Source of the DNA: Chromera velia
Taxonomy: Eukaryota; Sar; Chromeraceae
Assembly (NCBI GenBank): GCA_018398765.1
Contig: JAHBMJ010004883.1
Location: 7,462 to 71,461 of the forward strand
DNA length: 64,000 bases
Direction: 5' to 3'
This document shows, piece after piece, positions 1 through 64,000 of this stretch (position 1 is its first letter; the number at the start of each line of letters is the position of its first letter). The notes under the pieces are model-generated. The model was not told where the DNA came from. It worked only from the letters and a program-made list of their open reading frames with translations, and ran no database searches. A program made the translations under genes and the position numbers.

Positions 1-275
1 CCCCCCCGCGTGGCAAAGAATGGGTGTAGGAGGTCAGAAGCAAAAACCCCACCATGTCTGCTCAGGAACAAGACAACATACAGGCATGTAGTGCATCGAG
101 AAGACTCCAGACCGGGCTGGTGCACCACATGGAGACGGGGAGACGGGGAGACAGGCGACAAAAACGGGAGAGGCGCTCCAAACGCGGTCTCCTGTGAGCC
201 TCGACTGGGGCTCGTGCAGATCAAAGAAGAGGCCTGGAAGCCCTGAGGGCAACTGACGGATCCCAACCGACTGAC

Positions 276-480
276 CAGCACAAAGAATGGCAATCAATCC
301 AAAAGCGATGCCGCACTTGGCCGCAGTCAGAGGGAGTGCCAGCACACCGCTGCCAACGATCGTTGCGATGAGGCAGAACACCAGCTGGGCTGGCGTTACT
401 TTCCTGCTGGAACAGTCGGGAGGGGGTGATAGGACTTCTCCCGTGAGGAGTTCCGTCCCTGCGCTCCTCTGATTGGTCAT
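276..480 (-). CDS. 5' exon of amino-acid transporter (AAAP/SLC38-like), partial
   Basis: The ATG at 480 opens a 68-residue exon that ends at a GTCAGT donor just below 276, phase 1. After about 27 hydrophilic residues comes a first membrane helix with the pattern T-I-V-G-S-G-V-L-A-L-P followed by A-K-C-G-I. This is typical of the start of transmembrane segment 1 in amino acid/auxin permease-family transporters, which carry amino acids across membranes by ion-coupled transport. The rest of the protein would lie to the left; a following open stretch reaches the window edge but I could not place its junctions. Substrate cannot be inferred. Family call from one helix only, so moderate confidence. 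Confidence 0.55.
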
Positions 481-1275
481 GTCGCTTTGAAAATTCAGAA
501 TTATATTGGGTCACCTGATCGAAAAAGGGTGAGTGGACCGACTAAGTGGCAAAACAAGCAACAAGAGATCAGCACATCTTCCGTTATTTGATGAGATCAT
601 GTGAGCACTGTTGGCTATTCCCGATCAGCTTTTTTTGAGTCGGGATGGTGTGTTCATCTATACACTTCTGAAAAAATCAGCAGAACGACTGACCTTCGCG
701 TTTCTTTTGGGCACTGCTTGCCTCGACGTGGCCCCCGCCACACGCGCGTCCTGGAGCGTCCATCGAGCGGACATTCCGTGGCCCCTGAACTGCATACATG
801 GCCCCGGAAAGCGTAGCGGGGGGCACTTACCAAACAATTTCCATGGCTAGGCCCATGCATATGGTAGAGCATCAGAAAAAAAGCCTCGGAAACATCCATC
901 CTGAAATTCGCTCAGAAAAGCGTAGAAAGGCGTCAAACCATCTGCAAATGATCCACGACCCCCGAAACTCTGGAGGAAAGCGAAGCGGAATATGAAGTAG
1001 GCTACAAAGCAGGGCTGTAAGGAGTACTTACCAAACTTTTTCGATGCTAATTCCGGAAAGCAGAGGGAGGGACACTTAAATTATACATACATACATCTAC
1101 TTTTTATTTTTTTTTGCTTTCTAATGCCTCCTAATGATACGATTAATACCATAAGAATTGATTTCTTTTATCAATGTCAAATTATTGCATTCTATATATT
1201 ACGTGAGGTGTCAATAAAACTACAGAAAACTTTTATTAAAAAACCAGAGAAACTTTGAACTTTTTAGTCTCAGAT
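481..1275. promoter_or_regulatory. Upstream region of the transporter, with two copies of a GTAAGT-bearing short repeat and an AT-rich tract
   Basis: No coding exon seen. Two related segments at about 803-840 and 957-1045 read, on the minus strand, a TTTG-GTAAGT donor followed by a C-rich tail. They could be donors of alternative non-coding first exons for the transporter. 1080-1260 is AT-rich and separates this region from the stop codon of the next gene. Confidence 0.35.
803..838 (-). repeat. Short dispersed repeat carrying a GTAAGT donor-like site, copy 1
   Basis: The plus strand reads CCCCGGAAAGCGTAGCGG then a G run and CACTTACCAAAC. A close copy lies at about 57476-57510 and a looser one at 957-1045. 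On the minus strand the repeat presents GTAAGT followed by a C-run. Confidence 0.5.
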
Positions 1276-1694
1276 CTACTCGGGAAGGAACCCGCCTCCT
1301 TGAATCGGATCAGGAGCTTCGCCCGCACCAGATGAAGAGACATTGCCCCGCTCCTCCTCCTTTGAACAGCCCTGATGGTCCCATCCTTTAACTTCTACAG
1401 CTGCCCTTGTTGGCTCCCCTTTCCAGTCGCCGGGAGGTCCAGGTTCAGGCTGCTCGACACAAGCATTCTGCATCACTCCAGGGCTTTCCAGCCGAATGGC
1501 GGCGGCGGACGAAGCAGAGGCGGAGGCGGATGACGCCCCTGCCCCCGCCCCATCTGTTCCAGAAGACTTCAGGCGTCTCTGCAGACAGTCGAACACTGCA
1601 GACAGCTCAAACCTCCCTGCGGCACCCCAGCCTTCCGCCCCCTTCGGAATTCCGGGCCTGAAGCTGGTGTAGAGCTCATAAGCAAGCTTGCCTG

Positions 1695-1745
<51 letters not shown>

Positions 1746-2737
1746 TGAAAAGACACAGACAGTGACGGACAGAAAGAAGGAGACGGAGAGGACAGGACAG
1801 CAAAAGAAGGAAAAGAAGGCGACGTTGGACCGAACGGCGGTGAGGACGGACCAGTGCTCTTCAGGGAGAGGCAGAAACGATGGCTATTCCAAAGCGGCCA
1901 CTGCCACCGCCCTTCAATGCGAATGCCTTTTGCGCTTCCAAAACATCTGAATGAATTTGAAGACCCTCTGGGACTGCGCCGGAAGGATGGACTGAAAGAC
2001 ACCGCGTCAAAGACCGGGGCCAGATGTCCGCATGCGTGAATGAAGAAGGATTCAGGCTGACCTCTCTTCAGTTCAGAGACGGGAACTGAGTCGGCCAGGG
2101 CGCGCAGGCAGAGGTAGGCAAGAGGGAGGAAGGAGGGGTCAAATTTGGACTGCAGGCTGCACGCACACGGAAAGTAAAAATGGTCAAAATGTGCAGATAC
2201 AAACATGCCCACAGGCAGTCGCATGTACTAGAACACAGTATGAGCGCATATCTGTGAATGAGAATGAGGGCTGGAGACCTGAGCATTCCATGCATCAATC
2301 AATGTTGTGATCGAGGGGGACTGCGAGGAGTCTTTGTGTGTGTGCATCCATGTAGGCCTTGATCTTTGCCTAGCTCCAAATCATTTGCCCATGCAAGCAG
2401 AGTTGTCCCCTCAAAGTGTCTTTTTTCAGTTGTCGAGTTTTCAGGTTTTCTCAATTGTAGAGGCAGAGCGGAGATGTCAGTCTAGCAGGTGTTTTCAAGG
2501 TTGTCCTCTCTCCCCACACGCAAAATATTGAATACACTTTCTAAATGCGAAAACAATCTATCTCACCACGCACAAAATTCAATGATGGCAGAGAACCGGC
2601 GTCAAGCGAGTCAGATTCGAGAGACAGAGAATGGGAGAGACAGACTATATGTTTCTCTTTCTCACATCCTTTCTTAATGTACAAAACAGACAAAACACAC
2701 GAGAGACAGACAGACAGACACGCACGCACGCACGCAC

Positions 2738-2777
<40 letters not shown>

Positions 2778-5077
2778 AGACGGGGAGGCGGACGGACACC
2801 CCAACACAAAAGACTGACTGACAGGCGATCCTTTGCAACAGGATCCGCTGAGGTTCCCCTGCTCGTGACTCCCCTCACAAGTTCCCCCCCCCCTCCCCCC
2901 GTCACCTTCACTTTCCGAGTAGGGACCATCTGGCCCAGCAGCTCCACGGCGCCGTCGTGACTGCATTATTACATGCTGGGGTGTGCAAATATATGGATAT
3001 GCATGTGGGTACGCACCCACGTACACATGGATATGGACGAAAAACTGCGCAGATACGCTCTCGGGACCCATTCGAATGCACATTCAGTACCGTGCACCGA
3101 CCCGGCGCTAATGGATGCTATACAAAGCCTCGGATGTGCGTGTAGAGGGAAGTTGGGAATCCTTTCTGCTTCAAACACAGATTGGCAGCGTTCTTTTGAC
3201 ACCTCTTCCAGCGAAAACCCATGAGTCACACATCGTTGGAGAATTCGAAGCAGGCTTGACCACACTGTGCAGGGGTGACTGACCTTCCAGGGGTTGATGG
3301 TGGTGCAGGCTGCAGAATCTTCAAACTCTCCCCCTGCAATAAATCAGTATCCTCCCTTTTGGCAATGTGGGGATGCAGTTTTATGATTCAAGAAACCAAG
3401 CGAGCAAGTAAAAACACAAGCCAGCAACAACCAGAGGGAAAGAAGAAAGTGAAGCGGAGTGATAGCAGGAGAAAGAGAGCGAGAGGGACAAAAACGTTTG
3501 ATTTTGTCTTGAAATGCTCGACGAACCTTTGCCTGCGCGTAGTACGAGGCGGCTGCGGTTGCCAGTGAGAGACAACAACCCCACAGAGGGCCCCGTTTTC
3601 CTCCTTCACCCTGCCCTCCGTCTCCGTCCTTTTCTCCCCCCCCACAACCTGACACGATTCCCACCCGCTCTGCCACAACAGCAGCCCAGAGAATCATCAC
3701 GGGACTTCTGTTCACTTCCGCAAAGCCCCCTCCGGTTTTCTCAATCTCTGCCCTCGCAAGATTCTCCAGACGCACCGCAGAAGCGCCCTGAAGAAGAAGA
3801 CGGCCGTCCCTCAAGGCCGCAAGGTCAAACTCTTCTGTGACTGCACGGAGGGTCTCCGAAAGGGGAGCTGCCGAAGAGGAAGAGGAGGCCCCGGCATGAC
3901 TTTGAATCAGCGTATCCAGAGGATGCCGGGGTCCCTCGACCCGGGCCCTCTTGACCTCCTCAGCCCCAGCCCTTTCAATGGGTTTGGACGATGAAGAGCT
4001 TTTTCCTCTCCCTGCTGCTCCTCCTCCAGCAGCTGCGGTCTTTTTCCTCTTCTGCCCACTGGCTGGAGACTCCTTGGGGGGCGGCTTTGGGTAGACCTCC
4101 GAGAAGTTCGGTGCGGCTGGGGTGCAGAGGGAAAAGGGGTAAATAAAAAGGAAAGGGGGGGGTGAATGTGAAAGTCTTTTGGATTTCTCTTTCTGTTTCT
4201 AGAAGATGGACATACGAAAGGAGTGCGAAAGCGCCGACTCATTTGGCAAATGGGAGCAGAGGGGAGGGAACGGGAAAGAAGCGTGGGCGGACGCCAAATA
4301 AGAAGACAAAAATGCTGCGGTCCGCTGCAGCAACGTGCAAGCCTTAGGCACCGCTGTAAGTCACTCACCCTTGATGCGCTTGAGGTAGAACACCAGATTT
4401 TCCTCTACTCTGCAAAGAACTCAACATGAGAACACAAGGTGTCTCGAAGGAAGTCGATGAGATGTAGGCAGTGTCTTCACAGGGAGGCACGTCGAGTTTC
4501 CGCAACCCGGTTGATAGTCTGCTTATGTCTGCTTGTCTTCCGCCTGCTTTCCTTCACGCAACCCTGACTTCTGGGGAATGCACAAGTGTCCAGTGAATGC
4601 GTCTCGTTTGTTAGCATGTAACACACGTGTTGTGTGAGTCTGAGGCATGCCAGCACTTATCCGCCGGCACTTCTGAGTCAGATCTGTGCAGATGTTTTCC
4701 CGTGTCCGCCCGCCTGCTTGTTAGTCTGTCTACCTGCCTACCTGCCTTCCCGTCTGACTGACTGCATTGGCAGGTTGATCTCGCACACGTCTGCGACGGT
4801 CATGTGAGCAACCCGGTTCACATCGTCGAATCCCTGTTTCCCCAGCTCGGTCTTGGCCTTCTTTGCCTGGCCCTCCGAGAGACCTGCAGGCATGCAAGGC
4901 GGGACGACAGTGTAAGAAAAAGGGCTCAGTGTGAGCAATGGGGGGGACAGTGAAACTCATTGGTACTGCTGTGCCTACTGAGGTGTGGGAATGGAAAGCC
5001 AGCAAAAACAGTGGACGGAACGACCCACCCGCTTTCAGGAGGAAGGCATGAATGTGGTCGCCGTCTCCACTCGCCAT
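1276..5077 (-). CDS. Nine-exon gene of unknown function with SAM-like N-terminus
   Basis: Exons on the minus strand: 5077-5029, 4883-4763, 4409-4369, 4116-3649, 3552-3527, 3333-3284, 2960-2906, 2149-2062, 1691-1276. All join in phase to give 437 residues ending in TAG. Residues 1-70 look like a small helical bundle of SAM or helix-hairpin type, with LSEGQAKKAKTELGKQGF then VEENLVFYLKRIK. A basic patch (GQKRKK) in a Gly/Ser/Ala-rich linker could be a nuclear localisation signal. A second folded part covers roughly residues 170-330. The C-terminus is acidic, Ser/Ala-rich and probably disordered. I do not recognise the family, and SAM-like is inference. It shares a 574-bp divergent promoter interval with the lipoate ligase gene. 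Intron 8 ends in a (CT)n(GT)n microsatellite directly against the acceptor at 1691. Confidence 0.75.
1692..1745 (-). repeat. (CT)n(GT)n microsatellite forming the 3' end of an intron
   Basis: The plus strand shows (AC)n then (AG)n, so the sense strand of the minus gene reads (CT)n(GT)n-CAG immediately before the exon at 1691. It probably serves as the polypyrimidine tract. Confidence 0.85.
2722..2790 (-). repeat. (GT)n microsatellite in intron
   Basis: (CA)n-rich on the plus strand, inside intron 7 of the SAM-like gene, so (GT)n in the sense strand. Confidence 0.85.
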
Positions 5078-5651
5078 GTTGCCTCAAATAATTATCGCGC
5101 AGTAAAAGCTCACACAGAAAGGAACTCGAAAAGGACTCGCTTTACGCAGTGGATACTGCCAAGATTGCCTCTTACAGCAAAGACACCTCAACGTCCCTAT
5201 GTATAGTCCATTCAGTGGAGGGTTCACTTCAAGTTTCACTGAGAGGCGTACGTAGACGGCATGCATGTAGACGGCTGTTCGGATCGAGGAGGCGGACACA
5301 GTCGGACGAATGGAGACGGCTTGAGGGCCGGCCGCAAGACATTACGAGACGACATCGAGACGACATGAGACAAGTTTCAGACAACAACTTCAGAGACGGA
5401 GAGAGAGGCTCAGAGAGCAAGAAAGAGAAAGAGAGAGAGTCAGAGTGGTCACGCAGCCAGCCCCGCGGCAGAAAAGACAGTGCTGCTAGAACCAGAGGGA
5501 CCGATCAGAAAAGCCGCCCGAACGACCGCGAAGCCGTTCATCGAATGCATGTACACAGTGCAATGAAATCATTTCTTGGTGCCTTCATATGATTTTCGAG
5601 AGCCCGTTGCCAAGTCATCGTCTTTTTGGCTGACAGCGAGGAGAGAACCCA
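5078..5651. promoter_or_regulatory. Divergent intergenic region between the SAM-like and lipoate ligase genes
   Basis: The 574 bp separate two outward-facing ATGs. Some open frames cross it but none shows coding character. It probably contains promoters and 5' leaders for both genes. No TATA-like element stands out. Confidence 0.45.
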
Positions 5652-8141
5652 ATGGGGGGGCGTTTCAACATTTTGCGACTGCCTCGTGTCCACATTTTTG
5701 ACCAGCTGCTGTTAGAGGAAGCTCTCTACAGGACTTCCTCAGAGAACTGGTTGCTCCAGAATGAAGGGGGGGGGAAGCGAATTCCGGCAATTGTTTTGGG
5801 AATCTCTGGAAAGCCCTCGCAGTGGGTGAACGTGGAGGCAGCTGAGAAAAATCGTAAGTCGGATGCCCTGCATTTCTCTGTTGCTGCTTTTTCTCTGCTC
5901 AACGGAGTGGTTTCACCCCTTGCCTTTTTTTTCTCCCCTGCTCTCCCCTCTTCTCTTCTCTGCTCTCCCCGTAGCTTCCCTTTTTCCTCTCTCTGGACAC
6001 CCATATCGTCGTTCCGATAAACTGAGTATTTTCTCGTGTTTTTGCTCAGCGTTTTCTCTCGTCTTCCTAGTCAGTTTGTTCCGTCTCCCTTCCCTCAATG
6101 TAGCGCGAGTCTCGAAGGTCTCAAATTATTTTTTACTCACCGATGAGCTGACGTGGGGATTTTCTTTCATCGTTCCTGTGAGACACGCTCAGGCACCCGC
6201 CGGCACGCGCACATTTAGTCTCTGAAAAACTTCTATTAGATTCCTGCAATAGCATTTTCCGTCCCTCACTCTTTGCCACGCCTCTCTTACTGCTTGACTC
6301 AGGCTTTCTTCCGCTGATACCGTGAAAATACTGCCGCCGCTCTCTCCCGTGCTCGTTTCACTTCATTCGCTTCGCTTTCCCTGCTGAACGAAGGCCTCGA
6401 TGCCCCTCGATTTCGATTTCAGGCGTCCCGATGATCCGGCGCTACACGGTCAGTTGGCAGTAGCGGCGTCGCAGGACCTTCGTAGGGGGTTGGTCAGTGA
6501 CAGCGTTACGCCGGGGTGGAGCTCCAGCGGCACGAGAGGGAGGAAATCGAAGGAGCCAAGGGAAGTCTCAAAAATCAAAATCCAGGCGCCCGCCTCTCTT
6601 TGCAGTATGCAAGCAAGTAAGATAAGCAGTCGACATGAATGAATGGAGAAATGAAAAAAGCAAGGAATTGACCTTCATTTACCGCCGTTCCTTACTCCCT
6701 TGCTCACCTCTTTTCCCCTGTGGTTACAGGGCGGAGGGACTGTGTACATTGACCACAACGTTGTGTTCTCTTCCTTCATCCTCGACAAGACCCTCTGTGG
6801 TGTTCCCCCGTTCCCAAAAGAAATGATGAAATGGAGCGGGTCCGTCCGTGCGTCTGCAGCACTCCTCTCTTTTTTCTGTCTCTCTGTGTATGTCGTTCTG
6901 TCTCTGTCTCCATCTTCTCTGTATCGTTGTTGGCTTCTCTCTCACTGATTCTGTGGCACGCGTTTGATCCAACGAAAACCGACGAAAGGGCACGCGAAAA
7001 CTTGATTCTCCTTGTGGACTTTGAAGAATGAATGAGAGGCCGCCGGGAGAGAAAGAGAGCAGAGGGTCGGGGAGCGACAACTGGTTCGGGCTTCATGTTT
7101 CGTTTCTCTTTGAGTGGATGAATGAGTATGTGGGTCCGCCCGTCCATGCAGGAACTTCTATGGTCGGGTGTTCGGGACCGAGCGGTTCCGTCAGCAGGCA
7201 GACGACTACGCTGTTCTTCCCCGGGAGTCTCTTGTAAAGAGGGGGCAAGGAGGGGGGGAAGATCCCTCTGAGGCGGAGTGGAGGAAGGTGGGAGGGAACG
7301 CGCAGGTTAGTCCTTTGTGTGGCATTTTCTCTGGTAGACCGCCATCTTCTTCAGTTTCCGTATGTGGGAGGAAGCCGTGGAGTGGAAAGGATAAGCTGGG
7401 ACACCAACAAAGAAACAGGGGCAAGAGAGAAAAGCACTGCGTTTAACCCTCTTTTCTCTATCCCTCAGTTTTTTCCGCCGAGGATTCCTGCCCTCTTTCA
7501 TCCTGCCACTCTCTGAAAGTTTCGAATTGCCGAGAATCCATTTGTGTATCTCTTTTCTCTCGCTCATAATCTGACGACACTTTCTTGCCTCCGCTCTCCT
7601 GTGTTGGCATCTCCTTTCTGCTCCCATTCAATGCTTTTCATCTTGCCTCCGCTCTCCTGTGTTGGCATCTCCTTTCCGCTCCCATTCAATGCTTTTCATC
7701 TTGCCTCCGCTCTCCTGTGTTGGCATCTCCTTTCCGCTCCCATTCAATGCTTTTCATCTTGCCTCCGCTCTCCTGTGTTGGCATCTCCTTTCCGCTCCCA
7801 TTCAATGCTTTTCAGATGTGTCGCTTGGTTCTGGTACTGCTGAAAGGAATGCACGTTTAGCGATCTGCGATGTCTCCGCTGCAGGCCTTTGCTCGCGAAA
7901 AAGTGGCTCATCACACTTCATTTCTTTGGAAATTAAATGGTCAGAGGGGCGTGGTGAGATCTGTGCATGGGGTCGTCTTCGTTCATGGAAAGGGAGGCGT
8001 ACATGTGAGCTCATTTTGCAAGATCGCTGGAGGACAGAGGCTGCGTGTAATGTTGCATGCACCTTTACAGATTCGTTCTTCCGATCCACGTTTTTATGCG
8101 CTCTAACTACTCAGTTCTTTGTCTATTCGTCTCTCTCTGTC

Positions 8142-8196
<55 letters not shown>

Positions 8197-8738
8197 TGTA
8201 TCTGCGTCTCTTCCCTCTCTGTGACGAAATCCTTTCTGCAGATGTCGCTATGCAAACCTATCTCCCCCCACCTCCGAGAGAACCAAAGTCAGCAATCCAT
8301 ACAAAACCTTACAGAGCAAATTCGACTCGTGTTTTTGCTGCTTAGTTTGGATGTTCCCTCAATGCGCCCGGTTCTTCATTCCGCCTTGTTTCGCTTTCTT
8401 GACCTCTCACCTTGCTTCATGCCTTCCCTCTTTCCTCTCTCCTTTTTTCTTTTGGGGATGTCCATGGGGGGGAGGGAGGGTGCAGGTACCGCGAAGGGCG
8501 CAGCCACAGGGACTTCCTGTGTGGTGAGTGAGGGGTCGTCCTTTCTCTCTCATGGCTTCTGCTGCCCTTCTACGCTGCACGGCGGCATTCTTTTTCTTGT
8601 TGTCTGTATGACTTAGACTTTCTTTCGTGCTCTCGCTCCTTGTTGCTGTTTTCCAGCCCCTCACTCCTAATGCTCCCTTGTGTTTAGTCTTCGAGTCTCT
8701 CCCCATCTCTCTCCTTGCTTTGTCTTTCTTTCTTTCCT

Positions 8739-8792
<54 letters not shown>

Positions 8793-9029
8793 CGTGTGTG
8801 TGTGTGTGTGTGTTGTGTGTCCTCTCTCTTCTTTTCCTCATGCCCTCTTCCTCTCAACTGCCTGCCTGCTCGCTCTTCCCTCCTGTCCCCTCTCCGTTTG
8901 ACCAATCCCCCCTCTTTTCTTTTCTTTTCTCTTCTTTCTGCTGCAGGCCTGGAGGATATGGGGGGGGAAGGTGGAGACGGCAGGGCGTTCTTCGGAAGTC
9001 CCGATGCGTTTCTTGACAGGGTGAAGAGG
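5652..9029 (+). CDS. lplA: Lipoate-protein ligase A family gene (3' exons unresolved)
   Basis: Attaches lipoate to lipoyl domains of 2-oxoacid dehydrogenases and the glycine cleavage H protein, normally in mitochondria or plastid. Exons: 5652-5853, 6423-6448, 6730-6839, 7152-7305, 7885-7939, 8242-8287, 8486-8523, 8947-9029, all in phase (238 codons so far). Diagnostic blocks occur in family order: LLLEEALYR (about 20), AIVLGISGKP, RRYTGGGTVYID (73-84, the substrate-binding loop), RKVGGNAQ (157-164, with the family's catalytic Lys 158), HHTSFLW (173-179), then KYREGRSHRDFL. The family usually continues another 30-80 residues, so one or two exons remain before about 10.4 kb. Candidates start at 9711 (EATSFAEER) and about 10056 (ECEWTEKTRDEM), but I could not decide. 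No clear targeting peptide is seen before residue 15, unless an upstream exon exists. Confidence 0.85.
7584..7815 (+). repeat. 58-bp minisatellite, four copies, inside lplA intron 4
   Basis: Units start at 7584, 7642, 7700 and 7758 with an exact 58-bp period. The only difference I see is one T/C in the first unit. The unit is pyrimidine-rich, begins CTTGCCTCCGCTCTCC and lies wholly within intron 4 (7306-7884). The near identity implies recent expansion. Confidence 0.95.
8143..8190 (+). repeat. (CT)n(GT)n microsatellite, lplA intron 5
   Basis: (CT)n directly followed by (GT)n in the sense orientation of the plus-strand gene, upstream of the acceptor at 8242. Confidence 0.9.
8740..8812 (+). 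repeat. (CT)n(GT)n microsatellite, lplA intron 7
   Basis: Same composite (CT)n(GT)n array in sense orientation, upstream of the exon at 8947. Confidence 0.9.
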
Positions 9030-9137
9030 GTCGGTGCGCGTCCAGTGACTGCAGCTCTTTCTCTTCCGTTCCCTCGCTTCCCCTTCTTGTGTGTTCTGGT
9101 CTACTTAATGAAGGAACGAAGGAATGAACGAACAAGC

Positions 9138-9173
<36 letters not shown>

Positions 9174-10499
9174 GGAAGAAAAGAAGAGACCCGCGTTGTT
9201 CTGCCACTCTTTCAACGGGGGGGGGCAATTCATTGTCCTCTCCTCGTCTGGGGGGGAGCGGCTTGAATCGTCGGGGACAGAAATACCGAACATCAGGCGT
9301 CGCCTTGCTTGTACAGCCGTGCATCCTGTGCGAGGGGGCGTAGTTCACGTCGGCACAGTTCTCTCTCCATTTCTTTTGTCCTTCCCATCCTCCCTTGCTC
9401 TTGCTCTTGCTCCTACTCGGGCAACCGGGGAAAGAGAGGTGGGACCTCTGAGGAATGGATGTTGCCCCCTTCCTGCCTTGCTTGCTTTCTTCGCCAGCTC
9501 TGTGTTAAATGAACACTAAGCTTCGGGGTTCGTTCTTCTCCAACGTGTTCCTTCTGAAATGCTGTACTGAATGCGTAAATGCCAACGCTGATTTTGCCTC
9601 AATCCTTTCCCTTCCCTTCTTCCACGTTTTTCTTGTTATTCCTTTTTGAAGTCTCACAGCGTGCGTCCTCTATCTTCTATTTCTTCCGATTTTTTTTTTC
9701 TTTGCTGCAGGAGGCGACTTCTTTTGCAGAAGAACGTGGTTGTACCGGTCGGCCCTTTTTCTCTTCATGCTCCCCCCCCTTTTCTCTGACTGCCGGGCGG
9801 GATCTTTTTTTTTTTGTCTTTCGTTCGTTCGTTCGTACCTGAAAAGACGAAAATCGCTGGGGGCATGACGGCCTTTCCTTTTGAAGAACCAACAGCAAAA
9901 TCTTTTACACGGCGAAAGAAGAAACGAGGCACCCGTTCAGCCTACCCTCCATGCGTGAGACGGTGATGGTGTGCAGGCACAAACAAGCTTGGAAACTGGA
10001 TTATCTTCTTCAGCACGTATGTGTTTCGCCTTGGATTTTGTGTCCTTCAGTGCAGGAATGCGAGTGGACAGAGAAGACGCGAGACGAGATGCGGGGTGTT
10101 GTTTCAGATTTTCTCTCCAATGAACGCACACGGGGTCGGTCGAAGAGACCTGAGTACGGGCCTTTTCAATCAATCAATCAAACAAACTTGTGTGTCTGTG
10201 TGTGTGTGTGTGCGTGTGTGTGTGTGTGTGTAGCCGCCTTTGCATTGGTTGCTGAGCATGGAACTTCAGCACAACCCTGCAGTTCTGAGTCAACGTCTTT
10301 TTCCTTCTCTGTCCGCACCTCTCTGTGTGCTTTCTGCTTTTCCGTTTCTTGTGTGGCCTCCGTCCTGCTGTGCAAAAACGTCATGCAGGTTTGAGGGCCA
10401 CTTGGGTAGTCGACAGGGATGGAAAACGGTTGGATGACTCGAGCCCTGAAGTCGCCTCACTTGGTCTCGCGAAACTTGCAAAACAAAATTCAGAAATAA

Positions 10500-11300
10500 G
10501 CGCATCATTGTTTTCCTGATCCAGTATTCATGATTCTATACGGTCATCATTGTGGTTCGTGAGAGAGGAATCCATTTGAGAAGTAAAGCACGCTTTTGTG
10601 TTCGTCTTACGCCTGAGGCAAAAAAACTCAATCTTGACCATCAAAAACCTAGTCAAAAACAGTCGATTGAGAACTAGATCTGTTCTAGGATCTATGTAGA
10701 AACCGGCCAGTACAATTCATTAAATAAAATGTTGTAGTATGTCCCCATGGTTGGCCAAAGCCTATAAGTGGTGCCTCACTGGCTTTAGCCTTCTCCATTC
10801 AATTCAAAATTCAAAGTGATAAAAAATACGTAGGCGTGTTTTTGATATGTGTTTTTATATTATATTATCAATTGACATATAGACTGCTAATAAAAATAAT
10901 TAATACATGCACTGTTCAATACTGGATTCAAGATCATACGAGTGTATGTAATCACTTTCTAAATTCTAGTATAATACTAGGTATGCTAATCTACTGATAA
11001 TCACTGATTGCATTTAAGGATCGATATGCCATGCATGGAAGTGCCAGTGATATTCCTCCGCTGGCTAGTCAGCTGTTAGGTATATGGCCTGCCGACTCAG
11101 TGCCGAGATAAAAAATATGACTGTTAGGTTCAATAAATAAAAACACAGATATCAGATAAAATTCAACTGAAGCCTTTACGGAATATAAAAGTTTTATCGT
11201 GATGAAGCAATGCTTGATCGACGTCCAGCGCTGGCGTCTAGGCTAGCGTGACGTTTGGATTTAAGTCTTAACTCGGAAATCAATATTATCAATCATCATT
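10500..11300. other. AT-rich, CTAG-rich island at a convergent gene junction
   Basis: Base composition drops sharply to AT-rich between the end of the lplA gene (+) and the end of the NACHT-ankyrin gene (-). No protein-coding exon, RNA gene or repeat array is visible. CTAG occurs repeatedly, for example near 10641, 10672, 10685, 11060 and 11239. From 11300 to 11967 composition is more normal, but I see no gene there either, only the likely 3' UTR of the NACHT gene. Confidence 0.6.
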
Positions 11301-11967
11301 TTGCGGCAACGAAAGCACTAGCGAAAGCAGTTCGGCATGGTTGTTCACGTTACCATTGGTATCACTGCAAGCATCATGCACCCCTGCATATCGCAGCATC
11401 AGTCGACGGATGCATTTCAAAGGGGCCCTCGCTTGCCAGGATGAATAGCAAAACAAGCTGCGTGGATTGTGTCAAATAATCCATCACCCAATGGAAGTTG
11501 AACGCTAGGTTGAACGAAAGCAGCGTACTCATATAAACTTCAGTCGCCATGAGCTATGAGCAACTCCCCCTCGAAAATATCATGCTGAGTTTACATCCAC
11601 GCGAGTCAATGAGTCTTCAAAGTTCCTCAAGGCATGCCGGTCTTCTTTGGGGACTGCGGCATGGCCTGCACAGAAGATAGACGTTAAAATTAGCTGTCTG
11701 CATGCTGTACCAGATGGCTTCAAGTCTTCAGCCCTGCTGTCCGAGAACCAGGGGACCTCCAACTCACGGACTGAAGAGTACAGCTGAGACATTGAGCCAT
11801 CAGGTGATTACTATCATGTCTCTCACAAAGCGCAGTCACACGTTACAGTCTAGTGGGCATCAGACGCAATCAAGGACAGCTTTATGAAAATATGGAAAAG
11901 GGGAAATTCAAAGGACTACCAAACACATCCCTTGAGTTTTACCAAAGCACACCACCGTTGACTGACT

Positions 11968-13094
11968 TCATGCAGTAGCACCATGTTGAGAGAGGACATC
12001 CTCGATAAGACCGAAACCAGCGCTCCCCGCCATACTGATCAACGGCTGCAAACCTGAAGCCTGCATGTTCACACCACACACATCAGGGTGAGAAACAAAT
12101 GTCTGATGATTCAGATCTCCACCAGGGTGAAGTTCTTCTGGTGAACCGAAGACAAGGGACACACACAAAAAACCTTTCGCGTCGGACTGAAACCACAGAA
12201 CCCCTTGAAGTTGAAACTCCGGGACTTGGGACACACTTTGGACCGCCCTTTCTTCCACTGGCAACGCAGGGGACTATCGAGACCTTCAAACGGACCTTGA
12301 AGAGACTGGGTGCTCGTCGGTTGACGTCTGCCTTTTGATCGAGAAGGAGCTTCACCATCTCGGTGTGCCCAAATTCCACCGCCAAGGAGAGGGGAGTAAT
12401 TCCAGCCTGCAGGTCACATTCAGATGATATTAGGCAGTCGTCACATTCACTTTCGAACGCAATGAGGAGAACCAGAGCTCCAAACAGAGCATTGACAGTC
12501 GACTTGCGTCCCTGTCAATCACACCGCCCTGCATTTGCCTGGCTGACCTTTGAGGATTCTCTCTGGCCTTCAGAGCTAATGTCCACCTCTGCTCCCAGGT
12601 CAACGAGGACCCTCGCAGTCTCCTCCTGGCCGAACCATGCGGCAACGTGAAGGGCAGACAGCAAGACCTGCAGAAAGAGGGTGACAAGCATGACAGTGCG
12701 TTGAATGGTACTCTTTCGCAGGGTAGTGAAGCGAAACAAGAGAGTCAATTGTGGGGCACTTCTGATTGTAAAGCATACAGAAGACTGGATGGGCTCATGC
12801 GCATGCGAAGTTACGCGCACAGACGCTGAGACTGGAAGTTGCATACGTGCAAACCACATGCATGCATGCACACGCACATGGACCTCTCTGAAGCGTTTGA
12901 CAAGAGACTTCTCATTCTGCTGACCTCAAATCCTCTGCGCGTCGAAGTGTGACTGCCAAGGATTCTCACACGGTAAAGTCTGTTCACCTGCCCAGAACCT
13001 CCCTGAGGCTCAAGCCTCCTCTCCCGTTCTCCACCTCTGGCACCCTCACTGGCGACGGTCCACTTCAGGACATCATCTACGCATCCAAACGCGA
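11968..13094 (-). other. Ankyrin-repeat exons of the NACHT gene
   Basis: Four exons each hold about one ankyrin unit. The clearest are SALHVAAWFGQEETARVLVD with LGAEVD (12667-12548) and TPLSLAVEFGHTEMVKLLLD with QKADVN (12406-12296). The flanking units (13094-12988 and the terminal 12060-11968) are degenerate. One repeat per exon suggests growth by exon duplication. Confidence 0.85.
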
Positions 13095-16000
13095 CTGGCC
13101 AGAAGACTGGTGGTAAAGTCAATGTTCCCTGAAGAAACTCAAAGAACGTCGCATGATGTTATGCTGGCAAAACGAAGAGCGTGAAGAGAATCTTTCGAGA
13201 GGACACTCCTCTGCAGATAACGACTCTATAATGGTGTCTGTGCCCTTTCACGAAGTCTCCTGTCAAGGACTCATCCGTCTATATACGTCTGTCCTCATCT
13301 GTCTTATCTTCATGACTGTATCGCTCCCTCATGCACTTTCTATGCATTGACACAGGTGAACACACTGGTCCGACTCTTCATTCAATCTACCTCTCTCCCT
13401 CAATCCATCTATCTATCTGAGACCCCAGTACCTGCACCTACTTCTGCCAGGCTCGCCGTCACGTCCCATCTGTCCAGGTCCGAGGAAACTCCGCAAGCTT
13501 CGAACATTTCGAACCACTGATGTACCACCTGCATCACTCAATACGCGCACTTCACCCTCTTCTTCCTCTTGGGTTGGTCGGCTTGAGAGGATCACGGTAG
13601 ACAACCGTTTGCTCGGTGACTTTCACAAGAAGAAAGAATAGACTTTGAAGCTTGTTAAACTCAGGCCAAGAGGTAAAAAATCTGTAGAACAGACAAAGAG
13701 AGAGCGGAAGGGAAAGGACAGAGAAGAGAACTGCATGGGGGAGGACAGCAGTCGTCGAGAGAGAGGAACAAAGAGGGCTCGATCGTAACACGAGCTCGGA
13801 GCGCAAAAACTCCTCGAACTTGCTTACCATCTGGAGCTCTGTCACAGGGTCCACGGGGGACGCGCTTTCGTGCTCCGTTGGGCTCTCTGCCTCTCTTGCA
13901 GCGCGTGATGGTCCGGGCTGCTCATCCCGAGCTTGGACCTCGGCTGTCCTCTTCCTCCGACGAGACGGGAGCTCGTGGATCAGAGCGTTCAGATGCATCA
14001 CCCCATGCTTCAGACAGTATTGGGTCTGCAAAGGGACAGACAGGCTCTTTGTGATACCATTGGATCGCATAAAGGAGGGTCGCTTAGAAGACAAGACGAA
14101 AAGCAGTGTGATAGATTTGATCATTTGTCGGGAATGCCTTGCTTTCTTTGCACAACATCTTTTCTCTTTGGCATCAATCCAACCAATGCTCAAATAAATG
14201 ATTTGCTCCAAAGTCGGGATAGAGCTTTTACCGGTGCTCAACCAACGAAGTTGTTATGCTTGCTGACCAGTGGGCGGTTTGCATCTCGATCCAGTCCGCC
14301 TGTGAAGACCGCACCATTCTTCAAACGCCTGCATCCAGACAGTGTCACCAAATTGAATGAACGCTTCAGCTGTCGATCACGTCTCATGTCAGTCCCTCCA
14401 TTCATCCTGGCTGTGCACCTGGTGGTCATCTGCTTTGGTCTGCAGAGCAGAACATGGTCCAATCAATACCTTCTCGACTGACCTGCAAATCACCCCCCTG
14501 AGAAACGAGAAGACCATCAAGTGTCCGACCAGGGGATCAGCAAACTCCGGTTTCCCTGAGAGAAACTCATGTGCGGACTTCTGGAGGCGCAGCACTCCGC
14601 CGTTTGTGTGAGGTTCGGGAGGGAAGATAAATTGCGCTGCACGTACTATCTGCAACAAACAAAAACAGAGTTTGAATCGTGAATTCAAGCGATAGCCCAC
14701 TGCCAGGCGCACTCACGCGATAGCCCTTGGCATGACGACTTTCAATCTGGAGTATGCAAAAGCATGGACAACTAAGGCTACACCCCCTCCCCAGGTAAAA
14801 CACACCTGCATTCCTGTGCCCATTCCCAAACCGAGGAGGCGAGCAACATCCTCTGGCTTGAGGGGTTCTCTGAGAGCCAAAAGGATCGAGAAGACCCGAA
14901 AGAGGCTCTTGAGAAGACTGGAGGAGATCAGGGGGTCCGAGCTAAATTTTTGGATATCTTGTTGGGTTCGCATGATCTCGTTTCCATAGACATCCTCCAC
15001 CCCCCCCCCTTCTGCTATCTCAATAAAGTCCCGAAGTCCCGCGTTTCGAGTTTTCGAGATCTCTCGCAGTTTCTTCTCTCCCACAACGCGAAGCCAGCGG
15101 AAAGATCCACCAGCTGCTTCAAAGAGCTTTTTGGCTGCCTCCTCCTGCATCTTTTCTGTTACCCCCCCAACGCTCGAAAGAGGAAGAAACCTTCTGGCCA
15201 GGGTCAGGGCAAGACTCTTTCTTCGAGCCGCGTTCTTCTCCTCGACCGAGAGAGAGAGACAGGCACCCGACGGGCCTCTAGAATCGCCTGCTGCCACAAG
15301 CCTGCCGAGACATGCCCTGATCTCGGAAGAGGGGGTGCTGGTGATGATAAAACGGATGCAAGGCGGAAGACGGGGAAGTTCGTTCTCAAGAATGTGGATG
15401 AGGCTTTGTCGCTCGGTCTCTTCAACTCCAATCTCATCAAGGCCGTCGAGAGCAAACAGAATGGGGCGGTCGAGAGGAAGTGCTATTTTTGCGAGAGGCT
15501 TCCTCAAAAGCTCCTCAAAAACAAGGGGTATCTGAGAGAGGTCGCCATCTCTGACGGCTTTCATTGCCTCACACGCATTTCCTTCCGCCTCTCCCGTGCC
15601 CGCACTTTGCGTTAGCTGCTCACGGAGATCGTCAGCCATCTCCGGAAATCTGAGCGAGGCCTGAAGCGACAGTGCGCAGAGCATTTGAATGGCACTGTTG
15701 CTTTGTGCTGCAGCGCGGTCGCCGAAGAAAAACGACACGACCGAAGCCTCGGGGCGTCGAACGTCCGGTTGGTCAACGGAGCTGCGCCGATTCAAAATTG
15801 AGTCGACGGAAGCCCGACGCAAAGCTCGACGTGATATGCGACGAGAAGACGTACCTCGACCCTGCGACCGAGAACTTGGCGTTGACCCCCGTTGAGCACG
15901 GGAGTTCTGCAGAGCAGAGCCGAAAAAGTGACCATTGAGTGAGGAGCGCTGCATTGGGTGGGCTCCTTAATCGACTTCAGCTTTTTTTCGTTCGACGACC

Positions 16001-19000
16001 GAGCGCAAAAAGGGCTTCACATTACAAAGCGAAAGCAAACACAGTCAAAGAGACCTGTGCGCGTGCTTGCGAGTACAAATGTGTGAGTCTCGCTGGAATT
16101 TCCAAAGGACCTTCTTTCTGTATATTCAATCCCAAAGTTCATCGGGAGTCGGGCCTTTTTGCATGCAACACCTTCTATCTGACCTGCACGTTTCGAACCG
16201 GGCCTCTGAATTGCGTCACAAGCCTGGCTGCAGCCACCGATTTTCCCGAGCCTGCAGTGCAGCAGTACAGGTGCGGTGCAGATAAGTTTCCCTCAAAAAA
16301 TGAGAAGAAAATGAGAAGACAATTACAGGAACAGAGGCAGCATGAAGACACGCAGGCAGGCAGGCAGGCAGAGAGCTGAGCTTTGAATACGAGAGAGGTC
16401 GGGAACAGGTGCAGTGCAAGGAATCTCTCTCACCCGGGTGGGCTAACACGCTTTTGACTTCCTACAGAAAATGCATGTGTAAACAGCGACTAGACGACGA
16501 AAGATTGGAGAGACTTGCAGAACGCGAGATTGATGAAATTCAAAATGTCCTCGTCAATCCTCTGGCATTTTTCGAGAAATTTCGTCGATGCTTCAGATTT
16601 CCGTACGGCCGTCTCTGTACGAATTCAATCGAAGCACAACTGACCGTCAGATCCGACCAGGCAGAGAACTCTTCCAGAGCCTTCAAGGAATCTCGAGACC
16701 TCGCTCTCTATCGAGTCTCTTTCCGACTTTTCCGTGCCCCCCCACGATGTTTCAGAATCGTCAGCAAACGCCAGGTAGTGTTCAAGGAGGTGCCCCTGTT
16801 CTTTGAAGATCCCCAGAAAGAGGCTCTGAAGGAGACGCCAGCTGTTCTCGGAACAATCAATGGAAGCTGCATGAAACAAGTGGAGTGGAGACAGCAGTTC
16901 CTCTGACGTAACGCTCTTGAGATTGAGCACATGCACCCAGGCAGGCAAGCAAGCATGCACGTTCCAGTGAGTAAGTGAGTGAACGAGTAAGCGAACGAGC
17001 CAGTCAGTGTGTCAATGGGTGAATCAGCGAGCAAATCAGTGATTCGGTTGGCAAGTCAGCCAAAATCAGAACAACGTCTGGGCTTGGAAAAGCAGACAAC
17101 CAGTCTATCGATCATTGTTCCAATCCATCGCTCTAGGTGACTTCAACTTACACGGAGATATGAACGCGCCGTTGATGGGTAGATCGCTGGTTTGGCCTTC
17201 AGACACAGTAGTCAGAGTTCTGGTTGGGTGGAAAACAGAGCGTTTCTCCGGTGAGGTGGCGTTTGTGCTGGCTTTTGTGGTGGCGGACGCTGCTGAAAAA
17301 CGCAGTGGCAGTCCAAAGGATTCTTGTTTTCCCTTTGCCCACACCCATGTGCTCTGTGGGGGCACGGTGGGGGGAGCCTGCGAGAAATACACGGCGCAGC
17401 ATGGGCAGATGTCAGTTATCCAAGTTTCATCTGAGAAGTCGAGAGCGACAGCAATTCGAGATGAAGGTGGAAAGAAGAAGGAGATAATCAGGAGTCCATC
17501 AGCATGGAGAGAAAGAAATACACACATGGGGAGGAAGTGAGGGGGGAGATGCAGGCAGAAAGGACGGGGCAGATCGTCGGAGCCGGTAGACAGAGGTTGT
17601 CTGTCTGAGACGAGGGAGGAGGATTTGAGAGCTCACCGCAGTGGTTTGGCGTTCCCACGCCCCGATCTTCCTTTGAACCAAACAGTAGACTAGCTTTTGA
17701 ACAGTCACGGTGGTGACTTGTCCTTCTTCTTGAAGGGAGCTTGCATGGTCGCACTGTACTTTCGTCAGGAAGTCTCGCAGGTCGTGGACGCTCACGAGAA
17801 GACCCTCCTTCGTCTCCTGGTCAACTCCCTCCGAGAAAAAGAGAAGCTCTTCCACGAGATGATCTGCAAATAAGTGGGTGGGTGTACGAAGAAAAGGCAT
17901 GGTTTGTGTGGAGTTATGGGCGCTTCATTGTAGAGGAACTTCAATCTCACAATACGTAATTTCCGGGGCAGGAATAAGATTGAAGTGTGGAGGGTCCAAA
18001 CTGGATGATGGGAGAGTGGGTCCAGGCGGAGAAAGATGGAAGAAAATGATCTGGAATGAAGCGACACAAATATCCAAATCATAACAAAAATTGCTCTTGC
18101 CGTGTCAGCATGACCAACACGCCCACGATGTTTTCAGCCCATCCGAATTTGAAATCGTGTTTATTCATGTGGGTTTTCGGGTCATTTGATCCACATGCAC
18201 CCCCACTCATATCATGCATGCATGCATGCATGAATGCAGAAAAATGTCCGCTGATCGATCCGCTCGATGCCCAGCTCACCTTGTGCATCTTGAATCAAGC
18301 GTTGTGGTAGCCTTGTGTTCGGAAAAATCTTTTGCAGATCCTCCGAAGATAGAGCGGCGACAAGTTGCTTGCTGATCAGTCTCGAGGGGGCTGTGTAAAA
18401 AGTCGGATGTGCCTGCGCGTCCTTCTGCCGGGCAACCTCAAGTTTCTCTGCGCAGACCCTCCTCCAGAGCTCCGGACCACCACCGAAGGCCTGAAGCACG
18501 GAGGCTGTTGAGTCCTGCAAGCAGAATGTAAGGAGTAGACATGAAGCCAGACAGTGATACTTGCGTGTCGTCCCTAAGGAAGCAACTCAGAGCCGGATTG
18601 CTTTAATTGCCCTCACACACCGTCTGACGGAAGAAGAAGCGACGCTGACACGAACCCTTTCCTTTGTCAGAGCAATCAATTTGCCGCTCAGAGTGCGAAG
18701 GCATGTAGACAGGATGACAACTGAAGAAGAGGCACACGCACCAAAAGAGGTGAGAAGAGCACACAAGAGACCAGTGACGGAGTTTCTCGACAGCGTCGGC
18801 CAATTGTCTTTTTTCTTGAATGTCCTGGTTACGCTACATGAAAGCGAGGGATTCATGGATGAACACAGGTGAGAGGCCAATTGTCAAATCCGAGTGAAAA
18901 GACCAAGAAGGTGTACAGCGTGGTTGAAAAACAAACTCAAGAGGACAACAGCCGAGGAAAAAGGTGTAAGGTCTCTCCATGATTAAAGAAGAGACGTCTG

Positions 19001-22000
19001 TTTGTGCACGGACCATATCTGAGTATGCGATCAGTTCGAGTGATGACGAGGGTCGGTGCCCCCCCAGGATCATCCGTTTGGCGCTCGAGTACATCCTTCC
19101 GAAGCTTGACCAGACTGCAGCAAGCGGTCCACTTGCCTCCTTCGTCCTGGCAATAGGAAGCTCCTCTGAAGTGGGGTGCTGCATAAAGGAACAGAATCGG
19201 AAGCAACACCAAGCAGGGATCGAAGAGATGAAGATGAAGCGGTCAGCGAACACGCAAGGCCTGGCACAAACAAGACTTGCAAAGTCTTACCTATTTGATG
19301 AATCTTCGCTTCCTTTCCTTCACTCTGTCCATGTGGCTGCTGATCATACTAACCCTCAGACGCATGAAAGGTCCCATCACCCTTGCAGAGGAGATCGTGA
19401 AAGAAAATCATTTTTTGAGAATATGGGGATTCTCGCGTCGCATGGATAGAGAATGATGAAGAGAGAACTCTCACTGGCAGGCCTCAGTCAAGGAAATGGG
19501 ACGTCGATACTAGTGTCTACAAGAACAAATAGTTGTGTGACGACGGACCGTGTCTGAGTTCTGGACAGCCCCACGTGATGCTGAGGAGATCCTGGAATCC
19601 CTTTTGGCTGCCGCCAGACGTGTGAGCTGTTCTGCTCTGTTGGCATTCCAGGCAAACCCACTCCTGGCAGCCACCAAGTGTTTCCGAAGTGCATCTGTCA
19701 CATGACTGACATTCTCCCCCTCCCCAGAGAAGAACTCCCGCATGAAGCTCTTTCGAGAATCAAAATTCTCCTTCAAGACCTGCGCGAAAAAGGATGACAA
19801 AAGCGAATCCCCTCGTGAAACTGCCTGTACCTCAACGTTACTGACTTGCTTTCAAAACCAACGAAAGCTCAGTAGGCCTCCATCTGCCCTTTGAGTTAGC
19901 CACTTATCACGCCAGTGGAGCTTTATGTCTGTGTCAGTCAGAGAGGCAGGCTGTGCAAGTCTGCAGGACAAACTGGCTCTGGGCCAGCCAAGCCACTCAG
20001 GTCTTTTGGAGAGTGAAGAAAGGCAAAAACTGTCTAACTCTCTTATTTTTCTCTAAGGAAAACATCTCCACACGCGCGCATACATGATACTACGCACTGA
20101 CGTGGGAAATGATGAAGAGAAGGTCCAACAGTTGTGCTGTCTGGTTGCAAAGGTCCTCTGCAATCGCGCTCTTTGCATCAGGTTGGAGTTCGAAGTCCCC
20201 TGGCTCTTCCAGGAGAGAGGTCAGGAAGTCAGCGAGGAAGGACTGAAAGCCTTTGACCTCTTCACTCAGACCCTTCAGCCCTTCCGACTCGTGGACGTTT
20301 CCGGGTACAGTAGAGATCTCAGACTTCCCTCGGTGGACAAGTCGGACTCCTTCAAGCTGTTTGTACACGACTGCACAGAGCCGGAGAGCAACGCCCAAAG
20401 CAGGAACACCCCCTCCCACCCAGAGGCCACGACCACTGTCCACAACGTTTTGGCCAATGCCAAGATCTCCCGGGACGGCTGAGCTCTCAGGCAAGCGGAG
20501 CAACCCCTTCAGCGTTTCCCAGTTCGTGTTTCCACTGAGCGTGTTGGTCTTTTCCACCACCCAAGGGAGGATGCTTTGTTGCTGTTGGGTGGATCCACGC
20601 GCTCGGATCTGATCAGACGCGAGTTCATCGTTGTCGAATGTGATGAACTGCTGCACAACGCTCCTCGAGGCCTGTACGCAAGCAGAAAACACGCATGTGC
20701 ATGCCGATATCATGCTATTCATACGGCTAGTGTTGTAACCCGGGGACAGATGTATCAAACTGATACCTCAAGCAGGCCTTTCTGTGCTAGGGAGAGCAGT
20801 CCGTAGACTAAGAGAAAGTACGAATTAACTCAATCAAGCAAGGCAGGAGACACAATTGAAGGAAGTGATTCGCAGACGAGGAGAAGGACGTCGAGTCGAG
20901 TCGACACAAAATTGTTTCGTCGTTTCTCGATTGAATACCCCAGTCAGTGATTCCTTCTTTTGACGAACCTTTTGCGCATTTGGTATTGAGGGCGTCTCTT
21001 TGGCAGGAAGCGAATGTGAGTTGACTCCCGAAATAGGCGGATAAGGGTTCTGCCCGACTCCCCGCTGCAAATTCTCTCGATCCTCTCTCAGAGCATCCCC
21101 CTGCCCCCCGCCCTCCCCTGTACTCTGGCTCGCGACATTTTTCTCTCGCAAACCGGATGTGTTCTTGTCTTTCCCCCTCTCCCCTCCCGCGCCCACAGGA
21201 GGAGATCGGATCCCCGCACCTTCTGCTGAACTCTTCGCAGGTCCCTTGGGTGCCCGGGCTTCGCGCAAGCCCACCTCCATCAACTCCAACAGGACGCGAA
21301 GGGGGACAGCAGGGTGTGTGGCGGCGCGAGAGGGGAGTCGGATTGTTGTTGCCTGGCCAGCAGACATGGGGCCCTGGGCGGAATTCTGCAGCGCTTCTCC
21401 CCCCACCCCTCCATCACTTCTGGCAACAGCTGTCGGTGCGGCTCGCAAAGCCTGCAGACCGAGGGTCAATATTTCGGTGAGCTCTGAGACTGGGACTGTG
21501 GCCACACTGACAGGCTGAGATCCCTCGGGCATACCGACGCCAGACTCTGCAGGCTCCCTTTTCGAATCACCCTCCAAGCTCAGGGGTCTCACCCGTGTCT
21601 GAAGCTCTGGATGCTCGCGACCAGTTAAAATCCTGTCGCCCGTCTCCTTCGCATACTGGTGTGCTGCTGGGGCACCCTGCCATGCATTCCCATGACCGAA
21701 ACCAGCCCCCCCCCAAGAGTTTCCACTTGCACTGGCACTGGCACTGGACGAAGATGAGGGTGGGTGCAGATTGCCTGGCTGCTGATGGGATTGGCCCGAG
21801 TCCGCTTGAACCTGTGTCCCTCCTCCGAGCAGAGACTGTCCCTCTGAAGGTGTGTGGTGGAGTGACATGCTGAAGAAGCAGAGCCGACCGTCGGGGGGGG
21901 ATCTAGTTACATTCGCGTAGCTCAGCAGGGTGACCAAGCACCAATCGTTGAGACGCCAATCAACCTTCTCGACTCGGTAAAACCCCCCCGCTGTAAGGTA

Positions 22001-22462
22001 ATTCAATGTCAACCCCTGTGACCATGGAATATTCTCTGGCTGTGCGTTTTGACACAGACTTTCCAGCACCGCGGGGTGTCCTTGAGAATCGAGATGGTAA
22101 CCAGGGTCCTCCGGTCTGACAGAAGAAAACACCACGAGGTCTCTTTCACTCAAAGCGGACTTCCACTCCGCTTCTTCTGAACCCGAAGTTGTCTGAGACA
22201 AGAATGCGTATTGGAGAGCCTGATCCATGCGACCGGTCCAGCACCCACACTGTGTTCTCTGCAGGTCAATCAACCGGCCCTGCTCGTCGTGTACAACCCA
22301 CGATGGATCCCTTGGAAGAGCTGTCCTAGAAACGAAGTGCCAGAGCCTTCCGTACATGCAGACGTTCTGGATAGCGCCAGGAAGCACTCGGTACTCAATC
22401 ACGCAGGGCTGGGGCTCCTGGGTTTCCTCCCTTCGGTGCTTCTTGCCTGCAGAGTCGTTCAT
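11968..22462 (-). CDS. NLR-like NACHT NTPase with C-terminal ankyrin repeats (21+ exons)
   Basis: STAND-class ATPase of the NACHT family; family members act as nucleotide-gated switches in immunity or cell death, mostly cytosolic. Exons (minus): 22462-20969, 20671-20102, 19779-19549, 19178-19014, 18514-18280, 17863-17637, 17377-17152, 16866-16645, 16614-16496, 16461-16434, 16251-16184, 15906-14806, 14746-14717, 14649-14483, 14328-14268, 14025-13828, 13528-13432, 13094-12988, 12667-12548, 12406-12296, 12060-11968. Every junction is in phase, giving about 1,889 residues. Two extra in-phase microexons (18824-18779, 18720-18656) may add 37 residues. Order: about 500 residues of unknown N-terminus, a helical region, Walker A HPGSGKS (about 1171-1177), Walker B LFALDGLDE (D about 1349), sensor RFIITSTPS, a helical block with LRLQKSAHEFL, then ankyrin repeats. 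NACHT and ankyrin are confident; the ligand and the N-terminal effector type are unknown. Confidence 0.85.
14806..15906 (-). other. NACHT core exon (Walker B and sensor)
   Basis: The largest internal exon of the gene, 367 codons, phase 0 at both ends. After an Arg-rich linker it has SVVSFFFGD, the usual strand after the P-loop in NACHT proteins. It then has LFALDGLDEIG (Walker B with the extra acidic residue) and CIRFIITSTPSSEIRACL, the expected S/T-R/T-P sensor region. Confidence 0.85.
16184..16461 (-). other. Walker A (P-loop) of the NACHT domain, split by an intron
   Basis: A 28-nt exon (16461-16434) ends in LAHPG. The next exon (16251-16184) begins SGKSVAAARLV. Joined in phase 1 they make HPGSGKS, a complete P-loop binding the ATP phosphates. 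The intron falls inside the Gly codon before S-G-K-S. Confidence 0.85.
18211..18232. repeat. TGCATGCA palindrome run
   Basis: Overlapping TGCATGCA copies inside intron 5 of the NACHT gene. The octamer is a known ApiAP2 transcription factor motif in apicomplexans; a role here is only inferred. Confidence 0.4.
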
Positions 22463-23004
22463 GTGGCGTGACGAGGATTGGTCGCTAAGAAATGTTAGAA
22501 CGTGAAAAGAAAAAAAAGGCAGACCACCGAGGAAAAAGATGGAAATAAATTGAAGCCAGAGGCCTCAATTACCAGAAGGGAAGGAAAGTTGAATGAACAT
22601 CAGCTTCCTCGGTACCTCTTCAGTCTCAATGAAAAGGCGAAGGTCTTTGAAGGGCAGCCGAACGGGAGGCATAGTGAAACAGAATTCATCAAAGCTTACA
22701 TTGCGAGACCGATGTTAGGGCTGTCACGAGCGACGAGCTCGCCTGACTTGCACCACCCTGCATGCAGGGAAACACCGGCAAGGGCACACATCAGTATCCA
22801 AAATGATGACGATGGAGCCCGAGCGGCGAATGCGAGCACCGAGATGGAGCTTTATTCAGTGATGCTAGCGTGGAATACATGCCGGACAAAAACAGGCATT
22901 ATTGCGTCAAAGAAAAATTGACAGATAGGGAAAAGGAGGGAAAAACAAAATCAAAGTCCCTCTACTTCTCGTCTGCACCAATTATCCGTGCACACACAAT
23001 TCGG
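22463..23004. promoter_or_regulatory. Upstream region of the NACHT-ankyrin gene
   Basis: The 542 bp lie between the NACHT start codon and the probable stop of the next minus-strand gene. Open frames cross it but none is convincing. It should hold the NACHT promoter and the 3' UTR of the neighbour, unless that neighbour has further exons here (a GTGAGT overlaps its putative stop). Confidence 0.35.
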
Positions 23005-26000
23005 TCAACTCACAGAGTCCGTCTGGAGGGAGAGCCTCTCAATCGGTACAGGAGGGTAAGAGAGACCACCTCCTTCCCCGATGTCTTCGGGCAGCGGTGG
23101 TTCGCTGCCGCATGGTGCCGATGTTGATGATACTACTGCTACTGCTGCTGCTACTGCTACTGCTGCTGGAGCCCCTTCAGCATATGCCCTCTCCACCTGC
23201 AAACACCAGTCGGGTCAATCAAAAAACGTTCATAGCGTGTACGTGTATGGGCAGCGCTGCGCATTAGAAAGTGGATCAGAGGAAAGAAACCTTTCCCTTA
23301 TGAGGACCGGCTTGAAGTGATGCGTCGCCTATACTGGACGCAGAGTACCAATCACCATCAACGTCGAAGAGAAAAGAAGCAGAAAGGAGAGGTCGCACTC
23401 TTACCGGGCCGCAGTTCTGGTGCTTCTCGAGAAATCTCTTCATATCCGGGCCCTTAAAGTTTGTCCGATGCAGTTCCGCGTTTGGTTTGCAACATGTGGG
23501 GCTTATGCACTTTGCCTTCATAATTCTCTCGGGCTTCTCCGGATCAGTAGCTGTGACCTCCAGGTGTCTGTAGATGTATTCACTCTTGTCGGAATCTCTC
23601 CACACAATGACCGTAGTACCAGTTGCATCATCAAGAACACGGGGCATGTAACTGAAGCGTCGACCTCCCTGCAATTTGTTGCAAACGTACAAAAAGGATG
23701 CGGAAGACAAGCGAGAGGTGAAAGAAACTCAATCCCTCAAGTCTGTGCCCGACACCAATTCTAGAGGGGATAGTGAAGAAACGGCACCTCCATCCGCAAG
23801 CTACCCTGAAATCGCCGCGACATGACTGCAAAAAGCTACGGCTTACAACGTCGCGAAGACGCCATCATACACGGATCCGCAACCACTCAAGAGCAAGACT
23901 CGAATGACATCTAGACGCCACTTGCCTTGTCTTTCACTGGTTCTGGCTGAACAGAAGAGGCTCCTTCATATTCCTGCAAGCACGGGTAGATCGGGACATG
24001 CCCAGCTAACATTGACGTCATATCTGTCCACCTCTTGCCGGATGTCCCCGGGACAAGCAGAGCAACCGCATCAATGAAGATTTTGCATTGAAGCTGCTGT
24101 TTGCAGATCGCGCACACTCGCCCTCTTGTCACTACTCAGAAAAAGGAAACAGACGCAAGATCTAGACCCCGCAATGAAACGACACACGAAGATGGAAACA
24201 TAAAGCTGTCTGCATTTGGGAGAGAACATGAGAGAAGATGAAACCAGAGGAGGGGGAACAAGAGAAAGGTTCCGAGTCGAGTCCACCGACCCACCACTAG
24301 CACGCCTAAAGGCTCTGAATGCCCGGGATCAGACGTGGACACCACTGCCGGCAGGTTCGAAGATGGGTGCGGCTCTGTCTCTTGTGCGGCAGCCCCAGAG
24401 GAGTTGTCGAAGCCCAAATGCTCTCCCCCCTGCTGCAGAATCTTGCCCAGACAGCCAGACAGCCAGCCGTGCAAACAGATGGGGGAGGGACAGAGTCACC
24501 CTGGTAGACACTCACGTCAGAGAAAAAATAGAGAAGGCGTGGAAGAGAGGAAACCGACCTGTGCAAAGACAACGCGCAATCTCTACGTGAGATACATGAG
24601 ATGGATAGATGGAGAGAGAGCGAGAGAGAAAGAGCAGGGGAGAGGAAGATTGTATGTGTGTCCGTGTGAATTTGCGTATGTGTGCATATTTGTGAATGCG
24701 CGCACGGAAATGCGTGTCTGTCTAATCTTATGTGTGTTCCCGCGCATTAAATTGAACGCTGCCATCTTTTTCGCTGTCTCATATCAACTCTGGCGATTGA
24801 AAGAGAACATGTTGCTCACTGGTTGTAGTTGAAGAGAGGAGGCTTCTTCCTGTCCCTGCAAGCACACGTAAATCGGGACATGCGCTGATATTGACCGTGA
24901 GTTCACGCACCTCTTGCCGCGCAAGTCAACAGGATCTTATGCAGATATTCTTGCACGGCTTTGATGGTCTTCCTGCGGCAAGAGAGGCCGATTCTCTCGA
25001 CGATTCCATGAGAGCACCTGCCTTGCCTGGATGTTTCCAAACAAAGCATTCTGCTCACCGCATTGAGTTGAACGTGCATTGAAGGTACTGTTTGCAGATC
25101 GCGCAAACTAGGCCCCCCTGTCGCTCTTAAGAAAAAAGAAAAGGACATGGAAGTCAGGTCACCCAATGACATGAGACGAAAGGAGAGAAGCATGACTGCA
25201 CTCTATGGTTTTGGGAGGACAGGAGGGAAGAAAAGAAGAGGGGGACGTCAGGGAAGCTCCGAGTCGAGTCTACCGACCCACCATTGGAACGTCTGGAGGC
25301 TCTGAAGGCCCAGAAGCAGGAGGGGGCACCTCCTCCAGTGGGTACAAAGGGAGGCCACCTGTCGCTTGTCCACCGGCTGAAGAAGAGCGGTCGAAGCTTT
25401 GAAGGAATGCTTCCCCGAGTCCTGACCCGTGCTGCATCGTCCGTCCAAGCAGAGAATCCGTGTAGATTGATAGAAATAGAAGAGGTGCGGTGGAGGCGCA
25501 AGAGAAGAGAGAAGGGGAGTGGCGGGTCACCCACCCTTTCAAGCACTTAAATTGGGGAAAGAACAAGTCAGAGAGCTATCTCAGGACGGCTGGAAAGGAG
25601 GCAGACGTGTTGAAATAAGGGAGGGTCTATATTTATTTGAATGTGTGGGAGAGAGAGAGTCTGTGTGAGAAAGCGAGAGAGATGCGGGGATATGCGGGGG
25701 GAAGAAAAAAGGTAGAAGGAGGGGCGGGAAGACCAGGGGAGGGAGGGAGAGAGAGGGGGGGGGGGGCGGAAAGGGAGACTGAGTGGCAGAGAGGGAGGGA
25801 AGCAAGTCTGGTCTGTGTTGCGTCTACGTGTGAATGCATGGATACATGCATATTTGTGCTTATGCGCACGTTGAAGATTTTTTCACGGAATGCGCACACT
25901 TTTCTTCCTTCTCGCTATGCGGAAAACGAAAAAGACGCAGAAATCAGAACTCGCAATGAAACGAAACATAGGGGACGAAGCTGTTCGTCGAGTAGGACAG

Positions 26001-26971
26001 TAGAGGACACAAAGAGGAGAGGGTACTTCCGAGCCGAGTCCACCGGCCCACCATTGGAACGTCTCCTTGTGAATCTTCTCCTGGTCCTCCCAGATAAGAA
26101 AGTGGCGCCAGTGGGTCACCTGACATTCCTCTGGCTGAAGGTGAGAGGTTGAACCCCGACCCCTGCTGCCGCTGCATTATCACCCGGCTCAGCAAGTCAG
26201 CCAGAAAGCAGTGGGGGCGTCATCATGGGATGGAGCGAGCGGGGGCTCTAGAGGAGCGAAGGGAAAGAAAGGAAAGGGACAAGTCACACTCAAATAGACG
26301 AAAGAGCAAGTCAGAGGGAGCTGTGGAGAGGAACGGAAGGCAGAAAAAGCGGTTGGAACATGGGGGGAAGTGTTCGACTCGCAGACACTTTTTTCAATGG
26401 ACAAACTCCCTGGCACGAAGAGGAAGGGAGTAGTCTGTCCTCTTTTTTTTACAGCAAAAAGTAGAACATCCATGTTGACAGTCCAGCCCCACAACCTCGG
26501 AGGCTTCTGACTCACCCCAAAGTACCCTCTTTGCCAGGGAGACGCTGCATTCTGCATATGAGCCCCGGAAAAAAGGGAGAGACATGACACTTTTGAAATC
26601 CTGTGGAGTGCAGCGAAGAAAGAGTCAGGAGCAGATCCCGTGTCTGAGGTGCTCGAGGGACATGGAGAAAAAGAAAGTGAAACTTTACTGTCTGTCAAGA
26701 GCGAAAAACGAAAGCTTCAGGAAGGGTCAACATGTCGGCAAGCTCCTTGCTTCGCAATCAACAGAGGAACGCAACCCGCTTTCCCCTAGCGAGCAGAAGA
26801 GCGCCTCGGAATTACTCCAACGGGGGAAAGGAACTAGGAAAAGGAAGATGTTTATAACTCATGTTCCCATCGCATGTTCAAGGCTTACCGGATCGCCTTG
26901 CATTCCTGACGTGCCTCGTTCCGCAAAGACGCCTGAGCCCGAGCCCACGCCGAAGCCATTTTGAAGGCCAT
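23005..26971 (-). CDS. Multi-exon gene of unknown function with a triplicated exon cassette and a Cys/His-rich domain
   Basis: The first exon 26971-26889 (28 residues, helical, MAFKMASAWARAQASLRNEA) ends at GTAAGC. A 264-nt exon (23668-23405, phase 0 both ends) encodes a compact domain with CISPTCC, then H and an H-x2-NC pair, reminiscent of small zinc-binding folds such as FLYWCH; this is only a resemblance. The probable last exon (about 23202-23005) has a Val/Ala run from GCA/GTA repeats and ends LQTDSVS-TGA, though GTGAGT at that point could be a donor. Between them three related exon sets occur (see the repeat entry). I could not fix the order of all exons or a total length. No known family recognised. 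Confidence 0.55.
23930..26200 (-). repeat. Tandem exon-cassette duplication (three copies)
   Basis: Segments anchored on TCCGAGTCGAGTC at 24270, 25258 and 26028 (plus-strand coordinates) repeat with 770-990 bp spacing. Each carries a Pro/Ser-rich exon, phase 0 at both ends, whose last codons before a GTGGG donor resemble D-V-P-M. Copies 1 and 2 also share an exon ending in HVPIY-CLQ and a 36-nt microexon (EYEGASSVQPEP versus GQEEASSLQLQP), plus a segment reading CAICKQ-LQC. In copy 3 the latter has lost its cysteines. Confidence 0.65.
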
Positions 26972-28060
26972 AGACTGAACCCTGCACCCAGATGAAGACA
27001 GCACAGAAATTGAGCCTTTAGGTCATGCATGGTCAAACTCTCTGCTTTGTTGCGTGAGGTATGCCCGCATCACCCTGCAGAGGACAGGAAAGACTCCGAA
27101 AAAGGGCGGGGTTGTTCACAAAGTGAGGTCATCTCCTCCCAAAGAGGACGACTCTGAAGAGTCCATAAACAGCTGCATCAGAAAGGCAAAGGTGACCCAC
27201 GGAAGGTGAGGGATAACCGTTACGTGGTCCTGACGAGTCGTCGAAGTGGGACATCTCTGTTAGTCTTCGTTGCCCCCTTTCTCGCTGGGACAAGGAAGTT
27301 GAAGTTAACGAATTCGCGAGAATCTGTCAAAAGCCGCTGGTAATGTACATACAGACACGTATATAGGAACGTAGATCTTCTCTTCCGACAACTTTCTCAG
27401 AAACCAAAGAAGCGCGGTAGCCGCTGAGGTTGGCCTGAAATTATGGACTGTGGATATCCAGATGAATGATCAACCAAACCGTGCATGTGTGATCATGTGG
27501 CAGCATGACAGCGCAAAAGGGCTGGAGTGGAATGATTTAGGGACTTCGCACCGGCCAGCTTTGGTGTCTCTTGATTCAATCTGACTGACCTTTGATCACT
27601 GGCTCGCGCATTCCTGCAGGCTCGGTAGACGGTTCGCACGGAGTTCCTTTTTGCCGAAGTTTAGCTTGCGGAACGCGAGTAGTTGTAAGAGCCCCACATT
27701 CAAAAATCGCGAGCAGCTCGCGAGGGGCGTTGCACGCATCGTGTTGCATGCATGCCGTGTTGCGATGTGTTGCGTACGTACATATATATATACTGAGTGT
27801 TAATTGTGTGAATGTCTTTTGCATCGAAAATCATATATTGAAATTGCCTTCAGACGGCGGAATGCTATTGATATCGATATTATCGATAGTATCAATGATA
27901 GATGTGACAGTGTACACATGCAGTCACGCTCCTGAAAAAAATCGAAATCCCTCCAGCGCAAGCCGTGTCCCCTGCCATTGATGGGAACGGATAAACGGCC
28001 GGACTTGATTGTTCCTTGAGGTGAACAGCACTTTGTGCATCCAAGCAGCCAAAGTTACGG
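26972..28060. promoter_or_regulatory. Divergent intergenic region (about 1.1 kb)
   Basis: Separates the outward-facing first exons at 26971 (-) and 28061 (+). It contains an AT-rich stretch around 27775-27910 with ATATATATA and ATCGAT palindromes. No gene is supported. An in-frame TGA at about 28022 limits leftward extension of the plus-strand gene unless an upstream exon is spliced in. Confidence 0.4.
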
Positions 28061-29880
28061 ATGCAACTCATTATCAAATTGCCAACAAGCCGGGGGCATT
28101 TCTCCCTGGTCAATGTCCATCTGGGCAAAGGAGAATTCAGGCAACGAAGGTACGGGCAGTGAAATTTTGCAGGGACATACCGTTTCTTTTCCACAAAACT
28201 TCGAGCGTCCGTTTCTTTCTGCAGGGACGCTCAAACTCTGTCGAAGATCTGTCGATACCTCTCTGCAACGTCGAATGGCATGTTCCACATGATGGTACAC
28301 TCAGTGGGTGACCCACTTCAGGCGGTCTTCTTTTCTGAGGTCTTCAAAATGCTTCCAAGTGCTTGAAAAGCATCCGAAAGCTTGCTTTCAAAACAGCGAC
28401 TATTAAGAGTGTCGGTTTGTTGCAGAAACCAATTGTGACACAGGCGTGGCTTGGAAGGCTCTCAAAAGTTATCGAAGAGCAGTTCGAGGTGAAACTCTTC
28501 ATGGAAAAAGCTGAGCGCTTTGACATCTCGCACATCACGCACAAGGAAGCTCTGGCCGAGGCTATTCTTTCAGACAAGTGGCTTGAGGGAGATTGGGTCG
28601 GTCCCGGTTATGTCTGTGATGCTTCCAGTCGTGATCTGCAAATCTTCCGTCCTCATCTCGTCGATCCGCCTCTCGAGTGCAGGTGACCGTGAATGAGTAC
28701 TTTGTGACGAAAGCACTGCTCCGCGCTTTCACCTCTCCAGCCCCCTCGGTCAAGGCTCCTGCCTTCCAGAAGCTCTGTATCAACGCAAACTTTGACTGCC
28801 ACGGAGACTTGGAGGCAGTGAGTCGACCGAACGAGGCAGCTTCATTCCGTTAAACTTTTTTTGGTGAACTACACTGGAGGGATTTCATTCGAATTGCTTT
28901 CTGCAGCTGTTCCAGTTCAAGATCGCTGTCCTCAAGTGCCTTCCTCTGATGGTACGAAATTGCCTGCCATGTAGACACCAGGCGGATCCGTCTGCTCTCC
29001 TCGAGTACATTCATTTCCCCGCGTCTGGCTGCAGTCTTCATCTACTCCAGTTGAGCGGGGTCGCAAGGTGTATGTTCTGCCTAAGACATCGGAGGCGTCT
29101 TTTGTGGAAATGTCGCCGAGAATTTCTTCCGAGTCAGCCCGAGGAGTTCTGATGAGTTTCTATTAATATGTCGTGTGCAGAGGATAAGGCCAAGGATTTC
29201 TCTCTGCAGAAAACTCAAACAACCAGAAGATTTCCAGCGGTATTGGTGGAAGAATCACGGGTCAGTGAAAAACTCCAGCTAGACCAGTCCTCGTCGACTG
29301 CTGTTCATTCACCGTTGCCGCCCTCCAAGAGGGATCTGCAGCTTTCAATTGGACGTCGACCTTTTCACCAAGTTCGTCTCAGTGTCCTTTGGAGGATTCG
29401 GCAACGACTTCGCGTTGACCTATCCGCTGTGGGCGGTCTGGCGGGAGAAGCCGATTCCAATTCCTCGAGCTTCGGAGGAGTGCTACGACGCAATCAAAAC
29501 GAAGGTCCGCCGGGATGGAGTCTCTGCCGAATGATTCCTTCTGTACGTGCGTTTTGTGTCAACTGACAGAGCTGACGCGGAGTTTGCAGGTCACAGAGGA
29601 CATTCGAGCGATGACGGTTCTGAAAGGCCTCCCCATTGCAGTGAGAGAGGCTCCACAGCTCTCTGTCGGTCCCTTGCCAAGACAGCGGGCAGAGATCACG
29701 TTTCACAGAGCCAGTGACCCAGCTCCCTCCAGCCCCCCCCAGGTTGTGCCTGAAGCTGCACCTCCTTCCGTCCAAAAGAGACCCCTCTGGCTTGCCACTC
29801 CAACGAAAGTCCCTAACAAGCGCATGAAGACTCGCGATAGCCTCTTGGTATCCCTTCCGTACTCTGTTCGTGAGTGGTGA
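28061..29880 (+). CDS. Nine-exon gene of unknown function
   Basis: Exons: 28061-28149, 28225-28294, 28426-28596, 28683-28817, 28907-28951, 29035-29145, 29181-29260, 29342-29504, 29590-29880. All phases agree, giving 384 residues and a TGA stop. The first half is helix-rich and charged (VIEEQFEVKLFMEKAERF; NEYFVTKALLRAF). Around residue 240 there is a segment FVSVSFGGFGNDFALTYPLW suggestive of a buried strand or membrane-contacting region. The last exon is a Pro/Lys-rich, probably disordered tail. No signal peptide, and no motif that names a family. The exon at 29181 was read in the frame required by its neighbours' phases; another frame is also open there. The 3' end abuts an AT-rich island and faces the CCDC81-like gene. 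Confidence 0.7.
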
Positions 29881-30049
29881 TGTCTTGAAAGGTGATGTGT
29901 CTTCATCTGGTGATTCTTCTCCCAGGGGGGGAGGGGAGTAATTGTAGGGGGGGAGCCCTTCAAAGGAGTCCCGCGTGAACAGGTCTCTCTCGGGAACAGA
30001 TCTGAGAGATTAGACCTGGTGCGATTCGATGCCTTCCGGATTGTGAAAT

Positions 30050-31045
30050 GAGCCTCTAATTGCTTAATTACCAACATTTTGGCTGCAGTTGCAACACAGT
30101 GCAACACTTGCCGGACAGACGGTATTCATCTGGTTTCTGCATGGTGGCGTCAAATCGAATGCGGCTTATTCTATTTTCATTGGCGAATCGACGGCGATCG
30201 ATTTTTGTTTCATCAAGCCAGTCATCAGTGTGCTTCACTGCTACTTGTTGTTCTATTTTGATCATGCACATCGAAGCTTCACTAGAAGCTTCAAGTTCCC
30301 GATGTTCTAATTAAAAGTTAAAACCGTATTATACGCATGTCCTTAAAGTTTTTATTGCAATCAATACAGCTGTATTCTTGTATCAATTTTAATCCATTTA
30401 CAGTAGTATGTCTATAGCCATAATTTAATATGTAAGCTGCATCACAGGCTATATGAATATATACCTTAAATATAAAAAGTGTGTCTCATAGAGTTGCAAC
30501 ATGTAATAATGTTACTAAAAATGCAGCCTATACTCGTAATATGCAATCTTCTGTGGTACGTCAATTTTATAGTAAATGATTCTACTATAAATTTATATAT
30601 CTAGTAGCTGTACAAGCCTAGATAAAGTACGAGCCTTCATATTTAGTTTCATATAAGCTAGTAGGCTTTTATTGCAAGTTGATCGATTTCTAGATCGATT
30701 TACTTAGAATTTTACTGACTCTAGTGCTGAGTTAGTTTGCTGACATGCATCTAAGTCATGCATGTATACAAATTGGAACCTAGGACTCAGGCTGAAACAG
30801 TTTACTACTATTAAAACTGACATCACTCTACCTTAGTAATAAAAAAAATTCAAAAATACGTTTGGGCACGGTTTTGCTCAAAGTCTCATGTTAATCAATT
30901 ATATGACTGATAATGAAACAAAGAAAGGGAGAAAAACAACTGAATTTTTTTTTTAATTTTGCTTAAAGTTTTACGTTCATTAGTCATTGAATCAATCATA
31001 TTGATCCAGATCAAGATTTTGGGTCCTGCATCATTAAATCCACTC
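30050..31045. other. AT-rich, CTAG-rich island at a convergent gene junction
   Basis: Strongly AT-rich sequence without coding exons between two convergent gene ends (stops at 29880 and about 31046). CTAG recurs at about 30600, 30615, 30658, 30690, 30720 and 30779. No repeat array or RNA gene recognised. Confidence 0.6.
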
Positions 31046-31548
31046 TTATTTACTATTTTTTATCTGGACAGGTCCAGCAAGATGAATGAGGCTTTTTTTC
31101 TCAAAAAAACGCCTGAAGGAGGGCAGGACGTTCTTTTTAGACCGATAAATTGATTCTTCCCGCGATGAAAATGTTCGAAGAACGTTATGATATTCTTTCG
31201 ATCCCGCAGTTGAAACCCGCTCGACCCTTCTGCCCTTCTTCCCCCCCTCCCCCCCATCCCCCTGAGTCTGTCTGCACATCCGGCTCACTAAGCTGTTGAA
31301 ACAGTGCCCTGATCTTCTGATCTCACCTCGCAGTGCTCAAGGCGTGCGCAGGTTGCAAGAGGATTCTGGAAACGGCAGCAATGGGATCGGGCTGGCTGTC
31401 AGGGGCCCTTCTCAGAGGGGGGGGGCGGTTCTTGAGAAAGGTCCGCATCTCTTCTTTCATCTCTTCTCGGAGGGGTCGCTGCCTCTCTTCCCATTTGTCG
31501 CCTCCATTGAAAGGAAAGAAGACATCTGAATTCACCCACCCACCCACC

Positions 31549-31580
<32 letters not shown>

Positions 31581-33251
31581 GAGAGAGGGAGAGAGAGACA
31601 GGCATCCACATAAGTACAAAAGAGGGGGGGGCGTTGAACACGCATCAATCTGGCGTGGTCCTTCGAGAGTTGGCAATGCGTTGAACTCCAGAACTTCGAC
31701 GTGAAAACTTGTCAACAGACCGATACCGCGCCGTCCATCTTTTTTCTAGTCCCTCCCGTGCTACCGTCTTTTGATTGTTTTTGCTCTAGCTCTATTGATC
31801 AACTTTGCAAACTTTTGATGCATTTTCAGTCGTCGTCTTCAATTCGTCAACCAATGAAATGATACGAGGAGCCCATAAATTAACAAATCGGAACACAAAC
31901 AGACGAGCAGGTGGACACGAAGGTAAACGCATTGACCAACACACTTACTGACTGGCACTACAGACAGACTGACTGACTCTCTTCAGGGCCTCCATCCAAC
32001 CCGCCAGGGGCAGAGTCTGTCTGCAGACGGCTGGCGGTGGCTGCCCACGGTTGGGCCTTCCGCTGAGGGGGGNNNNNNNNNNNNNNNNNNNNNNNNNNNN
32101 NNNNNNNNNNNNNNNNNNNNNNNNNNNNNNNNNNNNNNNNNNNNNNNNNNNNNNNNNNNNNNNNNNNNNNNNNNNNNNNNNNNNNNNNNNNNNNNNNNNN
32201 NNNNNNNNNNNNNNNNNNNNNNNNNNNNNNNNNNNNNNNNNNNNNNNNNNNNNNNNNNNNNNNNNNNNNNNNNNNNNNNNNNNNNNNNNNNNNNNNNNNN
32301 NNNNNNNNNNNNNNNNNNNNNNNNNNNNNNNNNNNNNNNNNNNNNNNNNNNNNGGGGGGGGGGGGGGGAGGCGGTAAGAAAGGGTCACTAGAAGGAAAAC
32401 ATATTGAAGACGAGAGAAATGCAAGAAGAATGCGATGACTTCAATATGTACTAGACACATTTTGCCGCAGATGGGGGCCTTTGAGCAGCAGTAAGAGAAC
32501 ACTCAACGGTGGAGAATCATGGTGTGCACGGCACAATCACTTGTGAAACAATATTTCAAGAAGAAGGCTTGGACAGAGACGCACAAAAGCAAAGGAAAAC
32601 AAACAACAACAACAACAACAACAACAACTGGTTGCGGCGCTCCCGGGCCGAGTCTCCCACCAACTCGGGGCGGCACAGGAAGATAAGAGCGTACAGGAAC
32701 AACACTGCAATGAAATCTGATCAGACCTGTAGAGCTGCAAGAGACGCGCGTCTCTGTTCAGCTGCGCACTCGACAGCTGCTTCCCTTCTTGATCGCTCCG
32801 TCAGAAGATCCTGCAACACGTTCATCAGACAGAGATCTGGCTTTACAGAGTTTTCCTTTAGCAACAAAAGCGCGTTCCTTCCGAGGAAAAAGATGTGCAA
32901 ACTCCCACCTCTTCACCTCTCCAACATACACAAAACGGTCAGAGACGTCAAGAGTACCAGATTTCAGGAGCAACACAGAGGGGAGAGAGACCAAGCAGTT
33001 GGGTGAAAGAGTACCGAAATGCAGTCCAACGAAAGGGGGGGAAGTGGGAGGTGACGAAGAACCTGGATGAGTGAACGACTGACCGTCACTATGGCTGTTC
33101 TCACTGCGTCTCTCTGTCTGTACGCCCTTTCCCTGGAACTTTGCCTTTCAGCAAGTGCTCTCTTGTCCCTCTCTCTCCTGATGGATTCGTTCTCTGCTGC
33201 TGCCGCTCTCTCCTCTCCAGGTCCGATTGTGCTTCTCGGCTTTCTGGACTT

Positions 33252-33307
<56 letters not shown>

Positions 33308-34726
33308 TCCTCCATCTGTTGTTTCACATCCATCTGTCCGCTCGGGGGCAGATTTTGATACATTCATGCCTTGATTCATTCGGCACCGCACAATTCACGC
33401 AGCCACTGACCCTGGGTTGGATCCTTGCCTCCAGGTCTGCCACCGTGAGGGAGGACAGCTGGGATCCCTCCCTGTCCCCCCTGTCTATCTTCTTCTCCAA
33501 AGAGGAAACTCCCGCAGCAGTGCCCGAAAGGGACAGGGGGGGGAGCGCCAGGGATGCCGTCGGGGCAGACACAGCAGAGGAAAGCGGCCCTCCTGAAGGC
33601 ATTAAGTTGGATACAGCTAGGCGATTTGGCACGCACTCACGGATTAGAATGACAGAAACGAAATTTTTCTTCTGCTTGCTCGTCACACAAAGATGCAAGA
33701 CTCGAGATCCAAAATTGAGAAACAAGAAGTGTACCAAAAAAAATAAATTCTGCTTCTGCATGAACGGAATGACAGTCTTTGCCTCCTCATGAAGACCCTC
33801 CATACTTCTCTTGTGTTCGAAGAGCCATGGCAAGCTTGCAGCCAGACAAAGAGACGGGAGGAATCGATGAAGGACACACGACTCACCATGACCACAAAGA
33901 GTTTCCCTCTGGACACTTCCCGCAGCACCGTCGTGTGAGAGTGAGAGAGAGCCCGCCTTGACGAGTGCAGCACCCAGAGGAGAGGAGGCGGTCTGAACGA
34001 TCGGCTTGGAGGTGAACCTGACTGCCTTTCTGGAAAGGGAGACGACACCGACAGAGAGACCGAGAACTGCGGTGTGGCCCCTGTCAGTCGTTGCCCTCTG
34101 CATCAAGAACAGCCAAGAAGATCATCTCAGTGTGCAATCGTGTCTACCATTGCAGCCCCCCCTGCATTTCTTCCTCTCTCTACCAGACTTCCCGTTTTCG
34201 TCACATGCCTGAGTGTTCTTCAACTCTTCCGGTTGTCCCTTGAGACAGACTCTCAGGCTCAGACAAGCTGACTATTGTGAGGAGAAAGAGGAAAGACAGA
34301 AAAAGAAAAAGAGGTACACAGAAGAAACGAGAGAAATAGGGGAGCACGCAGTGCCTCTGGAAAAGCTGGAAGGAAAAGTTGCGGGTCCATAGAGAAACTG
34401 ACCAGGAGCCGCACGAACTCTGCCCAGAGTCCCTCACAGAGAGATGCACTGACGCCTGCTGCAGTGCTGGCAGTTTTGGGCTTCACACACACACGTTCGA
34501 GGTATTGCTGCAGGTGGGGAAGGGGTGGGAATGAGAAGGAGTCAACAAGGCCGTCTGCTCGTAGTCTGTCGATTCTCTTCCTGGCCACCTCGTCTAAGAG
34601 GAAGGATGAAACGCTGTATCGACTCAACTGTGCCCCTTGATGTTTTCTTCTGTTCTCGCAACTCGAAACCCACATCGGGTCTTGGAACAAATTCTTGAGT
34701 CTCTTTCAATTTCTTCCGCCAGGCAC

Positions 34727-34825
<99 letters not shown>

Positions 34826-35974
34826 GGAGAGAGAGAGAGAGAGACTCACCGCTGCTGGAGGCATATGAAGGACAACAGAGGGAGACACCACTGCACACGA
34901 CTCCGCACACCGAAACGCCGCGTCGGGGCAGAAGAGCACGCTGCCCCTCATTCCTCCTGCAGGCAGATTGGACAGACAAAGCAGCGTCGTGCCATACATG
35001 TCTGCAGCTTCCAGAATGGAGATGGGACCCGCTTTCCGATAATCCCTGCGTGTCAATAGAGATCAACCATGGCACTGGAAGATTGAAGCCGAACCGCACA
35101 GGTTTAAGACTCTAAAAGAAAGGACAGAAAGAACGATTGAACCTTCGACTTATTGGATGCGCTGAGTCAGGCCACTCTGCCTGAAGGTTGCCCTTGGTGA
35201 AGCTGGGAAGTCTCACAAAGGCAGTGACGAAAAGAGAGTAAACAAAACGCTTGCGATTTTGTACTTGTAGTAATGAAGTCAAGCAGAGACGCCGGGCCCG
35301 CAAGGGGGGTTCTTCATCTGTGAAGCTGCCATATGCACCTTAAAGCAAAGCACTGACCTCCAGCAATAACAGGAACACTCGAGAGCACCTCACCTGCACT
35401 CAAAAACAGGAGGAGAGGACAAGGATGACCGATGCATGCATGGATACCATGCAGTGAGCAGAGCATGCATGCATGCATGCATCACATAGGTCTGCGGCAT
35501 GCATATGCGTCCTCACTGGTCGGAAAGAGCTAGGGTCACATCGATCTCGATAGATGAAAAGGCCCGGTGCATGTCAGCGAATCTCAATGGCTTTCATCTG
35601 CCTGCTTATCCTTTGCTCTGCTTTGAATGCGCACAACTCCGTTCTTCTGCATGCTGGCTCGATTTGTTGGGAATTGTTGTGTGCCTGCATGCCTGTCTGC
35701 ATTCCGCACTCTTACCCGGCAAGAGAGTTCCAACCCCCGGAAGAATGACAGCCTTGCCATTTTTTACATTCCGGTGCAGAGTATTCATCATGGCGTTCCA
35801 TAGTCTGAGGAGCACGTTATGCTTTGCAGGAGGGGGCATGCGATCGAAGAAGTCGACGTTCGAGCGTAAGTCCGCCGAGACAGATGAAGTGGCCTCAGCA
35901 GGCTCACGTGCACAAGCAAGGGGGGCAAGGGCCAGGCTAATGGCCCTGAGAATATCCACATCAGTCACTGGCAT
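31046..35974 (-). CDS. CCDC81-like HU-domain / coiled-coil protein
   Basis: Exons (minus): 35974-35716, 35263-35143, 35045-34850, 34627-34419, 34029-33887, 33592-33411, 33251-33084, 32810-32727 join in phase (454 residues). Further exons follow to a probable stop at 31046. Residues 45-85 read LLRLWNAMMNTLHRNVKNGK then AVILPGVGTLLPG, close to the W-x-n-hydrophobic, K-G-V-x-I-P-G-L-G-T-F core of the bacterial-HU-like fold in CCDC81, a centriole/flagellum-associated protein of animals and protists. The next exons resemble its second half (VYSLFVTAFVR; PISILEAADMYGTTLLCL). The C-terminal half is rich in Arg, Glu and Ala (DKRALAERQSSRERAYRQRD) and should form coiled coil. The middle is uncertain because a 281-bp assembly gap lies between exons. 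Family call is by pattern memory. Confidence 0.6.
32073..32353. other. Assembly gap (281 N), flanked by G runs
   Basis: The unsequenced stretch sits between G-rich ends on both sides, within an intron or a missing exon of the CCDC81-like gene. Confidence 0.95.
33256..33307 (-). repeat. (CT)n(GT)n microsatellite abutting an acceptor
   Basis: In the sense strand of the CCDC81-like gene the array reads (CT)n(GT)nGCAG, ending at the exon start 33251. Confidence 0.9.
34728..34845 (-). repeat. Long (CT)n(GT)n microsatellite in CCDC81-like intron 3
   Basis: About 118 bp of (AC)n then (AG)n on the plus strand, so (CT)n(GT)n in the sense strand. It begins right after the donor at 34849. Confidence 0.9.
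35430..35485. repeat. TGCATGCA cluster in intron 1 of the CCDC81-like gene
   Basis: Two runs of overlapping GCAT repeats (about 35431-35442 and 35464-35482), the longest in the window, roughly 500 bp inside the gene from its ATG. TGCATGCA is an ApiAP2 binding motif in apicomplexans; its function here is inference. Confidence 0.4.
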
Positions 35975-36761
35975 CCTTTCTGTTTTTCTGATTCAGGCAT
36001 ATACAGGGGTGGTTTAATTGTTTTAGGTTGAAGAGACTTCAATGGGTGGATGGGGGAAGCTTTGCACCTCTGTCGTGATGCTTTGTACTTCTACTGTCCT
36101 GGGTTTTCTCGGAGGTTCTTGCGACTTTTGATCACTAAAGCAAAAAACTCCGTGGACCAACAGTCCGACAGAAAGACGCTGACAGGATCGATCGATCTAT
36201 ATATATATATATCCGACGATCATGCAGTCCGATCCGTGCATATCGGCCGGCTGGGAGCCTGGGACACAAATTCACAAAATTAAAGGACATCCAAATTCGC
36301 TCGCGTGCGAGCGCGTGCGCCAAAACTCCGTCGCACACAAAAAGCAAAGATTTTGTGCGCTTCCGGAGACGCCATCTTGCATGCATGGGCCGAGACTGGT
36401 GCCAGTGACCCTCTTTCTACATCTTTCTCCTGACGCATTCCTTGTCAGACTGCCATGAGTTTGCGTATGCCATGACAGACTGTGTGATGCAAGTCCCCAC
36501 GAACTGTTACTTGCTGCAGGACGGCAAAGCTGGAGCTCTGATCAAGGAAATCTGGTTTGAACAGTTAGAAAAGGTCGCTGAGTTATCGTTTTGTGACTGG
36601 ATGCAGACTGAGTCCTAACATTGAAGTCAGCTCTCTGCGGGAATTCAAGTCTGGCCTGTCGGACCTTCAAACAAATTCAGGTGAGGTGGCTGCAAGCTTC
36701 GAGGGAGAATCTGCTTACGTTTCCCCCTTCTTGATAGGAAAGATACCGACGGAGATTGAAA
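35975..36761. promoter_or_regulatory. Divergent intergenic region between the CCDC81-like and ethylene-receptor-like genes
   Basis: About 790 bp between outward-facing ATGs. Around 36462-36690 there are open stretches with donor-like ends (EIWFEQLEK before GTCGCT; EVSSLREFKSGL before GTGAGG). These might be upstream exons, but their phase does not fit the exon starting at 36738, so they are left unassigned. A run of ATs lies at 36198-36213. Confidence 0.35.
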
Positions 36762-37221
36762 ATGGGCAGCGCTTGGTCGTCTCCTCCTCTGGACGGGCAA
36801 GAGGACCTTAGGGTGTGCTTCAACTCTACGACTGCCCTCCAGGACATCAGGGAAGACGCAGAGTCGCGGCAATATATTCTGACTCATCATACAGACACTC
36901 AGGTGGGCTTGAGGGGACCTGCAGGAGCGAGACGGGCACTTGGATTTGGGGCTTGCGTCTTTCTAGATTCCTGTGTCCATCAGTCTGTTCGCGTGTCTGT
37001 CTTCATGGTTTCTTGTCTGCTTCCCATGCCGCCTTTCCTTCGGCCTCCTGACAGTGACCATCCGGCAGATGATGGGGAAATGTAGCTTCTGTCTGCGGAA
37101 CAGTCTATCTATGTTGTACGTACGTCCGATGAAAGAAATAAGCTAATAAGACAAGCAAGCTAACGAACCGACACACAGCAGGAAGAAGAAAGAAAGACAG
37201 AAGCAAAGAAAGAAAGAACGA

Positions 37222-37277
<56 letters not shown>

Positions 37278-37346
37278 AAAAGAAAGAAAGAAAAAGAAAG
37301 AAAGAAAAAGAAAAAAAGAAAGAAAGAAAGAAAAAAAGAAAGAAAG

Positions 37347-37377
<31 letters not shown>

Positions 37378-40300
37378 AAAAAAGAAAGAAAAAAAGACAG
37401 AAAAAGAAAAACGAAAGGAAGTAAGGAAGGAAGGAAAGAAATAACGAAATAAGATCAACGAACCAGCGAACAAAACAACAAGAAGACAGAAATAATTGTT
37501 TCTTTCTTGCGACGTTCAGTCCGGTCGGGCTGCTTGCGTGCCTTCTGACAGCCTGTCCGTTTTCCTGAATGCTCTCCCTGCTCTTTCTGCGTGCCCCCCT
37601 TTCAACTGTCTGCCCCCGCTCTCTGCAGCGAATCGCCGACGCTTTTTTCGATTTGATCACCGCCATCGCATATGCGCTCTTGTCCTTCCAAATCTTCGCA
37701 CTCCTCTTCTCCTCCAGGGTCTACGTCGGTCGGTCGGCAGCACCTTGTTGTGCGTGTGGAGCCTCTTCCTTCCTGCCTGCCTGCCTTCCTTCCTTCCTTC
37801 CTTCCGTCCCTCCTTCCTTCCTTCCACACTTTCCCCTGACGGAACTGGTTTTTTTATTTTCTTTTTGCAAGCTTCGAATCTGCGAATCTCTTTGTGCCTG
37901 CCGGAAGACCCGGCACACATAAACAGACATATGAACGTGAGCGCCCGCAAGGACACGGAGGGCGGGATGAAAAACGTGAATGGAAATGCTGGTGTGGATG
38001 CATGCATGAGTACTCCGGAAGGCAGAGCTGGAGTCATGTCAGCTGTGTGCCCAGGTGAAACGTATGTATTATTTGCATGTTTATGTGTGCAGATCTGTTC
38101 CCTGGGAACAGTCACTTTCCAGCCACAGAGTTTTCTGCTATCCACTCGGTTCAAATTTTTGGCGTCTCCATTTTGTTCATCTCCTTCATCGCATCTTGTG
38201 GAATCACCCACCTTCTTGTTTCATTCCAGGAAGCATTTCAGGTCTGTCTGCCAGCTGATCTGTCTGTCGTTGGATTCTTGAAGTTTCCTTCTCATCTTCC
38301 CTTGCACGTGTTCATCTCTGGAAGGGCGAACACATAGAGTATTTTGGTCGATTGTTTTGTCTGTCTATCTCTTGTGTGCCTGCTTGCGTTATTTGAGTGG
38401 CGACGAAGAGGAGGGTTCTTTCAGTGACCCTTCCGAAGTTCCCTTTCTTTCTTTCTTTCTTTCTTTCTTTCTCTCTCTCTCTCTCTCTCTGGTCCTTTCG
38501 TCTCCTGGTTGATGTTCGTGCAGGTTCACTTGCATTACTCCCTCACTTTCATCAAACTCGTCTGCGCCGTGGTGTCCCTCGCCACAGCCCTCCTCTTGGC
38601 GAAGCTGATCCCAGCCACACTCCGGTCACTTTCGGAAATTGAAATCACAAGGAAAGTCAGTCCGTCCGTCCGTTCTTCAGTGAGGCGATGAAAGGGAGGG
38701 GCGGTGTGCTTTTCTTGTCCATCGTCATTTCTTTTCACCCATCCTCTCCTCCAAGTTGTGGGTTTCGTGGGGTTTGGAGCGCCTCTGCTCTCAGCGCTTG
38801 CGCACGAGAAAAGGATTTCCTTCCTTCCATGCGCCAGCAAGAGAAGAGAAGAGGGTGTTCCCAAATACCTGCAAGAAGAGAAGGAGGGTTTCTTTGGTTT
38901 TCGCATGGATGGATGTGCCCATACCCGTTCCCTTGCAGAGCTGGGCAGAGAGTTTACAGGAAGGCAAAGTGCGTCAATGATAAAAATTGTCCCTCCCTCC
39001 TGCCTTCAGGGCACGACCAAGAGTTTGTTGCACCACCGGAGGGCCTCGCACAGCGAGTTGTCGGGGGTAGAGAAGGAGAAGGAGAAGACTGAGGGTCAGT
39101 CCCGCGGAGAGGCTTGTGTGTGTGGGGGGGGATAAAAGGTTTGAGTGCGTGTCTGCTGGGGAAAGAAGTGTCAGAATCATGGTGTCATTTATCTATAGTC
39201 GAAGCTCTGCTCTCTTCCTCTCTGGGTCTCTGAGTAAGTGTAGAAAAACATGTCGGGTGTGGGAGTGTAAGCATGTCTTCAAGTTCGCATATGTAAATGT
39301 GCATGTTTGACTCGCTGAGTATATATATTTGTTTGGTTCACAGGAAGGTCGTTGAGACATCGGACGCGAGGGGCGTCGGAAACGAAGAAAGTTGCCGACT
39401 CCGGGTGGGACAAAGGCGCGACGGGGCAAAGTCTGCGGTAAGCTTGTGTGTCGGTTTGGGTTTAATTCCCGTTTTCTTTTTGCCTTGCCACTCAGACAGG
39501 TCATCCATCACAGCTGCGATGACGTGAAATGAAATCACAAGGGTTTGGAGCACTGAATGGATGGATGGATGGATGGATGGATGGGCCCATGAAGGGACAG
39601 CTGCGTGACAGTTGCATTCTGCTGAAATTGGGGCATTCCTTCCCCTCTGCCTGGCTTCCTTCCTTCTATCGTTCATCCCCCTGAACGTCTCTCCCTCTCA
39701 CACACACTCACTTGGGGTTCATCATACACTCTCTGTATCTATCTGAATGTTCAATACTCGCTCCTTGCTACTCTGTGTTCCGCCCCATGTCTTTTTCAAC
39801 GCCTGAGTCCGAGAAGAAGTGGAAACAAACGGATGCAAGCACATGGGCGGACACAGAGAGACATCAACGCCGGAACACGAAACAAATATTAATCATAGGA
39901 ACTTATTTTCCATTCGGATTGCCAGCCCTCTCGGAGACTCTTGCCCTGTGTTTGAAACATTGTCCCTCTTCTACATTTCTTTCTGTTTGAAAAATCTCTG
40001 CTGCTCTTCTGCATTTGTCCTTCCCTTTGTCTCTTCTGCATTTCCTTTTGGTTGACATGAGCGCCTTTCCATCTTCCCCGAATATCGGCGTGACGTTTCC
40101 CTCCCCCGTCTCCCTCCTGGATGTTCTGCTTCCTTTGCGTGCCTTTCTCTCCGTTGATCCAGGAGTGATGAGCCAACAGGCAGCAGAGGAGTGATAGCCC
40201 ACTCAGGAGATGAGCCGAGACGAGACGAAAGGGGAACAGAGAGAGAGGGAGATGGGGCGGGTCTGCATGAAAGCAAACCCCCGCAGAAAGAGCAATGGAC

Positions 40301-42357
40301 GATGAAGCTTTCCTTTGCGGAGGATGACTGCGAAGAATCAGAAATGGTGAGAAGAGGAAAAAGGCGGGGGGGTGCTTGTCTGAATGACCGGCTCCTTTCC
40401 CATACTTTGCTTCGCCTTTTAGACTACTTTTTCGTGCGAGTATCGTTACATCTCTCTCAATTCCCCTTCAGCACCCTTCGACTGTTTGCATTTCGACTCA
40501 CGGGAAGAGGCATAGTGATGAATGGATGAGTGCTTGATGCCTGAACACAAGGCGTTTGTGCCATGGACGACGGCCTGTCGATTCTCCCGGATGAAAGAAG
40601 CGAAGAGCGCCTGGTTGCTTTCCTGTCTTCGTGCCTCTATCATGTTGCACGCACATGTGTATGTGCAGAATGCGGAAGGCGGAAAGCAGAGTAAGATGAG
40701 CATGGATGTGAAGAAGGCGATGTCGGTGCCCGGATTTGCGGTCCTCCCGCCAGGAGGAGGAAGGATGATGCCGGGGCCCTCCAACGTCCCCCCAGGGGGG
40801 AAGGTTGGGGGGACTGCGCCCTCGTCCAACGATCGGTTTAGGAGGGACAGGGCACTGAAGGGGGGGGTGGAGAGAAAAGCAAGCCATGACAGCGCAGTGG
40901 CGACGTTCAATCGACTGGTCAGTCGGTCGGCCACTGCTTCTCTTCCATTTCGGACCGAGAGATAGATGTAATTGTTGCAGTAGGCATTTCAATTTGCCTT
41001 TTTTTTTTCGTGCTTCTGTTGGCAACTCTCTTTTTTCGGACTCTTTGTGTGTTGGGTTTTAGAGAGAGCGTTTGGATTCTTGGATTGTTTCCGTCTTTCT
41101 TGCATGCACGCATCTTCATGCATGACTGGACTGGACGTGTTTATTGCCGCAGCAACCTGTGTGGAGAGAGATAGTCAGGAAGAGCAGCCGGGATGATATC
41201 GAGAACTCTATCAGAGAATTGGAGCAACAGGCGGCAAGGGAGAGTGCATCAGAGTTGAGAGGAGTGGCCAGGTGGTGGCTGAGTGAGAAAATGCCCCCAG
41301 GGGTTCCTGTGCCCGTGCCAGAGCCCCTGCCTGCCTCTCTTCTGCAAACAAACACGACCTTGGCAATGCGTCAGTTGACTGCGGGCTGCTTGAAAGAGTC
41401 CGTGATCATTTTCAGCGAACTGCCCAGAGGCTTCGACGAGAGAGTCCGCCGAATGCTCTCAGAAGACCAAAATTTGGACCGTCTCATTTGGTTAGTGCAG
41501 TGCGTATCTTCAAAGAAACAGACGGACATTGACGTTTCTCTTTGGAAGCGGGAACAGGCCAAGAAAGAAGGGAAGTCCATTGAGGAGAAGGGAGGAGACG
41601 GAGAGGCAGAGTCACCGGAACGAAAGGCAGAGAGAGAGAGGGAGGGTGAAAAGACAGAGACGCAGACGGTGATGGGCATCCGATTTCTCTCCTATGAGAG
41701 GGACCCGAAGAACCAACACGGATGGGCAACAGCAGCAACAGCAACTGCCGTTCCCCCAGTGAGTTTTGTTGTTTGGCGTGACAGACTGATTTGCATGAAT
41801 GAAACCGTAAAAACAATCGGTTGCTTTCTTTCGTCGTCTGTCAGTTTATCATACAAGCAAGACGCCGCACATAAAGTTAATGAAGCATCTTTCGAGCCAT
41901 ACAGGTCCCCACGTCGTTTCTTTCGTGACAGTTTCCAGCCACCTTCTCATTTCTTTCGTTCGTTGTTTGTTCTTGCTTAGCTTCGTTTCCGCCTGTCTTC
42001 TTACCCGCCATCCGACCCTTTTCTTGCTTTTTTCATCCTTTCATTTCTTATCCTCTCCTCTCTGGTCGCATTCATCTTTTTCCTTTCTGCCCATTTAATT
42101 GACACATTTTTTCTTTCACCTTCTCCTGCATTCACTGCACGGCTGCTTGTCCAGATGAACCAGCGAAGGGCTTCTTCTTTGCTCTCGGCTCTATCCTCTC
42201 TCTTGTGCCCTTCCTGCCGAGACACCACTCTCTGCTTGATTCTCCTCATGTGCTTCTCTTGCGGCCTTGCGTACAGTGGCATCATGCTTGATTGTTAAAA
42301 CTCTTTCGTTCGTAGCTCTCTCTCTGTTTATTTCCCCCCCTGCTCACTACAACTGCC

Positions 42358-42400
<43 letters not shown>

Positions 42401-43604
42401 CGTTTGCGCGCGTGTGCAGGGACGAAGGGCCGGTCATGCGAGGCCACGGTTTGTCGATAACGGGGGCCCATCTCAGCCATACAGACGCGGGAGCTCATCT
42501 GGGCCCGGGCGGGTCCCTTCTTTGATTCCCTCGCTGATTCAGTGCGTTTGCCCTCTCTCAGAGGCGCAACTGGACCTGATCTCGAGACTCTCTGTGTGTG
42601 GTGAGTCGTTGCATGTATTCCTTTTGATACATCGATACAAAAAAAAAAAACTGCATGGACCTGATCTCGAGACTCTCTGTGTGTGTGGTGGGTCGGTTCC
42701 TAGTTAGGTGTATTGGTCTGATTGAGAATCTCTCTCTTCCTCCTCTCTATCAATCAGCAAGTTCTCTTCCTGCTTGTTCTATCAATACATCATGTAAAAG
42801 TTCAGGCACGCTTCTTCTGTGTTTCCCCCCGACAATGCTTTTCCCGTCTCGGTGTATGCGTGCGTGCGTGTCTCTTGTTTTGATATTTCCGCGCTCTTCT
42901 TGGATTGCGCTTACCCCCTAACTTTACCGGTTCCTCATTCACTCGCTCATTCGCTCATGCAATGGATCAATGAATGAAACTCTTATCCAGTTATTGTTTC
43001 ATCGGTTCTATCGGCGAATTCTGGACTCACAGACCTCCGTGACAAAAATCCCCCCACAACGAATGCATCTCTTGATGCAGTGCAAAACAAGTTCTTGTTC
43101 CTCCTTCCTTCCTTCCTTCCTGCAGGTGCGAACGTCGGCATCAACGAGTTCTTCTGCCTCGTCGCTGGTGTTCCGGTTTTCCACAGCAACAACGACCGGC
43201 TCAGCGTCCTCGTGGAGAAGGCCTTCATCGCCCACAGGGCCTCTGGAGGACGGTCCGTCTACAGTCGTCGTCTATGTGTCTCCCTGATTGATTGCATTTG
43301 TATTTCATCGATCTTTGAAATGGAATTTCTCATTTCAAGTGAAAGAAAGAACAGCTCAATCTGATCATGCGTATGGAAGACCGTCATACAGATAGACAGT
43401 CAGGGAGGGTGCATGGAGGACGGAAGGGGGGACGTGACGTCCGTCGTCCACTGGGGGGGAGGGAGGGAGGGAGACACAGGCCGATCGACTGGACTTGCAA
43501 GATCGAGCGGAGGACGTATTTCTTTTGAAGGCCAGACAGAAAACAGCCCCCTCTTTGGTTCCTTCCGTCTTGCGGCTGCATGCGCTTGTGTGTACACATG
43601 CATG

Positions 43605-43644
<40 letters not shown>

Positions 43645-43918
43645 GACGCATGAACTCTGTTCGTTTATTCTGCTCGTCCCTTTGCCTGCCTGCCTGCCAT
43701 CTTGCAAGCAGTCGGACGGTTCCCGCTTCCCCGAACGTCACAGGAGGAGAGGGAGGTGCGAGCTCTGGACAGGAAAGAGGGAGCAGGAGCGGAAGCGGGA
43801 GCCTCGGGGGGAGGGGCAGCGGGTCCTCGAGCTCTCGGGCTCGTCTCTACGGGTCCTCGTCGCACAGGAAACACCTCATGTTTCCCATCTCAGGTAGGTA
43901 CGGGCATCCATCCACTTC

Positions 43919-43953
<35 letters not shown>

Positions 43954-44192
43954 TTTTTTCTTTGTTTCATTCATTCTTTCTTTCTTTCTTTTCTTCCTTC
44001 CTTTCTTCCTTTCTTTCTTTCTTTTCTTTCTTTCTTTCTTTCTTTTTCTTCTTTGTTTCATTCATTCATTCATTCTTTCTTTCTTTCTTTCTTTCTTTTC
44101 TTCCTTCCTTTCTTCCTTCCTTTCTTTCTTTCTTTCTTTCTTTTCTTTCTTTCTTTCTTTCTTTCTTTCTTTTTTTTCTTTGTTTCATTCAT

Positions 44193-44224
<32 letters not shown>

Positions 44225-44358
44225 TTCTTCCTTCCTTTCTTCCTTTCTTTCTTCCTTCCTTCCTTTCTTCCTTCCTTCCTTTCTTTCTCTCTTTCTTTCT
44301 TAAAGAATGATTTCATGTGTGCGAATATGAGTTGCGCGTGCCGCTGTGTGTCTGTGTG

Positions 44359-44410
<52 letters not shown>

Positions 44411-44651
44411 AGAGAGAGAGAGTATGTGTGATGAGTGGTTCACCTCCCTCTTTTTGCATGTATGTCTGTCAATGCCCAGAGGAAGGGATGGTGAAAGTAA
44501 TCGAAAGGAACTAAATGAGTGCTCACCCTGTGACTTTCCCGCTCGCTCTCACGGTCTTGCTCTCTTTCTTGCAGGAAGACAGGTGATCGAACTTCTCCTC
44601 TCTCCTAAGTTGAACGTGAAGGGCACGGACTGTCAGGGAAGTGTCAGTTCG

Positions 44652-44693
<42 letters not shown>

Positions 44694-46041
44694 TTTTTTC
44701 TTCTTCTCTCACTCTTCCTCTCTCTTTCCTGTGCATGTATGTGTGTGTGTTCTGATGTATTAAATTCCAGTGTGTCTCTGGGTCCGGTTGATGGATTGAT
44801 TGATTGATGGATCAGTTCTCCACTAGCTGCCTTCCCGCTGTGCCCATCTGTCTCGAGAGACAGACCGAAATACCCTGCTTCGCGCCTGAAAGAATCTGCC
44901 GGCTTTCTCACGTTTGCTCCTCGTGCTTCATGTCCTCTTTAAATTGTTTTCTCTCACACTCTGGCTTTTCGGATGTCTCCTTCCTGTCGTCGACTACTTG
45001 CTGTCTCCCCCATTTTTTTCTCCTTTCATCTGTGCCTGTCTGTCTGTCCGATCGTTGACCCTCTGTACGTCGTTATCTGTATGTTCAAAGTGACCTCCAG
45101 CTCTCTGTTTGCCCCCGGTGTCCCGTGGAGGTGTCCCATGCATGCACTTTCTTCTCTCTATACCTTCTTACGTGATTGAGTTCCGGCATCGGTGTATAGC
45201 CACCGAGAGCCTGGGTATGGTTGTGTGCGGCTTCCTGTCTCTATGTGCGTGAGTTTGTGGGCATGCATGTGATGTCTGCGTAACGTATGCTGTTCTCTCT
45301 CTGTGTGCAGCCTGTGAACATCCTGAACGGCAAAATTTTCGGCTCTGGAAATCTTGACGGCTGGTGAGTCTCTCTTCTCTCTTTCTCTCTCCTTCTCTCT
45401 CCCTCTGATTTGTTCGTTTTTCTTCTTTTCCCTTCCCTTTTCCCCCTTCCCCGTTGCTCTTTTCTCTCCTTTTCCCTTTTCCCTCTGCAGTCTCCTTAAA
45501 GTTTCTCTCCGACCGCAGGGTCTCAGTCTGTGAGGATGAAGGGACCAGCACGCACGCATTGGTCCAGACGAAATGGAGTCATTTTGACGTCTGCACAAGG
45601 ATGCTCTTCAATGTCTCTCCAGGTGTCTGCCTGCACCGGGGATTCGCACTGAGTCCTCGACCATACCGATCTGTCTTTTTGTTCGCTTCCATCCACATGA
45701 ATGGTTGAATCACATCTGATTCGTTGGTGTCCTCTTTTACCAATGCCACTTTGGTCGGTCTGTTCTGCAGTGCTTTTCTGGGCTTTCAAAAACCGTGGGA
45801 GAAGGGGCGGTTCGACACGCTTCTGGGCCCCTTAATGGCGCTGCCGGGGGGTGAGATGGTGTTTGGTTCGAGAGACGACTCAAACGCAGAGGGGCTGCCG
45901 GTCACGCAGGCGGTCAGAGAGGACGGTGGTTGGTTGGTCAGAGCGATTGCTGCCGAGGGGGGCCTCGAGAATGTGCTGTTCTTCGTTCATTCTCTGAGGC
46001 TCTTGGCGGAGAACCTAGAACAGCTATTTAAGCACCAGTGA
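36762..46041 (+). CDS. Ethylene-receptor-like membrane protein with a novel C-terminal region (16 exons)
   Basis: Exons: 36762-36902, 37629-37728, 38093-38241, 38524-38659, 38939-39094 (or from 38756), 39344-39437, 40163-40346, 40669-40917, 41153-41758, 42420-42600, 43126-43252, 43712-43893, 44575-44642, 45311-45363, 45519-45680, 45771-46041. All are in phase, giving about 952 (or 1,013) residues. Exons 2-4 encode three membrane helices that align with the N-terminal domain of plant ETR1. Helix 1 has D-x6-Y, helix 2 has FIASCGITHLL (ETR1: C-G-A-T-H), helix 3 has KLVCAVVSLATALLLAKLIP. No GAF, H-box or histidine kinase ATPase motif appears downstream. Instead come a Pro/Gly-rich linker, a 202-codon Glu/Lys-rich exon and a conserved-looking 270-residue end. 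The start MGSAW could be N-myristoylated. The C-terminal function is unknown; a two-gene fusion of my exons cannot be fully excluded. Confidence 0.75.
37181..37445 (+). repeat. (GAAA)n polypurine microsatellite, intron 1
   Basis: About 265 bp of almost pure GAAA units with slips to GAAAAA and GGAA, sense strand purine. It lies in the first intron of the ethylene-receptor-like gene. Confidence 0.95.
37629..38659 (+). other. Ethylene/copper-binding-type transmembrane domain
   Basis: Three exons carry the three helices. By alignment with ETR1, Asp25, Tyr32, Ile62, Cys65 and His69 have counterparts. Cys65 and His69 are the copper ligands in plants. Pro36 and Ile35 are replaced by Ser and Leu. 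Spacing D-to-Y (7) and C-to-H (4) is identical. Confidence 0.75.
43917..44301 (+). repeat. (TTTC)n polypyrimidine microsatellite with a ~190-bp higher-order period, intron 12
   Basis: About 385 bp of TTTC units interrupted by TTTGTTTCATTCATTC and TTCCTTCC blocks that recur about every 100-120 bp, indicating larger-unit duplications. It is the reverse complement in type of the intron 1 array. Confidence 0.9.
44362..44420 (+). repeat. (TA)n(TG)n(AG)n compound microsatellite
   Basis: TATATA run, then TGTGTG, then GAGAGA, in intron 12 of the ethylene-receptor-like gene. Confidence 0.9.
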
Positions 46042-47165
46042 CCGACGGTGTTGTATAGTATGCATACCATTGTCAGCTTTTCATCAATGTTCAATACTCA
46101 AAGGAGTTTTTTACAATCAATACACAACTTATAAACTGTAGAATTAAGTAATTTTTTTGAATTAATTATATGCTAGTGTTATTTTAGAACACTTTCAGTT
46201 ATATTGAAGGGTTTTTATTTTGTTTATCTTTTATTTATAATGTTTTTGTATAATTCGAATATGATCTGGTATATCTTCATTTTTTTCAAAGACTCTCATT
46301 TAGCAAAACACTGAGTTTTTTTTGTTTACTGTACTATCACAGACTTATATGATTTGAAAATATATCGACAGTGTATATTTATTGTAAGATTCATATTATA
46401 TTCGTGTTTTTAAATTCGCAAGTTTCAACTTTCGCTCCTTTCGGTATACCTTCTCACAAATTATCACAAATTCAATTAATTTGGTCTTATTTGGTCTATT
46501 CTTCTTTCCCTGGCAGAATTTTGCCTATATAATCTCTATTGAAACTAAGGTGGGTCATTTGGTACCCCTAGGGTCGTTCGTGATATGCAAAAAACACTTT
46601 AAAAAAAAATGAGAAATAAATATAGAGTCTTATCAGTAGACCAATAAAAACAAACATCTTTAGATACAGTTTCACTAAAAGTATTTCTTCTACTTTTCAG
46701 CCAGTTTTCTGGATCGATTTCTTTGACATAAAATTTATTCAAGAATTTTGTTGTCTAGGGTAGTATAACACAGTACTAGCACTAAGTTACACTAAGTCTA
46801 CAACAATAGTATCAGGCAAGAAAGGTTTCACCTGGGGTTTTACAATTCTAAAATTGATAAAAATCTTTCAATCCCTAGTATTGAGGGAGACGAACCTTAA
46901 GCTTTGTCACCGCTTTGATATAAGTGATTAAAGTGAAATAAAAGACTAGTTTAGCCATTTAAAAGAATGCTGGAAGCGAATTTCAATCAATCACAGAGAT
47001 TCAATGAAGAACGGCGCTTAGAACGCCCTAGCGAACATCATTGAATTCTAGTTTGAATATCATTAAATTTGCCCCTAGCTCATGCAGACTTACTTGGCTC
47101 GATCGCAATTAAATCTGACTGCGAAAGAGTCGGCGGCAGTACAAAAATTCTCTCTAGCTTCCGAT
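46042..47165. other. AT-rich, CTAG-rich island at a convergent gene junction
   Basis: Between the stop of the ethylene-receptor-like gene (46041) and the stop of the HNH gene (47166). AT-rich throughout with poly-T runs, and CTAG at about 46568, 46757, 46779, 46877, 46950, 47025, 47047 and 47077. No coding exon or repeat array seen. Confidence 0.65.
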
Positions 47166-48524
47166 TCATCTGTTAGGATAAGAAGAGGGGATCTCTTGAA
47201 TGGGGGGCCTTCCAACAAATCTGTTTCCTTTCTGCAGGTTCTCTTTTTTCCATAACGGTTGGAGGTTTGAAAAATGGAGACGCGCAATTTGAGTCTCTGC
47301 GTCTGGTCTCTTCCGATTAGGGCCCGGATACATGATGGGGGTAATGTGGTCGAGGTGCCAGTGGGTCCCGTAGTTATCCCACGACATCCCGGGGTTGCCG
47401 TGGAAACCATCCTTCTCTAAGTGAAGTTTCAAAGCCGGATAGGAGCAACCCAAATATTCATGTGATCGTTTCCGCACCCCGAAGGCCGGGGACTCACCAC
47501 GATCTCGAACAGCGGCGGCACACCGAGAGACGGATCCTTGCACTATGGCTTTCAAACGGAAAAGGGGATCAGCCAAGTACTTCTCTCGCCTGCGTGCGTT
47601 CCGCCGGTGCTGTCTTTCCGCGAAAGCAGGGTTGTCTCTTTGGCATTGTGCACAATTGCTTCGAATACGTTTATGCTCGCAAACGCTTCCTCCGCCACAC
47701 TCCGGGCAATATGACTTTCTGCGACCGTGTACGCAGATTTGAGAACCTCCGCATTCTCTGCATTGATCGCGTCTACGACCGTGCCTACAAATTGCACTCC
47801 CCCCACACTCCCTACAATCGGAGCGCCGCTTGCCGTGCTCACAAATTCCCTTGCCCCCGCACTCCTTACACAAAAAAGCATTGCGTCCATGCTCGCACAG
47901 TCGACCCCCTCCACAATCTTTACAGTAATACCGATTGCGACCGTGTTTGCAGATTCCTCCCCCCCCACATTCCCTGCAAAAATATTTTATTTTCCCATGG
48001 GGGCACTTATTCCGACGATCTGGAAGTGAGCGGAGGTCTTTTGTGCCTGTCCACGCCTTCGGCTGTATGTTTTCAGGTGCAGCTGATTCAGCAACGCAGC
48101 TGTCTGGTGCAGCCGCATTGTGGGACTCAGCTGTGGTGCGTGTGCTGTCGTCACAACATGAAGGGATCGAATTCACCAGCGTCTCAGAATAAGACGAAAC
48201 GGGAACGGGATCGTCGGGCTCCGGGTTGGCGGCATAGTGCGGTAAGCTGCCAGCAACTTTCGAATCCCGCAGCCATCCATGTCTGGAGACTTTGATATCA
48301 AAAGCACCCCTGTGTTCTTTAGGACCAGGCGCGTGCCCTTGAGCTGCAGCCCTGTCGACCAAACGACCCTCAGTTAGAAACTTACCCAGAGTGTCCTGCT
48401 TTTGAATGGTGGACTCCAGTGCCTGGCTGGAGAAGGGGGTCGTTGCATTCTGTAAGTGCTCAACTGATGTAGAGAGCCGGAGACAGTTGCAGTGGCGGCG
48501 TAAGACTTGAGCAAAACGTTTCAT
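47166..48524 (-). CDS. Intronless HNH nuclease-like protein with seven C-x-H-G zinc-knuckle-like repeats
   Basis: A single 452-codon frame, ATG at 48524, the only intronless gene here. Residues 174-294 hold seven exact 18-residue repeats of the form C-x-H-G-x5-C-x2-C-G-G. Their Cys/His residues probably bind zinc and contact nucleic acid; such repeats are known from algal, oomycete and large-virus HNH proteins. Residues about 385-432 have HWHLDHITP, then HFSNLQPLWKKEN and QKGN, the H-D-H...N...H-N-like core of HNH endonucleases, which cut DNA using one metal ion. Residues 1-20 are Arg-rich and amphipathic, possibly a mitochondrial or plastid leader. The last repeat has lost its G-G. Lack of introns suggests recent arrival by transfer or retroposition (inference). 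Target unknown. Confidence 0.8.
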   Translation of the reverse strand: MKRFAQVLRRHCNCLRLSTSVEHLQNATTPFSSQALESTIQKQDTLGKFLTEGRLVDRAAAQGHAPGPKEHRGAFDIKVSRHGWLRDSKVAGSLPHYAANPEPDDPVPVSSYSETLVNSIPSCCDDSTRTTAESHNAAAPDSCVAESAAPENIQPKAWTGTKDLRSLPDRRNKCPHGKIKYFCRECGGGGICKHGRNRYYCKDCGGGRLCEHGRNAFLCKECGGKGICEHGKRRSDCRECGGSAICRHGRRRDQCRECGGSQICVHGRRKSYCPECGGGSVCEHKRIRSNCAQCQRDNPAFAERQHRRNARRREKYLADPLFRLKAIVQGSVSRCAAAVRDRGESPAFGVRKRSHEYLGCSYPALKLHLEKDGFHGNPGMSWDNYGTHWHLDHITPIMYPGPNRKRPDAETQIARLHFSNLQPLWKKENLQKGNRFVGRPPIQEIPSSYPNR

Positions 48525-48963
48525 TTCTCTCTACAGATGAGTCTTGCAGCGCATTAGGCTTGTTGCGGGATTGCAGAGAGAAAACTTCCGAGCTGATTAA
48601 TGGCAAAACACCAGCAAGTTCGGCAGACGCATGAATGCGTTTTGCGTCGCCTGACATCAAGCCATGCGTGCCAGGTTAGATTGTGGATGCAAAGTTTAGC
48701 AAAAACACGGCGGAATCTTGAAAATCAACCTGAACGTCTTGACTGCAGACAAATGAAGAGAGTAAACACTATTTTACTTTGTGGTCGTTTTTCTGATGAA
48801 CAGAGGTATTCAGTGATCTTCAGTGTTGCTCCATGCAGGGCCGCGAGTCGAGGCACGAAGTGCAAGTGTGCGCGTGGTCACTCTGCATTCATGATGGTGT
48901 TAATTAATTGCACAACGATTGCAGTGTTGCAGTCGCGCGCGAACGTGCACGCAACGGGTGGCC
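48525..48963. promoter_or_regulatory. Upstream region of the HNH gene
   Basis: About 440 bp with no supported gene. Contains TTAATTAATTG at 48899-48909. Leads into the hairpin repeats. Confidence 0.3.
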
Positions 48964-49015
48964 GATGCGCGCAGGAAAGGCTAAGCTGTGCTTTAGCTCT
49001 TTCTTAAGCATCATC
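48964..49015 (+). repeat. 52-nt hairpin repeat, copy 1
   Basis: GATG-CGC pairs with GC(G)-T-CATC, then an internal loop, then GAAAG-GCTAA pairs with TTAGC-T-CTTTC around a short loop. Copy 1 differs from the others by G to A in the outer stem (GCATCATC). Confidence 0.7.
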
Positions 49016-49024
49016 GGGGTGGCC

Positions 49025-49076
49025 GATGCGCGCAGGAAAGGCTAAGCTGTGCTTTAGCTCTTTCTTAAGCGTCATC
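49025..49076 (+). repeat. 52-nt hairpin repeat, copy 2
   Basis: Tandem to copy 1 with a 61-bp period. It shares a further 25-30 bp downstream (TCCAAAAGGGATC, GGCTCCC) with copy 3. Confidence 0.7.
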
Positions 49077-49624
49077 GTCCAAAAGGGATCCTAAACGGCT
49101 CCCACTGCACCGTCCATGGAAATGTCCCCATTGCTCTGAGTTCCCCCCCGTCAACCCCGTGCCAACCAAGACGGAATAGTCCTTCCCCAGTTGCCTGAAT
49201 TCACTACCCAAGTAGTCAGCCCAACATTGCTGCTAAAGCTTCCAATTGGAGAAAATAGAATATACAAAGAAAAAAACGCGGTAGGTGGGTGGGTGGGTGT
49301 CCATTCACTTTCAGCGAAGAGGTTGGCTAGTCTAGGGGTGATAGCCTTGGCCTCTTATTCATATAAAACACGTAGGGGACTGTCGGTCCAGGTCTCTTGT
49401 CTTCTTCCGACTCTTAGTATTGTTTGGTATCTTTGTTCAATCTGTATCAATCGATCTCTTTAATGTATGCATGCTAATTAATTCAATTAATTCTCTTCTG
49501 TGCATATACAGATCGTGGCCCCCGCTCTTTATTGTCATGCTGTGGCCATAGATGCGTGCATCGATCCGAGGAGCGAGAGGATGTTAGAAAAGGATTAGGG
49601 CCCGCGATCTCCCTAACCCTTTTG
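49077..49624. other. Repeat-domain sequence without recognised features
   Basis: No coding exon or array seen. A GGGTGTCC-TTCACTTTCA segment near 49288 resembles the entry to the direct repeat at 56021-56040. Confidence 0.4.
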
Positions 49625-49811
49625 CACTTTCACTGACTGTTTCACAGACAGTCTTTCAGATTCTCTTCTCTCACTGCTCTTGCTGTTACTTCTGTTAGAA
49701 TGTATCTTTCTTGCTGAAATATTGTTTGAAAATAGTGAGTGGCGGCAACATGCGGTGACGACGCTCAAACGCTCTGCTAAAGGCTCTGCAGGCGCTGCCA
49801 CGCCTTCCATT
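49625..49811 (+). repeat. 187-bp direct repeat, left copy
   Basis: From CACTTTCACTGACTGTTTCA to CACGCCTTCCAT. The right copy is at 56033-56218, same orientation, roughly 90 percent identical by eye. Together they bracket 6.2 kb of satellites. No coding content, no obvious TG...CA ends. Confidence 0.8.
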
Positions 49812-49934
49812 TCAGCTTTTATCGTCACCTTATATCGTTCAATGTCGTTCATATAGAGGAGGGCCCACTAGATATATAGAGGTATAGAATCACGTCTTGC
49901 CGAAGGGTTGGCCCCGACAAGCCGTAGGGTGGCC

Positions 49935-49986
49935 GATGCGCGCAGGAAAGGCTAAGCTGTGCTTTAGCTCTTTCTTAAGCGTCATC
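49935..49986 (+). repeat. 52-nt hairpin repeat, copy 3
   Basis: Identical over the hairpin to copy 2, about 910 bp away, in the same orientation. Confidence 0.7.
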
Positions 49987-50206
49987 ATCCAAAAGGGATC
50001 TTAGATGGCTCCCTGTCTGAAAAGCAGGCCCAATCTGATAGGAAAGCAAGCAAGTTGCCTGAAAATATGTATATATTAGAAGGGCGGCTGCTTGGTGACC
50101 AGAGTGTCTGGTAAGGAAATGAATAATGGAATATACAAAGCAGTGCACTGATGACCGAATAGTCTACAGAAAGAACAGTACGTAGAGGCACAAGTCAGAG
50201 CGAATA

Positions 50207-50300
50207 TACATATGATGGGTATGAGTCAAAGAAGATGTGCGCAGGAGCATAAGTCAGAGAGAATGTGTACAGAGGCACGAGTCAGAGCGAATATATAAGG
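50207..50300 (+). repeat. 30-bp satellite family (GAGTCAGAGAGAATGTG-type), first block
   Basis: Three to four degenerate units of GCACGAGTCAGAGAGAATGT. The same family returns at 54043-54300 and 55486-55640. Confidence 0.75.
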
Positions 50301-50339
50301 GGAGAAGTCTGCTCATCCACCGGCTGCTTGCCTAGAGAG

Positions 50340-51900
50340 AATTCTTTACATTCTTTTACAATAACTGAATGAGTACACAGAAAGAGGAATCCTTGTCATC
50401 CTCTGCTTGCAATGACTGAACAAAAACGTAAAGAGACTCAACGGAATCTCTGCCTTGCTGCTATAATGACCAAATGAACATGAAGAGAAAATTCTGTACA
50501 TTTCTTTTGTAACGACCGAACGAGTGTACAGAGAGAGGAGTCTCTGTCATCCTCCACTTGCAACGACTCTAGGCAACGACTGAATGAAAACGCAAGAAGA
50601 TATAGCAGAATCTCTGTTTTGCTGCTGCAACAACCGAATCAATAGCAGAGAGAACTCTTTACATTCTTTTTGCAACGATCAAACGAATGTGCAGAGAGGA
50701 GGAATCGATCTCTGCCACCATGCACCGGCTTGCAACGAATGGACAAACACCCAGATAGAATTCTGTACATTCTTTTTGTGGCGACCGAATGAGCATGTAG
50801 AGAGAAGAATCTTTGTCCTGCTCTTGGTCGTGTTCTGCTTGCAATGACTGAACAAACGCACAGGAACACTCAGCAGAATTTCTGCCTTGCTGCTGCAACG
50901 ACTGAATAAACATTCAAAGAGAACCTTTACATTCGTTTTGCAACGATCGAAGGAGTGTGCAGAGAGAGGAATTTCTGTTATCTTCTGCTTGCAATGACTG
51001 AACGAGTACGCAGAGATATCAGCGGAATCTATACCTTGTTGCTGCAACAAGCTGTTGTAACGACCGAACGAACATGAAGAGAGAAATCTTTGCATTCCTT
51101 TTGTAACGACCGAACAAATGCGTAGAAAGAGGAATCTCTGTCGTCTTTTGCTTGCAATGACTGAACGAACACGCAAAAAGACTCAGCGGAATCTCTGCCT
51201 TGCTACGAATGAACATGAAAAGAGAATTCTTTGCATTCCTTTTGCAACGACCGAACGAGTGTGCAAAGAGAGGAATTTCTGTCATCCTCTGCTTGCAACG
51301 ACTAAACGAACACGCTGGGAGACTTAGCAGAATCTCTACCTTGCTGCTGCAACGACCGAGCGAAATCGAATGAACATGAAGAGAGAATTCTTTGCATTCC
51401 TTTTATAACGACCGAACGAGTGTGCAGAGAGAGGAATTTCTGTCATCCTTTGCTTGCAATGACTAAACGAACACGCAAAGAGACTCAGCGGAATCTCTGC
51501 CTTGCTACGAATGAACATGAAGAGAGAATTCTTTGTATTCCTTTTGCAACGACCGAAGGAGTGTGCAGAGAGAGGAATTTCTGTCATCCTCTGCTTGCAA
51601 CAAATGAACGAACACGCTGGGAGACTCAGCGGAATCTCTGCCTTGCTGCTGCAATGACCGAATGAAATCGAATGAACATGAAGAGAGAATTCTTTGCATT
51701 CCTTTTACAACGACCGAGCGAGTTTGCAGAGAGGAAAACCTGTATCATTCTCTGCTTGCGACGACTGAACGGACATGCAAGGAGACTTGGCCACGACTGA
51801 ACAAACGTCGTGCGGAGAGAGAATCCTTCATCTCTTTGCTGAGATAATCAACGATTAAATGAACATGCAGAGACAGGACTTATCTTCGCCTTGCTGCTGC
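50340..51900 (+). repeat. Satellite of ~53-bp monomers with a ~162-bp three-monomer higher-order repeat
   Basis: Monomers begin near TTGCAACGACCGAACGA. Three variants alternate (ending TGCTTGCAA, TGCTGCAA and CTTTTGCAA). Junctions at 51241, 51294, 51347, 51405 and then 51546, 51596, 51650, 51708 show spacings of about 50-58 bp and a higher-order step of 162-164 bp. Open frames across it reflect the near-multiple-of-three unit and are not taken as genes. Confidence 0.8.
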
Positions 51901-53515
51901 CAGCGGGTCTGAGAATGAATGCAGTGAGGGATTTCTGCCCTCTCCTATCTGCAAGAGGGAATGAACGTAGAGAGAAGGATCTGTGCGCTTCTCTGTCTGC
52001 GAAGCAGAATGAATGTGAGAATGAGTGTAGAGGGGGATCTCTGCCCTTTCCTATCTGCAAGAAGGAATGAATGCAGGGAGAAGGATCTGTATCCTTCGTT
52101 GTCTACAAGAAGGAAGGAATACATAGAGGGAGCTTTGCTCTGGCTGTCTGCAAGGCAGGATGAATCTGAAAATCAATGCAGAGAACAATCTCTGCACTAT
52201 CCATTCACAAGAAGCAAAGAAATTTCAATGCAGAGAGAGGGATCTGTGCGCTTCTCTCTGGGAGGCGGGATGAATCTGAGAATAAATGCAGAGAGCGATC
52301 TCTGCACTATCCAAATTTAAGTAAATCTGCAAGAAGCAAAGAATGTCAAGAAAAGGATCCGTGCGCTTCTCTCTGGGAGGCGGAATAAATCTGAGAATAG
52401 ATGCAGAGAGCGATCTCTGTCCTGTCCTATCTACAAGAAGGAATGACTGCAGAGAGAGGGATCAGATTCTGTGCGCTTCTCTCTAGGAGGCAGAATGAAT
52501 CTGAGAATGGATACAGAGGGGGATCTCTGTCCTATCCTATCTGCAACAAGGAATGACTGCAGAATGAGGGATCTGTACGCTTCTCTCTGGGAGGCGGAAT
52601 GAATCTGAGAATGGATATAGAGAGGGATCTCTGTCCTATCCTATCTACAAGATGGAATGAATGCAGAAAGAGGGATCTGTGCGCTTCTCTCTGGGAGGCG
52701 GAATGAATCTGAGAATAGATACAGAGAGGGGTCTCTGTCCTATCCTATCTGCAAGACGGAATGAATACAGAGAGAGGGATCTGTGAGCTTCCCTTTCTGC
52801 GAGGCAGAATAATCCTTGAATGACTGCAGAGAGGGATCTCTGTCCTCGGCCATCTGTAAGAAGGAATGAATATAGAGAGAGGGAATTGTGCACTTCACAG
52901 TGACTGTCTGCAGAAGTTAAAGAATGTGTGTAGAGAGAGAGAGATCTGCACCCTTGCTTGTCTGCAAGCTAGAATGCATGCAGAGGATGGTTCGTGGCCT
53001 TCAGAATTATCCCTGTCTACAAAAAGGAGTGGATGCAGAGGGATTGATTCTTGCCCTTCACTGTCTGTAAGAAGGAGTGAATGTAGAGAGACGTATCTGT
53101 ACCCTTTGCTTTCTACAAGAAAGGAATGAATGCTGAGAGAGAGATCTGGGTTCCCCTTGTCTGAAAGAAACTTTAAGAATGAATGCAGATAGCGACCTTT
53201 GCCCTTGTCTGGCTGCAAGCAAGCAGGAATGCGGAGAGGGATCTTGCCCTTCACTGTGTATAGGAAAAAAGGAATGCAGATGGATCTGTGTCTGCAAGGA
53301 GGAATGGATGCAGAGAGAGGGATCTTCACCCTTCGCTGCCTGCATAAAAGGAACGAATGGTCAGAGAGGGATCGGTGTGCTCCTTGTCTGTAAGAAGGAA
53401 TAATTGCAGAGAGGGATCTTTGCCCTCATCTGGGTGTAAGCAAGAAGGGATGCAGATAGGGATTTTTGCCCGTCATTGTGTGTAAGAAGAAAAGAATGCA
53501 GAGGGATGAAGCGTG
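51901..53515 (+). repeat. Second satellite family (GGGATCTCTG / GGAATGAATGCAGAGAG), ~95-120-bp units
   Basis: Paired half-units alternate. One contains GCTTCTCTCTGGGAGGCGG (seen at about 52252, 52362, 52486, 52578, 52682), the other CTGTCCTATCCTATCTGCAA. It decays toward 53.5 kb. Confidence 0.75.
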
Positions 53516-54042
53516 AGGGTTCTTATCATGGGTGCGTCGGCCTAAATTCTTCGCTTTGATCCCAAAAATTCTTTGACGACTTGTATAGCCAAAGACTACA
53601 AAATGCGTTCACAAGGATGGCTTGGATGTTAATGGATAAAACAGGGTACGCGCGATAGAAAGAAAACTGTACGTGGAGGAACCCGAGAACAGAATGCGTT
53701 CAGGTGAAGCAGCATGAATATAAACATGTGAAAAGAGACACGAAGACCGAAGATGCTCCGAGGCATGAGGGTTCTCACTCAGACTGTCTGGCTTGGTAAT
53801 AATCGTATGCGCAATGGCATGTAAACAGAGTGTGCTCATTTATGGGGGCAAGAAGAATGCGGTGTGCGGTGACAAGAGACAAGAATGTACTCAGGGGCAA
53901 GCAAAATACGTGTGGTCAGGGGAGTACAAGGATCGAATGCTCAGGAACAAGAAAAACTTCAACGCGGTATGCAGGGGACTGAGGAATAAGTGTGTGACCC
54001 GGTGATGATCCGGTGTGATCGTGTTCGCATGGGCAGGAAGCA
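53516..54042. repeat. Degenerate repeat-domain sequence
   Basis: Looser G/A-rich units (GAATGCTCAGG, GGGGCAAG) related in style to the flanking arrays; no gene. Confidence 0.45.
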
Positions 54043-54300
54043 GAGAGAATGTACGCAGGAGCATAAGTCAGAGAGAATGTGCGCACGGGCACGAGTCAGA
54101 GAGAAATTTAATGTGCGCAGAGGTACGAGTCAGACAGAACGTATGGATGGGCACCAGTGAGAGAGAATGTATGTACGGGCACGAGTTAGAGAGAATGTGT
54201 GCAGAGGTACGAGTCAAACAGAATGTGTGTATGGGCACCAGTCAGAGAGGATGTGCGCAGGGACACGAGTCAGAGAGAATATACGCAGGGGCACGAAGAA
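54043..54300 (+). repeat. 30-bp satellite family, second block
   Basis: About nine units of GGCACGAGTCAGAGAGAATG with point differences. Confidence 0.85.
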
Positions 54301-54690
54301 TGGGTGTAAATATGTGTGACCGCACGATGATCCGATGCTAAGGGGCCGTACTCTACATATAGGTAGATCATGACCCCTGACTTTAAAGAAAAACAGACAA
54401 AAATCTAGGAATGTTATGCAAGAAGTTTCATAAAAAACCAAAAACTATAAATTACAGAAAATATGACAGTAACATTAGTTTTTATGTTGGACTAGAAATA
54501 TACATTCATTTTTATGAAAAACTTCGTGCCGCCAGGTTTTGTTGGGCTGTTGGGCTTGTTGTACTGTTGGGCTTCACCTTGTTAGGAAGCTGTTGGGCAC
54601 CTAACACGCCCAATACACAACACGCCCAACACGGCCTAACAGCCCAACAAACACTCCTAACATGCATAACACGCACAATCATGATGATGA

Positions 54691-54939
54691 CAAGCTTGTA
54701 GGGATATTGACAGTGAAGAATTTGAATCATCTGAATATGTTTCTTTCTCTGTTCTCTGCAAGCCGTCTTCTCTTGCAGTCCAGACATCTTTAATTCCTGT
54801 TGGTTTTGTGTTTGGTTGGGTTCATGAATTCTTGCAAGACAAACGGAAACTGACTGTCAGCACTGAAGAAATAAAACGTTTGATTCGTCTGTGGAATGAA
54901 ATTGATCACTCCGAAATGATTGCCGATAAAGGGGGATGA
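54691..54939 (+). pseudogene. 82-codon open frame inside the TIR element, no ATG
   Basis: An open frame from after a TGA to TGA, with protein-like composition: acidic start (DIDSEEFESSEY), hydrophobic middle (SLIPVGFVFGWVHEFL), amphipathic end (STEEIKRLIRLWNEIDHSEM). It lacks a start codon. It could be an exon remnant or a decayed element gene; family not recognised. Confidence 0.3.
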
Positions 54940-55171
54940 CTTAATGAATGAGTTGGAAAAGTTAAGTACAAGGAGTATACATTTGTCTGCATTGTGTGTA
55001 CAGGTTTGTCTCCATTTTCTTTGGTGTATTGTGAACGTTTTACGAAGAGTTTCAGGCTTATACTGCACCAATGTGCAGCGCTGAATGTTTTAAATGGTGT
55101 CTGTTGTATTCATATGCTTTGATACGTGGACCTGGCGTGTGAGACAAGCTTGTAGGGAAGGGAAGGGACTT

Positions 55172-55246
55172 TGTTGGGCTCTGTTGGGCACTGTTGGGCT
55201 TCATGACCTGTCATGCAGCTGATGAAAGGCCCAACAGAGCCCAACA
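55172..55246. repeat. Perfect 18-bp inverted repeat (GTTGGGC hairpin)
   Basis: Arms TGTTGGGCTCTGTTGGGC and its exact complement around a 39-nt loop that itself pairs TTCAT with ATGAA. Confidence 0.85.
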
Positions 55247-55276
55247 GGCAACAAGCCCAAGAGAACCTGGCGACAC

Positions 55277-56032
55277 AACTTTGGACTGACATTTCTCAAG
55301 ACTGAAGTTGAACTAGAGCTTGAGAATAGCCCAACATAACACTCCAGAATGTGCTTCATCTACTAGTTTTAACCTTATAACTTGGGATATAATATATAGT
55401 ATAAAAAGATGTAAGAAAACTTAGGGGTGAATTTTAACTTAGGTATACCCACAGTGCGGCCCCCTAGATCCGATGTCATCATATGTGTGGGGCACGAGTC
55501 AGACAGAATGCGCGCAGGGGCACGAGTCAGAGAGAGGCACAAGTCAGAGATGTAAATATGTCTGACCGGGTGATGATCTGGTGTCATCATATGTGCGGGG
55601 CACAAGTCAGACAGAATGCGGCAGGGGCATGAAGAATACGTGTTCACGGGGCACCAATTAAAACAGAGCTCCCACTCAACCCAAGGCACAAAGAATGAGC
55701 AGGGGCAAAAAGGAGAGTTCACACTTGACTCAAAGCTGTCATGAAGAATCTTTGTGCGCAGGGGCACACGACGGAGTTTATGCTCGACTCAACGCACGAA
55801 CAAGAAGAGAGTTCACCACTCAACTCAAGGGTATGATTGAGTGCGTGTGAACTTGCAGGCGACAAATAGATCTCACACTTGAGTTAAGGGCACAAAACGC
55901 GGTTTATGATAAGAGACGTGAGCATGAACCACAGTCGAACCAATCCATCCTAAAATGAAGGAGGCTGGTTGCTGGGTGCTCATGGAGCTGGATCAAACGA
56001 AGCGGACTCTTCTAGACGAGGGGGTGTCCGTT
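55277..56032. repeat. Repeat-domain remainder with third block of the 30-bp family
   Basis: 55486-55640 has further GCACGAGTCAGACAGAATG units interspersed with longer spacers. From 55640 to 56032 related CACTCGACTCAAGG words recur. No gene supported. Confidence 0.5.
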
Positions 56033-56218
56033 CACTTTCACTAACTGTTTCATAGACAGTCTTTCAGATTCTCTTCTCTCACTGCTTTTGCTGTTGCTTC
56101 TGTTGGAATATATCTTTCTTGCTGAAATATTGTTTGGAAACGGTCAGTGGCGGCGACATACGGCGACGACGCTCAAACGCTCGGCTAAAGGCTCTGCAGG
56201 CGCCGCCATGCCTTCCAT
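56033..56218 (+). repeat. 187-bp direct repeat, right copy
   Basis: Counterpart of 49625-49811. Aligned minus-strand open frames (EGMAAPAEPLAERLSVV and a near copy at the left) are shared only because the DNA is shared. Confidence 0.8.
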
Positions 56219-56299
56219 GTACTTTAATATACCCCTTTTGGGTATACCGGGGCCCCCAATTTTGAAAGTTTGAATCCGTGCGAGTGGCCTGGTATGGCT

Positions 56300-57420
56300 A
56301 CCAGGTTGAGGCTCTAGTTGAGGCTGGCACTTTGGTAGAAAGTAGCATGCAAGTAAAAATATCAATAAATGACTGACACCCATGAGAATTGAGCGTAAAA
56401 GACAGTTGAATTAGTTGGAGAGAAAGACAAGGAGAAAACTTGATGTGATGTCTGATGAACTTACGTGTAAAAGTATGCAAAGCTTATATCTAGGCTTATA
56501 TTGAGTTATACTGAGTATATAATTTATGTCAAACGTAGTAAACCAACCTTTTGAGGCAAATTTGGGCTCTAGTTAACCTATATACCATATAATTTTTATC
56601 TATAATTTAGACATAAAACCTAGTTAGTACAATTTTGTTGGGCGTCTTCTCTATTATCAGGCGCCTTCACTGCCTAAAAGGAACAATGCTAGGAACAATG
56701 CTACTAGCAATGCTACCAGTCAGAGTGGCGCGGCTCTGACACCGCTCTAGAGACTTAATTACATCAAAGGATAACTGGACGAGCTTCTATCTTCATAAAA
56801 ACATAACCGATATGTTATACAACCTGCTCATACAAAAAGTCGGTTCGTTCTACTTCATTCCGGGGTACCTTTTCTTGTGGTAAACCACTCTTAGACTTTC
56901 TTGTGCTCTACTTATATGTGTTACATTGATTGCATACACTTCATTGTATCAGTGCATGAAATAGACGGACGTACATGATACGCGCGGTATATGCGCAAAC
57001 TGCTTTTAGCTTTTCGTTTGACATAATTTACTTACAGTAGCGCGGCGGTGCGCACCACTACGATGTGACGCTGCCAACGACTACAACCTCTTTCTACTCC
57101 GATTGTATCTTCTTTTCTTTCTGTCTGTAATATATTTTCTGAGTTAAAGACTCTTCATGATGATGATGATGATGTTCTAGGATGAGGTTGAGGGTTAAAT
57201 CCTAGATCCAGCGATGCTAGATCCCAAGTCACTAATAAGGCTTTGAGGATAATACCTGGCAGTGTTTTCCAAAAGATTTGTTATACACAAAAAAAAAACG
57301 TACCCATTGTTTTTATATATAGACCTCCTGGCTAAGGTCTGTACTTTTGTTGTGTCCACAACAGTTGTTGGTGACTTTTGTTAGTTTTTTATTAGGCGTA
57401 TGCAGATGAACGCGCAATTC
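56300..57420. other. AT-rich, CTAG-rich island between the repeat domain and the kinase gene
   Basis: No coding exon. CTAG at about 56312, 56565, 56619, 56670, 56680, 56740, 57178, 57200 and 57216. A GATGATGATGATGATG run lies near 57160. This is the one large island not at a convergent junction. Confidence 0.55.
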
Positions 57421-58182
57421 TTATATGGCGCGCGCAGCGCACAATTCATTAGAGTGATTTTACGGACCAATTTGGCCCCGGAAAACGAAGCGGGGGGCAC
57501 TTACAAAACAAAAATACCCCAGTCCATATGCATGCACGCTAGTCTTTCGCCAAAAACCCGGCCCCGAAAGGCTGGATTTGCGCTATGCGTGCGTCAGATG
57601 GCCGGGTTTCAGATCTGCTCAACCCTGGGCTTTTTTCCCGCGGGGGGGGGGGTTTTCCGCGCTGCTTTTTTCCCGCGGGNNNNGGGGGTCGGCGCTACCG
57701 GCCAGCACCATGCATGGCCGGCGTGCGTCAATCGTGCGGTTCTCATTTTTCTTGCTTTCCGGGGCCGTTCGCAAGCTTGCTTGCGTCAGATTACGTACGT
57801 ACACGAGAGTCTGCATGAATGTATTGATGAGATTTGCGATGCATGCGCATGCATGCAATATTGCATGTACATATGACATACATATATATGACGATCAACA
57901 GCTATATATATAGGTGATCTTCGATCTGGAAGAGGGTCGAAGAAAAACACTCATGTGTTTGCAGGTGGAAAGAACGCGGAACCTTTCCACTAATTGGATT
58001 GAATGGGCAGAGCGACCGTACGAGCAACTGTGACGAAGTCGTCTTTCTCTACTGAAATTTGAAGCAACACTCGAAAACTTGTGTTCTCTCCGATCACTGC
58101 AGACACGCCCGCAGGCAAACAACCTAAATTTGGTTGCGTTTACATCAATAATTCATTTTGTTAGAAATTTTCTCGAGCGAAG
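57421..58182. promoter_or_regulatory. Upstream region of the kinase gene, with a dispersed repeat copy, a 4-N gap and TGCATGCA motifs
   Basis: 57476-57510 is a second strong copy of the GTAAGT-bearing repeat. 57620-57680 has a duplicated TTTTTTCCCGCGGG segment with a long G run. A gap of four N is at 57680-57683. GCATGCGCATGCATGC lies at about 57838-57857, some 330 bp before the kinase ATG. Confidence 0.4.
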
Positions 58183-60616
58183 ATGTGGGCGCTGCTCGTC
58201 TTTGCTTGCCTCTCTTCGATCATTGTTTCTCAAGGAGTGCGTCTTGGTCCGTCTCTCTTGACGAAGCGAAGCAGCAGTCTATCAGCGCTTCAATTTGAAG
58301 AGACAAAGGCCGATGAGTCAAGTGAAGAGTGTGTTTCTCAGTGCTCGTGCCAGATTCAGGGACTGCTGGGGGCTGGTGCTTGGGGAGCTGTTCTCAAACA
58401 GAAAGATCCGGATGGAGATTTGTCAGTCTTTCGAATCCTTCCTTACATGCGTGACTTATTACCAGTATATGCATATATCAGTATATGTCTATTCTCGCAC
58501 CACCGCTCTCCACTATTCTCCCACCACCGCTTATGTCCAGCAAGCAGCTATTGTCACGTGATTTCACTCCTGAAGGAATTGACAGTGAAAGTAAATGAGG
58601 CTGGAAAACCCCGAAACGTCCGCACGCCTATTAAGAACAACCTGCTTTGACGTGAAGTCATCAGCAATCGAGTGCAAGAAGAAGTTTTTTCTCAAACGTC
58701 CTGCTTTTGTCTGTTTTGCAGGAGTGCTGCCTCGTCCCATTTGTTTTTCGCTCCAGACACTTTTTGAAAACCCCCTCTCCTTGCTCTTGTATATATATTC
58801 CGTGTGCGTATGTGCGTGCAGCATTGCACTGAAAGTCCAACTCGGGGGAACGACGGCAGCCAAAAGGGAATTCTTCGTGCTCCAGCACCTGAAGGAGAGC
58901 AAGGACAGATACGGAAAGATCTTTCCCTTCATAGTCTCCCTCCTCAATGATGACTCCTCCTGTCCTGACAAGGTCGGAGCAGATAGACAGACGGAGAAGC
59001 GGACATACAATAGACAGGCAGACAAGAAGACAGGCACCTAAAAAGACTGGGAGACACAGGAAATGCATTAGACTGAAGGGCAGGCAGGAAGTCACGTTGA
59101 TTGACAGACAGACACAGCAGGACAGTCAAGCAGGCGGGACCGACAAAACCACTCTCCCTTTCCTCCTTGTCCGAGAGAGAAACAGAACCGCCGCTGTCGA
59201 GCACAAAAAGCGCCTGTCCATTTTTCTTTCTGCGCACAATCCTGTGTACTTGTGGGATGCTCTGCATGCTTGTAGTTCTCTGTTAATTGTGCCGCCGTGG
59301 TTTTGGCATCCAAGTTGATTCATATTCATTTACTCATATTCATATGCGCGTTGAAATTCATACGCTCCCTAGCTCCCTCCCCCCCCCCCTCCCATCCAAC
59401 GGACCTAGACGGACAAGTAAGGTAGAGCATCAGAAAGTTCGTACATCAACTAGCATACGTGTTTGCTTGCTTGACTTCTTGCCATGCACATGCATGGATG
59501 CAGGTGAGATCCTACATGGACAGAGAAGGGTACTTGGGGCAGTGGGAGAAGAGAATGAAAAGAGACGGCGTGCGGATGGATGCAGACGGCAGAGTTCCCC
59601 TCGTGTGCATTGCCATCGGGTTTGCCTCAGGAGGGGATCTCGAGGCATTCCTGGACGATCCCCGACTGAAGGAAACACCCAAAATCCCTAAAGCTCTGCC
59701 CACTCCAAGTGGACCCTCCAGCAGACCCACCTTGCAGAAGTGGCTGATGCAGTCTCTGGCAGGACTCCACTTTCTGGGAGAGGAGGGATACGTCAACTTG
59801 GATATCAAGGAAGCCAACATTCTACTGGACTCCCACATGAACGCGATGATTGCAGACTTTGGGTTGACTCTGCGGACAGAGGAACAGAGGGGAAAATGCA
59901 CCGGTAAGCGCAGAACCGTGAAGGTCTACCCGGCTTCATGTTTGCAGTCAGGAAGTACAATTCTTAGAGACGATGATGATTGGGCTTAGGCCCCTCTAAC
60001 AAAAACGACCACAAAGTAAAATATAGTGTTTAAAAAAAAAAAAAAAATCTTTATTGTCTCTTTGCATGTGGTCTCGTGGTCCCAACAAGGAAGGAAGGAA
60101 GAAATGAATGAGCGAATGCCTGAACAAATGAATGAAGAAATGTCGGAACGAATGAACAAAAAGAAAAAACACTTATGGCTTCAAAATCAGGTGACTGCAT
60201 GCTTTCTTTGCAGGCTCCTCTCTGTATCGAGCTCCAGAAGTGTGGAGTGCCTGCATGGGCCCAGCGCTGAAGAAGGTGGCCGGACGGATGCCCGGTGTCC
60301 CCGATGAGAAGGCCGACATCTGGTCTCTCGCGATTGCCTTCTTCCGACTTTGTGGCGGAGGGCACCCGTTCTTCCCCAAGGGCGCGCCTGGAACCCCCCA
60401 GATGTACAGGGAGGCCGTGATGTCTGACCAGATTTTCTGGAACCCCTCAAACGGAAAGGAACCAGAGGATCAGAACGCGTACCTGGTCGGTTTATTTATT
60501 AATGTAGTAACGTTCGGTGGGGGAAAAGTCTGCATGCATGTGGGAGCATCTGTGTCGTGGCATGCTTGTGACTCTCTATGTCTTCCTCCTGCCTCCCTGC
60601 CTGCCGACTTCTGCCT

Positions 60617-60667
<51 letters not shown>

Positions 60668-61559
60668 CTTGTGTGACAGCCTCTCTTTTTAATGCTTTGT
60701 TATGCCGTGGATCAGACACTTATATGCGTGCAGAGGTTCCTTCCTTCCGTTCTGCCACTCAGCCCGGCCAGCATTAAAGAAAAAATGTTTGATGAAGCGT
60801 TTTGATCACTTCGTCCTCGGTGTATGTCCGGATGCACGGATACATAAGTAAATCGACTGCTTTTGGGATTTCTTTGGCTTTGCAGAACGGCCCACAGGCA
60901 GCCGCGGCGCTTCCCCACTGCCGAAATTGGGTCACGGACTCTGGAGAGACGAGAGAAACCCTCGCACTGTCAGTCTATCCATGTGCATCCATCCTTGTGT
61001 CTGTCTGTGTGTCTTCTTTTCAATGCGTATGCTCTCTCTCTCACATACCCACACTCAAACGGCTCTGAGTCCATTGAGCCACCGAGGCAGCAGACCGTCC
61101 TTTGGGCCTGAGGCCACAGAGAAGAATTCAAAGAAGCAAAAGAAAACAGAAACAAAAGAACCGGGAAGGACGAGAAAGAGAAAAGACATTTGAGCGTCAG
61201 GAACTCGAAGGATTGAACGAAGTCAAATCCCTCCTTAGTTCCTCTATTTTGCGGGCAATCATCTGATCACCCATCCATATGTTTGTGATATTCTGTTCGT
61301 CCAATTGATGCTGCATGGCTGCAGAGAGGTCTTTTCCAAAATGCTGGAGAAGGACGAAACGAAGCGAGAGGGGGCAAAAGGCATTCTGGAGTTCTTAGGA
61401 GCGAGTCCGGCGTCTCTCTACTGTGAGGCGTTACCGGACGAGGAGTCGCCACAGTGCGCAAACGTGAAACAGATGCTTCAGCAAGCTCCCGCCCTAGGGG
61501 GGGCCGTGCCTAAACAGTGTGAAAAGCAAATGGCAGAACTGTGCAAGCCGCCAAGCTGA
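58183..61559 (+). CDS. Secreted-type protein kinase (signal peptide, cysteine-rich ends; ROP-kinase-like)
   Basis: Exons 58183-58421, 58822-58972, 59504-59903, 60214-60478, 61325-61559 join in phase, giving 429 residues. Residues 1-18 (MWALLVFACLSSIIVSQG) form a signal peptide with no second membrane helix, so the kinase should enter the secretory path. Kinase motifs are complete: G-loop LLGAGAWGAV (61-70), Lys84 in FIALK, catalytic Asp230 and Asn235 in YVNLDIKEANILL, DFG at 248-250, APE at 270-272, DEKADIWSLAIAF. The usual H-R-D is N-L-D. Cysteines before the domain (ECVSQCSC) and four in the 50-residue tail suggest disulphides. Secreted kinases with altered H-R-D are typical of apicomplexan rhoptry kinases; the relation is inference. 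A GTCGGT at 60486 is an alternative donor but breaks the phase. Confidence 0.8.
60605..60668 (+). repeat. (CTGT)n microsatellite in kinase intron 4
   Basis: About 15 CTGT units with one TTGT interruption. Confidence 0.9.
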
Positions 61560-62480
61560 CCTGTAAACCCCGTCTTTGCAAATGGTACAGAACATACACG
61601 TCAGTCTGTACATATATACCTTGAGCAGGCTCAGAGCAGCGTAAATAAAGCGTAGATGGAAGCCTCACAAGCCTAGTCACAGCTAGAGTCACAGGTTGCC
61701 AATTTAGCAGCCAATACCAATGATACGTTTCCAACGTTTTTTCAATGAAATGTCATCGTATGACCACTAGTAGACGATGAACCAACTTTAAATTGAATGG
61801 TAATATCATAAAAAAAAAAAATGAATGAATGAATGAACGAATTAATCCCTATAAGCCGTCGGAACCTATAGCTCCTGACAGTCCTAGTGATAGTACACGT
61901 CGATGTTTATGTGAGTGTCTTTCAAGATCCTTACCCTAGTGTAGGCCCTAGTACATCAAGAGACGATAAGATATGATATAAGCTCTAGGATAAGCTAAAA
62001 CAAGACCGTGACTTAATTCAATGGAGTATTGAATATACTTAAATTAACAGCAAAGCTGATTTACAAGCAGAAAATGGAACGACTCAAATGAGAAAGAACA
62101 ACTTAAAGTAAAAAGTGAAAAAGTAATTATCTTTTACAAATAATGGATCAATTTATACATTCAAGAGTTTTAATTACTAAAAGGATCGATCAATTAAAGA
62201 TTTAATTTTTAATTTGGAAAAATGCCAGTGAAATTCAAAAATGAACAAAACTTATACTAAAAGTGGTATAATAGAAACTGTTGTGGCGGACAGTGCCTCA
62301 TACACATTTTTTTAATATTAAATTTTTTGATGTTATATGTAAATATACTAGCTAGACTAAACTAATGCTAGCTGGGTTTAATATGCTGGGTCTTACTCTG
62401 GTAATGAATATCGATTTTATATATTGATACAGACATATACAGAGTTATTATAAGGTTTGCAAATGATGAAGTCTGAATGG
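61560..62480. other. AT-rich, CTAG-rich island at a convergent gene junction
   Basis: Follows the kinase stop. Strongly AT-rich from about 61730, with CTAG at about 61672, 61682, 61763, 61884, 61934, 61947, 61984, 62346, 62350 and 62368. AATAAA at 61640-61646 could be the kinase polyadenylation signal. No gene. Confidence 0.6.
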
Positions 62481-63722
62481 GTTCGAGCTTTCAAATGGTA
62501 TACATTTCGTCTATGTATTGCGTCTATATCACCAAGCATATCAACTTTTCGGTTAAATTATTGTTGCTGATCCGGTTGCGCGTCTTGATCCATGCCAGGA
62601 ACTTGGCCGGCTCAACAAGGGATAGGCAACTCGTTCAGTGCGCTGGAAAGTCACTGCTTCACCAGCACAGCCACCCAGCCAGCTAGGGGTTTACGAGCGG
62701 CCCGAAGGCTACTGGTGCAGTCTGCATAAGGAGTTTTTGCATCTCCTCTTTTCGGGGTCCGAAGGTCGCCTTCGGTTTTTCACTCCTGCATTCGTTGACG
62801 TTCAGGGGGGAAACAGCGAAGTGAACACACGTGCTACTTCTGGGTCCATCTCAGACGACGCAGGACGGATTCGAAAAGGCAACACCGAAAAAAAGGCAAG
62901 AAACCCCCAGCGTGCTCACGTGAGCCATAGCGTCAGACAGCTTACAGGGAGGAACAACGAGAGGAAAATCGAAAAAGAACAGTCAGACGGAAAGAGGGAC
63001 ACCACGCAAAAGTGTGACCGCAGAACACCGCTCAGGTGGAGGGACACCCCCCCGAAGCAATATGGACGTATGGAGAGACAGAAAAGCAGACCGACATACA
63101 AACACAGGAGCGCACCCAGATAGAGAGAGGCAGATGGACAGGTGGAGACCAATGCACCCCCCCGTCCACGCGACAAAAAAAGAGTGGAGAACGTCCATGG
63201 CTTCATTTATTCCATCCATGCGAATAACGCAGGCGGAAATCGGAGAGCAGAGAACAGATGCACTGAGAGAGAAAGGAGGCGAGAAAAGAAGCCACAGCCG
63301 CTTGATAGCAACCAAAAGAAAGAAAGAAAGAAAGAAAGAAAAAAAGACAAGGAGTAAGTACACTGCCTCCTTGTCTGTCTGTCTGACCGACCATTTGGTG
63401 TCGCGAAGTCCTGACACAAGGTCTCCTGAGGGATCAAAGGAAGGAATTTATTGATTGGATTTGGGGGAGGGGGGGGGGAGAAGACATGAGATGATTCTCT
63501 ATGTGGAGCGAGAAGGAGCAAATTGCACAGTCGACCTCTGACCATCGTGCTTCCATTCCTTCGTTTCTTTTTTGTGAGAGAATGCATGCATCGTAAATGA
63601 AGGAAAAAGTGAACCAGGGACAGACCGGTAAAAGAAGGGGGGGAATTCAGGGTAGAAGAAGGGAACGGAAAAAGAAAATGGAGGAAGCACAAGAACACGC
63701 AAAGCTTGGATCAGCTTTCCTC

Positions 63723-63762
<40 letters not shown>

Positions 63763-63795
63763 CCCCCCCCCCCACACACACACACACCTACCTAC
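62481..63795. other. No supported gene; probable 3' part of a minus-strand gene
   Basis: Composition returns to normal. Many overlapping frames are open on both strands, but none has convincing coding character or phase-consistent junctions. Contains (GAAA)n at about 63318-63345 and, at 63728-63786, (CT)n-(C)n-(CA)n. It probably holds introns and the last exons of the gene whose exon lies at 63796-63877. Confidence 0.35.
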
Positions 63796-63877
63796 CTTCT
63801 GTCAGGGACCCGCTGAATTTTCCGAAGATGTTGTAAGTCAGCTTGGCCACTGTCGGATTCAGAGCCTCCTTTGTCAC
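63796..63877 (-). CDS. Internal exon of an unidentified gene running off the right edge
   Basis: An 82-nt exon between a TTTCTGCAG acceptor and a GTAGGT donor, phase 0 in and 1 out. It encodes 27 residues beginning VTKEALNPTVAKLTYNIFGK. The protein is not recognised. Its neighbouring exons lie beyond 63877 on the right and in 62.5-63.7 kb on the left. Confidence 0.5.
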
Positions 63878-64000
63878 CTGCAGAAAGACAGATAGATATA
63901 GAGAGAGATAGATGCATATACACACAAATAGACAGAGAAGAAGACTTCACGCTGCCAAGAAAAAAGAGAATGGGATGCCGCCATGAATGCATCCAGCATC

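What the first reader, a model, noticed from the sequence alone, without database searches (positions are those of the whole stretch)
37629..38659. Ethylene-receptor-type membrane domain joined to a non-kinase C-terminus
Three exons encode helices closely matching the plant ETR1 sensor domain. The pattern D-x6-Y in helix 1, I-x2-C-G-x-T-H in helix 2 and a K-x3-AVVS-x-ATAL-x-L-x2-x-IP helix 3 are kept, so five of the seven residues known to matter for ethylene binding (Asp25, Tyr32, Ile62, Cys65, His69) have counterparts. Pro36 and Ile35 do not. Downstream, 12 in-phase exons give no GAF, H-box or kinase ATPase motif. If real, this is an ethylene or copper sensor in an alveolate-like alga wired to an unknown output.
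Basis: partly seen in the sequence, partly recalled or inferred. Interest (0 to 1): 0.9.

Follow-up and report, generated by a model that had tools for sequence, protein, structure and literature searches.

The report
Ethylene-receptor-like sensor in Chromera alga
A coral-associated alga related to malaria parasites carries a protein whose membrane part is a true relative of the plant ethylene receptor, apparently not joined to the usual kinase and with two ethylene-binding residues changed; the public record, which shows a kinase attached, looks like two genes merged by mistake.

Summary
The ethylene-binding domain (EBD) is real. Exons 37629-37728, 38093-38241 and 38524-38655 splice in phase into 127 residues over Pfam ETR1_N's cut-off (39.3 vs 27 bits). 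The window is Chromera velia CCMP2878: a UniRef protein of that strain (P0001, 1217 aa) maps exactly onto it. Two further EBD genes lie in this genome (C1766, C855). The C855 copy has the same three-exon layout (100/152/132 bp against 100/149/132, same phases), so the helix exons belong together. Both copies keep all seven ethylene-binding residues; the window gene has Ile35->Leu and Pro36->Ser. Pro36Leu makes tomato Never-ripe ethylene-insensitive (PMC6727826).

But it reaches the kinase over a 12.9-kb gap without a glycine loop, while 400 bp before the kinase exons lies an unused exon with an ATG, a signal-peptide-like start and a glycine loop. I conclude that the kinase is a neighbouring gene and that the EBD protein (873 aa, stop at 46041) has a C-terminus of unknown family. 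Chromerid ethylene-receptor homologues are already in print (PMC7700396). Ethylene binding and output are untested.

The parts
36762..36902 (+). Exon 1, start codon and 47-aa N-terminus (as in deposited P0001)
   Evidence: exact splice chain to P0001
37629..37728 (+). Exon 2: helix 1, D55-x6-Y62, L65, S66 (ETR1 D25, Y32, I35, P36 positions)
   Evidence: 100 bp, same length and phase as the C855 paralogue's exon
38093..38241 (+). Exon 3: long loop 1-2 and helix 2, I113-x2-C116-G-I-T-H120
   Evidence: paralogue exon 152 bp, same phases
38524..38655 (+). Exon 4: helix 3 with K141, then juxtamembrane SEIEITRK
   Evidence: paralogue exon 132 bp, ends SVEVTRK
39010..40917 (+). Exons 5-8 (39010-39094, 39344-39437, 40163-40346, 40669-40917): charged, low-complexity linker
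   Evidence: no family at E<=10
41153..41758 (+). Exon 9 (202 aa), unknown; single-sequence AlphaFold model uninformative (mean pLDDT 38.7)
42420..45363 (+). Exons 10-14 (42420-42600, 43126-43252, 43712-43893, 44575-44642, 45311-45363), unknown domain
45519..45622 (+).
45771..46041 (+). Last exon in my model, in frame after exon 14, stop at 46041; the deposited model leaves it at donor 45932
   Evidence: coding signal of the tail 45933-46041 is weak
45933..58821 (+). 12.9-kb intron of the deposited model; holds AT-rich DNA, tandem arrays and an opposite-strand ORF; read here as intergenic
58183..58421 (+). First exon, unused in P0001, of the neighbouring kinase gene: MWALLVFACLSSIIVSQG... and glycine loop LLGAGAWGAVLK
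58822..61559 (+). Kinase exons 2-6 (58822-58972, 59504-59903, 60214-60485, 60886-60968, 61325-61559); merged with the EBD gene in P0001, here a separate 459-aa gene

Best explanation
The locus encodes a divergent member of a small Chromera family of ethylene-receptor-type membrane proteins. Shown: three transmembrane helices homologous to the ETR1 sensor domain, with the three residues assigned to the copper site (Asp, Cys, His) kept, two of the ethylene-pocket residues (Ile35, Pro36) replaced while both sister genes found keep them, and no histidine-kinase, GAF or receiver family detected in the 873-aa model. Argued from anatomy: the protein kinase attached in the public record is the next gene downstream. 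Inferred: the protein sits as a homodimer (or heterodimer with a sister) in an internal membrane, binds Cu(I) between helices 1 and 2, and passes a change in helix 3 through the shared juxtamembrane x-(I/V)-E-(I/V)-T-R-K segment and a long charged linker to a C-terminal domain that acts by binding partners rather than by phosphotransfer. With Pro36 changed it is more likely blind to, or weak for, ethylene: a copper or other small-ligand sensor, or a constantly signalling partner of the intact sisters.
For: PF25487 over cut-off in the three Chromera genes: window 39.3 bits, C1766 41.9, C855 38.4. Same exon lengths and phases as C855 (100/149/132 vs 100/152/132). The loop between positions 36 and 62 is 46 residues in each of the three, against 25 in ETR1 and 22-34 in 51 cyanobacterial rows. 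The three form one group against 52 others, support 100/100 (bootstrap not settled, long branches). All seven residues in both sisters and in 30 of 31 high-scoring cyanobacterial EBDs; window gene L35, S36. Cu site Asp25, Cys65, His69 (PMC12643061, passages); I35, P36, I62 among residues essential for ethylene binding (PMC6586836, passages); Pro36Leu = tomato Never-ripe, ethylene-insensitive (PMC6727826, passages). Kinase has its own start and glycine loop at 58183-58421, in phase with the exon at 58822; a glycine-loop pattern, written after that exon had been seen, occurs once in six frames of the window. HisKA is common in the genome (53 matches at E<=0.01) but none listed lies on C3632, C855 or C1766.
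Against: No transcript or biochemical evidence. Pfam and the cyanobacterial HMM score only helices 2-3 of the window gene. The deposited model joins a kinase, and it may rest on RNA data I could not see. The tail that ends my model (45933-46041) has almost no coding signal (0.03 per codon), so the 3' end is unsure. Splitting off the kinase rests on motif and splice anatomy: Pfam scans of the N-lobe alone hit nothing for either version, the kinase's higher score as a separate protein (72.5 vs 66.0 bits) covers the same stretch and does not discriminate, and its first exon has a modest codon score (0.10) and no second copy in the genome. No relative of the C-terminus was found in the searches made.
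Confidence: 0.55

Rival explanations
1. A working ethylene receptor: L65 and S66 are tolerated in this lineage and it binds ethylene through Cu(I) much as ETR1 does, with a non-kinase output.
For: D, Y, I62, C, H and the helix-3 Lys are kept; Leu for Ile is mild; of 20 divergent cyanobacterial relatives read, 10 have Ala at position 36, one of these (L087) with D, Y, C and H kept.
Against: Position 36 is Pro in 31 of 31 high-scoring cyanobacterial EBDs and in both sisters; Pro36Leu removes ethylene response in tomato (PMC6727826).
Confidence: 0.25
2. The deposited model is right: one 1217-aa protein joins the ethylene-receptor domain to a protein kinase, a one-chain counterpart of the plant ETR1-CTR1 pair.
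For: UniRef/EukProt protein P0001, named protein kinase domain-containing, with PF25487, PF00069 and PF07714; its 20 exons chain in phase.
Against: 12.9-kb gap with tandem repeats and an opposite-strand ORF; the join begins at the beta-3 strand (CIALKV) with no glycine loop before it, while an exon with start codon, signal-peptide-like stretch and glycine loop sits 400 bp upstream in matching phase. No kinase family in the 578 aa readable of the C1766 sister nor in five ORFs scanned downstream of the C855 sister.
Confidence: 0.1
3. A decaying duplicate: the domain has lost ligand binding and the protein has little function, or acts only as an inert dimer partner.
For: Two of seven pocket residues lost relative to both sisters; no relatives of the C-terminus found.
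Against: Reading frame intact through the 15 exons of the model, the true frame scoring best in 14 of 15; the metal ligands, helix-3 Lys and juxtamembrane motif are kept.
Confidence: 0.1

Closest known systems
Plant ethylene receptors (ETR1 family), ethylene-binding domain
   Same: Three-helix Pfam ETR1_N domain; Asp25, Tyr32, Ile62, Cys65, His69 and the helix-3 Lys have counterparts
   Different: Ile35->Leu, Pro36->Ser, a loop between helices 1 and 2 some 20 residues longer, no GAF, histidine kinase or receiver family found
Cyanobacterial EBD proteins (Synechocystis slr1212 type)
   Same: Same domain; 62 of 244 genomes sampled from that phylum have it over the cut-off
   Different: The 31 high-scoring bacterial EBDs read all keep Ile35 and Pro36; bacterial outputs were not examined here
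Ethylene-receptor homologues of other SAR protists, including chromerids (Bidon et al. 2020, PMC7700396)
   Same: The review says that such homologues occur in chromerids and may have varied outputs; this gene may be one of them
   Different: No gene is named in the passages and legends I saw, and its Figure 5 could not be seen; the possible merger with a kinase gene, the lost Pro36 and the two sister genes were not in those passages
UniRef record P0001, 'Protein kinase domain-containing protein', Chromera velia CCMP2878
   Same: Same locus; exons 1-14 and the first part of exon 16 agree with my model
   Different: Continues into what I read as a separate kinase gene

Membership tests
Ethylene receptor sensor domain (PF25487 ETR1_N) | Score above the curated profile cut-off | tested here: met
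   39.3 bits vs 27 for the 127-aa piece; 34.3 for the 873-aa model; helices 2-3 only
Ethylene receptor sensor domain (PF25487 ETR1_N) | Copper-site residues Asp25, Cys65, His69 | tested here: met
   D55, C116, H120
Ethylene receptor sensor domain (PF25487 ETR1_N) | All seven residues essential for ethylene binding | tested here: not met
   Ile35->Leu, Pro36->Ser
Ethylene receptor (ETR1 family, full protein) | GAF and histidine-kinase (or kinase-like) domains after the sensor | tested here: not met
   Pfam E<=10 on the 873-aa model finds only ETR1_N and a sub-threshold DUF4363 hit; NCBIfam nothing at E<=1
Ethylene receptor (ETR1 family, full protein) | Binds ethylene with Cu(I) and signals | not testable with these tools
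   needs a binding assay
EBD-protein kinase fusion (as deposited) | One transcript spanning EBD and a complete kinase domain | tested here: inconclusive
   Deposited splice chain is possible, but the kinase has its own start and glycine-loop exon; no RNA data held
FUZ/MON1-type longin domain for exons 11-15 (my lead from memory) | Match to the longin profiles | tested here: not met
   no family at E<=10 with or without the Gly/Ser-rich linker; no such chain in the PDB search of exons 10-16, which left out exon 15 and that linker

The most novel reading that the evidence does not exclude
Chromera velia has a family of at least three ethylene-receptor-type genes uncoupled from histidine kinases although its genome is rich in them; the window member has given up the ethylene pocket while keeping the copper site, and so works as a copper or other small-molecule sensor wired through a C-terminal domain of no known family. 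Any picture of a chromerid 'ethylene receptor kinase' built on this record would then rest on an annotation merger.
Probability: 0.35. Interest if true: 0.75.

Novelty: new variant of a known kind. Interest (0 to 1): 0.52.

Why it matters
Ethylene-receptor homologues in protists are, in the review I could read (PMC7700396, passages), predictions with a possibly broad range of outputs and no functional tests. This locus gives a defined test set in a relative of the apicomplexans: two EBDs with a complete pocket and one with a broken one, in the same genome. It also warns that a public protein record joining an ethylene-receptor domain to a kinase is probably two genes, which would mislead domain surveys.

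Tried and rejected
The longin idea for exons 11-15 (from memory) found no support. Homologue searches: the 127-aa EBD (none at E<=0.01 of 12 candidates; length filter too narrow), the whole model with region 1-145 (only P0001 at E<=0.01 of 419 candidates), the C1766 EBD (none at E<=10 of 651). The C-terminus: own-genome search gave self hits plus five weak matches elsewhere, best E 0.0125; PDB sequence searches gave nothing credible (the best, E 8e-5, is a short repeat match to a designed protein). AlphaFold on exon 9 alone gave mean pLDDT 38.7 and was not taken further. No PDB chain matched the EBD at E<=10. The EIN3 search was silent but so were its controls, so it says nothing. The kinase's higher Pfam score as a separate protein was considered as evidence and dropped, because the scored stretch is the same. 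Pfam on five ORFs downstream of the C855 EBD gave only sub-threshold hits (best ATG1-like_MIT1, E 0.0016, 18.8 vs 22.5 bits). Structure prediction of the spliced EBD was not attempted: the tool takes contiguous window translations or returned proteins, and P0001 is over its stated length. Of the 24 lowest-scoring rows I read 20; four were left out (three short partial matches and one other).

Full report
What is there. Pfam assigns them to ETR1_N, E 7.8e-10, 39.3 bits against a cut-off of 27, and to nothing else at E<=10. The scored stretch is helices 2-3; helix 1 falls outside it. A block-shuffle control (2000 copies, 12-residue blocks) never reached the real score of 22.3 bits against an HMM built from 53 stretches of 51 cyanobacterial loci; the best shuffled score was 17.2. 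For the two sister domains described below, too, 0 of 2000 shuffles reached the real score (34.4 and 17.9 bits).

Source. Residues 1-145 of my model find one protein at E<=0.01 among 419 candidates: P0001, 1217 aa, 'Protein kinase domain-containing protein', Chromera velia CCMP2878. All 1217 residues map to the window as 20 exons from 36762 to 61559 with gt/ag borders. The window is contig C3632 of a held genome of 177.8 Mb.

Sister genes. Exon-by-exon searches of that genome show a second EBD on C1766 and a third on C855, found as weak hits in the right order (E 0.365 and 0.089) and confirmed by reading the DNA. Spliced, they score 41.9 and 38.4 bits for ETR1_N. The C855 gene has exons of 100, 152 and 132 bp against 100, 149 and 132 in the window gene, with the same phases and the same end after TRK. 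The C1766 gene is split differently. A search with the C855 domain showed no fourth gene, though such searches score only the best candidates. The loop between positions 36 and 62 has 46 residues in each of the three, 25 in ETR1 and 22-34 in 51 cyanobacterial rows, and each has a juxtamembrane segment SEIEITRK, DTVEVTRK or DSVEVTRK. In a tree of 55 rows the three are one group, 100/100, with the window and C855 genes as sisters, 99/77; the program warns that the bootstrap had not settled and that long branches meet, these two among them.

Residues. Numbered in the 873-aa model: D55, Y62, L65, S66, I113, C116, H120, K141. I read 31 high-scoring cyanobacterial EBDs (30 loci that one search returned, at most one per genome, plus L037): all 31 have Y, I35, P36, I62, C and H, and 30 have D; both sister genes have all seven. 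Of 20 divergent bacterial relatives (20 of the 24 lowest rows) position 36 is Ala in 10 and Pro in 8, Cys65 is kept in 11 and His69 in 14, and one keeps all seven. Loss of Ile35 and Pro36 in the window gene is therefore most simply a derived change. From passages read: the copper site is Asp25, Cys65, His69 (PMC12643061); I35, P36 and I62 are counted among residues essential for ethylene binding (PMC6586836); tomato Never-ripe is Pro36Leu in ETR3 and ethylene-insensitive (PMC6727826). I infer, without a test, that copper binding is likely kept and ethylene binding likely weakened.

The C-terminus and the kinase. P0001 carries PF00069 (66.0 bits, residues 960-1161) and PF07714 (38.3 bits, 922-1072). 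Its join runs from donor 45932 over 12.9 kb to 58822, where the sequence starts at CIALKV, the beta-3 strand, with no glycine loop before it. At 58183-58421 there is an open stretch starting with ATG, a hydrophobic MWALLVFACLSSIIVSQG, and ending GLLGAGAWGAVLKQKDPDGDF in the phase needed by the exon at 58822. A glycine-loop pattern that I wrote after seeing this exon occurs once in all six frames of the 64-kb window, here. The 12.9 kb between holds AT-rich DNA, tandem arrays (11 overlapping rows) and a 454-aa opposite-strand ORF. I therefore read the kinase as a separate 459-aa gene. Against this: neither version of the N-lobe alone hits Pfam; the higher score of the separate model covers the same stretch and does not count; a genome search with the separate kinase found no other copy of its first exon; and the deposited model may rest on RNA data I could not see.

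Without the kinase, exon 14 joins exon 16 in frame to a stop at 46041 (873 aa). The true frame has the best codon score in 14 of 15 exons; the tail 45933-46041 is weak at 0.03 per codon, although the best of its three frames (the script printed the wrong frame label for the tail, the value given here is for the right frame; the 19 training ORFs were chosen by length alone, on both strands). The rest of the protein (exons 5-16) reaches no Pfam cut-off, no NCBIfam family at E<=1, no credible PDB chain and no other place in the genome beyond weak hits.

Kinases elsewhere. HisKA gives 53 matches in this genome at E<=0.01, none listed on the three EBD contigs. The C1766 gene runs into a gap near the contig end; the 578 aa readable show only ETR1_N. 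Downstream of the C855 EBD I scanned five ORFs, without building a gene model: only sub-threshold hits. So the outputs of the sisters are unknown, and a kinase further on is not excluded.

In print. Searches: 'ethylene receptor' with 'Chromera' (0 papers), with 'chromerid' (2 papers), 'histidine kinase' with 'Chromera velia' and 'ethylene', 'Chromera velia' with 'ethylene' (10 listed; one checked by passages, only references), and listings. PMC7700396 (passages and legends) states that cytokinin and ethylene receptor homologues were identified in chromerids among other SAR groups, possibly with a broad range of outputs, untested. PMC9603746 (passages) repeats that putative receptors occur in Chromerida. 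So the presence of such a gene in chromerids is known; I found no account of the merger, the lost Pro36 or the three genes in these searches, which cover only openly licensed papers, and the primary papers behind the review were not held or not read.

Verdict. A true member of the sensor-domain family that fails the full ethylene-receptor definition on two counts (seven residues, kinase output). It may work like an ethylene receptor's sensor half; whether it senses ethylene is open and, on position 36, less likely than for its sisters.

Noticed in passing
G000 C1766, L010:2921-543 (minus strand): Second Chromera EBD gene with all seven ethylene-binding residues; runs into an assembly gap, output unknown.
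   Followed up: partly
G000 C855, L007:2239-966 (minus strand): Third EBD gene with all seven residues and the window gene's exon layout; the end of its helix-3 exon lies in a 76-bp tandem array (2.6 copies).
   Followed up: partly
window 58183-61559 (+): Kinase gene with a signal-peptide-like start; in public data its later exons are part of the merged record P0001.
   Followed up: yes
window 47166-48530 (-): 454-aa intronless ORF with repeats of the type C-x-H-G-R-x4-C-x2-C-G-G and a DHITP motif (HNH-like, recalled); no Pfam family at E<=1.
   Followed up: partly
window 48956-49077 and from 49927: A 61-bp unit (GGGTGGCCGATGCGCGCAGG...) present as a tandem pair and again about 0.85 kb on; mobile-element or minisatellite remains.
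   Followed up: partly
cyanobacterial pieces L069-L088: A tail of divergent bacterial ETR1_N relatives, many with Ala at position 36 or lacking Cys65/His69: possible non-ethylene relatives of the sensor.
   Followed up: partly
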